Position numbers and translations under genes: made by a program
Assembly (NCBI GenBank): GCA_026646335.1
Contig: JAPKFY010000010.1
Coordinates: forward strand, 1-44,729
From: Aequorivita sp.
GTDB lineage: Bacteria > Bacteroidota > Bacteroidia > Flavobacteriales > Flavobacteriaceae
Length of the DNA stretch: 44,729 nt
Direction of reading: 5' to 3'
Shown: positions 1-44,729 of the stretch, piece after piece
How the letters are laid out: every line of letters begins with the position of its first letter
Position numbering within the stretch: position 1 is the first letter of the stretch
Notes under the pieces: model-generated
What the model saw: the letters and a program-made list of their open reading frames with translations, nothing else
Told to the model about the DNA's origin: nothing
Database searches by the model: none

Positions 1-87
1 CGGAACCGGCGACTTGTTCCAGATGGTGATGAAGCCGATGCGGAAATCGTCGCCGATGTCCTTGAAGAGTATATTCTACATGTTTGA
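1..87 (+). CDS. 3' end of an unrecognised gene (partial)
   Basis: An open frame runs from the left edge to a TGA at 85-87, giving about 28 residues that end in [11 protein letters not shown]. The tail is acidic and matches no family I recognise. The stop overlaps the rho ATG at 80 by 8 nt, a normal arrangement for translationally coupled genes, and this is the main reason to believe the frame is coding. These 80 bases look richer in G+C than the genes that follow. With so few codons the call is tentative; it could be an untranslated leader of rho. Confidence 0.35.
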
Positions 88-1783
88 AATTTCAGAATTA
101 AAAGATAAAAAGCTACCTGAACTTCAGGATATAGCCAAAGAACTCAATGTGCCGAAATATCGCACTCAAAAAAAATTAGACTTGGTATATCAAATTCTCG
201 ATTACCAAGCCGCCAACCCTAAAGCGGTTAAAGCAGTCCTTAAAACTGAAGAGATTTCCCCAGAAATAAAAAAAGAGGAAAAAGCTCCTCCTGCTAGTGA
301 CGATCGTGAAAAGGATCAAAAACCTCGCCCTCAGAAAAACGAGAATAGAAACAAAAAACCGCAGCCGCAAAAGCAACATCACGATAAAATAAGTGATGAT
401 GAAAAAAAACCTGCAGACGATAAGCGTTTGAGTAGCGATAGAAACGAAAAAAAGGAAAGTGACAGAAAGCCGCAACACAAAAAGCCAAATCCACGAGCAG
501 CTTCGAGTGATAATGACAACAGGCAGAAAAACCAACGTATCGAGAACCCAAATTCCGACAACCGCCAAAAACACCAAAGCCACAAGCAAAAAGACGGTAA
601 CGTGCAGGACAACCGCACCAATGGAAACAAAGATTCCCGAAACCGTTACCGCGAGCCAGACTATGAGTTTGATGGTATAATTGAAAGTGAAGGTGTACTT
701 GATATTATGCAGGATGGCTACGGCTTTTTGCGTTCCAGTGACTACAACTACCTTTCATCTCCTGATGATATATACGTTTCCCAATCACAGATACGTCTTT
801 TCGGCTTAAAAACCGGAGATACAGTTTTGGGGGAAGTGCGACCACCGAAAGAAGGTGAAAAATATTTCCCTTTAATTAAGGTGAACAAAATAAACGGCTT
901 GAACCCAAATGTGGTTCGTGACCGAGTTTCCTTTGAGCATTTAACGCCTCTTTTCCCACAGGAAAAATTTAACCTTGCAGATAAGCAGAGTACCATTTCA
1001 ACAAGAATTATTGACCTTTTTGCACCTATCGGAAAAGGACAACGCGGCATGATCGTTTCGCAACCAAAAACAGGTAAAACCATGTTGCTAAAGGATATTG
1101 CAAACGCAATTGCAGCAAACCATCCGGAGGTTTACCAAATCGTCCTTTTGATTGACGAACGTCCTGAAGAAGTTACCGATATGCAACGAAACGTTCGTGG
1201 CGAAGTGGTGGCCTCAACCTTCGACAAAGAAGCCAGCGAGCACGTTCGTGTGGCAAACCTTGTTATCGACAAAGCAAAAAGATTGGTAGAATGTGGCCAC
1301 GATGTGGTGATTCTTTTGGATTCCATTACACGTTTGGCAAGAGCATACAACACGGTTCAGCCAGCAAGCGGTAAAATATTGAGTGGTGGTGTGGATGCAA
1401 ACGCGTTACACAAACCAAAACGTTTCTTTGGTGCTGCGCGAAATATTGAAAACGGTGGTTCTTTAACTATCATTGCAACCGCACTTACAGAAACTGGATC
1501 GAAAATGGACGAGGTTATTTTTGAGGAATTTAAAGGAACTGGTAACATGGAACTTCAGTTGGATAGAAAGATTTCAAACCGAAGAATTTTCCCAGCCATT
1601 GACCTTACTTCTTCTAGCACACGTCGCGACGATTTATTGTTAGATGAAAATACTATTCAAAGAATGTGGGTATTGCGCAAATATCTTGCAGATATGAACC
1701 CAGTGGAAGCGATGGAATTCATCAACGATCGAATCAAACAGACTCGAAACAATGAAGAGTTCTTGATTTCGATGAATGGATAA
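80..1783 (+). CDS. rho: Transcription termination factor Rho
   Basis: Hexameric RNA-dependent ATPase that ends untranslated transcripts. I start it at ATG 80, which gives the typical flavobacterial N-terminus [15 protein letters not shown]; the frame is open back to 14 but the extra 22 residues look unlike Rho. Order over 567 residues: Rho N-terminal helical domain (about 1-50), a highly charged, Asn/Lys/Gln/Asp-rich segment with almost no hydrophobic residues (about 55-195), the RNA-binding cold-shock domain (from about 198), then the ATPase core with Walker A PKTGKT (329-334), a [12 protein letters not shown] motif, and the Q- and R-loop regions near the C-terminus. E. coli Rho has about 419 residues, so the excess is the linker; such insertions are known in Bacteroidota Rho. 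A strong terminator follows. Confidence 0.96.
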
Positions 1784-1806
1784 AAAATTTAATTCGAACA
1801 AATTGA

Positions 1807-1837
1807 GCCCTGCAAAATATTGCGGGGCTTTTTTTTT
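1807..1837 (+). terminator. Intrinsic terminator of rho
   Basis: Nine-base-pair stem (1807-1815 with 1820-1828, one G-T pair) with a 4-nt loop, followed by nine T residues. It lies 24 nt after the rho stop and separates it from the next gene. Confidence 0.9.
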
Positions 1838-1884
1838 GATATGTAATTTGCAGACGCTTACAAAAAATGTGTTTATCCCTTTGT

Positions 1885-1892
1885 TATATTTG
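1885..1892 (+). promoter_or_regulatory. -7 promoter element of the M14 carboxypeptidase gene
   Basis: TATATTTG is a perfect match to the Bacteroidota -7 consensus TAnnTTTG and ends 17 nt before the ATG at 1910. I see no clear TTG -33 element at the expected spacing. Confidence 0.6.
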
Positions 1893-1909
1893 CTTATTAT
1901 ACTATTTCG

Positions 1910-3661
1910 ATGAAAAAAATAAAATCCTTTTTAAGTCTGCTCTTAACGGTGCTTTGTTTCGGACAACAGAACAGTTCTTCTCAAAATTTAAATATACCTT
2001 TTGAAATTTCAAACGGTTTAAAAACAGAAATATACCAAGAAGTCATCGCGTTCTATTTGACCTTGGAAAAAGAATTTCCTTCAATAACTGTTTATGAAAT
2101 GGGACAGACAGATAGTGGTTTTCCGTTACATTTAGTAGTTTTTGACCCAGAAAAAAAAACGCAAAAAAAACACAAAATATTTTCAAAAAACGGTAAAAAC
2201 GTATTGCTGATAAATAACGGAATCCATCCCGGAGAGCCGGATGGCATTGATGCAACAATGTTGCTTTTTCGCGATTATGCGGAAAATAAAATTGCGACAC
2301 CGAATAATACAATCATTGCTGCAATTCCAGTTTATAACATTGGCGGTGCTTTAAATAGAAACAGCACCAGCCGCACCAATCAAAACGGCCCCGAGGAATA
2401 CGGTTTCCGTGGCAACGCTCGGAACTATGATTTGAACCGTGATTTTATAAAATCAGATACCAAAAACGCACGTGCTTTCGCAGAAATATTTCATTGGTTG
2501 AACCCAGATTTGTTTATTGACAACCACGTTAGCAATGGCGCGGATTATCAATATGTACTCACGCATCTTTTTACGCAGCACAACAAATTGGGCGGGGAAC
2601 TGGGGAATTATTTACACACTTCACTAATGCCGCAACTGGAAGATTCGCTTCAACAAAAAAAATGGGACATCACGCCTTACGTAAACGTATTCAACCAAGT
2701 ACCGGAAATAGGATTTACACAGTTTATGGATTCGCCGCGCTATTCTTCCGGTTATACAACATTGTTCAATACATTAGGTCTAATTGTGGAAACCCATATG
2801 TTGAAACCCTACAAACAAAGGGTTGAAGGCACTTATGACTTGATGAAAACTTTTATAAATATTGCCGATACAGATGCAGAAAAAATTAAAAACCTGCGGA
2901 AAAGGTCTTTCGAAAAGTATAAAGCGGGAAGCTACTACCCTATTTCTTGGGAAGTTGATTCCTCAATAACTTCCACGCTTAACTTTAAAGGGTTTGAAGG
3001 AAAAATGATACCGAGCAATATTACAGGTGCTAATCGTTTGAAATATTTCCGCGATAAGCCATTTACAAAAGGTGTTACCTATTACAACTATTTTAAAGCG
3101 ACGGATTCGGTTAAAATTCCTTCGGCATATATTGTTCCAGAAGGTTATTGGAACGTAATTGAACTTTTAAAGATGAACGGAATTGAATATTCTGAAATTA
3201 AAAGTGATACCACAATTTCAGCAGAAGTTTACAGAGTACAAGACTTTAAAACTGTGGAAAATCCTTTTGAAGGCCATTACCTTCATTACAAAACTGAAGT
3301 AACAAAAAGCACTGAAAATGTTTTGGTGAAAAAAGGAGCTATTTTGGTAAAAACCCAACAGTCAGGTGTGCGTTATCTATTGGAAACGCTAGAACCATCG
3401 GCTCCTGATTCTTTTTTCAACTGGAATTTTTTCGATGCGATACTTCAGCAAAAAGAAGGTTTTTCGCCCTACGTTTGGGAGGATATGGCTGAAATTTTTC
3501 TAAATGAAAATCCTGAAATAAAAAAGGAGTTTGAAGCTAAAAAAAGAAACAATCCCGGATTTGCGAAAAACTGGTATTTCCAGTTGGATTGGATCCACAA
3601 ACAATCGCCCTATTACGAAGAATCACACCTCAGATATCCTATTGTTCGGGTGGGTGGTTAA
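1910..3661 (+). CDS. Secreted M14-family zinc carboxypeptidase
   Basis: A 583-residue exported metallopeptidase. The N-terminus is a signal peptide (Lys-rich start, Leu/Val core, ending near residue 25). The M14 zinc site is visible: HPGEPD at 106-111 supplies His and Glu ligands, and His206 in IDNHVS is the likely third ligand. The proposed catalytic Glu is E294 in LIVETHM. The remaining 280 residues form a C-terminal extension typical of large Bacteroidota M14 proteins. Probable role: trimming C-terminal residues from peptides in the periplasm or outside the cell. It has its own -7 box and follows the rho terminator. Its last 39 nt overlap the 3' end of the NUDIX gene on the other strand. 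Confidence 0.88.
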   Translation: MKKIKSFLSLLLTVLCFGQQNSSSQNLNIPFEISNGLKTEIYQEVIAFYLTLEKEFPSITVYEMGQTDSGFPLHLVVFDPEKKTQKKHKIFSKNGKNVLLINNGIHPGEPDGIDATMLLFRDYAENKIATPNNTIIAAIPVYNIGGALNRNSTSRTNQNGPEEYGFRGNARNYDLNRDFIKSDTKNARAFAEIFHWLNPDLFIDNHVSNGADYQYVLTHLFTQHNKLGGELGNYLHTSLMPQLEDSLQQKKWDITPYVNVFNQVPEIGFTQFMDSPRYSSGYTTLFNTLGLIVETHMLKPYKQRVEGTYDLMKTFINIADTDAEKIKNLRKRSFEKYKAGSYYPISWEVDSSITSTLNFKGFEGKMIPSNITGANRLKYFRDKPFTKGVTYYNYFKATDSVKIPSAYIVPEGYWNVIELLKMNGIEYSEIKSDTTISAEVYRVQDFKTVENPFEGHYLHYKTEVTKSTENVLVKKGAILVKTQQSGVRYLLETLEPSAPDSFFNWNFFDAILQQKEGFSPYVWEDMAEIFLNENPEIKKEFEAKKRNNPGFAKNWYFQLDWIHKQSPYYEESHLRYPIVRVGG

Positions 3662-4252
3662 ATATTCTTTCGGGAAAAGTAGTTTTATATTTTCATAAGA
3701 ATCCTGCAGTGCGACTTGCGACTTTTCAAAATTTTTCCACTTTACTTTTTTGATCCCTTCTGTTGGTTCAGGAATGAGCGGACCGTCATAATCGCTGAAC
3801 ATTTCGTACCAATAGGTTATTTTTAATCGGAATTTGTCGTTTCGGGTAAAAACGTGGTAGGTTGTCATTAAAAAGTTGCGAATCTCAAGATCCTTTACCC
3901 CAGTTTCTTCAATAACCTCACGAACGGCCGCCTCTCGGTGGGTTTCTCCTTTTTCAATTTTGCCCTTGGGAAGGTCCCACTTTTTGTTTCTTCGGATGAA
4001 AAGAATTTCTTTTTTGCTGTTGTAAACCAGTCCACCAGCGGCTTCCACAACCTTTATTTTTTTTCGAAGAAAGCGTTCAAGTTTCTCCGCATTTTTGTGG
4101 TACAGGTTCACGTAAAGCAGTTCGCCATTGTTTATTTTCTTCACCAATTTCTTAAAACGAGCCTGTTTTAAAGGAATGGTTGTGTAATGCTTCCCAATAT
4201 TTTCTTCAGTAGAGAGAATAATGGGAATATCTTTTACAAAAACTTTATACAT
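3623..4252 (-). CDS. NUDIX hydrolase with a 70-residue N-terminal extension
   Basis: The complete Nudix box is present at residues 97-119 (G-x5-E-x7-REVIEETG), so it should hydrolyse a nucleoside diphosphate linked to another group; the substrate cannot be told. ATG 4252 (MYKVFVKD) is preferred over the longer frame from 4273, which would run into pyrE. Residues 1-70 precede the Nudix fold and form a short lysine-rich domain of unknown role. It is divergent from pyrE with only 7 nt between the two start codons, so each promoter must lie in or beside the other gene. Its 3' end overlaps the M14 gene tail-to-tail by 39 nt, leaving no room for a dedicated terminator. Confidence 0.9.
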   Translation of the reverse strand: MYKVFVKDIPIILSTEENIGKHYTTIPLKQARFKKLVKKINNGELLYVNLYHKNAEKLERFLRKKIKVVEAAGGLVYNSKKEILFIRRNKKWDLPKGKIEKGETHREAAVREVIEETGVKDLEIRNFLMTTYHVFTRNDKFRLKITYWYEMFSDYDGPLIPEPTEGIKKVKWKNFEKSQVALQDSYENIKLLFPKEYLTTHPNNRISEV

Positions 4253-4255
4253 TTG
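4248..4255 (+). promoter_or_regulatory. -7 promoter element of pyrE, 4 nt before its ATG
   Basis: TACATTTG matches TAnnTTTG exactly and ends 4 nt before the pyrE ATG at 4260, so transcription should begin at or next to the start codon. The element overlaps the start codon of the divergent NUDIX gene (complement of 4250-4252). No clear -33 TTG is visible. Confidence 0.6.
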
Positions 4256-4259
4256 CACA

Positions 4260-4898
4260 ATGATATTAAACAAAGAAACGGCGCAAAAAACCGCTGCCTT
4301 ACTATTGCAAATTAATGCAATTAAATTGCAACCACAAAACCCTTTTACATGGGCATCGGGATGGAAATCGCCGATTTATTGTGACAATCGCATCACACTT
4401 TCCTATCCAATGATACGAAATTACATTCGCGAAAACCTTGCAAAACAAATCGAGGAACTCTACGGAAAGCCCGAAATGATTGCCGGCGTGGCCACTGGGG
4501 CCATCGGAATGGGCGCTTTGGTTGCAGACTATTTGAACGTTCCTTTTTGTTATGTTCGTCCCGAAGCAAAAGGCCACGGGCGTCAAAATAAAATTGAAGG
4601 CCATTTGGAGCCAAACACCAGCGTAATTGTTGTGGAAGACCTGATAAGCACTGGAAAAAGCAGTTTGCTGGCCGTTGAAGCTTTAAAAGAAGCAAATGCG
4701 AATGTGAAAGGCATGCTCGCTATTTTTAGTTACGGGTTTAGCACTGCGGAGGAAAATTTCAAAAAAGCAAATGTTACCTTGAACACTTTGAGCAATTATG
4801 AAATGTTGCTGGAAGAGGCCGAAAAATCAAGATATATTAATGCTGAAGAAGCTATTTTATTGGCCGAATGGCGCAAAAGTCCTGACACTTGGGGATGA
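4260..4898 (+). CDS. pyrE: Orotate phosphoribosyltransferase
   Basis: Converts orotate and PRPP to orotidine 5'-phosphate in de novo pyrimidine synthesis. The 212-residue length is normal. The early TWASGWKSPIYCDNR segment is typical of bacterial PyrE, and the PRPP-binding loop VIVVEDLISTGKSS is intact. I choose ATG 4260 (MILNKETA) because the frame upstream to 4221 would start within the NUDIX gene and because the promoter box ends at 4255. It is followed by a 97-bp spacer with short repeats and an SRPBCC gene. The short 5' region leaves no space for a leader-based pyrimidine attenuator. Confidence 0.95.
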   Translation: MILNKETAQKTAALLLQINAIKLQPQNPFTWASGWKSPIYCDNRITLSYPMIRNYIRENLAKQIEELYGKPEMIAGVATGAIGMGALVADYLNVPFCYVRPEAKGHGRQNKIEGHLEPNTSVIVVEDLISTGKSSLLAVEALKEANANVKGMLAIFSYGFSTAEENFKKANVTLNTLSNYEMLLEEAEKSRYINAEEAILLAEWRKSPDTWG

Positions 4899-4900
4899 AA

Positions 4901-4928
4901 ATTTCAGATTTCAGATTTAAGATTCAAA
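4901..4928 (+). repeat. Heptamer array downstream of pyrE
   Basis: Starting 2 nt after the pyrE stop: ATTTCAG, ATTTCAG, ATTTAAG, ATTCAAA, with a weaker fifth unit (ATTGGAG) to 4935. The period is exactly 7 bp. Confidence 0.7.
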
Positions 4929-4933
4929 ATTGG

Positions 4934-4950
4934 AGACTGAGCGAAGTCAA
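4934..4950. repeat. Partial REP-like repeat (CTGAGCGAAGTC)
   Basis: GACTGAGCGAAGTC matches one arm of the palindromic element seen complete at 35510-35580 and partly at 33500-33521. No second arm is visible here, so this is a half copy in the spacer between pyrE and the SRPBCC gene. Confidence 0.55.
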
Positions 4951-4995
4951 TGTGTTTAATAAAAAATAGCAATAAAGAATTAAAAAATATTTAAA

Positions 4996-5388
4996 ATGAA
5001 ATTAAACAGTAAAAAAGTAACCGTTCAAAAATCCGCCCCAGAACTTTGCGATTTTTTGACCGACGTAAAGAATTTTGAAACATTAATGCCTGAGAACATC
5101 AGCAAATTTGAAGTTATACGTGAGAATGCATTTGTTTTCGCATTAAAAGGAATGCCCGAAATTGCCTTGGAAGTAAAGGAAGTTGAAAAGCCAAACAAGG
5201 TCGTTTTAGGAGCAATTAGCGATAAAATCCCTTTTACATTGATCGGAAATATTGAAGAAGTTTCTGAAGACACATCAACCGTGGAATTGCTTTTTGAAGG
5301 CGAATTCAACGCGATGATGGCTATGATGATTAAAGGCCCAATCTCAAAATTTATAGATACGCTTGCTTCAAACCTGGAACAAGTTTAA
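4996..5388 (+). CDS. SRPBCC (START-like) family protein
   Basis: A 130-residue soluble protein with the alternating strand pattern of the SRPBCC/Bet v1 fold: an N-terminal strand (KKVTVQKSA), the LCDFLTDVKNFETLMPENI helical segment, a run of beta strands, and a long C-terminal helix (KGPISKFIDTLASNLEQV). Such proteins bind hydrophobic ligands in a central cavity, but no ligand can be inferred. It sits between pyrE and the convergent birA, as I recall from other flavobacteria. No upstream promoter element stands out, so it may be co-transcribed with pyrE. Confidence 0.8.
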   Translation: MKLNSKKVTVQKSAPELCDFLTDVKNFETLMPENISKFEVIRENAFVFALKGMPEIALEVKEVEKPNKVVLGAISDKIPFTLIGNIEEVSEDTSTVELLFEGEFNAMMAMMIKGPISKFIDTLASNLEQV

Positions 5389-5402
5389 AATTTCCAATTC
5401 TG

Positions 5403-5429
5403 TATTCGATTTCAATTTCAATTTCAATA
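5403..5429 (+). repeat. TTTCAA hexamer array overlapping the birA stop
   Basis: Three exact units of 6 bp (TTTCAA at about 5410-5427) follow degenerate ATT-rich 7-bp units from 5389. The array fills the 35-bp gap between the convergent SRPBCC and birA genes and covers the birA stop codon (TGA on the minus strand, 5424-5426). Confidence 0.55.
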
Positions 5430-6155
5430 AATAAGCTTCACTTCTTTCAATTGGAATTTTTTTAACGGATCATTTTCAGTTTCAACCAAAAGTTCCCCTA
5501 TTTCAGAAACACCTTTTATTATTCCGTTAAAGTGCGAACCATCGGGTGTTTCAAAAACCGAAACCTTTTCTTTTCGAAATAATTCGCTCTCATACATTTG
5601 CTTTATTTTTAAAGAATCGACGGTTGAAATATTTGTTAAGTTCTTAAAAGTCACTTTTAAAATTCCATGAAGCACTTCTTCCAACTCAAAATTATTCCCA
5701 GTTGCAAGCTTCATTGAGCTTGCCTGTGGCAAATTTGGAAAAAGTGTTTCGTTAACATTGAGTCCAATTCCTATTATTGAATACTTTATAAAACTGCCTT
5801 CCAATAGATTTTCAATCAAAATACCGCCTATTTTTTTATTGGCTGACAATATGTCGTTTGGCCATTTTATTGAAATACTTGGAACATTCAAGTGGTTTAT
5901 GGCTTCCAAAATAGCTAACGAAACAGCCATTGAAATCACAAATTGACGTTCTACCGCCAGCCCCTTAAACTCTTTAAAGATGCTGAATGTAAGGCTTTGC
6001 CCTTCCCTAGATAGCCAACCGTTGCCCATTTGGCCACGCCCTGAAAGTTGGTTTTCAGCAACTACCACAGTTTCATCCAGCAATTGGGTTTCTTTTGCCA
6101 ATTGCTTCAAGTAGGTATTGGTAGAATCGATGGCATTAAGTTTGATTATCTTCAA
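5424..6155 (-). CDS. birA: Biotin--[acetyl-CoA-carboxylase] ligase, catalytic form
   Basis: Activates biotin as biotinyl-AMP and attaches it to the biotin carboxyl carrier protein. The SGRGQMGNGWLS segment carries the biotinyl-AMP binding loop, and ISIKWPNDI...KIGGILIE is the conserved core. There is no N-terminal helix-turn-helix, so this is the short enzyme without repressor activity. The frame has no ATG near its front: the farthest start (6197) and the best one (6155) are both TTG. TTG 6155 gives MKIIKLNAIDSTNTYLKQ, the family's usual beginning, 243 residues. It is divergent from rsfS. Confidence 0.9.
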   Translation of the reverse strand: MKIIKLNAIDSTNTYLKQLAKETQLLDETVVVAENQLSGRGQMGNGWLSREGQSLTFSIFKEFKGLAVERQFVISMAVSLAILEAINHLNVPSISIKWPNDILSANKKIGGILIENLLEGSFIKYSIIGIGLNVNETLFPNLPQASSMKLATGNNFELEEVLHGILKVTFKNLTNISTVDSLKIKQMYESELFRKEKVSVFETPDGSHFNGIIKGVSEIGELLVETENDPLKKFQLKEVKLIY

Positions 6156-6212
6156 AACAATATTTATGTTTAGTATTACGCTTTTAAGGCGCTTCAAGAA
6201 ACAAAAAAGTAA

Positions 6213-6220
6213 TAACTTTG
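6213..6220 (+). promoter_or_regulatory. -7 promoter element of rsfS-ftsH
   Basis: TAACTTTG matches TAnnTTTG and ends 24 nt before the rsfS ATG. It lies between the divergent birA and rsfS genes; no clear -33 element. Confidence 0.6.
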
Positions 6221-6244
6221 CGAAAAAGAAAAGAAAAATAATTA

Positions 6245-6616
6245 ATGCAGAAAAAACAAGCAGAACCAGATCAACTTATTGCTCAAATAATTAGAGGGAT
6301 TGAAGATGTTAAGGGAAATGATATTGAAATTCTTGACCTAAGAGATATAGAAAATACCGTTTGTGACTATTTTATAATATGTAATGGTACCTCAAACACA
6401 CAGGTGAATGCCATTGTGAATTCCGTTCAAAAATCAGTAAGCAAAGCTTTAAAAGAAAAACCTTGGCACGTTGAAGGAAGCGACAACGCAGAGTGGATAC
6501 TTATGGATTACGTTCACGTTGTTGTGCACGTTTTTCAGAAGCATATCCGCGAGTTTTATGATATTGAAGGACTTTGGGGCGATGCAAAATCGGTTAAAAT
6601 AGAAACAACACACTAA
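6245..6616 (+). CDS. rsfS: Ribosome silencing factor RsfS
   Basis: A 123-residue DUF143/RsfS protein that binds ribosomal protein uL14 and blocks subunit joining when nutrients are short. Family marks are DYFIICNGTSNTQVNAI, WHVEGSDNAEWILMDY and VVVHVFQKHIREFYDIEGLWGDA. Length is normal. It has its own promoter box and is followed after 15 nt by ftsH, so the two are probably one transcript. Confidence 0.95.
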   Translation: MQKKQAEPDQLIAQIIRGIEDVKGNDIEILDLRDIENTVCDYFIICNGTSNTQVNAIVNSVQKSVSKALKEKPWHVEGSDNAEWILMDYVHVVVHVFQKHIREFYDIEGLWGDAKSVKIETTH

Positions 6617-6631
6617 AAAGAAAATAGCCAT

Positions 6632-8587
6632 ATGGCCGAAGAAAATAAAAATAAAAAAAGCGAATCAAAAAGACCGAAACCAACTTACTATTGGATTTAT
6701 GCGGCAATAATACTGCTGTTTTTTGGTATCCAGATTTTTGGTGGCGGAAGTTGGTCACAACCTGAAAAAACAAATCAGGCAAAGTTTGAGGAATTTTTGA
6801 AAAACGGTGATGTTGAAAAAGTAGACATCATTAACAAAAAAATCGCAAAAGTTTATCTTACAGATGCTGCAAAAGATAAGGAAATCCATTCCAAAAAAGG
6901 AAACACACCTTCTTTTTTAGCGCCTGGTCCAAGTGACCCTGACTATCAATTTGAATTTGGTGACCTTCAGCTCTTTCAAAAAGATTTCCAAGAGATAAAA
7001 GCAGAAAACAGTTTGACCACCTCTCTAAATTTCGAAACAGACAATAACGTTTGGGGCGATATTTTAATGGGTATTTTGCCTTTTGTAATCATAATCGGTA
7101 TCTGGATTTTTATCATGCGCCGTATGTCTTCGGGCGCTGGCGGTGGTGCTGGTGGGCAATTGTTCAATATTGGCAAATCCAAGGCAAAACTTTTTGACGA
7201 AAAGATCGATGTGAAGACTTCTTTCAAAGACGTTGCAGGCCTAGAAGGGGCTAAAGAAGAAGTACAGGAGATTGTGGATTTCTTGAAACAACCTGAAAAG
7301 TATACTTCCTTGGGAGGTAAAATCCCGAAGGGGGCTTTGTTGGTAGGTCCTCCTGGAACAGGTAAAACCCTTTTGGCAAGAGCTGTTGCAGGCGAAGCCC
7401 AAGTTCCTTTCTTTTCACTTTCGGGTTCCGATTTTGTTGAAATGTTTGTGGGTGTTGGTGCTTCACGTGTTCGCGATCTTTTCAAACAAGCGAAAGACAA
7501 ATCACCAGCCATTATTTTTATTGATGAAATTGACGCTATCGGTCGTGCTCGTGGAAAGAACAACTTCTCGGGAAGCAATGATGAACGCGAAAATACTTTG
7601 AACCAACTTCTAACCGAAATGGACGGTTTCGGAACCAATACAAACGTAATTGTGTTGGCCGCCACAAACCGAGCTGATGTTTTGGACAAAGCTTTGATGC
7701 GTGCCGGACGTTTTGACAGACAGATTTATGTAGACCTTCCAGACGTTCGCGAACGCAAGGAGATATTTGAAGTACACTTGCGCCCTATTAAAAAAGATAC
7801 CGAACTGGATACAGATTTTCTAGCAAAACAGACCCCAGGATTCTCTGGAGCAGACATTGCAAATGTTTGTAACGAAGCTGCGCTGATCGCTGCCCGAAAT
7901 GGCAAGAAGGCTGTAGACAAACAAGATTTCCTTGATGCGGTTGACAGAATTGTTGGCGGACTGGAAAAGAAAAATAAAATAATGACGATGGACGAAAAAC
8001 GCGCCATTGCCTATCATGAAGCAGGCCATGCCACCGTAAGCTGGATGCTTGAGCACGCTGCGCCATTGGTTAAAGTTACCATAGTGCCCCGAGGACAATC
8101 CTTGGGAGCTGCTTGGTATTTACCGGAAGAGCGCTTGATTATCCATCCAGAGCAGATGCTTGATGAAATGTGCGCTGCATTGGGCGGACGGGCCGCTGAA
8201 AAGGTTATTTTCAACCGTATTTCAACAGGGGCATTGAGCGATCTTGAAAAAGTGACCAAACAAGCCCGTGCAATGGTGACCATTTACGGTCTGAACGAAA
8301 AGATTGGAAACCTAACCTATTACGACAGTAGCGGGCAGTCTGAATACAACTTCAGTAAACCTTACAGTGAAAAGACTGCTGAGCTTATAGATCAGGAAAT
8401 TTCAAAACTTATAGAGGAACAATACGATCGTGCTGTTAAAATCTTGGAAGAAAATAAAGATAAATTGACCGAACTGGCGAACGTATTGCTAGAAAAAGAA
8501 GTGATTTTCAAGGACAACCTTCAAAAAATATTTGGCGATCGTCCTTTCGAAACACCAGAAGAAGCACCAAGAGTGGCAACAACTTAA
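6632..8587 (+). CDS. ftsH: ATP-dependent zinc metalloprotease FtsH
   Basis: Membrane-bound AAA+ protease that extracts and degrades membrane and short-lived soluble proteins. Over 651 residues: TM1 (about 16-36), a periplasmic domain, TM2 (about 146-166), a Gly-rich linker, Walker A GPPGTGKT (239-246), Walker B IIFIDEIDAIG, the second region of homology ending AGRFDRQI, and the zinc motif HEAGH (462-466). It follows rsfS by 15 nt. The stop codon lies in the loop of a hairpin that could end transcription. Confidence 0.97.
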   Translation: MAEENKNKKSESKRPKPTYYWIYAAIILLFFGIQIFGGGSWSQPEKTNQAKFEEFLKNGDVEKVDIINKKIAKVYLTDAAKDKEIHSKKGNTPSFLAPGPSDPDYQFEFGDLQLFQKDFQEIKAENSLTTSLNFETDNNVWGDILMGILPFVIIIGIWIFIMRRMSSGAGGGAGGQLFNIGKSKAKLFDEKIDVKTSFKDVAGLEGAKEEVQEIVDFLKQPEKYTSLGGKIPKGALLVGPPGTGKTLLARAVAGEAQVPFFSLSGSDFVEMFVGVGASRVRDLFKQAKDKSPAIIFIDEIDAIGRARGKNNFSGSNDERENTLNQLLTEMDGFGTNTNVIVLAATNRADVLDKALMRAGRFDRQIYVDLPDVRERKEIFEVHLRPIKKDTELDTDFLAKQTPGFSGADIANVCNEAALIAARNGKKAVDKQDFLDAVDRIVGGLEKKNKIMTMDEKRAIAYHEAGHATVSWMLEHAAPLVKVTIVPRGQSLGAAWYLPEERLIIHPEQMLDEMCAALGGRAAEKVIFNRISTGALSDLEKVTKQARAMVTIYGLNEKIGNLTYYDSSGQSEYNFSKPYSEKTAELIDQEISKLIEEQYDRAVKILEENKDKLTELANVLLEKEVIFKDNLQKIFGDRPFETPEEAPRVATT

Positions 8588-8601
8588 CTGTTGCCTCTTT
8601 T
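8575..8601 (+). terminator. Probable terminator with the ftsH stop codon in its loop
   Basis: Seven-base-pair perfect stem GGCAACA/TGTTGCC (8575-8581 with 8589-8595) and a 7-nt loop holding the TAA stop (8585-8587), followed by TCTTTTG. The T-tract is imperfect, so termination may be partial. Confidence 0.6.
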
Positions 8602-8650
8602 GATTTCGTTATAATTTTTTTTTGGTAACACAACTTCAATATAGATTTTA

Positions 8651-8658
8651 TATATTTG
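8651..8658 (+). promoter_or_regulatory. -7 promoter element of the LUD-cdsA-psd-ACBP operon
   Basis: TATATTTG matches TAnnTTTG and lies 38 nt before the ATG at 8697. A TTTG at 8621-8624 is 26 nt upstream, longer than the usual spacing, so its role is uncertain. Confidence 0.55.
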
Positions 8659-8696
8659 AAGTATAACGTATATACGAACTCCTCAATCAATTATTA

Positions 8697-9311
8697 ATGA
8701 GTCTGTTTAAAAGACTTTTAAACCCTAATTATAAAAAATCGGAAGAGAAAGCCAAACGTGCCGACAAATCCGACCATAGCACCTATTACCCTGAACAAAA
8801 ACTTCCCATTGATGAAAAGTTCACCTATAATTTTAAAAATAATGGCGGTAAGTTTATTTATTGCGAAAACTGGGAAGAGGTAACCGAAGCATTTGATAAT
8901 ATAATGCTGGAAAACGATTGGTATGAACAGGAAGTGTTTTGCGTAAATGAAATGCTTACCAAAAAATTTGATGGCTTCAACCTCAACTTTACAAAAAGCT
9001 CGGATTCAAAATTCTTTCTCTCAACTTGTGAATCTTTGGTTTCAAACAACGGTTCCATTTTGCTTTCCTCAAACCAAATAAAGGAAAAAAAGTTAAATGA
9101 ACTGCCTTCAAACTTTGTTATTTTTGCTACTACAAGCCAGATTGTTGATTCTATCAGTGAGGGCTTACGAATTATAAAAACCCAAAGTTCCGGTTACATT
9201 CCCAGTAACATTACAACCATTCAAGACTTTGAAACCGAAAAAGAAAAGGATTTTATGAGTTATGGAAGTAGCACAAAAAACCTATATTTGTTGCTACTGG
9301 AAGACTTATAA
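8697..9311 (+). CDS. LUD domain (LutC/YkgG-like) protein
   Basis: A 204-residue protein with the LUD fold seen in lactate-utilisation subunits LutB and LutC. Recognisable parts are LSTCESLVSNNGSILLSSNQIK and LPSNFVIFATTSQIVDSISEGLRII, matching the strand and nucleotide-binding-like region of the family. The iron-sulfur LutA/LutB partners are not in the window, so a role in lactate oxidation is not supported; a single LUD gene between ftsH and cdsA is, as I recall, common in flavobacteria. One base separates its stop from the cdsA ATG, indicating co-translation. Confidence 0.75.
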   Translation: MSLFKRLLNPNYKKSEEKAKRADKSDHSTYYPEQKLPIDEKFTYNFKNNGGKFIYCENWEEVTEAFDNIMLENDWYEQEVFCVNEMLTKKFDGFNLNFTKSSDSKFFLSTCESLVSNNGSILLSSNQIKEKKLNELPSNFVIFATTSQIVDSISEGLRIIKTQSSGYIPSNITTIQDFETEKEKDFMSYGSSTKNLYLLLLEDL

Positions 9312-9312
9312 T

Positions 9313-10146
9313 ATGAAGGAAATTCTCGTACGGACCCTCTCGGGCGTATTATACATTTCGATCATCATTTTTGCAATGTTCACTTCGCGCGAATGGTTTA
9401 TGGGACTTTTTTTTGTACTTGCGGTTATCACTCTAAGCGAATATTTAAAACTGATTCATCTTACCAGTTATCTAGCCTACTTCCTGCTTGCAGCCGCCTT
9501 TTACTTTTTAAGCTACAATGTTTTTGAAGATAATGCCGTTTATCTTCTTTTGATTTTAAGTGGGTTTGTCAATCTTTTTTTATTGAAAGATGTATTGTGG
9601 ACAAGCAAAATCCCCATGTTTGAAAAGAAGAAGTACATTACAGTTATATTCTACATCATCAGTGGTTTTGTTTTTCTTACCCTTATACCTGTAATGGATA
9701 TTGATGGCCCTTTTAAGCCAGAGTTAATTGTGGCGGTTTTTGCATTGGTATGGAGCAATGATACTTTTGCGTATTTAATCGGATCAAAATTCGGAAAACA
9801 TAAACTGCTGGAACGCATTTCACCCAAGAAAACAATAGAAGGTTTTGTGGGGGGGTTGTTGGGTGCTCTTTTGGCGGGATTTGTTATCTTTAAAGTGTTA
9901 GAAAATTATAGTCCGATGGATGCCGAAAAGTATCCTTTGTGGGTTTGGATAGTAATGGCAATCATCGTTTCTGTTTTTGGAACCATTGGTGATTTGATTC
10001 AATCAAAGTTTAAAAGACAGGCTGGAGTCAAAGACAGCGGAATCATTATGCCGGGACACGGCGGATTATATGATAGATTGGACAGTATAATTTATGCTAG
10101 TCCATTTGTTTATGCATTTTTATTAATAGTTGACAATGTTTCATAA
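9313..10146 (+). CDS. cdsA: Phosphatidate cytidylyltransferase
   Basis: Makes CDP-diacylglycerol from phosphatidate and CTP in the inner membrane. The full CdsA signature is present near the C-terminus (S-x-FKR-x4-KDSG...PGHGGLYDRLD), preceded by ISPKKTIEG. Several hydrophobic helices span the rest of its 277 residues. I start at ATG 9313 (MKEILVRTLSG); an in-frame extension to 9262 would read back through the LUD gene. Its end overlaps psd by 11 nt, so CDP-DAG synthesis and phosphatidylserine decarboxylation are coupled in one operon. Confidence 0.95.
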   Translation: MKEILVRTLSGVLYISIIIFAMFTSREWFMGLFFVLAVITLSEYLKLIHLTSYLAYFLLAAAFYFLSYNVFEDNAVYLLLILSGFVNLFLLKDVLWTSKIPMFEKKKYITVIFYIISGFVFLTLIPVMDIDGPFKPELIVAVFALVWSNDTFAYLIGSKFGKHKLLERISPKKTIEGFVGGLLGALLAGFVIFKVLENYSPMDAEKYPLWVWIVMAIIVSVFGTIGDLIQSKFKRQAGVKDSGIIMPGHGGLYDRLDSIIYASPFVYAFLLIVDNVS

Positions 10147-10786
10147 AGAAGGTTTCAAGATTATTTTTATAGCACTGGTAATAGTTATCGGGCTTAGCCT
10201 TTTGGCAAATGTGTTTGTTGAAAACCCGACAATCCGCGGTGGAATTATTATCTCACTGATACTACTTTTACTGTTGGTCCTTCAGTTTTTCAGAAACCCA
10301 AAGCGGAACTTTTTGGTGCATCCAGAGCACGTGCTTTCATCTGTTGATGGGAAGGTAGTGGTTATTGAGGAAGTTTTTGAAAAAGAATATTTCAACGATA
10401 AAAGATTGCAGGTTTCTGTTTTTATGAGCCCAATAAACGTACACGTAACCCGCTATCCTGTGGGCGGAAAGGTGGTTTATAGCAAATATCACCCTGGGAA
10501 ATTCCTGGTGGCTTGGCATCCAAAATCTTCCGAAGAAAACGAGCGCACCACTGTTGTGGTTAAAAGCGAAGTGTTTGGAGATGTTCTTTTTAGACAGATT
10601 GCGGGAGCATTGGCGAAACGGATTGTAAATTATGCCGAAGTAAACCAAGAAGTGGAGCAGACAGCTGACAGTGGGTTTATAAAATTTGGGTCGCGTGTGG
10701 ATATTTATCTTCCGCTTGATGCAAAAATAAAAGTAGCCCTTAACCAAAAAGTTATAGGAGGAATCTCAATAATTGCTGAAAAATAA
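10136..10786 (+). CDS. psd: Phosphatidylserine decarboxylase proenzyme
   Basis: Converts phosphatidylserine to phosphatidylethanolamine using a pyruvoyl cofactor made by self-cleavage. The short (216-residue) form has two N-terminal membrane segments and the C-terminal FIKFGSRVDIYLP motif; cleavage is expected at Gly185-Ser186. Other marks are SSVDGKVVVIEE and VFMSPINVHVTRYPVGG. ATG 10136 is chosen over a TTG at 10130. It overlaps cdsA by 11 nt and shares one base with the next ATG. Phosphatidylserine synthase is not in the window. Confidence 0.94.
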   Translation: MFHKEGFKIIFIALVIVIGLSLLANVFVENPTIRGGIIISLILLLLLVLQFFRNPKRNFLVHPEHVLSSVDGKVVVIEEVFEKEYFNDKRLQVSVFMSPINVHVTRYPVGGKVVYSKYHPGKFLVAWHPKSSEENERTTVVVKSEVFGDVLFRQIAGALAKRIVNYAEVNQEVEQTADSGFIKFGSRVDIYLPLDAKIKVALNQKVIGGISIIAEK

Positions 10787-11052
10787 TGACATCAGAAGAG
10801 CTTGATATAGCCTTTAAGAATGCAGTGAAGAGCATCAATGAGCACACGGAGCCATTTCCCGCAGATGTGCTGTTGCGGCTATACGCTTATTACAAGCGCG
10901 CCACTAATGATGATCACACACCTACTGGTGGCAAGCCCCATATTTCTGCCTTTAAAACAAACGCACTCTTCCAGACTCGTGGACTTACCAGCGATGAGGC
11001 CAAACAACTTTACATTGAAGCCGTAACCCAATATTTTTTATACCGAAAATAA
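10786..11052 (+). CDS. Acyl-CoA-binding protein
   Basis: An 88-residue ACBP, the usual length for this four-helix protein that binds and carries long-chain acyl-CoA. Family marks are LLRLYAYYKRAT (the conserved Tyr/Lys segment of helix 2) and LTSDEAKQLYIEAV near the C-terminus. Its ATG shares one base with the psd TAA, so it is the last gene of the LUD-cdsA-psd set. The context suggests supply of acyl-CoA to membrane lipid synthesis; this is inference. Confidence 0.9.
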   Translation: MTSEELDIAFKNAVKSINEHTEPFPADVLLRLYAYYKRATNDDHTPTGGKPHISAFKTNALFQTRGLTSDEAKQLYIEAVTQYFLYRK

Positions 11053-11227
11053 TTAGGCTTGCTTTAAAACAAATTAAGAGTTTTTGACGACATATACCTG
11101 TGTTTTCTAAAGACAAAGAGGAGGTCGAGAAAAAACCTAACGTCCTTTCGGCTAAAACCTAACGTGGTTTTGGGAAAAACCACACCTAGTTTTCTAAAGC
11201 CTTTATTTACAAGGCTTTCAAGCTGTA
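11053..11227. other. Convergent spacer with two hairpins and short direct repeats
   Basis: This 175-bp gap lies between the tails of the ACBP gene and valS. It holds GTGGTTTT/AAAACCAC (11164-11183, 4-nt loop) and AAAGCCTT/AAGGCTTT (11196-11218, 7-nt loop). Neither has a good T-tract, so they may be weak terminators for either strand. The sequence AAAACCTAACGT occurs twice (near 11131 and 11153) and TTTTCTAAAG twice (near 11103 and 11190). No gene is apparent. Confidence 0.55.
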
Positions 11228-13858
11228 TCATTTTAGTCCTGCCAAACTCGTCTTCAAAGTTTCAATCTTCGCCAGGGCATCCGCTTCTTTTTGCTTTTCC
11301 ATTGCCACAACCTGCTCTGGGGCGCTGCTTACGAAACGCTCGTTTTTCAGTTTGCCCTGTACGCTTCTTAAAAAACCTTCGGTGTATTTCAATTCTTCGG
11401 AAAGCTTTGCTATTTCTTCTTCAACGTTTATGGCACCGGCGATTGGGATGAAATATTCGTTGCTTTTTACGCGGAAAGTGAGTGCACCGTCCAATTTCTC
11501 TGAAATGTAATTCAATTCTGAAATATTGCCGAGCTTTGAGATTACCGCATCAAATTCCTTTGAAGCATTGTCGTTATTGAGCACGGAAAGGGTGATTGTG
11601 TCTTTAAAGGAAATGTTCTTCTCTTTACGGATGGTTCTAATTCCGGAGATTACTTCGGAAGCAAATTCGAAGTCTTTTATTATTTTCTCATCAAAAGATT
11701 CAGGCTTTGGCCATTTGGCAATTATTAAGGCTTCTGAAATATCCCGTTGGGTGATGTGCTGCCAGATTTCTTCAGAAATGAAGGGAACGAAAGGATGAAG
11801 AACTTTTAAATTTTCTTCGAAAACGGAGATAACTTCCAGATAGGTTTTCTCTGAAATCTTTTCCCCGAAAGGTGGTTTTACCATTTCCAGCAGCCACGAA
11901 CAGAAATCGTCCCAAACCAGCTTATAGGTTGACATCAAAGCGTCACTGATTCGGTATTTGCTGTAGTGGTCTTCAATTTCAGCAAGGGTTTTCTGGAATT
12001 TACTGCGGTACCATTGCAATGCGATAACATCGCTTTGGGATTGTTCTTTTTCCAAGGAAACTTCCCAACCGTCAATCAATCTATAGGCGTTCCAGATTTT
12101 ATTAACAAAGCCACTCCCTTGCTTGCAAAGGTCCTCATCAAACATTAAATCATTTCCTGCGGGTGAGCTTAAAAGCATCCCCACCCTAACACCATCGGCA
12201 CCGTAGGTCTCCATCAAATCTATTGGATCTGGTGAGTTGCCCAAGGATTTACTCATCTTTCTGCGCTGCTTGTCGCGCACGATTCCAGTAAGGTAAACGT
12301 TTGTGAAAGGTTTTTCGTTTCTGTATTCGTATCCAGCGATTATCATTCGCGCTACCCAGAAAAATAATATTTCGGGAGCAGTAACGAGGTCGTTGGTTGG
12401 GTAATAATAGTTTATTTCTTTATTGTCGGGCTCCAAGATTCCGTTGAAGACGGAAATAGGCCAAAGCCAAGACGAGAACCAAGTATCTAAAGCATCGGGA
12501 TCTTGAGTTAAATCGGTAGCTTTTAACTGTTGGTTGCCTATTTTTTCTTGCGCTAACTTTACCGCTTCTTCAATATTTTCGGCAACTACAAAATCTTCTT
12601 TTCCGTCGCCATAAAAATATGCGGGAATCTGCTGTCCCCACCAAAGTTGACGCGAGATGTTCCAGTCGCGAACGTTTTCCATCCAGTGACGGTAAGTGTT
12701 CACGAATTTTTCGGGAACTATGTTTACGTCCTTTTCCAATACGGCATCCAAAGCAGGCTGTGCAAGGTCCTTCATTTTAAGGAACCATTGGTCGCTGAGC
12801 TTTGGCTCTATCACTGCACCGGTACGTTCGCTGGTACCGACTTTGTGCATATGGGTCTCAATTTTTGAAACTACGCCCATTGCTTCAAGTTCTTTTACAA
12901 TTTCCTTTCTGACCACGAAACGGTCTTTGCCTTCGTAATGAAGACCGAAACTGTTCAAGGTACCGTCATCATTCAGAATATCTATTATTTCTAGGCTGTG
13001 CTTATCGCCAAGCATCTTGTCGTTTTCGTCGTGGGCAGGGGTTACTTTTAAGCAACCTGTTCCGAATTCCACATCTACGTAGTCGTCTTCAATGATAGGA
13101 ATAACGCGGTTGCACACGGGAACGATTGCTTTTTTACCGCGAAGGTGGGCAAAACGCTCATCATTCGGGTTTATACATATTGCGGTATCGCCCAAAATGG
13201 TTTCAGGACGTGTGGTGGCGATGGTTAAGGTTTCGTCACTACCTTCAATTTTATAATTTAGGTAATAGAGATTGCCTTGTTTTTCTTCGTGAATAACTTC
13301 TTCGTCAGAAAGTGTAGTCTTGGCCTGTGGATCCCAGTTTACCATTCGGTAGCCGCGGTAGATGTTTCCTTTTCGGTATAGATCTACAAATACTTTTATC
13401 ACTGAGGCTGACATTTCTTCATCCATCGTGAACTTGGTTCGGTCCCAATCGCAGGATGCGCCAAGTTTTTTTAATTGTTCTAGAATTATTCCACCGTGTT
13501 TGTGGGTCCATTCCCAAGTGTGTTCCAAAAATTCTTCGCGGGAAAGATTTGCTTTGTCAATTCCATCGGCTTTCAGTTTTGCAACAACTTTAGCTTCAGT
13601 GGCAATTGAAGCGTGATCGGTACCCGGCACCCAGCAAGCATTGAAACCCTGCAAACGGGCACGGCGAATCAAAACATCCTGCAAGGTATTATTGAGCATA
13701 TGGCCCATGTGAAGCACTCCGGTAACGTTTGGTGGAGGGATGACGATGGTGTATGGCGTTCTTTCGTCAACTTCAGAATGGAAATAACGGTTTTCCATCC
13801 AGTAGCTATACCACTTGGTTTCAATCTGTTTTGCATTATATTTTGCTTCTAAAGCCAT
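11228..13858 (-). CDS. valS: Valyl-tRNA synthetase
   Basis: Class I aminoacyl-tRNA synthetase charging tRNA-Val. The HIGH-type motif PPPNVTGVLHMGH and the KMSKS motif (KMSKSLGN) are intact; a CP1 editing domain lies between them, the anticodon-binding domain follows, and the C-terminus is the typical coiled-coil arm (EEIAKLSEEL onward). I start at ATG 13858 (MALEAKYNAKQIE), giving 876 residues; the frame is open to 13891, but that start falls inside the probable promoter. It is monocistronic and divergent from the DUF1573 gene. Confidence 0.97.
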   Translation of the reverse strand: MALEAKYNAKQIETKWYSYWMENRYFHSEVDERTPYTIVIPPPNVTGVLHMGHMLNNTLQDVLIRRARLQGFNACWVPGTDHASIATEAKVVAKLKADGIDKANLSREEFLEHTWEWTHKHGGIILEQLKKLGASCDWDRTKFTMDEEMSASVIKVFVDLYRKGNIYRGYRMVNWDPQAKTTLSDEEVIHEEKQGNLYYLNYKIEGSDETLTIATTRPETILGDTAICINPNDERFAHLRGKKAIVPVCNRVIPIIEDDYVDVEFGTGCLKVTPAHDENDKMLGDKHSLEIIDILNDDGTLNSFGLHYEGKDRFVVRKEIVKELEAMGVVSKIETHMHKVGTSERTGAVIEPKLSDQWFLKMKDLAQPALDAVLEKDVNIVPEKFVNTYRHWMENVRDWNISRQLWWGQQIPAYFYGDGKEDFVVAENIEEAVKLAQEKIGNQQLKATDLTQDPDALDTWFSSWLWPISVFNGILEPDNKEINYYYPTNDLVTAPEILFFWVARMIIAGYEYRNEKPFTNVYLTGIVRDKQRRKMSKSLGNSPDPIDLMETYGADGVRVGMLLSSPAGNDLMFDEDLCKQGSGFVNKIWNAYRLIDGWEVSLEKEQSQSDVIALQWYRSKFQKTLAEIEDHYSKYRISDALMSTYKLVWDDFCSWLLEMVKPPFGEKISEKTYLEVISVFEENLKVLHPFVPFISEEIWQHITQRDISEALIIAKWPKPESFDEKIIKDFEFASEVISGIRTIRKEKNISFKDTITLSVLNNDNASKEFDAVISKLGNISELNYISEKLDGALTFRVKSNEYFIPIAGAINVEEEIAKLSEELKYTEGFLRSVQGKLKNERFVSSAPEQVVAMEKQKEADALAKIETLKTSLAGLK

Positions 13859-13888
13859 ACTTTGGTCTGGTATTTGTACAATGAGATG

Positions 13889-13896
13889 CAAAAGTA
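13889..13896 (-). promoter_or_regulatory. -7 promoter element of valS
   Basis: On the minus strand TACTTTTG matches TAnnTTTG and ends 30 nt before the valS ATG at 13858. It overlaps the alternative start at 13891, which supports the shorter protein. Confidence 0.6.
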
Positions 13897-13932
13897 ATTA
13901 TATCCAAAGGATAATAAAAGTGAATAAGTTAT

Positions 13933-13964
13933 TTTGCTCGTTGTTCAAAAGTTATATACTTTAG
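13933..13964 (+). promoter_or_regulatory. Promoter of the DUF1573 gene
   Basis: TTTG at 13933-13936 is followed after 20 nt by TACTTTAG (13957-13964), one base off TAnnTTTG. The spacing fits the Bacteroidota -33/-7 layout, and this is the best two-part promoter I found. The ATG is 22 nt downstream. Confidence 0.55.
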
Positions 13965-13986
13965 CAATCATTAAAAACATAAAATC

Positions 13987-14382
13987 ATGAAAAAATTAGC
14001 TCTTATGGCTCTTGTTGCCTTTATCGGTTTTGCCGCACAGGCGCAACAAGCAAAAATTAGTTTCAAGGAAGACACCGTGGATTACGGCACTATTGCAAAA
14101 GGTAGTGATGGCGTTCGCGTATTTGAGTTCACTAACACTGGCGATGCTCCGCTTATTATTAGTGATGTAAAATCCAGTTGTGGCTGTACTGTCCCGAAAA
14201 AACCAAACGGCCCTATCGCCCCTGGCGCTAGTAGCACGATTGAAGTGAAATATGATACAAACCGTGTTGGTCCAATCAGAAAAACTGTTACCGTTTATTC
14301 AAACGCCAGCGAACCAATGGTGGCCTTAAAAATAAAAGGCGAAGTGATGAGCGACTCCAGCAGTGTTTTGGAAAAAAGCTAA
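13987..14382 (+). CDS. DUF1573 secreted Ig-like protein
   Basis: A 131-residue protein with a clear signal peptide ending AQAQ and a single DUF1573 domain. The marks are DYGTIAKGSDGVRVFEFTNTG, SSCGCTVPKKP and PIAPGASSTIEVKYDT, the usual ASH/Ig-like pattern. The CGC motif may form a disulfide or bind metal; no function is established for the family. It is probably periplasmic or surface-exposed. It is monocistronic with its own promoter and a strong terminator. Confidence 0.9.
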   Translation: MKKLALMALVAFIGFAAQAQQAKISFKEDTVDYGTIAKGSDGVRVFEFTNTGDAPLIISDVKSSCGCTVPKKPNGPIAPGASSTIEVKYDTNRVGPIRKTVTVYSNASEPMVALKIKGEVMSDSSSVLEKS

Positions 14383-14403
14383 ACAACTTTACTATTAAAG
14401 TTA

Positions 14404-14440
14404 ATCCGGTTGGAGCAAATGCTCCAACCGGATTTTTTTT
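14404..14440 (+). terminator. Strong intrinsic terminator of the DUF1573 gene
   Basis: Perfect 13-bp stem (14404-14416 with 14421-14433) with a 4-nt loop, followed by eight T residues. The T-tract runs into the stop codon of the convergent aspartyl protease gene (14439-14441). Confidence 0.92.
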
Positions 14441-15767
14441 AGAATACACTTTTAAGGTAAATTTTTACCCTATTCGTGTATAAGCCTCTTTTAAACTCTA
14501 TATATATCCGCTTGCCTTCATCGGTTGAAAACATTTCGATCAATTGGTAGAGTTCATATTGATAACTGGGTTTTCCATTGATACTTATTATTTCATCGTC
14601 TTTCTCAATTCCAGCCAAAGCAGCCGGAGAACCTTCACGAACATCAGCCACAACATATTTTGGAACCAATGAAAAAAGAACTTCGGTGGTTATCGATACG
14701 CTATTTCTTATAAAACTGTCGTTTTCATTTGATTTGTTTGAATTGACTGCAGCTTGTCTTTCTTCTTTAACCAATTCCATTCCTTGATGCTCAAGTGTTA
14801 GTCCGCTCATATTATAATTGAAAGGATTGTTGAATTTACTGTTCTTCTTAAAACGCATCAGTTTGTTTCCGTAATCAAACGTAACGGTAAATCTGCTCAA
14901 AAAACCACCGCCCACACTGCCATCCCGATCTTGGTAATAGCGTGCTTTTAAAATTGCATCTTCTTCTGGAAAAGAAGTATTCACTTCCTTTAAAATATAA
15001 CTACCTACAATAAGCTCTGGGATTCGGGCTCGTTTGCCAAAAATGTTGCCACTGAGACCCAGACCCAGAAAGTCTTTAAAATAATTTTTAGGAGTTTCTT
15101 TAATAAAATCATAATCGTCAAAAAGCCAAATCACATCGCTAGAGCCAGAATCTACAAGTAACTTAACTTCTTCCTGTTTTTTTTCAGAAGCAACTTTTAA
15201 AGAGATATATGGTTTGTTACCCACAAAATTCAACGGTAAATCCTCACATTTTTTGCAAGATTTTAAAGAGTACTTTTTAGGATCATAAATGGTTATGACC
15301 TGAGAAGAATAATTAATCTTAACGATGAAATTCTGAAAAAATTCATTTCCCAAAATGCCGTGGATCGGAATGCCCATTCTAGGCGAAAAATTGAGGGAAC
15401 TATCAAAAATAATATAGAGTGAGTGATCCCAATCCATTGCATCGCCAACTTTCACTTTATTGTTTAAGCTTTTTAAAGCCTCAACCGCTCCTCCAGGTCC
15501 CAAGCCTTGTAACTGTGCTGGCGAAGTATTGCGAAGCTGAACACTATCAGCAGCTTCCAAACTAAAAAGAATGGTAGACTTAACACCAGTATCGAGAATA
15601 AAAGACAGCAAGGTGCCGTTGATTTCCACTTCAACAATAGGCAGATTATTTACCAATCGAAAGGGGATTCGGTTCTTCTTTTTACCGTTTTGTAAAAAAA
15701 AGCCCGATTGCGCCGAGATTGAGGCACAAAAGCAAACCATCACAAGAAAAAACCAAGATTTGCGCAA
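14439..15767 (-). CDS. Exported retropepsin-like aspartyl protease with PDZ domain
   Basis: A 442-residue protein with a signal peptide (RKSWFFLVMVCF core, ending near AQS). Two aspartyl-protease-like halves follow, with the sequences LDTGVKS (about residue 58) and LVDSGSSD in the second half, each carrying the D-T/S-G triad, so both lobes of a pepsin-like dimer are in one chain. Near the C-terminus is a PDZ domain (VREGSPAALAGIEKDDEIISINGKP). This layout is common in Bacteroidota, but substrates are unknown. The first possible start is TTG 15767; an ATG nine codons later would remove the basic part of the signal peptide, so I keep the TTG. Confidence 0.85.
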   Translation of the reverse strand: MRKSWFFLVMVCFCASISAQSGFFLQNGKKKNRIPFRLVNNLPIVEVEINGTLLSFILDTGVKSTILFSLEAADSVQLRNTSPAQLQGLGPGGAVEALKSLNNKVKVGDAMDWDHSLYIIFDSSLNFSPRMGIPIHGILGNEFFQNFIVKINYSSQVITIYDPKKYSLKSCKKCEDLPLNFVGNKPYISLKVASEKKQEEVKLLVDSGSSDVIWLFDDYDFIKETPKNYFKDFLGLGLSGNIFGKRARIPELIVGSYILKEVNTSFPEEDAILKARYYQDRDGSVGGGFLSRFTVTFDYGNKLMRFKKNSKFNNPFNYNMSGLTLEHQGMELVKEERQAAVNSNKSNENDSFIRNSVSITTEVLFSLVPKYVVADVREGSPAALAGIEKDDEIISINGKPSYQYELYQLIEMFSTDEGKRIYIEFKRGLYTNRVKIYLKSVF

Positions 15768-15881
15768 ATTTTTAAGAATTATATTGAAAACAGTTGAAGG
15801 TATAAAAAAAAGGCGAATGTTGCTTTAGGCACAATGGAATTATAAAATATATTTCGCAACTTTGCCACAAACTAATTCACT

Positions 15882-17072
15882 ATGCCTTCAGTTTCAAATA
15901 AAGGAAAAAACATGCCGGAATCACCCATCCGCAAGTTGGTTCCCTACGCCGAAAAAGCGTACAAAGCAAACAAAACCGTTTATCACTTAAATATTGGCCA
16001 GCCAGATATTAAATCGCCAGAAATTGCGATGGACGCAGTGGCAAACCACAATTTAGAAATTCTTGCCTATACCCGTTCAGAAGGTTCGCAGGAATACCGC
16101 GAAAAAATTGCGATGTATTATCACAACAACAACATTCCAGTTGAAGCAAGTGATATAATCGTAACCACTGGCGGAAGCGAAGCACTTCTTTTTGCAATGG
16201 GAAGTATTGCCGATGCAGGCGATGAAATTATTATTCCAGAACCATTTTACGCAAACTACAACGGTTTCGCAACGGCTTCTGACGTAAAAATAGTACCCGT
16301 AATTTCAAAAATTGAAGATAATTTCGCCTTGCCTCCTATTTCGGAGTTTGAAAAACTGATTACCCCAAAAACCAAAGCCATTCTTATCTGTAACCCAGGA
16401 AATCCAACTGGTTATCTTTATTCAAAAGAAGAAATTCAAACATTGGCCAAAATTGTGAAAAAACACGATTTGTTCCTGGTTGCCGATGAAGTGTATCGCG
16501 AATTTACCTATGATGGCTCTAAGCACTACTCAATTCTTGAAGAAGAAAGCATGGCCGAAAACGGAATCATTATCGATTCAGTCTCAAAAAGGTACAGTAT
16601 GTGCGGAGCGCGTATTGGCTGTTTGGTTTCAAAAAACAAACAAGTTATCACTACTGCTTTAAAATTTGCACAAGCTCGATTGAGCCCTCCAACTTTTGCG
16701 CAGATTGCGAGTGAAGCGGCTCTACAGACTCCACAAAGTTATTTTGACGAAGTAATCACGGAATATCAAGACCGAAGAAACACTTTGGTTTCAGCCCTAA
16801 AAGCCATTCCAGGTGTTCAGGTTGGTGAGCCAAAAGGTGCTTTTTATTGCATTGTGCAACTTCCCATAAAAAACAGTGATGCTTTTGCGCAGTGGCTTTT
16901 GGAAGATTTTGACGACAATGGCGAAACCATTATGGTTGCACCCGCAGCCGGCTTTTATTCAAGTCCCGGCGTTGGTTTGAACCAAGTGCGGATTGCTTAC
17001 GTTTTGAAAAAAGAAAGCCTTATTCGGGCAGTAGAAATCCTAAAAATTGCGCTTCAAAAATACAAGGATTGA
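15882..17072 (+). CDS. PLP-dependent class I/II aminotransferase
   Basis: A 396-residue fold-type I aminotransferase of the aspartate aminotransferase family. Visible marks are LNIGQPDIKSPE (substrate loop), TTGGSEALLFAMGS (cofactor phosphate site), CNPGNPTGYLYS, VADEVYREFTYDG (Asp that pairs with the pyridine nitrogen) and the PLP lysine in SVSKRYSMCGARIG. The amino donor cannot be settled by eye. It shares one base with murB (TGATG), so they are translationally coupled, though no metabolic link is obvious. A CAACTTTG, one base off the -7 consensus, lies 17 nt before the ATG. Confidence 0.9.
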   Translation: MPSVSNKGKNMPESPIRKLVPYAEKAYKANKTVYHLNIGQPDIKSPEIAMDAVANHNLEILAYTRSEGSQEYREKIAMYYHNNNIPVEASDIIVTTGGSEALLFAMGSIADAGDEIIIPEPFYANYNGFATASDVKIVPVISKIEDNFALPPISEFEKLITPKTKAILICNPGNPTGYLYSKEEIQTLAKIVKKHDLFLVADEVYREFTYDGSKHYSILEEESMAENGIIIDSVSKRYSMCGARIGCLVSKNKQVITTALKFAQARLSPPTFAQIASEAALQTPQSYFDEVITEYQDRRNTLVSALKAIPGVQVGEPKGAFYCIVQLPIKNSDAFAQWLLEDFDDNGETIMVAPAAGFYSSPGVGLNQVRIAYVLKKESLIRAVEILKIALQKYKD

Positions 17073-18085
17073 TGCGGGTTGAAGAACACAAATCGCTTAA
17101 AATCCACAATACTTTTGGAATAGATTGTAAGGCACGTTATTTTGTTTCGGTTGAAACTATTGACGAACTGAAACAGGCTCTTTCAGAAAAACCTTCAAAA
17201 GAGCTTTTCATACTTGGTGGTGGCAGTAATATGTTGCTTACGGGTGATTTGGATATGTTTGTTCTTCACATAAATTTAAAGGGAATTGAAATCCTAAAAG
17301 AAACCGAAACCGAAGTTTTTATAAAAGCAATGGCTGGCGAAAACTGGCACGAGTTTGTTCAGTATTGTATTGCGAAAGATTTTGGGGGTTTGGAAAACCT
17401 ATCCTTGATTCCCGGAAACGTTGGCACGGCACCCATCCAAAACATTGGAGCTTATGGCGTGGAGCTGAAAGATACTTTCGAAAGCTGCAATACACTTGAA
17501 ATTGAAACTTTAAAGGAAAGAGAATTCACGAAAGAAGAATGTGATTTTGAATATCGAAATTCAATCTTCAAAAATGAGGCGAAGGGAAAATACATCATTG
17601 CCAGCGTAACCGTTCGACTGACTAAAAAACATCACAAAACCAGTATTTTTTATGGCGATATTCAAAAGAATTTGGCTGAGAGAAATATTGAAGCTCCAAC
17701 AATAAAAGATATTTCCGAAGCGGTGATCGCCATTCGCCAATCAAAACTTCCCGACCCAAAAGTTTTGGGGAACAGCGGTAGCTTCTTCAAAAATCCTGTT
17801 GTCGATTCTGAAACATTCCAGAATTTCCGAAGAAATTTTCCCGAAGCACCTTTTTACGAAGTTTCGCCTACAGAATTTAAAATTCCAGCAGGTTGGTTAA
17901 TTGAAAAAGCAGGGTTTAAAGGCCAACGCTTTGGAGATGCAGGCGTGCATAAAAATCAAGCCTTGGTATTGGTAAATTACGGAAAGGCCACGGGCAAGGA
18001 AATTTGGCAACTCGCCATGGACATTCAAAAAACAGTAAAGGAAATGACAGGAATATATATAGAACCGGAAGTTAACGTTTTTTAA
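17072..18085 (+). CDS. murB: UDP-N-acetylenolpyruvoylglucosamine reductase
   Basis: FAD-dependent second step of peptidoglycan precursor synthesis, giving UDP-N-acetylmuramate. FAD-binding marks are LGGGSNMLLTGD and GLENLSLIPGNVGTAPIQNIGAYG; the catalytic serine region is LGNSGSFFKNPV, followed by AGWLIEKAGFKG. The 337-residue length fits the E. coli-like type I enzyme. ATG 17072 overlaps the stop of the aminotransferase by one base. Its end overlaps the convergent fasciclin gene by 4 nt (the shared bases TTAA serve both stops). Confidence 0.96.
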   Translation: MRVEEHKSLKIHNTFGIDCKARYFVSVETIDELKQALSEKPSKELFILGGGSNMLLTGDLDMFVLHINLKGIEILKETETEVFIKAMAGENWHEFVQYCIAKDFGGLENLSLIPGNVGTAPIQNIGAYGVELKDTFESCNTLEIETLKEREFTKEECDFEYRNSIFKNEAKGKYIIASVTVRLTKKHHKTSIFYGDIQKNLAERNIEAPTIKDISEAVIAIRQSKLPDPKVLGNSGSFFKNPVVDSETFQNFRRNFPEAPFYEVSPTEFKIPAGWLIEKAGFKGQRFGDAGVHKNQALVLVNYGKATGKEIWQLAMDIQKTVKEMTGIYIEPEVNVF

Positions 18086-18705
18086 TTCACATTCAGGATG
18101 CCATCCAAAACGTAAACCACTCCGTTTGAGCCTTCAATACTACCTTTCACTACTTTTGCACTTGCACCTTTTCCGTCAGAGATAACAATATCATCACCAG
18201 ATTTTGTAGCTGTTAAAGTTACGCCAGCAAGCGTTTTTAGCTTCGCCTTTCCGCTTTTAGTGATGGATTGCAGCAAAGTTTCTTTATCCATTTTCCCTTG
18301 AACTATGTATGATTTCAACATTTCTTCCAATTTTGGTTTATTGTCGGGCGTAGCATAAAATTTCTTTTTTTCAGCTGTAAAAGCTTCCAACGCAATTGTT
18401 GAAGGGGCAAAAACAGTAAACGGTCCTTTATCCTCTGAAAGCATTGTTCCCATTTCGGCGGTTACCAAATAACTTGCATATTTTTTTAAATGCGGTTCGG
18501 ACATTATGCGGGACATTACACTTTTTATCACAGCAATATCTTCAGGTGTCAAGTCTTTTTTGGGAGCTCTTTTCACCGGCGGCTTCTGAACAGTATCCAC
18601 GACGGCACTTTCAGCCGTTGCTTTAACATCCTGTGCGTCATTTTTGCAAGAAATAATCAGTAAAGCGAACATTGAAATGAATAAAAAAGAGAATGGTTTT
18701 TGCAT
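18082..18705 (-). CDS. Fasciclin (FAS1) domain lipoprotein
   Basis: A 207-residue surface or periplasmic lipoprotein. The lipobox LIISC puts the modified cysteine at residue 20. After a Lys/Pro-rich linker comes one FAS1 domain with the classic GPFTVFAPSTIALEAF (H1-like) and a later SNGVVYVLDGIL (H2-like) motif. FAS1 proteins usually mediate adhesion; the bacterial role is unknown. The domain begins with a helical segment (DLTPEDIAVIKSVMSRIM) not typical of the core fold. Its stop overlaps the murB stop on the other strand. Confidence 0.9.
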   Translation of the reverse strand: MQKPFSFLFISMFALLIISCKNDAQDVKATAESAVVDTVQKPPVKRAPKKDLTPEDIAVIKSVMSRIMSEPHLKKYASYLVTAEMGTMLSEDKGPFTVFAPSTIALEAFTAEKKKFYATPDNKPKLEEMLKSYIVQGKMDKETLLQSITKSGKAKLKTLAGVTLTATKSGDDIVISDGKGASAKVVKGSIEGSNGVVYVLDGILNVN

Positions 18706-18770
18706 CGTTAAAATATTTAAATTGGAGGCTAAAAATACTTAAATTCCGAGCAAAACAATAAGAAAGATTG

Positions 18771-18778
18771 TATTTTTG
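18771..18778 (+). promoter_or_regulatory. -7 promoter element upstream of the small Cys-rich protein
   Basis: TATTTTTG matches TAnnTTTG and ends 17 nt before the ATG at 18796. No -33 element is clear. Confidence 0.55.
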
Positions 18779-18795
18779 TAGTCTAAAATTTTGTC

Positions 18796-19020
18796 ATGAA
18801 ACTTCTACTTATCACCTTAGCATTATTATTACTTGCAGTTGCTGGTATCGCAATAAAACTATGGGCCAAAAAGGACGGAAAATTTGCCGGAACCTGCGCC
18901 AGCCAAAGTCCTTTTTTGAACAAAGAAGGCCAATCTTGCGGTTATTGTGGAAAAACTCCAGACCAGTTTGAAAACTGTGCTGAGGAAAGCCACAAATTGG
19001 AAACTCCCAATTCCAAGTAA
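18796..19020 (+). CDS. Small membrane-anchored Cys-rich protein
   Basis: A 74-residue protein with one N-terminal hydrophobic helix (about 3-23) and no lipobox, then a short domain with four cysteines: GTCASQSP, SCGYCGKTPDQ and ENCAEE. The CGYCGK pair looks like a small metal or disulfide knuckle. I recall similar unnamed 'membrane or secreted' proteins in flavobacteria, so it is probably conserved, but no function is known. It may be co-transcribed with the glycosyltransferase 46 nt downstream. Confidence 0.7.
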   Translation: MKLLLITLALLLLAVAGIAIKLWAKKDGKFAGTCASQSPFLNKEGQSCGYCGKTPDQFENCAEESHKLETPNSK

Positions 19021-19045
19021 ATACCTAATCCAAACACAAATCAAC

Positions 19046-19066
19046 AATCTAAAATCGTAAATCTTT
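19046..19066 (+). repeat. Heptamer array ending at a start codon
   Basis: Three units of 7 bp, AATCTAA, AATCGTA and AATCTTT, directly precede the glycosyltransferase ATG at 19067. Confidence 0.6.
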
Positions 19067-20161
19067 ATGGTGCTACTTTACGTTTTCGGCGCGGTCGCGT
19101 TGATTAACTGTGTTTATTACCTTCTCTTTTCTAAACTTGTTTTTTTTAAAATTTCAGAGAAAATTACATCGGAAAAATATCCAGTCTCCCTTATAATTTG
19201 TGCCAAAAACGAAGCTGAAAATCTTAAAAAAAATATCCCGCTTTGGCAACAGCAGAATTATTCCAATTTTGAAATTATCCTTATAAACGACGCATCGGTC
19301 GACGAATCTTTGGAAGTGATGGAAAGTTTTGCTAAAAATGATCCGCGAATCCAAATTGTTGATGTGAAAAACAACGAAGCTTTTTGGGCCAATAAAAAAT
19401 ACGCTCTAACTCTTGGCATTAAACGCGCAAAAAACACACGACTCCTTTTCACCGATGCAGATTGTTATCCCGCATCAGCGGAGTGGTTGGCCATAATGGC
19501 CAGTAAATTTTCAGATGAGAAACAGTTGGTTTTGGGGTATGGCGCTTATGAAAAACTTCCTGGATTTTTGAACAAAATGATCCGTTTTGAAACCTTGATG
19601 ACGGCGGTTCAGTATTTTTCGTACGCCAAAGCTGGAAATCCTTATATGGGCGTGGGCCGCAATTTAGCCTATACCAGTAATCTTTACTATGAAAACAAAG
19701 GGTTTATGAGCCACATAAAAATACCTTCGGGTGATGACGACCTTTTTGTGAATGAAGCCGCAACTTCTAAAAACGTTGCTATCTGTATAGAACCAGAAGC
19801 TTTTACGTATTCAAATCCCAAGAAAAAAAAGAAAAAATGGCTTATCCAGAAAAAAAGACATTACTCCACCGCAAAACTTTACAAACCAAAACATCGTTTT
19901 CTTTTAGGAATTTACTTTGTCTTTAATTTATTGTTTTGGTTATTGGCACCTATAAGTTTATTGACTGATTTCTGGGCATTTGGACTAGCTATTATCTTTA
20001 TAAGAATTGTTTTTCAGTATCTAATTATTGGCAAAGCGGCCAAAAAACTGAAGGAGCAGGATCTAGTTCCCCTCATTCCTTTTTATGAATTGTTTTTAGT
20101 CTTCACTCAAATAAGTATCTTTATTTCCAACAGCAGCGAAAAAAACTCGCGATGGAAATAA
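19067..20161 (+). CDS. Membrane-associated family 2 glycosyltransferase
   Basis: A 364-residue GT-A fold enzyme. An N-terminal TM helix (1-20) is followed by VSLIICAKNEAENLKKNI, the nucleotide-binding ILINDASVDES, the metal-binding FTDADCYP, and SGDDDLFVNEAA with a likely catalytic Asp. At the C-terminus are at least three hydrophobic helices. The layout is that of processive or surface-polysaccharide transferases, but the sugar and acceptor cannot be inferred. It overlaps the ECF sigma gene by 10 nt. Confidence 0.88.
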   Translation: MVLLYVFGAVALINCVYYLLFSKLVFFKISEKITSEKYPVSLIICAKNEAENLKKNIPLWQQQNYSNFEIILINDASVDESLEVMESFAKNDPRIQIVDVKNNEAFWANKKYALTLGIKRAKNTRLLFTDADCYPASAEWLAIMASKFSDEKQLVLGYGAYEKLPGFLNKMIRFETLMTAVQYFSYAKAGNPYMGVGRNLAYTSNLYYENKGFMSHIKIPSGDDDLFVNEAATSKNVAICIEPEAFTYSNPKKKKKKWLIQKKRHYSTAKLYKPKHRFLLGIYFVFNLLFWLLAPISLLTDFWAFGLAIIFIRIVFQYLIIGKAAKKLKEQDLVPLIPFYELFLVFTQISIFISNSSEKNSRWK

Positions 20162-20718
20162 ATTCAGACGAAATAGCGCACCAAATTGAGAAAGCAAAAA
20201 AAGGAAAGCAAGATGCTTTCAAGTTTTTGCTGGATTATTATTGGAACGAAGTTTATGGTTTTCAGCTCAAAAGAGTTCGCAATGAGCACGAAGCCGAGGA
20301 TATTACTATTGAAACTTTCGCTAAAGCCTTTGACAAAATTGAAACATTTGATGAAAACTACACTTTTTCCACTTGGCTCGTCACCATTTCAAAAAATATA
20401 CAAATAGACCGAACTAGAAAAAAAAATGCTTCCATTTATTCAAATACCACAGATGCCTCCAAGGAACATGTTCAAAGAATTCCGGACCACTCGCCCACTC
20501 CCGAGGACAAATTGATTCGAGAACAAAATCTTGCTGAGCTTTTAAGGTACATCAAGCAATTAAAACCACATTACCAAGATGTAATTAACCTTCGCTATTT
20601 TCAGGAGATGAGCTATAATGAAATTTCCGAAACTCTGGAAGAACCACTGAATAACATAAAAGTCCGACTTCTTCGTGCACGAAAATTACTTGCTGAAATT
20701 ATTACGCAGAAAGCTTAA
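20152..20718 (+). CDS. ECF-type RNA polymerase sigma factor
   Basis: A 188-residue sigma-70 family protein with region 2 (DAFKFLLDYYWNEVYGFQLKR ... EAEDITIETFAKAF) and region 4 (LKPHYQDVINLRYFQEMSYNEISETL...KVRLLRARKLL). Its ATG lies within the last codons of the glycosyltransferase (10-nt overlap), which implies coupled translation. No anti-sigma gene, TonB receptor or FecR-like partner is adjacent, so it is either unpartnered or regulated from elsewhere. It may belong to a conserved flavobacterial glycosyltransferase-sigma-lipA order. Confidence 0.92.
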   Translation: MEINSDEIAHQIEKAKKGKQDAFKFLLDYYWNEVYGFQLKRVRNEHEAEDITIETFAKAFDKIETFDENYTFSTWLVTISKNIQIDRTRKKNASIYSNTTDASKEHVQRIPDHSPTPEDKLIREQNLAELLRYIKQLKPHYQDVINLRYFQEMSYNEISETLEEPLNNIKVRLLRARKLLAEIITQKA

Positions 20719-20738
20719 GCTTATAGAAACAATTTCCA

Positions 20739-20779
20739 AATTTCGTATTTCGCATTTCCTATTTCGACTTTCTATTTCG
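20739..20779 (+). repeat. Heptamer array abutting the lipA promoter
   Basis: Degenerate 7-bp units AATTTCG, TATTTCG, CATTTCC, TATTTCG, ACTTTCT, then ATTTCG. The array ends at the TACTTTTG box (20780-20787) of lipA. Confidence 0.65.
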
Positions 20780-20787
20780 TACTTTTG
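20780..20787 (+). promoter_or_regulatory. -7 promoter element of lipA
   Basis: TACTTTTG matches TAnnTTTG and ends 8 nt before the lipA ATG, giving a very short leader. It directly follows the heptamer array. Confidence 0.55.
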
Positions 20788-20795
20788 CTACCCTT

Positions 20796-21668
20796 ATGAG
20801 CACAGAAACTATAGAAATTCAAAAGCCCGCACCCAAACCAAAATGGCTGCGCGTTAAACTTCCCACCGGAAAAAAATATACCGAACTAAGAGGAGTGGTG
20901 GAAAAATATAAACTGCACACCATCTGCACCTCAGGCAGCTGTCCAAATATGGGGGAATGTTGGGGAGAAGGAACTGCAACCTTTATGATTTTGGGAAACA
21001 TTTGTACCCGTTCCTGCGGTTTTTGTGGCGTTAAAACCGGAAGGCCCGAAACCATAGATTGGGACGAACCCGAAAAAGTAGCGCGCTCCATAAAGTTGAT
21101 GAACATTAAACACGCAGTTGTCACCTCTGTAGATCGCGATGATTTGAAGGATATGGGTTCTATTATTTGGGCCGAAACCGTTAAGGCTATCCGCAGAATG
21201 AATCCTGAAACTACTTTGGAAACCTTGATTCCAGATTTTCAAGGAAACACTCGAAACATAGACCGTATTATTGCTGTAAAGCCTGAAATTGTTAGCCATA
21301 ATATGGAAACGGTAAAAAGACTGACCCGCGAAGTGCGAATTCAGGCAAAATACGAACGCAGTCTTGAGGTTTTAAATTATTTAAAGCAATCTGGAATGCC
21401 ACGCACCAAAAGTGGGATTATGCTCGGTTTGGGCGAAAGGGAAGAAGAGGTTTTTCAAACCATGGAAGATTTGAAAAATATTGGCTTGGATATTTTGACC
21501 ATTGGACAGTACTTACAACCTTCAAAAAAACACCTTCCGGTTAAAGAATATATAACTCCAGAACAGTTTAAAAAGTATGAGACCGCAGGGCTGGAAATGG
21601 GTTTCCGCCACGTGGAAAGCGGTGCTTTGGTGCGTTCTTCGTACAAAGCACAAAAACATCTCACTTAA
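20796..21668 (+). CDS. lipA: Lipoyl synthase
   Basis: Radical SAM enzyme inserting two sulfurs into octanoyl chains on the 2-oxoacid dehydrogenase and glycine cleavage lipoyl domains. Both iron-sulfur sites are complete: the auxiliary cluster cysteines C44, C49, C55 ([12 protein letters not shown]) and the radical SAM cysteines C70, C74, C77 (CTRSCGFC). The C-terminal RSSY gives the serine ligand. Length 290 is normal. lipB is not in the window. gap follows 14 nt later, probably on the same transcript. Confidence 0.97.
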
Positions 21669-21682
21669 ATAGTATTTCTGCA

Positions 21683-22681
21683 ATGGACAAAAAAATAACT
21701 GTTGGTATTAATGGTTTTGGGCGTATAGGTCGAAATGTTTTCAGATTGTTGCTCAACCACCCTTCAATAGAAGTTGTTGCGGTAAATGATTTGGCAGACA
21801 CAAGAACATTGAGCCACCTTTTAAAATATGACAGTATTCACGGGGTCTTAAAAGAAGAAATTTCATATTTAGAAAACGAAATCACCGTTGCCGGAAAGAA
21901 GGTGAAATTTTCTTCCAAAAAAGATATTGAAGATGTCCGTTGGGAAAACGTTGATATCGTTGTTGAAAGCACAGGTAAATTCAAGTGCAAGAAACTACTT
22001 GAAAACCATTTGAAAAACGGTGCTAAAAAGGTAATTCTTTCTGTTCCGCCATTGGATGACGACATTAAAACTGTCGTTCTTGGCGTAAACGATTCAATTC
22101 TCGATTCAAGAGATTTAATTATTTCAAACGCTTCCTGCACCACCAACAATGCTGCGCCAATGTTGAAAATAATCAATGAGCTTTGCGGTATTGAGCAAGC
22201 ATATATTACCACTGTCCACTCTTATACCACAGACCAAAGCCTGCACGATCAGCCACACAGAGATTTAAGGCGGGCACGGGCTGCGGGACAATCCATAGTT
22301 CCCACAACTACGGGCGCGGCAAAGGCTTTGACAAAAATATTTCCAGAACTTTCTGATGTTATTGGCGGTTGCGGAATCCGGGTCCCCGTCCCGAATGGTT
22401 CTTTAACTGATATAACATTAAACGTAAAAAAAGAAGTTTCTATAGAAGAAATAAACGCTGCCTTCAAAAAAGCATCCGAAAATTCACTGGCTGGAATCCT
22501 TGAATATACTGATGATCCGATCGTTTCCATTGATATTGTGGGCAATACACACTCCTGTATTTTTGATGCTGGAATGACTTCAGTCGTTGGGAAAATGGTA
22601 AAAATAATTGGATGGTATGACAATGAAATTGGCTATTCCTCTAGAATTATAGATTTAATTGAAAGAATTTCCGTGAAATAA
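21683..22681 (+). CDS. gap: Type I glyceraldehyde-3-phosphate dehydrogenase
   Basis: Glycolytic or gluconeogenic enzyme making 1,3-bisphosphoglycerate. The Rossmann start VGINGFGRIGRNVFR, catalytic Cys152 in SNASCTTNNAAP and the partner histidine in TTVHSYTTDQ are intact; GWYDNEIGYSSR closes the domain. In many GAPDHs the position after CTTN is a second cysteine, here Asn. The ND after the second strand suits NAD, so an NAD enzyme is likely but not proven. 14 nt after lipA; the histidine kinase starts 29 nt downstream. Confidence 0.94.
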   Translation: MDKKITVGINGFGRIGRNVFRLLLNHPSIEVVAVNDLADTRTLSHLLKYDSIHGVLKEEISYLENEITVAGKKVKFSSKKDIEDVRWENVDIVVESTGKFKCKKLLENHLKNGAKKVILSVPPLDDDIKTVVLGVNDSILDSRDLIISNASCTTNNAAPMLKIINELCGIEQAYITTVHSYTTDQSLHDQPHRDLRRARAAGQSIVPTTTGAAKALTKIFPELSDVIGGCGIRVPVPNGSLTDITLNVKKEVSIEEINAAFKKASENSLAGILEYTDDPIVSIDIVGNTHSCIFDAGMTSVVGKMVKIIGWYDNEIGYSSRIIDLIERISVK

Positions 22682-22710
22682 CTATATTTATTGCCCCTTT
22701 AAACTAACCG

Positions 22711-24957
22711 ATGCGCCAACTGATTTTAAAATACAAGATTTTCTTGCCCCTTATTTTGTGTTTGCTGGTTTCAGTTAAATCCTTTTCAATCCAAATACAG
22801 GATACTATTGTAGCCATAAAACAACTGCAGTATAACGCTACAAAGGCCTTGGAAAAGGAAGATTTTATTGAAGCCGTAAAAAATTTGAACGATGCCAATA
22901 AACTGGCAATGTTACCTAAATATAGAAGTTATAAACCGGAAGTTGAGTTAAGCATAGCCGAGCTTTATTACAATCTGGAATATTTTGGGAAAGCAGCGGA
23001 ACAAGCCGAAATGGCTATAAAAAACGCAGAAACATATCGAAACGAATACAAGCTTGCTAAAATTTACAATCTTTATGCGATCATACTTATTTCGACCAGA
23101 AAATATTCGGAATCGGAATCATATTTGGTTAAAGCAGATTCACTTTACACAAAACTTAACGACACAAAAAGCAAAGTTAACACTGTTTACGGCCAAGGTC
23201 TGCTGGCACTTCAAATTGGAAATTACAATACTGCGATAGAAAATTTTAAGACAGCCGCAAAAGGATTCAAGGAGCAGGGACTTCTCTATCAAGAAGTAAC
23301 TACATACAGCAATCTTGCAGATGCACTATCCCTTATAAATCCTGAAACCTATCCAAAGCCACTTATTGAAGCAAAGCAACTTTTGGACTTGGTTTCAGAA
23401 ATTGCCTATTCGCAAGGGTTTTCAAAACTATTGATTGAAAATCACCGCATTAATTCCCAGATTTTAATTGCCGAAAAAAAAGGGGGACAGGCAGAGGAAG
23501 AATTGAAGTTCTATCTGCACAAAAAAGATTCGTTAAAACAAATACATTTAAAAGCAATTGAACGTGGAATTCAAGCAGAATCGGCTATTGGTGATTTAAA
23601 GGAAACCATTGCCAGCCAGCAGGACGACTTGACTAAAAAGGATAAATCGCTTTTCCTTGGAAAACTTACCGGCTGGCTGAGCATAGCTTTAATATTGATA
23701 CTTTCCTTGTTAACGCTTTCACTCTACAAAAACAATAATTTAAGGGCAAAGGCAAACGAACTTTTGCAGGATAAAAATACCGAGCTGCAAGAAGCAAAAG
23801 AAAACGCCGAAAAAGCTTCACAAGCCAAAGCCCTATTTCTTTCAACCATCACCCACGAACTCAGAACGCCAATGTACACGGTTACTGGATTGACCCACTT
23901 ACTTTTGGAGGAAGACCCGAAACCTGAACAAAAAGAGCATCTAAATTCTCTTAAATTTTCTGGGGAATATTTGCTTTCGCTTATCAACAACATCCTTGAC
24001 CTTAACAAACTGGAAGCCAATAAGGTGGAGATCGAGAAAGTTCCTTTCCATTTGAAAAAGAGGATAGACGGCGTACTCACTGCTTTGAAAAAATCAGCAG
24101 AGACAAAAAACAATACTATTCATTACGAATATGACACCACCCTTCCCAATGAAGTGATTGGCGATTCGCTTAAAATATCGCAAATTCTGATAAATCTGAT
24201 AAGCAATTCAATAAAGTTTACTGAAAACGGCAATATTTGGGTTCGTGTAAAAAATGCTGAAAAGACTGCAAAAAAAGTGGTTGTACACTTTGAGGTTGAA
24301 GATACCGGAGATGGTATTTCAAAGAAAAAACAGAACACCATTTTTGAATCTTTCTCTCAAGGTTCACTCCAAATCAATCGGAAATATGGAGGAACTGGGT
24401 TGGGGCTTTCCATTGTAAAAAATCTTTTGGAACTGATGGGAAGCAAAATATTTTTGGAAAGTAAATTGGGTGAAGGCTCAAAATTTTGGTTCAACATAAG
24501 CTATGATATTGCAGAAGACAATGGTGAAGAGGCAAATCTGAATGACATTGAAGTGGTTCTTGAAAACACTCTTTTCGATAACAAAACTGTGATGATTGTT
24601 GAAGACAACAAAATCAACCAAATGATCACCAAAAAAATTCTTGAGAAGAAAAAAATGGTCTGTACAGTGGTTGATAACGGTATGGATGCCATAAAATTCG
24701 CCAAAGAAGAAGATTTTGACATTATCTTAATGGATATCCATATGCCGGGAATAAGCGGAATTGAAGCAACCAAAAAAATCCGTGAGTTCAATAAAACCGT
24801 GCCAATTATTGCACTGACTGCAATTACTATTGAAGAGAACTTAGAAGATTTCTACAAGGCTGGTTTCAATGAATTTATTCCAAAACCATTTAAGGCTGAA
24901 GACTTCTTCGAAAAAATAAACAAGGTACTGCGCAGTAATGATTTTTTGGCGAAGTAG
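22711..24957 (+). CDS. Hybrid sensor histidine kinase with TPR sensor region
   Basis: A 748-residue protein. Order: signal peptide or first TM (about 5-25), tetratricopeptide-like helices (about 30-290), a TM segment (about 312-335), a coiled coil, HisKA with His382 in ITHELRTP, HATPase_c (N-box ILINLISNSIKF, VEDTGDGI, GGTGLGLSIV), and a C-terminal receiver with phospho-acceptor Asp675 in ILMDIHMPG and conserved Lys in IPKPF. The TPR region is probably periplasmic, as in many Bacteroidota kinases. No response regulator with an output domain lies nearby. It ends one base before the convergent lpxK stop. Confidence 0.92.
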   Translation: MRQLILKYKIFLPLILCLLVSVKSFSIQIQDTIVAIKQLQYNATKALEKEDFIEAVKNLNDANKLAMLPKYRSYKPEVELSIAELYYNLEYFGKAAEQAEMAIKNAETYRNEYKLAKIYNLYAIILISTRKYSESESYLVKADSLYTKLNDTKSKVNTVYGQGLLALQIGNYNTAIENFKTAAKGFKEQGLLYQEVTTYSNLADALSLINPETYPKPLIEAKQLLDLVSEIAYSQGFSKLLIENHRINSQILIAEKKGGQAEEELKFYLHKKDSLKQIHLKAIERGIQAESAIGDLKETIASQQDDLTKKDKSLFLGKLTGWLSIALILILSLLTLSLYKNNNLRAKANELLQDKNTELQEAKENAEKASQAKALFLSTITHELRTPMYTVTGLTHLLLEEDPKPEQKEHLNSLKFSGEYLLSLINNILDLNKLEANKVEIEKVPFHLKKRIDGVLTALKKSAETKNNTIHYEYDTTLPNEVIGDSLKISQILINLISNSIKFTENGNIWVRVKNAEKTAKKVVVHFEVEDTGDGISKKKQNTIFESFSQGSLQINRKYGGTGLGLSIVKNLLELMGSKIFLESKLGEGSKFWFNISYDIAEDNGEEANLNDIEVVLENTLFDNKTVMIVEDNKINQMITKKILEKKKMVCTVVDNGMDAIKFAKEEDFDIILMDIHMPGISGIEATKKIREFNKTVPIIALTAITIEENLEDFYKAGFNEFIPKPFKAEDFFEKINKVLRSNDFLAK

Positions 24958-25965
24958 TTATTCTTTCAATCTAACTTCCCGCTCTATTCTTCTTTTGAAA
25001 CTGGCTTCTACTTCGTTTAGAATTACCGTCTTTATTGGTAAATAATAGATTTCAGTTGTGTTTGCTAATGGCTGCAATCGCATAAAATCCTTTTCGGTTG
25101 TCAGGATTAAACGGTATTTTTTTAACCCTTCAATCTCAGAAGTCGTGAAATTATGGTGGTCTGGGAACGATTTTTCTTCAAAATTCAATCCTTCATTTTT
25201 TAAGAATTCAACCAAAGGTTTTGGGTTGGCAATTCCAGTAACCAATAGAAATTCCTGGTTTTTTAAATATGAAAGCGGTTTCGATTCTGTTTCGTTTTTA
25301 ATTTCAGAGCTATACCCAATTTTTGAAAAATAAATTTCTTGATGGGCCGTAGGTTTCAGCTTCCGCTTTATTTCCTCCATAATAAAATCCCCAGTATTTT
25401 CCGGACATTTTGTAACAACAATAATGTCTGCACGCTTTGCACCACACTTAGGCTCACGTAGATTTCCAGTGGGCAGCATACAATCATTACTGTACAATTT
25501 ATCAAAAGACGTGAGCAAAATATTTAAGGAAGCTTTCACTTTTCTATGTTGAAAAGCGTCATCAAGTAAAACCACATCTGCTAAACTTTTAAGTTTTTCG
25601 ATTCCCGTCTGACGATCTTCACAAACGACAACTGTTATGTCTGGATATTTCTTTTTAAATTGAAGGGGTTCGTCACCAACTTCTTCAACTGAGTTACTTG
25701 CTAAAACTTCGCGGTAACCTTTAGTTTTTCGTTTGTAGCCGCGGCTCAATACTGCAATTTTATGTTCGTCTTTTAAAAAAGTGACCAACAGCTCTATCAT
25801 TGGTGATTTTCCTGTACCGCCCGTGGAAAGGTTTCCCACGCAGATAACCGGAAAATCATAACTTTTACTTTTTAAGATTCCTTTATTGTAAAGAAAATTA
25901 CGGAGCGCAGTAATGCCACCGTACAACAGTGAAAAAGGAAATAACAACTTCCGCAGAAAATTCAT
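24958..25965 (-). CDS. lpxK: Tetraacyldisaccharide 4'-kinase
   Basis: Phosphorylates the lipid A disaccharide precursor at the 4' position on the inner membrane. The Walker A is the family form VGNLSTGGTGKSP, following an N-terminal hydrophobic segment (LLFPFSLLYGGITALRNFLY). DDAFQHRKVKASLNILL contains the conserved DDxxQH motif. The 335-residue length is normal. Upstream TACTTTCG (25977-25970) is one base off the -7 consensus. It is convergent with the hybrid kinase with zero spacing. Confidence 0.95.
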   Translation of the reverse strand: MNFLRKLLFPFSLLYGGITALRNFLYNKGILKSKSYDFPVICVGNLSTGGTGKSPMIELLVTFLKDEHKIAVLSRGYKRKTKGYREVLASNSVEEVGDEPLQFKKKYPDITVVVCEDRQTGIEKLKSLADVVLLDDAFQHRKVKASLNILLTSFDKLYSNDCMLPTGNLREPKCGAKRADIIVVTKCPENTGDFIMEEIKRKLKPTAHQEIYFSKIGYSSEIKNETESKPLSYLKNQEFLLVTGIANPKPLVEFLKNEGLNFEEKSFPDHHNFTTSEIEGLKKYRLILTTEKDFMRLQPLANTTEIYYLPIKTVILNEVEASFKRRIEREVRLKE

Positions 25966-26069
25966 TTAACGAAAGTACTAATTCCGCTGAAAATGTTGTT
26001 AGCTTTAAAATAAAAATAGAGACCGTTATAAATTCCGCAAACTATTATCTTTACTGAAAATGTAAAAAA

Positions 26070-27164
26070 ATGAAGGTAAAAGAAGTCATTGCACTGCTTG
26101 AAGAACTCTCGCCACTCTCCTATTCCGAAGATTTTGACAATACCGGATTGCTGGTTGGCGATGCCAACACAACTGTTACGGGAATATTGGTAACACTGGA
26201 TACATTAGAAAGTGTGGTGGAAGAAGCCATTGAAAAAAAATGCAACCTCATTGTTAGTTTTCACCCGATTATTTTTTCGGGATTAAAAAAAATTACAGGA
26301 AAAACGTATGTTGAGCGCGTAGTTCAGAAAGCAATAAAGCACGACATTGCCATATTTTCAAACCATACCGCGCTAGATAATTCGTGGAACGGCGTGAACG
26401 CAATGATCTGTGAAAAGCTTGGGCTGAAGAACAGAATGGTTTTAATTCCGCAGCTTGAAACCATCAAAAAACTCATCACTTTTGTACCTTCACAAGATGC
26501 CGAAAAAGTTCGCGATGCGCTTTTTGCAGTAGGCGGCGGAAAAATTGGCAATTATGAAAATTGCAGTTTCAACATTGAAGGAAGTGGGAGTTTTAAAGGA
26601 AATGAAGCTTCAAACCCAGTAAAAGGGAAAAAAGGAGAAATTCATTTTGAGGAAGAAATACAGATTGGGATTACCTTCACAAAACATCTTCAAACCGCGA
26701 TTTTAAAAGCACTTTTTGAAGCGCATCCTTATGAGGAAGTAGCTTATGAAATAACCACACTTGAAAACCAGAATCAACATGTGGGCATGGGAATGATTGG
26801 TGAATTTGAAAAAGAGATGAATGAAAAAGAATTCCTGAAATTTCTTAAAAAAACGATGAAAACAGATTGTGTGCGCCATTCGGTTTTGCTTCAAAAATCA
26901 ATTAAAAGAGTGGCCGTTCTCGGCGGAAGCGGAAGTTTTGCCATTGAAGCAGCAAAAAAAGCTGGAGCTGATGCTTTTATTTCGGCTGATTTTAAATATC
27001 ACGACTTCTTTAAGGCCGAAAACACTATACTCCTGGCAGATATTGGGCATTATGAAAGCGAACAGTACACAAAAGACCTTTTACATGCTTTCCTTAAGAA
27101 AAAAATTACTAATTTTGCAGTCCTTTTATCACAAACAAATACCAATCCTATTAGCTATTTATAA
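26070..27164 (+). CDS. Nif3-like dinuclear metal centre protein
   Basis: A 364-residue NIF3/YbgI family protein. The two Nif3 halves are visible: N-terminal DNTGLLVGD, VSFHPIIFSG and FSNHTALDN, and C-terminal AKKAGADAFISADFKYHDF and LADIGHYESEQ, whose His/Asp/Glu residues build the di-metal site. A middle insertion (about 130-240, with FTKHLQTAILKALFEAHPYEEVAYEI) is the extra domain of the long bacterial form. Molecular function is unsettled. A TATCTTTA (26046-26053) may be its promoter. Three bases separate it from the next gene. Confidence 0.92.
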   Translation: MKVKEVIALLEELSPLSYSEDFDNTGLLVGDANTTVTGILVTLDTLESVVEEAIEKKCNLIVSFHPIIFSGLKKITGKTYVERVVQKAIKHDIAIFSNHTALDNSWNGVNAMICEKLGLKNRMVLIPQLETIKKLITFVPSQDAEKVRDALFAVGGGKIGNYENCSFNIEGSGSFKGNEASNPVKGKKGEIHFEEEIQIGITFTKHLQTAILKALFEAHPYEEVAYEITTLENQNQHVGMGMIGEFEKEMNEKEFLKFLKKTMKTDCVRHSVLLQKSIKRVAVLGGSGSFAIEAAKKAGADAFISADFKYHDFFKAENTILLADIGHYESEQYTKDLLHAFLKKKITNFAVLLSQTNTNPISYL

Positions 27165-27167
27165 TTT

Positions 27168-27950
27168 ATGGCAACAAAAACCGAAGTTACTGTTGAAGAG
27201 AAGTTAAGAGCCTTGTATGACCTACAGCTTATTGATTCCAGAATTGATGAAATAAGAAGTGTTCGGGGCGAGCTTCCATTGGAAGTTGAAGATCTTGAGG
27301 ACGAGGTGGCAGGAATGAACACCCGTTTGGAAAAACTTAAGGCTGATCTTGAGGTAATTGAAGACCAAATCAAGGAGAAAAAGAACAACATTGAAGAGTC
27401 CAAAGCGCTCATCAAAAAATATTCCACACAGCAGGACAATGTTCGCAACAACCGTGAATACAACTCTTTGAGCAAAGAAGTTGAATTCCAGGAACTTGAA
27501 ATACAGCTTGCTGAAAAAAACATTAAGGAATACCGGGCTCAGATTGAGCAAAAAAGTCTTGTTATTGAAGAGACCAAAGCACGTTTTGACGAGCGCTCTG
27601 AACACTTGAAACACAAACAAGGTGAACTTGACGAAATACTTAAAGAAACTGAAAAAGAAGAGCAAACACTTATAAAGGAATCCAATAGTTTTGAAGCTCA
27701 AATTGAACCGCGCCTGATTAAGGCATACAAGAGAATCCGTACCAATGTAAAAAACGGCCTTGCTATTGTAGCTATTGAACGTGGTGCTTCCGGTGGTTCT
27801 TTCTTTATTATTCCACCACAAGTACAAGTGGAAATCGCAAGCCGCAAAAAAATTATCACTGACGAGCACAGCGGCCGTATCCTGGTAGATCCAGATCTTG
27901 CAAACGAGGAGCGCGAAAAGATGGAAGCTAGATTTGCTAAGCTAAAATAA
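27168..27950 (+). CDS. DUF164-type coiled-coil protein lacking the zinc-ribbon cysteines
   Basis: A 260-residue protein: a long antiparallel coiled coil (about 5-185) followed by the compact C-terminal unit that is a C4 zinc ribbon in relatives. Here the four metal positions read Ser208, Ser211 (ASGGSFF), Asp232 and Ser235 (DEHSGRIL), and the whole protein has no cysteine, so zinc binding in the usual way is excluded. The fold residues around them (FIIPPQVQ, RKKII, GRILVD) are kept, so this is a living gene rather than decay. It is coupled to the Nif3-like gene, 3 nt apart. Confidence 0.88.
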   Translation: MATKTEVTVEEKLRALYDLQLIDSRIDEIRSVRGELPLEVEDLEDEVAGMNTRLEKLKADLEVIEDQIKEKKNNIEESKALIKKYSTQQDNVRNNREYNSLSKEVEFQELEIQLAEKNIKEYRAQIEQKSLVIEETKARFDERSEHLKHKQGELDEILKETEKEEQTLIKESNSFEAQIEPRLIKAYKRIRTNVKNGLAIVAIERGASGGSFFIIPPQVQVEIASRKKIITDEHSGRILVDPDLANEEREKMEARFAKLK

Positions 27951-27974
27951 GCACTCAAAACCAATTATAACAAA

Positions 27975-28002
27975 GCCTTCACAAGTAGTGGAGGCTTTTT
28001 TT
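27975..28002 (+). terminator. Intrinsic terminator of the Nif3-DUF164 operon
   Basis: Eight-base-pair stem (27975-27982 with 27988-27995, one G-T pair), 5-nt loop, followed by seven T residues. Confidence 0.9.
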
Positions 28003-28057
28003 ATATTTTTATTGAAAGGTTTTTTGTTATTAAAGACCAATTCTTAAAAAAAGTGCA

Positions 28058-28729
28058 ATGAAAAGATTCACCATTTTAATCATTAGTATTTTCCTTTTCT
28101 CTCTTCAAGGGGCTTGCAAACCTTCAAATGAAAAAAATATAGAGGCAGAGGCTATCGCACAAAAAGAACAAGCTCCTGTCCAAACTGAAACTGTCAATGG
28201 ATTAAAAAAAGCTTATTTTGCGAGCGGTTGTTTCTGGTGCGTTGAAGCGGTTTACGAAAGCGTATTAGGCGTTAAGGAGGCAATCTCAGGATACAGTGGC
28301 GGGAAAACACAAAACCCAACTTATGAGAACCACGGAGACCACGCCGAAGCCGTAGAAGTTATTTACGACCCCAAAGTAGTCAGTTTCAGTCAATTAGTAG
28401 ATGTGTATTTTGGTTCGCAAAATATTACTCAAGTAAATGGACAAGGTCCCGACCACGGAAAGTCTTATCGTTCCATTGTTTTTTATCAAAACGATGAAGA
28501 GAAGAAAATAATAGATAAAAAAATTACAGCCCTAAACAAACTACTTGACGGAGATAAAGTGGCTGCACAGGTTTTGCCGTTTCAAAAATTTTGGGACGCA
28601 GAAAACTACCATCAAAACTACGAGCGGAACAATCCGGGGAATCCTTACATTCAAAATGTTTCCATTCCACGCCTAAACAGATTCAAGGAAAAATTTCCTG
28701 AGTTGTTGAAGAAAACCCAAAATCATTAA
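28058..28729 (+). CDS. msrA: Peptide-methionine (S)-S-oxide reductase lipoprotein
   Basis: Repairs oxidised methionine in proteins. The active site SGCFWCVEAVYESV places the catalytic Cys at 58; SGYSGG, NHGDHAEAVEV and YHQNYERNNPGNPY complete the family pattern. A signal peptide with lipobox LQGAC (Cys20) shows it is a lipoprotein acting in the periplasm or at the outer membrane, rather than the cytosolic form. Thioredoxin-like recycling partners are not nearby. It is followed by a palindromic repeat with a T-tract that can terminate it. Confidence 0.95.
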   Translation: MKRFTILIISIFLFSLQGACKPSNEKNIEAEAIAQKEQAPVQTETVNGLKKAYFASGCFWCVEAVYESVLGVKEAISGYSGGKTQNPTYENHGDHAEAVEVIYDPKVVSFSQLVDVYFGSQNITQVNGQGPDHGKSYRSIVFYQNDEEKKIIDKKITALNKLLDGDKVAAQVLPFQKFWDAENYHQNYERNNPGNPYIQNVSIPRLNRFKEKFPELLKKTQNH

Positions 28730-28751
28730 TTAAAAGATGGCAAACTCCAAA

Positions 28752-28788
28752 CTTAACAGGTTTTAAAAACCTGTTAGGTTTTTTTTAT
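28752..28788 (+). repeat. Palindrome family A, copy 1 (also msrA terminator)
   Basis: Inverted arms with core TAACAGGTTT and AAACCTGTTA, followed by GG and eight Ts. It lies between the convergent msrA and methyltransferase genes, and the methyltransferase stop (complement of 28774-28776) lies inside it. Further copies are at 32037-32063 and 34014-34046. Confidence 0.85.
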
Positions 28789-29574
28789 TGCTTTCAGCTC
28801 AAAAATTAAAGGATACATTTTGTTTGGAAGCTCGAACATTTCTTCATCATTTTTTATCAATCCCGGAAAAATATCATAAGGCGAGGCATCGTGCTCCTTT
28901 AAAAATTCAATATGAAGTCCCGCTTCGGAAAGTACCGTAATTACTTCTCCCAAACTGTGGTTCCAACCGTATTCCCTGCTCACCATTTTTGAATTTTTGT
29001 CAGCATAGGTTCCTTCATATTCTTCATAAATTGCTTCTTTTTGCTGATAGCCATATTTCATAACAGGTGGAGAAACAGTATAATCAAACATCCACGCAAT
29101 AGGATGAAACTCTACAATATAAAAAAAACCGCCAGGCTTCAGTCTTTCAGAAATCATTTTTGCCCAAAGTATTAAATCCGGAAGCCAACCTATGGTTCCA
29201 TAACTGCTAAACACGATATCAAACTTTTCTGACACATATTTTGAAGTGTCCAAAACATTGCAGCAAACAAAACTTGCGTCTAGCTTTAATTCTGAATTTA
29301 ATTGTTTTGCCAGCTTGATTCCTTCATCAGAAATATCAACGCCAGTACATTTGGCTCCCATTCTCGCAAGGCTCAATGTATCTTGCCCGAAATGGCACTG
29401 AAGATGCAGCAATTTTTTATCGGAAATATCTCCTAAAGCTTCTATTTCATATTTCTTCAGTGAAGTTTTTCCTTTTTTGAAATTCTGCATTTCATAAAAT
29501 TCACTTTCAGCGTGAATGGCAACTTTAGTGTTCCAAGTTTTTCGGTTGGTTTCAAATTCCTTATTATAATCCAC
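28774..29574 (-). CDS. Class I SAM-dependent methyltransferase
   Basis: A Rossmann-type methyltransferase of about 266 residues. The SAM-binding motif I is LLHLQCHFGQDTLSLARMGAKCTGVDIS, with CNVLD and FDIVFSSYGTIGWL following; the substrate is unknown. The frame opens at TTG 29610, but that codon lies in the terminator hairpin of the upstream gene; GTG 29574 (DYNKEFETNRKTWN after the start) fits relatives better. Its last codons (KKT-stop) are contributed by the palindromic repeat shared with msrA. Confidence 0.85.
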   Translation of the reverse strand: MDYNKEFETNRKTWNTKVAIHAESEFYEMQNFKKGKTSLKKYEIEALGDISDKKLLHLQCHFGQDTLSLARMGAKCTGVDISDEGIKLAKQLNSELKLDASFVCCNVLDTSKYVSEKFDIVFSSYGTIGWLPDLILWAKMISERLKPGGFFYIVEFHPIAWMFDYTVSPPVMKYGYQQKEAIYEEYEGTYADKNSKMVSREYGWNHSLGEVITVLSEAGLHIEFLKEHDASPYDIFPGLIKNDEEMFELPNKMYPLIFELKAIKKT

Positions 29575-29595
29575 AGCTTTATTTTGGGTAGCATT

Positions 29596-29626
29596 AAAAA
29601 GCCCTTTCAATTATTATTGAAAGGGC
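29596..29626 (-). terminator. Intrinsic terminator of the GNAT gene
   Basis: On the minus strand the arms AAGCCCTTTCAAT and ATTGAAAGGGCTT pair perfectly around a 4-nt loop, followed by TTTTTA. It lies 8 nt after the stop of the small acetyltransferase and before the methyltransferase, so the two genes are separate units. Confidence 0.88.
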
Positions 29627-29633
29627 TTCGCTA

Positions 29634-29912
29634 TTATGTTTCATCAGCCAAAATAGATTTCCATTCCGGATGTCTATCTATATATTTTTTGGTGAAAGGA
29701 CAGGCTGGTATCACTTTCAATCCCCTAAGTTCTATTTGCAGCAAAACCTTCTCGGTCATATCACTAGCAACCCCTTGTCCCGAGAGTTCTTTGGGAACTT
29801 CGGTATGGTTTAGCGATAAAATACCTGGCTGCACGGAATATTCAATGATGGCTTTGTAACCATCAACCTCGGCCTCAAACCTGTTCTTTTCTTTGTTATC
29901 GATTACTCGCAT
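29634..29912 (-). CDS. Small GNAT-fold N-acetyltransferase-like protein
   Basis: A 92-residue protein of the short YidJ/NATD1-like group. The acetyl-CoA loop region reads HTEVPKELSGQGVASDM, followed by GLKVIPACPFTKKYIDRHPEW, the characteristic C-terminal motif with a conserved Cys. The protein is only the core of a GNAT fold, and no substrate is known. A TATTTTTA on the minus strand (complement of 29945-29952) is one base off the -7 consensus. Confidence 0.9.
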   Translation of the reverse strand: MRVIDNKEKNRFEAEVDGYKAIIEYSVQPGILSLNHTEVPKELSGQGVASDMTEKVLLQIELRGLKVIPACPFTKKYIDRHPEWKSILADET

Positions 29913-30007
29913 GCCAATTGGAGAGTTTTATTGGTTTAACACAATAAAAATACAAAAAATATGAAAGCCAAAAGTATTCTTTACTTTTACAAAAAACATA
30001 CTATAAT

Positions 30008-30721
30008 ATGAAAATACCTTATGCTGCTCTATTTTTACTTTTAGTGCTTATAGGCTGTAACAACAGCCAAAAATCTTCTGAAAGTTCTACTTCCAATGAA
30101 TTGATGAAAGAGAAAGATTCCATTGAAAATTTAGACATTAGGCATCGAATTGCAAACGCCAATGGCTTTCAAAATTGGAAAGACGTTTCTGAAATAGCCT
30201 TTACCTTCAATGTGGACCGTGGCGAAAACCATTTTGACCGATCGTGGATCTGGAAACCTAAAACCGGAGATGTGTCAATGATGTCTGCAAAAGACACCTT
30301 AAATTACAACCGTGCACAAATGGACAGCCTGATTATGAAAACCGATGCCGCCTTTATAAATGACAAATATTGGCTACTAGCTCCTTTTCAACTTGTTTGG
30401 GATGATGGGATCACTTTCTCTGAAAAAGAGAATGCCGTGGCGCCCATTTCCAAAGACACTTTGGGCCGTCTTACCATTGTTTACAAGAACGAAGGAGGTT
30501 ACACGCCTGGCGATGCTTATGATTTTTTCTATGATAAAGATTTTAAAATAAAGGAATGGAACTATAGACAAGGAAATTCCCTTGAACCGTCAATGAGCAC
30601 CACTTGGGAAGCTTATGAGGACTTCAACGGTATTGAAATTGCAAAAACACACAAAGACAGCACTGGCAATTTCAAGTTGTATTTCACCAATATTTCAGTG
30701 AAAAAAGAAACAGACAATTAA
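30008..30721 (+). CDS. Lipoprotein of unknown function
   Basis: A 237-residue protein with lipobox LIGC (Cys17) and a Ser/Asn-rich linker. The mature part alternates polar strands with many aromatic residues (ENHFDRSWIWKPKTGDVSM, YWLLAPFQLVWDDG, TIVYKNEGGYTPGDAYDFFYDKDF), suggesting a beta-rich domain similar in feel to outer-membrane lipoprotein carriers, but I cannot assign a family. TACTTTTA (29982-29989) may be its promoter. It lies 52 nt upstream of the kynurenine genes, which have their own -7 box, so functional linkage is not implied. Confidence 0.75.
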   Translation: MKIPYAALFLLLVLIGCNNSQKSSESSTSNELMKEKDSIENLDIRHRIANANGFQNWKDVSEIAFTFNVDRGENHFDRSWIWKPKTGDVSMMSAKDTLNYNRAQMDSLIMKTDAAFINDKYWLLAPFQLVWDDGITFSEKENAVAPISKDTLGRLTIVYKNEGGYTPGDAYDFFYDKDFKIKEWNYRQGNSLEPSMSTTWEAYEDFNGIEIAKTHKDSTGNFKLYFTNISVKKETDN

Positions 30722-30736
30722 ACGAATTTTAATTCC

Positions 30737-30744
30737 TATTTTTG
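30737..30744 (+). promoter_or_regulatory. -7 promoter element of the kynurenine operon
   Basis: TATTTTTG matches TAnnTTTG and ends 29 nt before the kynU ATG at 30774. No TTG -33 element is evident, which would fit a regulated promoter but does not prove it. Confidence 0.6.
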
Positions 30745-30773
30745 TAAAAGCCGATAAAATTCAACGTATCCAA

Positions 30774-32036
30774 ATGTTCCAAAACTCTTTAGAATACGCC
30801 AAAAAACAAGATGCCGAAGATGTTTTGGCTTGTTTCAGAAATAAATTCCACATTCCAAAAAATGCTTCGGGCGAAGCGCTTATCTATCTCTGTGGCAACT
30901 CACTCGGCTTACAACCCAAAATCACTTCAGAATATATAAAAGAAGAGTTGACAGATTGGGCAAACCTTGGCGTTGAAGGCCATGTGGAAGGCAAGCATCC
31001 GTGGCTTCCGTACCACGAATTTCTTACGGAAAACATGGCAAAAATCGTTGGCGCAAAACCTTCGGAAGTAGTTGTGATGAATACGCTTACAACCAATCTT
31101 CATTTAATGATGGTTTCTTTTTTTCAACCCACAAAAACCAAATATAAAATTGTGGTTGAAAGTGACGCCTTCCCTTCAGATAAATACGCAGTTGAAAGCC
31201 AATTGAAATTTCACGGCTTCAATCCAAAAGATGGGTTGATTCTTTGGAAACCTAGAAAAGGCGAAGAACTTTGCCGTTTTGAGGATTTGGAAGAAATTAT
31301 GAAAACCCACGGCAACGAAATCGCTTTGCTGATGATTGGCAGTACCAATTATTACACAGGGCAATCCTTTCCGTTGAAAAAAATTACTGAATTAGGTCAT
31401 AAATACAACTGTATGGTTGGTTTCGATTTGGCACACGGCGCGGGAAACATTCAGCCAAATCTTCATGAAACAGGTGCTGATTTCGCCGTTTGGTGTACTT
31501 ATAAATATCTCAATAGCGGCCCAGGAAGTTTGGGAGGTTGCTTTGTACATGAGCGCCATGCCAACAATGAAAACCTCAACCGTTTTGCAGGCTGGTGGGG
31601 CCATAACAAAAAAACGCGTTTCAATATGCGCCACGAGTTTGATGCTTTGCCTGGCGCCGAAGGTTGGCAACTCAGCAATCCGCCAATTTTGTCAATGGCA
31701 GCAATTCGCGCTTCCTTAGATACTTTTGCCGAAGCAGGTTTTGAAAACCTTCGGAAGAAATCTGAAAAGCTAACCGGCTATTTAGAATTTTTATTGGATG
31801 AAATGAAAAACGAATCCATCAACGTAATCACGCCCAGAAATCCCGAAGAACGCGGCTGCCAACTTTCAATTCAAGTTAAAAACGCCGATAAAAGTTTGCA
31901 CACAAAACTAACCGAAGCTGGCGCAATAAGCGATTGGCGCGAGCCCGACGTAATCCGAGTTGCTCCTGCTCCACTTTACAATAGTTTTGAGGAAGTTTAC
32001 CGCTTTTCGGAAAAGCTAAAAAAGGTCTTGGAATAG
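30774..32036 (+). CDS. kynU: Kynureninase
   Basis: PLP enzyme cleaving kynurenine or 3-hydroxykynurenine to anthranilate or 3-hydroxyanthranilate plus alanine. Its 420 residues carry the family start LIYLCGNSLGLQPK, the VEGHVEGKHPWLPYHE segment, ESDAFPSDKYAVESQ, GFDLAHGAGN (Asp to the pyridine nitrogen) and the PLP lysine in CTYKYLNSGPGSLGG. It opens the operon and is followed by a family A palindrome and kmo, which implies the 3-hydroxykynurenine route. Confidence 0.96.
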   Translation: MFQNSLEYAKKQDAEDVLACFRNKFHIPKNASGEALIYLCGNSLGLQPKITSEYIKEELTDWANLGVEGHVEGKHPWLPYHEFLTENMAKIVGAKPSEVVVMNTLTTNLHLMMVSFFQPTKTKYKIVVESDAFPSDKYAVESQLKFHGFNPKDGLILWKPRKGEELCRFEDLEEIMKTHGNEIALLMIGSTNYYTGQSFPLKKITELGHKYNCMVGFDLAHGAGNIQPNLHETGADFAVWCTYKYLNSGPGSLGGCFVHERHANNENLNRFAGWWGHNKKTRFNMRHEFDALPGAEGWQLSNPPILSMAAIRASLDTFAEAGFENLRKKSEKLTGYLEFLLDEMKNESINVITPRNPEERGCQLSIQVKNADKSLHTKLTEAGAISDWREPDVIRVAPAPLYNSFEEVYRFSEKLKKVLE

Positions 32037-32063
32037 ACCTAACAGGTTTTTAAAACCTGTTAG
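32037..32063 (+). repeat. Palindrome family A, copy 2 (kynU-kmo)
   Basis: Core TAACAGGTTT and AAACCTGTTA arms, starting one base after the kynU stop. No T-tract follows, so it should not be a strong terminator; it may stabilise the upstream message or lower distal expression. Confidence 0.85.
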
Positions 32064-32090
32064 ATCTGCAATAAATAATAAAAATAATTA

Positions 32091-33503
32091 ATGAAAAATA
32101 TATTAATCATCGGTGCTGGCCTATGCGGAAGTCTTCTCGCTTTGCGAATGGCACAGCGCGGCTATCAAGTAACCTTGGTTGAAAAACGCCCCGATTTGCG
32201 CAAAGTAACCCAAGATGCCGGACGTTCCATTAACTTGGCCTTGAGCGATCGCGGGTTGCGCGGTTTAAGGCTTGCGGGCGTTGAGGAAGAAGCCAAAAAA
32301 CTCTGTATCCCAATGAACGGCCGGATGATTCACGACAAAGCGGGAAATACTTTTTTGAGTCCTTATAGCGGCAGAAAAGATGAATACATAAACTCTATTT
32401 CACGTCCCGGACTTAATATGCTGTTATTGGATGAAGCAGAAAAAATGCCTAACGTCAATATAATTTTCAACTACGCTTGCGAAGAAGTTGATTTGGAAAA
32501 TGCTTCAGCTACTTTTAGGGATTTCAATTCAAAAAAAGAAACAACAATCACTGCAGATGTAATTTTCGGAACCGACGGCGCAGGCTCTGCCGTTCGCAAA
32601 AGTATGTTCGACAACCATAATTTTCTCTTCAGTTTTTCGCAGCAATGGCTCAGCCACGGCTATAAAGAACTGGAAATCCCAGCTGCAAAAGACAATGGCT
32701 ATAGAACCTACAAAAACGCTTTGCACATTTGGCCGCGAGGCGAAGATATGCTGATTGCACTGCCAAATCTGGACGGAAGTTTTACGGTAACCCTATTTCT
32801 TCCGTACGAAAACAGCGATTACTGTTTCGCGAATTTGACAACCCCGGAAATGGTCCACGAATATTTCAACAAGGAATATCCCGATGTGGTGGAAATGATT
32901 CCAAACCTTTCCGAAGAGTTTTTCGGAAATCCAATAGGGCCACTCGGCACCGTGAAATGCTCTCCGTGGAACAGTTTCGGAAAAGTGCTTTTAATGGGCG
33001 ATGCCGCACACGCAATCGTTCCATTTTACGGACAGGGAATGAATGCTTCCTTTGAAGATGTAGTGGTTTTTGATGAATTTCTTGAGAAATATATCCCCTC
33101 CCGGCCTCCCCAAGGCGGAGGAGTTGATTGGGAAGCTATTTTTAAAGAGTACGAGACGCTTCGGAAAAAAGATACGGATGCCATTGCAGATTTGGCTGTG
33201 GACAATTTCCACGAGATGAAGGAACACACCGCGATGGAAATCTTTCAGAAAAAACGAAAACTGGAAACTGCTTTCGAAGCCGAATTTCCCAAAGATTATT
33301 ACAGCAAATATTCTTTGGTTACCTTTAAGGAATCAATCCCCTATTCCGAAGCGATGAAACGCGGAAGAGCACAGGACAAAGCGATTTTGAATCTTATAGC
33401 CGACGGAAAAATCACCGAGAAAATGTCTTTGAAAGAAAAACTGGAACTGGTAAAAAAACATACCGAAGCCATTCTTCACGATGATGAAGTGGCGTTTGGG
33501 TGA
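32091..33503 (+). CDS. kmo: Kynurenine 3-monooxygenase
   Basis: FAD monooxygenase hydroxylating kynurenine to 3-hydroxykynurenine. Visible are the FAD Rossmann motif IIGAGLCGSLLALRMAQRG, the DG motif region FGTDGAGSAVRKSM and the second FAD motif LMGDAAHAIVPFYGQGMNASFED. The C-terminus (EKLELVKKHTEAIL) is soluble, so it lacks the membrane anchor of the mammalian enzyme. Length is 470 residues, slightly long because IPSRPPQGGGVD, just after FLEKY, is encoded by a GC-rich palindrome inside the gene. Its stop codon falls in a REP-like element. Confidence 0.95.
   Translation: MKNILIIGAGLCGSLLALRMAQRGYQVTLVEKRPDLRKVTQDAGRSINLALSDRGLRGLRLAGVEEEAKKLCIPMNGRMIHDKAGNTFLSPYSGRKDEYINSISRPGLNMLLLDEAEKMPNVNIIFNYACEEVDLENASATFRDFNSKKETTITADVIFGTDGAGSAVRKSMFDNHNFLFSFSQQWLSHGYKELEIPAAKDNGYRTYKNALHIWPRGEDMLIALPNLDGSFTVTLFLPYENSDYCFANLTTPEMVHEYFNKEYPDVVEMIPNLSEEFFGNPIGPLGTVKCSPWNSFGKVLLMGDAAHAIVPFYGQGMNASFEDVVVFDEFLEKYIPSRPPQGGGVDWEAIFKEYETLRKKDTDAIADLAVDNFHEMKEHTAMEIFQKKRKLETAFEAEFPKDYYSKYSLVTFKESIPYSEAMKRGRAQDKAILNLIADGKITEKMSLKEKLELVKKHTEAILHDDEVAFG
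33095..33124 (+). repeat. GC-rich palindrome inside kmo
   Basis: CTCCCGGCCT pairs with AGGCGGAG across a short C-rich loop. The element is far richer in G+C than the flanking kmo sequence and stays in frame, encoding about 10 residues rich in Pro and Gly. It resembles the CCTCCCC/GGGGAGG intergenic repeats I recall from Bacteroidota. Confidence 0.65.
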
Positions 33504-33545
33504 CTTCGACTTCACTCAGCCACCAATCGGCCATTGAGCGGAGCC
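33500..33545. repeat. REP-like element, family B, copy at the kmo-ridA junction
   Basis: GTGACTTCGACTTCACTCAG (33500-33519) matches the arm CTTCGACT-x-CGCTCAG seen at 35559-35580. A degenerate partner, TTGAGCGGAG, follows at 33534-33543. The kmo TGA stop is part of the element. Confidence 0.65.
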
Positions 33546-33572
33546 AATATTATATTAAAAAAACATAAGTTT

Positions 33573-34007
33573 ATGAGCAACAAAAGCAGATTAGTAGAAG
33601 GAAAAGCAACACCACGTGGCGCATATCCACACATTAAACGCGCTGGCGATTTCCTGTTTGTGAGCGGCACAAGTTCACGTTTGCCGGACAATACCTTTGC
33701 GGGCGTTAATAAAATTGACGAAATGGGCACTATGTATTTCGATATTAAGGAACAAACCCGTGCCGTACTGGAAAACATAAAAGATTACCTAGCCACTGAA
33801 GGTGCCACGATGGCCGATGTGGTTGACATAACCAGCTTTTTGGTAAACATGAACGACTTTGCGGGTTATAATCAGGTGTATTCGGAATATTTTAACAAAG
33901 AAACGGGACCCGCGAGAACTACGGTGGCTGTGCATCAATTGCCGCATCCGCATTTGATTGTTGAAATTAAGGCAATGGCTTATTGGCCAGTGAGCAGCAA
34001 ACAATAA
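33573..34007 (+). CDS. RidA-family 2-aminomuconate deaminase
   Basis: A 144-residue RidA/YjgF-type protein. The [20 protein letters not shown] start and [26 protein letters not shown] end are typical, with the conserved Arg in the latter. In Pseudomonas nitrobenzoate and kynurenine pathways such proteins (AmnD, NbaF) deaminate 2-aminomuconate, and the neighbouring dehydrogenase supports that assignment here. A general enamine/imine deaminase role is the alternative. ATG 33573 ([10 protein letters not shown]) is preferred to a TTG at 33534 lying in the REP-like repeat. Confidence 0.85.
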
Positions 34008-34013
34008 TCTAAA

Positions 34014-34046
34014 AAACCTAACAGGTTTTTGAAACCTGTTAGGTTT
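34014..34046 (+). repeat. Palindrome family A, copy 3 (ridA-ALDH)
   Basis: The most perfect copy: two 15-nt arms (34014-34028 and 34032-34046) around a 3-nt loop. It begins 7 nt after the deaminase stop and ends 17 nt before the dehydrogenase start. Confidence 0.88.
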
Positions 34047-34063
34047 GAAAAATATTTTTTAAT

Positions 34064-35506
34064 TTGAAAATCCTAAACTACATAAACGGCGAATACGTTG
34101 AACCGCTTTCCAAAAAATGGTTGGACAATTACAATCCTTCCAATGGCGAAGTGTATTCGCAGATTGCAGCTTCAAATGCCGAGGATATTGAAACTGCATA
34201 CCAAGCCGCGAAGAAAGCTTTCCCAAAATGGAGCCATACCACCATTGAAGAACGCAGCAAGTTAATGCTAAGAATTGCGGATTTAATAGAGGAAAAACTA
34301 GTCGATTTGGCAGAAGCCGAGGCAAAGGACAACGGGAAACCATTGAGTTTGGCTTTGGCAGTTGATATTCCGAGAGCTTCTGCAAACTTTCGGTTTTTCG
34401 GAAATGCAATTACCCAATTTGCCAGCGAAGCCCACGAAAGTATAGGTTTGAACACTATTAATTTTACACTTCGCCAACCTCTTGGCGTTGTTGGCTGTAT
34501 TTCGCCTTGGAATCTTCCGCTGTATTTATTCACTTGGAAAATCGCGCCAGCAATCGCAGCCGGAAATACGGTGGTTGCCAAACCGAGCGAAGTCACGCCT
34601 ATGACCGCTTTCCTTCTCGGTAAAATCTGTACAGAAGCAGGTTTGCCAAAAGGCGTCTTAAACATTGTTCACGGCACGGGACCTTCTGCGGGACAAGCCA
34701 TTGTTGAACATAAAAATATAAAAGCAATTTCATTTACCGGCGGAACTAAAACAGGCGAGCACATTGCCCGGACAGCAGCGCCTATGTTCAAAAAACTGTC
34801 GCTGGAACTGGGCGGGAAAAATCCAAACCTCATCTTCGCAGATTGCGATTACGAAAAAATGCTGGAAGTAACCGTTCGTTCTTCTTTTTCAAACCAAGGC
34901 CAAATCTGTCTTTGTGGAAGTAGGGTTTTTGTTGAAAAACCGATTTTTGAAAAATTTAAAAAAGATTTCATTGAAAAAGTAAAACAACTAAAAGTTGGCA
35001 ATCCTTTTGACGCTGAAACTAATATGGGAGCTTTGGTTTCAAAACCGCATCTTGAAAAAGTAGAGTCGTACATTAAAATCGCCGAAAAAGAAGGCGGAAA
35101 AATCCTTTGTGGCGGAAATCGGGTCGTTGTAAAAGATTTCGAAAACGGCTATTATTTAGAACCCACGGTCATTGAAGTTTTTGACGACCAGTGCCGCGTA
35201 AACCAAGAAGAAATTTTCGGTCCCGTAGTAACAATTATGCCCTTTGAAACGGAAGAGGAAGTTCTAAAAATGGCGAATTCCGTAAAATATGGACTCTCCG
35301 CTACCCTTTGGACTTCAGATTTAAACCGAACGATGCGCATTTCAAAAGAAATTGAAGCTGGAATTGTTTGGGTAAATACCTGGCTAAACCGTGATTTGCG
35401 CACTCCTTTTGGCGGAATGAAAGACAGCGGCGTAGGCCGTGAAGGCGGTTTTGATGCGCTTCGGTTTTTTACGGAGGCTAAGAATGTGTGTATTAAATAT
35501 GAATAA
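34064..35506 (+). CDS. 2-aminomuconate-semialdehyde dehydrogenase
   Basis: An NAD-dependent aldehyde dehydrogenase of 480 residues. Marks are GCISPWNLPLYLFTWKIAPA (coenzyme site), KPSEVTP, FTGGTKTGE, the general base Glu in LELGGKNPN and the catalytic Cys in NQGQICLCGSR. The sequence resembles AmnC/NbaE and 2-hydroxymuconic semialdehyde dehydrogenases; the operon decides for 2-aminomuconate semialdehyde. There is no ATG near the front, and TTG 34064 gives KILNYINGEYVEP, a normal family N-terminus, so a TTG start is likely and may limit expression. Confidence 0.9.
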   Translation: MKILNYINGEYVEPLSKKWLDNYNPSNGEVYSQIAASNAEDIETAYQAAKKAFPKWSHTTIEERSKLMLRIADLIEEKLVDLAEAEAKDNGKPLSLALAVDIPRASANFRFFGNAITQFASEAHESIGLNTINFTLRQPLGVVGCISPWNLPLYLFTWKIAPAIAAGNTVVAKPSEVTPMTAFLLGKICTEAGLPKGVLNIVHGTGPSAGQAIVEHKNIKAISFTGGTKTGEHIARTAAPMFKKLSLELGGKNPNLIFADCDYEKMLEVTVRSSFSNQGQICLCGSRVFVEKPIFEKFKKDFIEKVKQLKVGNPFDAETNMGALVSKPHLEKVESYIKIAEKEGGKILCGGNRVVVKDFENGYYLEPTVIEVFDDQCRVNQEEIFGPVVTIMPFETEEEVLKMANSVKYGLSATLWTSDLNRTMRISKEIEAGIVWVNTWLNRDLRTPFGGMKDSGVGREGGFDALRFFTEAKNVCIKYE

Positions 35507-35509
35507 GAT

Positions 35510-35580
35510 GTCAGGCTGAGCGCAGTCGAAGCCCGATTGAAATCTTAACCTAAAAGCCCTTCGACTGCGCTCAGGGTGAC
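35510..35580. repeat. REP-like element, family B, complete inverted pair
   Basis: Arms at 35510-35531 and 35559-35580 are inverted copies matching at 20 of 22 positions, with the core CTGAGCGCAGTCGAAG. They flank a 27-nt AT-rich middle and fill the 86-bp gap between the dehydrogenase and SDR genes. Confidence 0.85.
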
Positions 35581-35592
35581 AATAAAAATATT

Positions 35593-36378
35593 ATGAATTT
35601 AGATTTAAAAGATAAAAACGCGTTGGTCTGTGGAAGTACTGCAGGAATAGGAAGAGCGATCGCTATTCAATTGGCAAAACTTGGAGCAACTGTAACTTTG
35701 GTTGCCCGCGATGAAGCAAAACTGAAAGAAACATTGATAGAGTTGGCGCACGACAAAGGTCAAAAACACAACTATTTTATAGCAGATTTTACAAATCCAC
35801 AACAGTTGAAAGACAAGGTGGAAGTTGCGGTTTCCAACAAAATCTTTCATATTTTGGTAAATAATACTGGGGGTCCAAAAGGCGGCCCCATATTTTCCGC
35901 ATCAACCGATGAGTTTGAGAAAGCCTTTTCAATGCACATAATCTGCAACCAGATTTTGGTGCAGGCGCTCGTCCCCGGCATGAAGGAGGCCGATTATGGC
36001 AGAATTATCAATATCATTTCCACTTCTGTAAAACAGCCCATTGATGGACTTGGGGTGAGCAATACCATTCGCGGCGCGGTTGCAAGTTGGAGTAAGACTT
36101 TAGCCAATGAACTGGGCCAATTCGGAATAACGGTTAACAACGTTCTGCCAGGTTTTACAGCTACTGATAGGTTGGAAGACATTGTGGGCAACGCTGCAAA
36201 ACGCATGAATAACACTGAAAAGGAAGCCAGCGATTTTATGAAAAGTCTTGTTCCTGCAAGGCGTTTCGCCCAACCGGGTGAGATTGCCAATGCCGTTGCA
36301 TTTTTGGCCAGTGAAGCTGCCAGCTACATAAATGGGATAAACCTTCCTGTTGATGGGGGAAGGACCAAAAGTTTGTAA
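35593..36378 (+). CDS. BKR-like SDR without the usual Tyr-Lys pair
   Basis: A 261-residue short-chain dehydrogenase/reductase fold. The nucleotide motif is CGSTAGIGRAIA rather than TGxxxGIG, the NNAG motif reads NNTGG, and where Y-x3-K is expected it has S156-N-T-I-R160. The ending GINLPVDGGRTKSL is normal. This matches a known divergent SDR group described as lacking the standard tetrad. Because the gene is embedded in the kynurenine operon it may act on a pathway intermediate; one candidate is reduction of 2-aminomuconate, but that is inference. The small membrane protein gene follows after 11 nt. Confidence 0.85.
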   Translation: MNLDLKDKNALVCGSTAGIGRAIAIQLAKLGATVTLVARDEAKLKETLIELAHDKGQKHNYFIADFTNPQQLKDKVEVAVSNKIFHILVNNTGGPKGGPIFSASTDEFEKAFSMHIICNQILVQALVPGMKEADYGRIINIISTSVKQPIDGLGVSNTIRGAVASWSKTLANELGQFGITVNNVLPGFTATDRLEDIVGNAAKRMNNTEKEASDFMKSLVPARRFAQPGEIANAVAFLASEAASYINGINLPVDGGRTKSL

Positions 36379-36389
36379 CTTTAGCAGAT

Positions 36390-36983
36390 ATGAGACGGTC
36401 TTTTTTTCAAAAACTCGCTAAGATTTTTACAGAGCTCCTCATTGTTTTTATAGGGGTTTATCTAGCGTTTCAGTTAAATAATTATAAAGAAGAGGCCGAA
36501 AATCAACGGATTCGAAATAACTATTACAAAGTTCTTTCAAATGAATTTGAATATACCGCGCAAAATATCAAGCAAGTAGCGGACCAGTTGGAAGCATTTG
36601 CATCCCGCCTTGACGCAAAGGAAAAACCTCAACTTTCAAAACTTCAAAGGCTGGATTTGAGTGACAATATGTATGTTTTGAAATCCGCATTCAACTCCGG
36701 CTATTTTGAAAATATCAATCAGAAGTACATAAATAACATTGGCAGGGGCGCTAACCATCTTAATAAAATAAGTACATTACTCACAAACTATAACAACAAA
36801 ATTCAAAATGTACTAATTGCAAATAATTTTGATAATTCCATATTTTATAATGAAGATGGTACTTTAAAAAGTAATTATTATTGGGTGAAAGAAGAGCTTG
36901 ATTATATAATAAATTATTTAAAAATGTTGGAAAAAGTGATTGTTGAAGAAGCTATTCCAGACACTAAATCATTGATAGAATGA
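36390..36983 (+). CDS. Small single-TM protein in the kynurenine operon
   Basis: A 197-residue protein with a basic N-terminus, one hydrophobic helix (about 13-31: ELLIVFIGVYLAFQLNNY) and a helical, Asn/Lys-rich C-terminal domain. The membrane start resembles the DUF6090-type flavobacterial proteins (LVVIGILIALQINNW), but the rest I do not recognise. It is not a 3-hydroxyanthranilate dioxygenase: there is no cupin pattern. Its TGA overlaps the ATG of the decarboxylase (ATGA), so the two are translationally coupled. TAACTTTA (36376-36383), one base off the -7 consensus, lies just upstream and could give an internal promoter. Confidence 0.75.
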   Translation: MRRSFFQKLAKIFTELLIVFIGVYLAFQLNNYKEEAENQRIRNNYYKVLSNEFEYTAQNIKQVADQLEAFASRLDAKEKPQLSKLQRLDLSDNMYVLKSAFNSGYFENINQKYINNIGRGANHLNKISTLLTNYNNKIQNVLIANNFDNSIFYNEDGTLKSNYYWVKEELDYIINYLKMLEKVIVEEAIPDTKSLIE

Positions 36984-38062
36984 AACGAAAACTCCGCATC
37001 AACGGCCATTCACACCTACTTCCCTATCCAGAGGAAATTCCGCAGTTTATGCAGGACAAAGGGATTTTTTGGGTAGATAAAGACCGAAAATTTATGCTCC
37101 AAAAAGATTGGAGCCGTCCGGTTACCGATTCCAGTTTCTTTTTAAATGAAAAGCTGGAATGGATGGAGCGTTTCAAAATAGACCACGCAGTGGTCTTAAA
37201 CCTTTCGCAACTCTACGGCAACGGACTTCGGGTAGAAGAAATGAAACAGGCACTTCGTTTTCAGAATGATTTTAACGCAAAAGTACAGCGTGAACATCCT
37301 TCAAAATTTACCTGTGGTTTTGTGGTACATCCCGGTTTTGTGCGTGGAGCGCTATGGGAAATGGAGCGCTGTGTAGAAGAGCTCGGGATGCAGTTATTGT
37401 GTTTGCCAACCCACTATATGGATACAATCGGTACGTGGCGCTGCATTTTTGACGAAGAAAACGAACCCATTTTTGAACTTGCCTCAAAATATAATCTTGC
37501 AGTTGAAATCCATCCCTACGATGGCGAAAAATTCATAAAGCTTGAAAACACAGCTTGGCGTTTTCACTTAATTTGGATGCTTGCGCAATGTGCGGATGCC
37601 TATCACTTCTTGACCTTAAACGGTTATGCAGATAAATATCCAAACATGCGAACTTGCTTTGCCCACGGCGGGCAGTTGGCGCAAATAAATTTGGGAAGGC
37701 GAATACAAGGATTCGATGGCCGCCCCGATCTTTTTGAAGGGAAAACACATCCACGAAAATCTGTTGGACACAAAAATATTTTCTTCGATACGCTCTTGCA
37801 CGATACCGGCGGTTTGGAATTATTGGTAAAAAATCAAGGAAGCAAACAAGTATTGATGGGCTTGGACGACCCATATCCGTTAGGAGAAATGGAAAGCGCG
37901 GTACAATCTTCCTACCCCGGAAAAATTTTAGACTTGGCTGTTGAGCAAAAGATTATAACGTCTGAACAGTGCGATGACATATGGGATAAAAATGTAATTC
38001 AATGGCTTTGTGGCGATGATGAAACGGCCAAAGAAAAATTAGTTAAAAGAATACTTGGCTAA
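36980..38062 (+). CDS. ACMS decarboxylase (amidohydrolase family)
   Basis: 2-amino-3-carboxymuconate-6-semialdehyde decarboxylase, which diverts ACMS away from quinolinate to aminomuconate semialdehyde. Over 360 residues the zinc ligands are visible: His10 and His12 in NGHSHLLP, a His in AVEIHPYD, His in CFAHGGQL and Asp in LMGLDDPYPLGE. The overall pattern follows human ACMSD and NbaD, with a slightly longer chain. It starts inside the stop of the small membrane gene and is followed 2 nt later by a 7-TM protein. Its substrate-forming partner, 3-hydroxyanthranilate dioxygenase, is not in the window. Confidence 0.9.
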   Translation: MKRKLRINGHSHLLPYPEEIPQFMQDKGIFWVDKDRKFMLQKDWSRPVTDSSFFLNEKLEWMERFKIDHAVVLNLSQLYGNGLRVEEMKQALRFQNDFNAKVQREHPSKFTCGFVVHPGFVRGALWEMERCVEELGMQLLCLPTHYMDTIGTWRCIFDEENEPIFELASKYNLAVEIHPYDGEKFIKLENTAWRFHLIWMLAQCADAYHFLTLNGYADKYPNMRTCFAHGGQLAQINLGRRIQGFDGRPDLFEGKTHPRKSVGHKNIFFDTLLHDTGGLELLVKNQGSKQVLMGLDDPYPLGEMESAVQSSYPGKILDLAVEQKIITSEQCDDIWDKNVIQWLCGDDETAKEKLVKRILG

Positions 38063-38064
38063 AA

Positions 38065-39201
38065 ATGACAGAAGTAGCTAAATTCTACATTCTTTCGCAC
38101 ATCTGCATCGCCTTTCTCGGTGGGGTTTTGCTGCTCGCGCTTTGGTACAACATTCGCGCAAGGTTTCGTCAACTTTTGGAAGAGGACGATTCGCAAAAAA
38201 GAGTGGACAAAGGACTTTTGTATTTGAGTCTGGCAATGTTTGTTTGGGTGCTTTCTGGCTGCTGGATTTTCGGTGGAACAATCTTCAATTTTACCGAAAC
38301 ACAAGGGTATCAACTAGCAGTAAACCTTTTTTCAATTGTCAATAACATGTTTTTGCTGTTGGCGCTCTTCTACTTTTATTACGCTCCCGGATTTATTTAT
38401 CACAACAAAAAGAACATCAAGAAAATAATTATTGCAATTGTTTTAACTTCTATAATCACCTTCGTGCTTCCTTTTATTTTAGGTGAAGCAAATGTTTATA
38501 GAAATATAAGAATTAGTGGAATTCCAGATTTATTGCTTTCCGCTTTTCTTTGTTATTTATTAGGCGTCTCCTTCTACAGAACCTTTGTATATAGAGGTTT
38601 AAAAATCATCGCCTTTATTTCGGTTTTGGTGATTCTGCTGATTTTTGTCTCGCAGATTTCCGAAGTATTCTTAACCTTCGGAAACGATTTCAGCAATAAT
38701 TTCATCAAAATTATCGCTAAAACATCGTTGATTTCCATCTTTTTGGTTTTGGCAACAACGTGGGTAATTAAACTTGCAAGCACGCCAAAACCTAATGAAA
38801 TTACCATTCACTTTTTGGATTGGGGCTTGGTGAAATTGAACATTCCCACCAAAAATATTTACGACCAAACTATTGATTTTGGCTCCAAAACCACGCAGTA
38901 TAAAAACTTGCTGAAATTCGCCATAAGAAGAAAATATAACGAAGGCGATTTGCAAACCATTCCAGTAAACCTTGGGGGTGAAATAAAAAATCAAACCTAC
39001 CTAACACGAATCATTGAAAATATTAACGATATTCTTCAACTTGACGATACACAAAAACTGGATCGCCGCGATCTTTTCACCTTTATTGGTGAAAGCAAAT
39101 ACCGTTTACGGATTGTTCCCAATAACATTACAATCGATAAAACCCTGCTTGAAGAATTCTCTGAAAGTGCAGAAAACAAAGACTACAAAGTGTTTTTGTA
39201 A
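38065..39201 (+). CDS. 7-TM membrane protein with cytoplasmic C-terminal domain, unknown function
   Basis: A 378-residue protein that I do not recognise. Seven hydrophobic helices are visible at about 8-28, 50-72, 83-107, 118-138, 150-170, 175-200 and 213-232, followed by a soluble domain of about 145 residues with no kinase, GGDEF or DNA-binding motif that I can see. The layout resembles a sensor or receptor with an unusual output domain. It starts 2 nt after the decarboxylase stop, so it is the last gene of the kynurenine operon, and may sense or transport a pathway compound; this is inference from position only. Confidence 0.7.
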   Translation: MTEVAKFYILSHICIAFLGGVLLLALWYNIRARFRQLLEEDDSQKRVDKGLLYLSLAMFVWVLSGCWIFGGTIFNFTETQGYQLAVNLFSIVNNMFLLLALFYFYYAPGFIYHNKKNIKKIIIAIVLTSIITFVLPFILGEANVYRNIRISGIPDLLLSAFLCYLLGVSFYRTFVYRGLKIIAFISVLVILLIFVSQISEVFLTFGNDFSNNFIKIIAKTSLISIFLVLATTWVIKLASTPKPNEITIHFLDWGLVKLNIPTKNIYDQTIDFGSKTTQYKNLLKFAIRRKYNEGDLQTIPVNLGGEIKNQTYLTRIIENINDILQLDDTQKLDRRDLFTFIGESKYRLRIVPNNITIDKTLLEEFSESAENKDYKVFL

Positions 39202-39317
39202 TTCGTTGTAACTCCATTCACAATTACACACAATAAGCTATTTTTTAATATAATTTAAAACAGCAAAACTGTCTGCTTACAATCTGTTTTACATTGCTCT
39301 AAATTAAAAAACCAATT

Positions 39318-40874
39318 ATGGGCAATGTAATTTCCGAGGCTGAACAACCTCAACTTTTTGGCCACCCAAAAGGACTTCTTTATCTATTTTTTGCAGAAAT
39401 GTGGGAACGATTTTCCTTCTATGGAATGCGCGCCTTACTCGTTCTTTACATGACAAAACATTTGTTGTATGATGACGATATGGCTTTTGGTGTCTATGCA
39501 GCTTATATGTCTTTGGTTTATGTAACTCCAATGATTGGAGGAATTTTAGCCGACAAAATTCTGGGCTATCGAAAAGCGATAATTCTCGGTGGAATTTTGA
39601 TGGTGTTCGGCCACTTTTTCCTTTCCATTGAAATGCCGATTTTCTTTTATGGTTCGCTCGGATTGATAATTGTGGGCAATGGATTTTTCAAACCAAATAT
39701 TTCGTCTTTCGTAGGCGAACTTTACGAACAGGGAGATGCCCGGCGCGATTCTGGATTCACTATTTTTTACCTTGGAATAAATTTGGGCGCCGCTATTGCA
39801 CCACTTTTATGCGCTTGGTTTGCCATTACATACGGGTGGCATTATGGGTTTGTTTTGGCTGGAATTGGAATGGTTACGGGCCTTTTGGTTTTCAGAAGTG
39901 GTATTAAAAATAATGTCTTTGGCAATAAAGGACTCGTACCTGACCAACAAGTTTACAATCAAAAATGGTTTGGTTTAAACAGAGGAAAATTGATTGTTTT
40001 GGCTTCTATCACTTCCGTTGGAATTTTTGCAGCTCTTGTCCGCTTTAATGAATTTGAAGGATATTTAGTGTGGATTGTTTCTGCATTTTTGATTTTTTAT
40101 ATAGGTTACATTATTACAACTGTCAGTTCAAAAGAAAAGAAGCGGTTAATTGTGGCAGTTTACTTTACCATTTTATACACGCTTTTTGCAGCAATCTTTG
40201 AGCAGGCAGGAAGTTCGTTGACACTATTTGCAGATAGAAATGTAAATTTAGTGGGAATGGATGCCGCTGGAACAAATAGTATAAACGCTGGCTTCATCAT
40301 CCTATTCGCCATTCCGTTTTCAATGTTTTGGACTTTTTTAAGTCGAAAAAAGGCAAATCCAAATTCTGCAGTAAAGTTCGGGCTTGGGCTTTTATTTCTC
40401 GGATTGGGTTTTATTGTATTTGCGCTTTCCGCGCACAGTGTGGATGATTTTGCGAAAACATCAATGAGTTATTTGGTTATTGCTTATCTGGTTTTGACTG
40501 TCGGGGAATTGTTCCTCTCCCCCATCGGACTTTCAAAAATGACAGAGCTTTCGCCTTTAAAATACGTAGCTTTCATCATGGGCGTTTGGTTTTCGGCGAA
40601 TTTTTACGGACATTTTTTTGCAGGAAAAATTGCGAAACTTACTACAGTTTCGGAAAGTGGATCAAATATTTTTTCAGAAGGAATCTTCGGAACTATCACG
40701 GAATACCTAACTGGATTGACCCCGCAGATTGCTTCAGGGCAAAGCGATGGATTCCAACAATTGTTTTCCTATGTTTCTGTATATGCAAGTTTTGGGGTAA
40801 TTAGTGTGATTGTGGGTATATTTGCAATACTCATTTCGCCAATTATAAAAAAGATGATGGGCGGCATTCACTAA
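39318..40874 (+). CDS. POT/PTR2-family peptide MFS transporter
   Basis: A proton-coupled di/tripeptide importer of the major facilitator superfamily, 518 residues. The N-terminal EMWERFSFYGMRALLVLYM carries the family ExxERFxYY-like motif; GGILADKILGYRKAI and FIVGNGFFKPNISSFVGELY-type PTR2 signatures follow, and about 12-14 TM helices are evident. The usual FYxxINxG motif appears as FYLGINLG. A 116-bp spacer separates it from the 7-TM gene, so it is probably transcribed separately. Confidence 0.94.
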   Translation: MGNVISEAEQPQLFGHPKGLLYLFFAEMWERFSFYGMRALLVLYMTKHLLYDDDMAFGVYAAYMSLVYVTPMIGGILADKILGYRKAIILGGILMVFGHFFLSIEMPIFFYGSLGLIIVGNGFFKPNISSFVGELYEQGDARRDSGFTIFYLGINLGAAIAPLLCAWFAITYGWHYGFVLAGIGMVTGLLVFRSGIKNNVFGNKGLVPDQQVYNQKWFGLNRGKLIVLASITSVGIFAALVRFNEFEGYLVWIVSAFLIFYIGYIITTVSSKEKKRLIVAVYFTILYTLFAAIFEQAGSSLTLFADRNVNLVGMDAAGTNSINAGFIILFAIPFSMFWTFLSRKKANPNSAVKFGLGLLFLGLGFIVFALSAHSVDDFAKTSMSYLVIAYLVLTVGELFLSPIGLSKMTELSPLKYVAFIMGVWFSANFYGHFFAGKIAKLTTVSESGSNIFSEGIFGTITEYLTGLTPQIASGQSDGFQQLFSYVSVYASFGVISVIVGIFAILISPIIKKMMGGIH

Positions 40875-40884
40875 AAATTTCACA

Positions 40885-41526
40885 ATGGATTTTCTTTCTG
40901 AAAGATTAAACGATTACGTAGAAAAACATTCGCAACCTGAGCCAGAATTGCTTGCAAAGCTGAATCGTGAAACCTGGCAAAAAATGATTGCACCAAGAAT
41001 GTTGAGCGGACATTTGCAGGGCCGAGTTTTGAGTATGCTTTCAAAATTAATACAGCCGGGAAGTATTTTGGAAATTGGAACTTACACAGGGTATTCTGCC
41101 TTGTGTTTGGCCGAAGGAATGCAGCAAGACGGTGAGCTGCACACAATCGATATCAACGAGGAATTATTTGATTTTCAACGTAAATATTTTGACGCATCCC
41201 CTTTCGGAAAACAGGTTTTCCAGCATTTGGGGGATGCTTTGGAAATAATTCCGAAACTCGACAAAACCTTTGATTTGGTCTTTATTGATGCCGATAAAAA
41301 TAACTATCCCAACTACTTGGAATTAATTCTTCCAAAGCTGAAAAAAGGATCCGTTATTTTAAGCGACAATGTGCTTTGGAGCGGAAAAGTAGTTGAAGAA
41401 TTGAAAGATGATGATGAAGACACAAAAGCACTACTTCAGTATAATAAACTATTAAATGAGCATCCTAAACTTGAAACGGTAATTATGCCCATTCGGGATG
41501 GCTTGACCATAAGCAGGGTAAAATAG
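40885..41526 (+). CDS. O-methyltransferase (COMT-like, class I SAM)
   Basis: A 213-residue cation-dependent O-methyltransferase. The SAM motif is ILEIGTYTGYSALCLAEGM, followed by LHTIDINEELFDFQRKYF, DLVFIDADKNNYPNYLELILP and ILSDNVLWSGKV; the Asp of FIDADK and the DN of SDNVLW are the metal ligands in the family. The substrate is unknown (catechol-like compounds for relatives). It starts 10 nt after the POT transporter, suggesting co-transcription. Confidence 0.92.
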   Translation: MDFLSERLNDYVEKHSQPEPELLAKLNRETWQKMIAPRMLSGHLQGRVLSMLSKLIQPGSILEIGTYTGYSALCLAEGMQQDGELHTIDINEELFDFQRKYFDASPFGKQVFQHLGDALEIIPKLDKTFDLVFIDADKNNYPNYLELILPKLKKGSVILSDNVLWSGKVVEELKDDDEDTKALLQYNKLLNEHPKLETVIMPIRDGLTISRVK

Positions 41527-41910
41527 GCCCCCAAATTTCCAAAATTTATATTTATCCATTATTTATTCACTAATTTCTTCCGGATGTTACAAATGTGTTA
41601 GTCTTTGGCACATATTTCATAACCACCTCATCCTCAATACCCAAAATTTACTTCAAATTACTTAGCAACCAGTTCTATTTTATTCTGAATAAGGTAAAAC
41701 CCTTTTACGAATAAGGGGTTTATTTTATAAAAAAAAGGTAAAAACCTATAAAAAAAAAGGGGTTTATCTGCAGATATTCAGTGGTTTATCTTTTGAAGCC
41801 TTCGTAGTTCGATGCATTTTTGCAGGAGTAATTTACAACGATCATTTTATCAAAATTTTTTACGAAACAAAAGTGTTTAAAATAGTATTAACCATTAAAA
41901 AAATCAAATT
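41527..41910 (+). other. 384-bp AT-rich spacer with regulatory character
   Basis: The longest gap in the window, between the O-methyltransferase and the secreted-protein operon. It holds no plausible gene. Its notable content is a pair of 33-nt direct repeats (41691-41767). No exact TAnnTTTG box is found near the ATG at 41911, so the promoter is not identified. Confidence 0.6.
41691..41767 (+). repeat. Two 33-nt direct repeats with hairpin potential
   Basis: Units 41691-41723 and 41735-41767 both start AAGGTAAAA and end GGGGTTTAT, with about 26 of 33 positions identical and a period of 44. Each can fold by pairing its AACC(C) near the front with GGGGTT at the end. Two copies are too few for a CRISPR array. 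Confidence 0.75.
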
Positions 41911-42405
41911 ATGAAAAAAACATTTTATTTATTACTCATTGCATTTATAACGCTGGGCATGGCACATGCGCAGAGTTTGAGTCAAGAAGTAATAGCAAGC
42001 TCTGGCGCAACCATTAGTGGCGCGTCCAACACTTTAAGCTTTACCGCAGGGGAAGCCGTTATTGGGGATATCTCCAATGGTGAATCCTTAGGCCAAGGGT
42101 TTTGGCTAGGCGCTATTGAAGGAGTGGTATTGAGCAACGAAGACTTCACTCTTGAAGTCCAGACAACGGTATATCCAAATCCGGTATCTGACTACCTTAA
42201 TATCAGTTTTAAAGATATGGCAGGCGAAGCTTTCGATATTTCAATTTTCGACCTCAATGGGAGATTAGTCTATCGTAAAGAACTTATAGATAGCACTTCC
42301 AATGAAACCCTAAACTTTAGCGAGTACACTAGCGGTTTGTACATTTTAAACATTGAACAACGCACTACCAAAAAATCAAAAACTTTTAAAATAATCAAAC
42401 AATAA
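41911..42405 (+). CDS. Miniature T9SS cargo protein with type A sorting domain
   Basis: A 164-residue exported protein. The signal peptide ends at AHAQ. Residues about 21-70 form one short module (SGATISGASNTLSFTAGEAVIGD...GQGFWLG), of the 'GE...QGF' kind common in Bacteroidota secreted proteins. From about 86 on is a type IX secretion C-terminal sorting domain: VYPNPVSDYLNISF, ISIFDLNGRLVYRKEL and SGLYILNIEQ, ending in KTFKIIKQ. It therefore has almost no cargo besides the sorting domain. 13 nt separate it from the next secreted protein gene. Confidence 0.92.
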   Translation: MKKTFYLLLIAFITLGMAHAQSLSQEVIASSGATISGASNTLSFTAGEAVIGDISNGESLGQGFWLGAIEGVVLSNEDFTLEVQTTVYPNPVSDYLNISFKDMAGEAFDISIFDLNGRLVYRKELIDSTSNETLNFSEYTSGLYILNIEQRTTKKSKTFKIIKQ

Positions 42406-42418
42406 AAACCATAAAATT

Positions 42419-43456
42419 ATGAAAACAATAAAATTCTATTTCGCTATCGCAACATGTTTACTGACATTTTCAGGAATAATTGCGCAAAATGTAACTGAAG
42501 AAGGTGCATCATCAAATTCGGATTATTTAACAAAAAAAACACAGGATTCACAAGTTTTACAAAACAGAAACGAGCAACCTACCGTTATTTCGAACAATAC
42601 TTCAAACAGATCAGCCGCTGCTGAACTTATAAATTACCAAGCAGTTGCAAGAGATGCTGGTGGAGCGCTTATTACGAATGTCGCAGTAACCATCGCTTTT
42701 GAAATAAGAGATGGAGCCGGAGGGCCAGCAGCTTACAATGAAACCCAAAACCTTAATACAGATGCCAACGGCGTATTTTCTGCACAAATTGGTGCGGTTA
42801 CTCCACTTGCAGGTGTAAATTGGGCAGACATCGATCCTTGGTTACAGGTTAATCTTAACGGAACCAATGTGGGAGAAACCCAAATGGCGAGCGTACCTGG
42901 CGCCTTATACAGTGCAAACAGTGGCTCTGTAATGATCTATGGTTCGGGAACTTCAAACGCCGATAAAATGATAGCTCAGCATTCACCCGCTTATCCAGGT
43001 TGGGGAATTGGGTACAATGATACAAGTGACGATATCGACTTTATGGCTGGAGGAATCAAAACAATGCGAGTTGATCTTGGAAGTGGTAATTTAAGTACCA
43101 ACGGTAACCTTGAAGTACAGCAAACAACCACTGCACCTGCATTAAATAGAGTTTATGGCAACTCTATGCCTATTGCATTCGGTAGTGTAGCGCTAGGTTT
43201 TAATGATATTCAAACTGGATACGGAATCACATCCTTTGCAAATCCAGCAGTTGGTCAATACGATGTTGTAATCGATCACGCCACAGATATGAACAATTGT
43301 ATTGTTTTAGTCACTCCATATACTGGGTCCTTCGGAACACCTGAAATTGCAGGCTATTTGCCAACAGGCCCGAATTCATTTACCATACGCATTCAAACTG
43401 CCGCCGGTGTAGCACGTGATAGTGCCTTTACCTTTGTGGTTTACGGGAATCAATAA
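42419..43456 (+). CDS. Secreted INYQAVARD-type surface protein, unknown function
   Basis: A 345-residue protein with a signal peptide (ending near IIAQN) and an N-terminal Asn/Ser-rich stretch. LINYQAVARDAGGALITNVAVTIAFEIRDG...YNETQNLNTDANGVFSAQIG is the start module found in many Bacteroidota surface proteins. The C-terminal part (RVYGNSMPIAFGSVALGF...SAFTFVVYGNQ) is beta-rich and recalls C1q or tail-fibre-like folds. There is no T9SS sorting domain, unlike its operon partner, so it may reach the surface another way or stay periplasmic. Confidence 0.75.
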   Translation: MKTIKFYFAIATCLLTFSGIIAQNVTEEGASSNSDYLTKKTQDSQVLQNRNEQPTVISNNTSNRSAAAELINYQAVARDAGGALITNVAVTIAFEIRDGAGGPAAYNETQNLNTDANGVFSAQIGAVTPLAGVNWADIDPWLQVNLNGTNVGETQMASVPGALYSANSGSVMIYGSGTSNADKMIAQHSPAYPGWGIGYNDTSDDIDFMAGGIKTMRVDLGSGNLSTNGNLEVQQTTTAPALNRVYGNSMPIAFGSVALGFNDIQTGYGITSFANPAVGQYDVVIDHATDMNNCIVLVTPYTGSFGTPEIAGYLPTGPNSFTIRIQTAAGVARDSAFTFVVYGNQ

Positions 43457-43466
43457 GATACAAAGA

Positions 43467-43507
43467 ACCCTCTTCAAGACTTAAACAGCTTTGGAGAGGG
43501 TGTCTTT
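43467..43507 (+). terminator. First terminator of the secreted-protein operon
   Basis: Eleven-base-pair stem (43467-43477 with 43491-43501, one G-T pair) and a 13-nt loop, followed by GTCTTT. It starts 10 nt after the stop. Confidence 0.65.
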
Positions 43508-43555
43508 ATAAAGAAGTAATTTTTTTCATCGCACGCTGTGAAGCGTACAGAAAAG

Positions 43556-43587
43556 GTTTCAGGAATTCATTTTCCTGAAACTTTTTT
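43556..43587 (+). terminator. Second, strong terminator
   Basis: Perfect 10-bp stem (43556-43565 with 43572-43581), 6-nt loop, then six T residues. Its orientation fits the plus-strand operon and it protects the convergent PAP2/tatA operon. Confidence 0.85.
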
Positions 43588-43600
43588 GTATTACAACGTT

Positions 43601-44170
43601 TTAATTAACTGTGACTTCAACCTTGCTTATAATTTTTTTACATAAAAAGTAAAAAGCAAAAGCGAAAACCGTTCCCACCAGGGCTCCCACAAGAATATCG
43701 CTCGGGTAATGCACGCCCACATAAACACGGCTCATCACAAAAATCAGTGGCCAAAGATAGGCCAGGTAAATCCATTTTGTAAATTTTCGCAATACCAAAA
43801 CAATAAAAGTGGTTATCGAAAAACTGGAAGAAGCATGGCCTGAAAAGAAACTATAGGAAGTTGGTTTTTGAAGAATTCGGATCAGTTCGGCAAAGGCTTC
43901 AACATTATTGGGCCTCAAACGGGCTACATAATCTTTCACTACTGTTGTGAATAAAAAAGTAATTGCAAATGTCAACAATGCAAAAAGGAAAACAACAACG
44001 GCTTTTTTTCCTTTGTAGTAATAAAAAATGAGGAAAATAAGAAAAATGAAAAATGGTGTCCAGCTTTCAATTTTAGTAACGTAAATCCAAAAGCCATCAA
44101 AGCGCTCAATACCCAAGCTATTTAGGTAAACAAAAAGTTCCCTATCCCACTGTTTCAGGGTTTCCAGCAT
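43601..44170 (-). CDS. PAP2-family membrane phosphatase
   Basis: A 189-residue membrane protein of the phosphatidic acid phosphatase type 2 family. The three catalytic motifs are present: KDYVARLRP, the PSYSFFSGHASSSF-type motif with the catalytic His (SYSFFSGHASSSF), and SRVYVGVHYPSD with the nucleophile His. Several TM helices surround them. Substrates may be undecaprenyl pyrophosphate or lipid phosphates; the sequence does not decide. Its ATG is directly adjacent to the tatA stop (no gap), so they form one operon. Confidence 0.93.
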   Translation of the reverse strand: MLETLKQWDRELFVYLNSLGIERFDGFWIYVTKIESWTPFFIFLIFLIFYYYKGKKAVVVFLFALLTFAITFLFTTVVKDYVARLRPNNVEAFAELIRILQKPTSYSFFSGHASSSFSITTFIVLVLRKFTKWIYLAYLWPLIFVMSRVYVGVHYPSDILVGALVGTVFAFAFYFLCKKIISKVEVTVN

Positions 44171-44458
44171 TTAAAATTTTCTTTTAATTGGGCCGGTAAC
44201 CTCATCAACGTCTTCTTTCACTTGGTCTATTTCTTTGCGGACGTCTTTGGTGATGTCTAAATCAATACCTTGTTTTTCGGCGCTCTTTGTAATTTCAGAT
44301 TTAATATCGTTGGTGGCATCTTTTACTTGCCGCATAGCTTTCCCCAAACCACGGGCTATCTCTGGCACTTTATCCGCGCCAAAGACCAAAAGCACGATGA
44401 ATAGAATAAAACCTATTTCGGCACCGCTGATAAAAAGAAAAATTGCCTGTGAAATCAT
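44171..44458 (-). CDS. tatA: Twin-arginine translocase subunit TatA/TatB
   Basis: A 95-residue Tat pore component. The TM helix (about 11-27, ending FGADKVPEIARGLGKAMRQVK) carries the FG hinge and the amphipathic helix, and the C-terminal tail is acidic and helical. TatA and TatB cannot be told apart cleanly by eye; the length leans to TatA. tatC is not in the window. It is followed directly by PAP2 on the minus strand and preceded by a perfect TAnnTTTG box 4 nt before the ATG. Confidence 0.92.
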   Translation of the reverse strand: MISQAIFLFISGAEIGFILFIVLLVFGADKVPEIARGLGKAMRQVKDATNDIKSEITKSAEKQGIDLDITKDVRKEIDQVKEDVDEVTGPIKRKF

Positions 44459-44462
44459 GCTG

Positions 44463-44470
44463 CAAATATA
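44463..44470 (-). promoter_or_regulatory. -7 promoter element of tatA, 4 nt before its ATG
   Basis: On the minus strand TATATTTG matches TAnnTTTG and is followed by CAGC and then the ATG at 44458. Transcription should start at or next to the start codon, as for pyrE. Confidence 0.65.
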
Positions 44471-44475
44471 CTAAC

Positions 44476-44510
44476 GAGTTATGAGTTATGAGTGATGAGT
44501 GATGAGTTTT
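44476..44510 (+). repeat. Heptamer array upstream of tatA
   Basis: Five 7-bp units in a row: GAGTTAT, GAGTTAT, GAGTGAT, GAGTGAT, GAGTTTT. The array lies 5 nt upstream of the tatA -7 box, across the -33 position. Confidence 0.8.
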
Positions 44511-44527
44511 TCTGAGATCTAAAGTAC

Positions 44528-44562
44528 AAAAAAACCTTCCTCAGTAAATGATGAAGAAGGGT
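44528..44562 (-). terminator. Terminator of the partial M1 peptidase gene
   Basis: On the minus strand a 9-bp stem with one mismatch (44535-44543 with 44552-44560) and an 8-nt loop is followed by seven Ts (A-run at 44528-44534 on the plus strand). Confidence 0.7.
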
Positions 44563-44582
44563 ATTTTTGAAATAGTTCCAAA

Positions 44583-44729
44583 CTAATCTGGATTCGTTTT
44601 ATTTTTAAACTGGTCAAAAGCCCCCAATTTTTTGCGCTTTGGCCAACTGTTGTTTGAAGTATCAATATCTGCGGTTTCTTCATCGGGATCTACTTCAATT
44701 TTGGTAATTTCCTTTTCAGACGCAACAAC
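44583..44729 (-). CDS. C-terminal end of a probable M1-family metallopeptidase (partial)
   Basis: Forty-eight codons run from the right edge to a TAG (complement of 44583-44585). The residues KEITKIEVDPDEETADIDTSNN followed by SWPKR resemble the conserved tail of the large Bacteroidota M1 aminopeptidases (ELDPxLETADxDxxNN), which closes the peptidase domain. The zinc site lies beyond the window. The call rests on this tail motif alone; the terminator downstream supports a real gene end. Confidence 0.55.
   Translation of the reverse strand, partial: VVASEKEITKIEVDPDEETADIDTSNNSWPKRKKLGAFDQFKNKTNPD

Follow-up and report, generated by a model that had tools for sequence, protein, structure and literature searches.

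In a kynurenine operon of Aequorivita sp., a RidA protein and an SDR that has lost its catalytic Tyr and Lys probably act together in place of the meta-cleavage ending, taking 2-aminomuconate through 4-oxalocrotonate to 2-oxoadipate and on into glutaryl-CoA breakdown. Five things observed in the sequences point to this: the gene content, an aldolase that was not found, the presence of glutaryl-CoA dehydrogenase (GCDH), the loss of Tyr and Lys in the SDR, and the co-distribution of the SDR with 2-aminomuconate-6-semialdehyde dehydrogenase (AMSDH). The operon comprises eight ORFs at 30774-39201 on the + strand of the window (the whole stretch of 44,729 nucleotides that was analysed):

30774..32036, + strand: kynU, kynureninase, 420 aa (TIGR01814, 443 bits, above the cut-off of 246)
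32091..33503, + strand: kmo, kynurenine 3-monooxygenase, 470 aa (FAD_binding_3; occurs with kynU in relatives)
33573..34007, + strand: ridA, relative of 2-aminomuconate deaminase (Ribonuc_L-PSP; PDB 6izh)
34064..35506, + strand: AMSDH, 480 aa, TTG start (Aldedh; operon context)
35593..36378, + strand: Tyr-less SDR, 261 aa, candidate 4-oxalocrotonate / 2-aminomuconate C=C reductase (adh_short, adh_short_C2)
36390..36983, + strand: 197-aa protein with one hydrophobic segment (hydropathy scan)
36980..38062, + strand: ACMS decarboxylase, ACMSD (Amidohydro_2; name taken from operon context)
38065..39201, + strand: 378-aa protein with seven hydrophobic segments (hydropathy scan)

Conservation of these genes as a set among relatives shows that the arrangement is not due to chance, and the one-strand operon described in an earlier note on this DNA is confirmed. 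Two of the enzymes scored below the cut-off of their top NCBIfam model: kmo with VioC, and AMSDH with TIGR03216 (2-hydroxymuconic semialdehyde dehydrogenase; 577 bits, cut-off 693). For ridA the start was taken as ATG 33573, the listed ORF beginning at TTG 33534 and the search query at 33570, one codon longer. At E 0.001 neither Pfam nor NCBIfam had a matching model for the 197-aa and 378-aa proteins. The 197-aa protein occupies the position where several relatives have 3-hydroxyanthranilate dioxygenase (HAO), and in two Aequorivita loci (L144 and L145) the gap between SDR and ACMSD is too small for it; the 378-aa protein comes after ACMSD in 8 of the 80 named loci. ACMSD itself is 77-89% identical across seven same-family loci with SDR and AMSDH, and at least 75% identical in 44 of the 80 named loci. 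HAO is absent from the operon, but the same genome carries it on another contig (C98:680-1135). A sigma-70 scan returned 36 sites (26.9 in shuffles), one of them at 29980-30007, just before a lipoprotein-like ORF at 30008. The Bacteroidota-type promoter motif was found at 5 sites in the whole window, against 3.06, and at none immediately upstream of kynU.

Together with the HAO of the other contig, kmo, kynU, ACMSD and AMSDH would convert kynurenine to 2-aminomuconate. As it does in the amn/nba bacteria, RidA would then release ammonia from 2-aminomuconate by hydrolysis, leaving 4-oxalocrotonate (2-oxohex-3-enedioate). The protein appears to be more than a generic RidA because of its match to the solved 2-aminomuconate deaminase (PDB 6izh; E 1.6e-53, 183.9 bits, with the next PDB sequence at 79.8 bits), a similarity that is full-length and exceeds that to other RidA proteins. 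2-aminomuconate deaminase is described as converting 2-aminomuconate to 4-oxalocrotonate, with Ser35, Gly36, Glu88, Gln103, Arg117 and Lys135 in its cleft (PMC6742747).

In place of the decarboxylase-hydratase-aldolase series, the SDR would use NAD(P)H to reduce the conjugated C3=C4 bond, with the hydride going to C4, and so yield 2-oxoadipate, which would proceed via glutaryl-CoA to GCDH. What we infer in this scheme is the reaction and its substrate, the position that receives the hydride, the cofactor used, and the oxidation of 2-oxoadipate. By its predicted Rossmann fold (pLDDT 92.9, pTM 0.91) and its glycine-rich cofactor motif (CGSTAGIG, at the expected position), the protein belongs to the classical SDR superfamily, yet it lacks the catalytic tetrad: His115-Ser143-Ser156-Arg160 stand where classical members have Asn-Ser-Tyr-Lys, with S156 and R160 at the places of the catalytic Tyr and Lys. 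S143, S156 and R160 are present in 39 of 39 SDR sequences from AMSDH-positive genomes, and H115 in 34. The clade also carries the signature LGVSNTIR and Arg at 257. "Atypical", as the SDR had been called, is apt: of the 19 SDR matches in this genome, eight were compared with it, and all eight have YxxxK and seven the Asn, where the operon's SDR has SxxxR and His.

All 50 PDB matches listed for the SDR are SDR-type oxidoreductases. The top-ranked structure, 5va8, has to our knowledge no studied function. AerF ranked second both by profile (of 417 matched PDB sequences; E 8e-64) and by Foldseek (TM 0.93), and YwfH/BacG seventh by profile and eighteenth by Foldseek, where L-sorbose reductase, at rank 10, came ahead of it. 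On these sequence and model comparisons, AerF and BacG/YwfH are the closest relatives whose function has been studied, in sequence as in fold. Both act on 2-oxo acids, in which they reduce a conjugated C=C bond. AerF, for which the title of its paper gives C=C reduction, likewise has Ser instead of Tyr. The likeness to these ene-reductases has its limits, however: identity to the SDR is about 28-33%, their substrate is cyclic, and AerF, with which the residue comparison was made, has Gly and Asn at the S143 and R160 positions.

The earlier note had proposed a 2-aminomuconate reductase. Our genome tests favour the reductive ending that this implies, but the substrate is more likely 4-oxalocrotonate than 2-aminomuconate, since ridA encodes a relative of 2-aminomuconate deaminase. 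Were the SDR to reduce 2-aminomuconate itself, as the 2-imino-3-ene tautomer, RidA would then hydrolyse the saturated 2-imine to 2-oxoadipate, and this order is the nearest to the wording of the earlier note and to the step drawn for animals. It would agree with the nature of RidA proteins as enamine/imine deaminases (PMC6742747). It would also agree with the many genomes with AMSDH and SDR in whose examined stretches a RidA relative was missing: of the 38 SDR loci fetched from AMSDH-positive genomes, 12 contain one of at least 45 bits, and a further five loci (L111, L112, L245, L247 and L248) have one near AMSDH. This scarcity also counts against our preferred order. We nevertheless hold direct reduction to be unlikely, given the closeness of the window's RidA to an enzyme that makes 4-oxalocrotonate from 2-aminomuconate, and the 2-oxo acids on which AerF and BacG act.

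The operon contains no decarboxylase, hydratase, aldolase or acetaldehyde dehydrogenase. A genome-wide check for meta-cleavage genes and for GCDH, as the earlier note had suggested, gave results in line with its reductive ending. In this assembly (94.4% complete), the aldolase model TIGR03217 gave a single match, of 41.5 bits in a 1154-aa frame against a cut-off of 286. The only two FAA-hydrolase (PF01557) matches lie in frames of 210 and 449 aa, and no such protein of the size expected for 4-oxalocrotonate decarboxylase or 2-oxopentenoate hydratase was found (254 and 269 aa in Burkholderia xenovorans; PMC3790839). GCDH is present, alongside HAO. Extending the comparison to 296 Bacteroidota genomes, the window genome included, an aldolase above the TIGR03217 cut-off was found in 0 of 39 genomes with SDR orthologue and AMSDH, and in 2 of 4 with AMSDH and no SDR orthologue. 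In G128 the genes after RidA encode an FAA-hydrolase protein, an acetaldehyde dehydrogenase and a DmpG-type aldolase. In G058, one of the two aldolase genomes, HAO and KMO were unmatched; among genomes with HAO and AMSDH but no SDR the aldolase is present in 1 of 3, so the complementarity of SDR and aldolase comes mainly from the 0/39. Two genomes, G085 and G293, have kmo, kynU, ACMSD, HAO, AMSDH and a RidA relative with SDR orthologue and aldolase both absent, which implies that another ending exists. GCDH occurs in 39 of 39 genomes with SDR and AMSDH; as proof this co-occurrence is weak, since 221 of the 296 carry GCDH.

SDR matches at E<=1e-60 were obtained in 56 of the 296 genomes. Six of them (G182, G130, G234, G210, G265 and G269) were removed, by tree and motif, as a paralogue clade (100/100 branch, LALSN), and 50 were taken as orthologues; the cut-off falls in a near-continuum, with paralogues at 2.5e-65 to 1.1e-62, the weakest orthologue at 5.9e-63 and the top rejected match at 7.5e-59. 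SDR orthologue and AMSDH occur together in 39 genomes, the SDR alone in 11, AMSDH alone in 4 and neither in 242 (39/17/4/236 with all 56 matches kept), and Fisher values for this co-distribution ignore shared descent. The pairing is spread over 15 families; among the genomes listed, both are present in 8 of family f1 and 3 of f8, and both are missing from 22 and 4, respectively. The SDR tracks AMSDH, not HAO as such: within the 68 HAO-positive genomes, 39 have both, 2 only the SDR, 3 only AMSDH and 24 neither, 15 of these 24 coming from a single genus of the window's family (g2). A role in NAD biosynthesis or as a general kynurenine enzyme (e.g. formamidase) was rejected because of these 24. 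In two genomes (G275 and G283) HAO, KMO and SDR are present and AMSDH is unmatched at E<=1e-130. Co-occurrence in Bacteroidota, which the earlier note had also proposed to check, is upheld, the SDR being found mostly in AMSDH-positive genomes and there mostly near kynurenine genes. Counted in fetched stretches of at most about 8 kb per side of the SDR, such a gene is nearby in 27 of 38 loci of AMSDH-positive genomes, 3 of 11 orthologues from AMSDH-negative ones and 0 of 6 paralogues; in 11 of the 38 none was found.

In eight loci of family f24 the SDR lies beside HAO and ACMSD, with AMSDH absent from the fetched stretch. These loci would suit an SDR that serves some other step of the branch, for example reducing the ACMS or AMS semialdehyde to limit quinolinate or picolinate, the ending being left to unrecognised genes, as would the ending of G085 and G293. 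We consider such a role improbable, as the 24 HAO-positive genomes indicate that HAO alone is not tracked, and as loss of Tyr, to judge from the analogous Tyr/Glu switch of mint SDRs (PMC4988501), would be more in keeping with C=C than with aldehyde reduction.

Nine genomes keep the SDR orthologue with HAO, AMSDH and KMO all unmatched at the thresholds used. The SDR may therefore act on a different substrate, and the nine genomes speak against an exclusive role in the kynurenine pathway. Three of the nine have kynU in the stretch, and G126 and G033 among these keep R257 and T189. A broad 2-oxo-enoate reductase, employed often but not solely in kynurenine breakdown, would account for the nine. 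Yet in most of the genomes that lack AMSDH the SDR is less well conserved: 49 residue columns are invariant among the 39 AMSDH-positive SDRs, and eight of them are altered in some of the 11 AMSDH-negative orthologues (R257 in five, T189 in three), as if constrained by the pathway, which makes a broad reductase very unlikely. As the columns were picked for invariance in AMSDH-positive sequences, we compared them with 2000 random splits. The 15 changes observed exceed the shuffle mean of 2.8, and 0 of 2000 shuffles were as high (relatedness uncorrected).

What becomes of 2-aminomuconate has long been missing from the picture of tryptophan breakdown, and we know of no gene assigned to the animal 2-aminomuconate/oxalocrotonate reductase. 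"Oxalocrotonate reductase" is a step name in a review figure (PMC12899273), and in the open-licence literature no gene assigned to it was found. According to a 2023 review (PMC10143591), gene identification had until 2018 got no further than ACMSD, which left ten steps missing beyond its product; AMSDH has been added since. Returning to a RidA that deaminates and an SDR that reduces, we think it fairly likely, judging from the genomes compared, that this SDR clade is the first gene-level assignment, in any organism, of the conversion of 2-aminomuconate/4-oxalocrotonate to 2-oxoadipate. It would be a Tyr-less conjugate reductase, and the animal route would have a bacterial counterpart that is widespread and replaces the meta-cleavage ending. 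With a clear candidate substrate for this SDR family, the next step can be tested directly and there is a lead to the animal enzyme; the family may also add a way for Bacteroidota to turn tryptophan carbon into glutaryl-CoA.

The modified meta-cleavage (amn/nba) pathway of Pseudomonas AP-3, P. fluorescens KU-7 and Burkholderia has AMSDH and a RidA-type 2-aminomuconate deaminase in common with the operon, but proceeds with decarboxylase, hydratase, aldolase and acetaldehyde dehydrogenase, where Aequorivita has the reductase instead. With the window's RidA as query, 36 plasmid records match at E<=1e-20; identity is 60-80% in 30 of these. Three of four annotated plasmid clusters around a RidA match (Cupriavidus, Vibrio and Streptomyces) hold HAO, an amidohydrolase, the dmpG aldolase and acetaldehyde dehydrogenase. 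The 3-hydroxyanthranilate cluster of Ascomycota combines HAO, ACMSD and AMSDH with a recurrent protein of the RidA family, joined in some Aspergillus by an SDR in synteny; the account of this cluster leaves open whether reduction to 2-oxoadipate or decarboxylation follows, and its passages on the cluster do not assign the SDR to that step (PMC7842363). With the animal kynurenine route to glutaryl-CoA the intermediates are identical up to 2-aminomuconate, and 2-oxoadipate and glutaryl-CoA are those we propose for the operon.

The kynurenine operon claimed in the earlier note is present with all eight of its genes, separated by gaps of 2 to 86 bases with a single 4-base overlap, and the window is a complete contig of a 3.05 Mb assembly (163 contigs, 94.4% complete). 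The finding is sound and was strengthened by database tools. The features discussed here are:

30774-39201, + strand: operon of kynU, kmo, ridA, AMSDH (2-aminomuconate-semialdehyde dehydrogenase), SDR, a 197-aa gene, ACMSD and a 7-TM gene
34014-34046: inverted repeat in the ridA-AMSDH gap (15 pairs, 3-base loop), terminator-like on the - strand
35593-36378, + strand: the Tyr-less, 261-aa SDR
36390-36983: 197-aa protein with one hydrophobic segment
39318-41526: oligopeptide symporter and O-methyltransferase, downstream of the operon

The inverted repeat could tune expression within the operon. The O-methyltransferase has a match in 36 of 80 named SDR loci (the best 80 of at least 594 matches).

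Five genes were searched for in a single draw of Bacteroidota genomes, 296 in all and including that of the window, which gave 56 matches for the SDR (E≤1e-60), 13 for RidA (E≤1e-25), 68 for 3-hydroxyanthranilate dioxygenase (HAO), 43 for AMSDH (E≤1e-130) and 221 for glutaryl-CoA dehydrogenase (E≤1e-110). Six SDR matches, which share an LALSN motif and branch apart as a clade of their own, were left out, giving 50 orthologues. The co-occurrence of SDR and AMSDH, which the earlier note proposed to check, was borne out: 39 genomes carry both, 11 only the SDR, 4 only AMSDH and 242 neither (Fisher p 4.5e-34, ignoring descent). Within the 68 HAO-positive genomes the corresponding numbers are 39, 2, 3 and 24 (p 5.5e-13, again ignoring descent). 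The pairing spans 15 families and is contrasted within two of them: 8 genomes with both vs 22 with neither in one, and 3 vs 4, among the genomes listed, in the other. Apart from the window's, seven genomes have RidA matches below E 1e-55, and in each of them the SDR lies no more than 3 kb from RidA.

Nor does the SDR lie mostly outside kynurenine clusters where AMSDH is present: a kynurenine gene was found in the fetched stretch of 27 of 38 such loci, or 28 of 39 when the window is counted; among the 38, HAO lies near 24, ACMSD 21, KynU 16, AMSDH 16, KMO 14 and RidA 12, compared with 3 of 11 orthologues from genomes lacking AMSDH and 0 of the 6 set-aside paralogues. Among the 80 named loci, which are not an even sample and cover stretches of at most 9 kb, 62 showed a kynurenine gene (AMSDH 52, ACMSD 49, KynU 44, RidA 43, KMO 43, HAO 42), and none the aldolase of the meta-cleavage ending. 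The SDR's closest named relatives among the matches listed are from Aequorivita (90-91%). In the 4111-7099 stretch of a plasmid of Priestia aryabhattai, an FAA-hydrolase protein and a dicarboxylate symporter flank a related SDR that also lacks the Tyr; these neighbours hint that SDRs of this type may often act on 2-oxo or dicarboxylic acids.

Nine SDR orthologues come from genomes without HAO, AMSDH or KMO matches, with kynU in the stretch of three. In those of G253, G126 and G033 the SDR adjoins kynU and a protein of one shared cluster (FMN_bind_2 in G126). Several of the nine fall inside or beside AMSDH-positive groups in the tree, at forks often weakly supported, which makes it plausible that the pathway was lost and the SDR retained. 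R257 and T189 are both kept in all 39 SDRs from AMSDH-positive genomes, as well as in G126, G033 and G150; one or the other is altered in 8 of the 11 AMSDH-negative orthologues (the nine plus G275 and G283). At columns invariant in the 39, these 11 carry a total of 15 changes, reached in 0 of 2000 random splits; 5 changes at one column were reached in 1 of 2000. We take this pattern to reflect a pathway-linked constraint, bearing in mind that the related sequences are not independent.

The window's genome yielded no meta-cleavage ending, as the earlier note would have it. The best score for the aldolase model TIGR03217 in this 94.4% complete assembly was 41.5 bits (1154-aa frame) vs a cut-off of 286, and PF01557 matched only two frames, of 449 aa, presumably fumarylacetoacetase, and 210 aa, which we take to be a general FAA-hydrolase protein. 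Glutaryl-CoA dehydrogenase, which the note proposed to look for, was found (top PDB match 2eba, E 5e-128; of ten PDB matches listed, nine carry the name glutaryl-CoA dehydrogenase, putatively in one case, and the tenth that of an acyl-CoA dehydrogenase). The aldolase exceeded its cut-off in none of the 39 genomes with SDR orthologue and AMSDH, and in 2 of 43 AMSDH-positive genomes, both lacking the orthologue. In one, G128, the genes after RidA encode an FAA-hydrolase protein, an acetaldehyde dehydrogenase and an aldolase of the DmpG type, and the closest SDR of this genome (40% identity) lacks the LGVSNTIR signature. In the other, G058, neither HAO nor KMO was matched and the cluster resembles a catechol-type meta cluster, so this genome is not counted as a kynurenine case. 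G085 and G293, with neither SDR orthologue nor aldolase above cut-off, point to a third ending. Both group kynU, ACMSD, HAO, RidA and AMSDH; kmo adjoins in G085 and is on a separate contig in G293.

HAO is absent from the operon; its sole match in the genome is on another contig (C98:680-1135). In five same-family loci HAO sits between SDR and ACMSD, the place taken in the window by the 197-aa protein. Three Aequorivita loci likewise show no HAO within the operon, and in two of them the SDR-ACMSD gap is too small for the 197-aa gene. The E-value of the window genome's HAO (1.5e-49) resembles those of same-family AMSDH-negative genomes (about 1e-50 to 1e-54), not AMSDH-positive ones (1e-57 to 1e-63).

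The best PDB match of the window's RidA is 6izh, a 2-aminomuconate deaminase from Pseudomonas AP-3 (E 1.6e-53, 184 bits; next sequence 80 bits), which, according to PMC6742747, hydrolyses 2-aminomuconate to 4-oxalocrotonate. A plasmid collection gave RidA matches at E≤1e-20 in 36 of 72,556 records. Four clusters were opened; in three (Cupriavidus, Vibrio, Streptomyces) dmpG aldolase and acetaldehyde dehydrogenase lie near RidA, and both are absent from the Mycetohabitans stretch, which holds AMSDH-like, RidA, HAO and amidohydrolase genes.

The SDR has the tetrad H115-S143-S156-R160 where the classical one is Asn-Ser-Tyr-Lys. Profile search ranked PDB entries in the order 5va8, AerF (6jh7), 5vps, 1o5i, 5idx, 2z1n, YwfH and NADPH-sorbose reductase; Foldseek with the predicted model placed 5va8 (TM 0.91) and AerF (TM 0.93) on top, sorbose reductase 10th and YwfH 18th. 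In mint SDRs a Tyr/Glu exchange toggles between ketone and C=C reduction (PMC4988501), and a review describes BacG as the reductase yielding the H4HPP-type precursor. Of the idea that the SDR, with or without RidA, reduces 2-aminomuconate in a bacterial version of the animal route, we keep a reductase replacing the meta-cleavage ending, and recast the substrate: with the RidA relative presumably making 4-oxalocrotonate, the SDR would be a C=C reductase of 4-oxalocrotonate (or 2-aminomuconate). The substrate of BacG is a dienone-pyruvate, which receives hydride at C4. In its 2-oxo-3-ene form, 4-oxalocrotonate is a conjugated 2-oxo acid of the same kind, and its saturation yields 2-oxoadipate.
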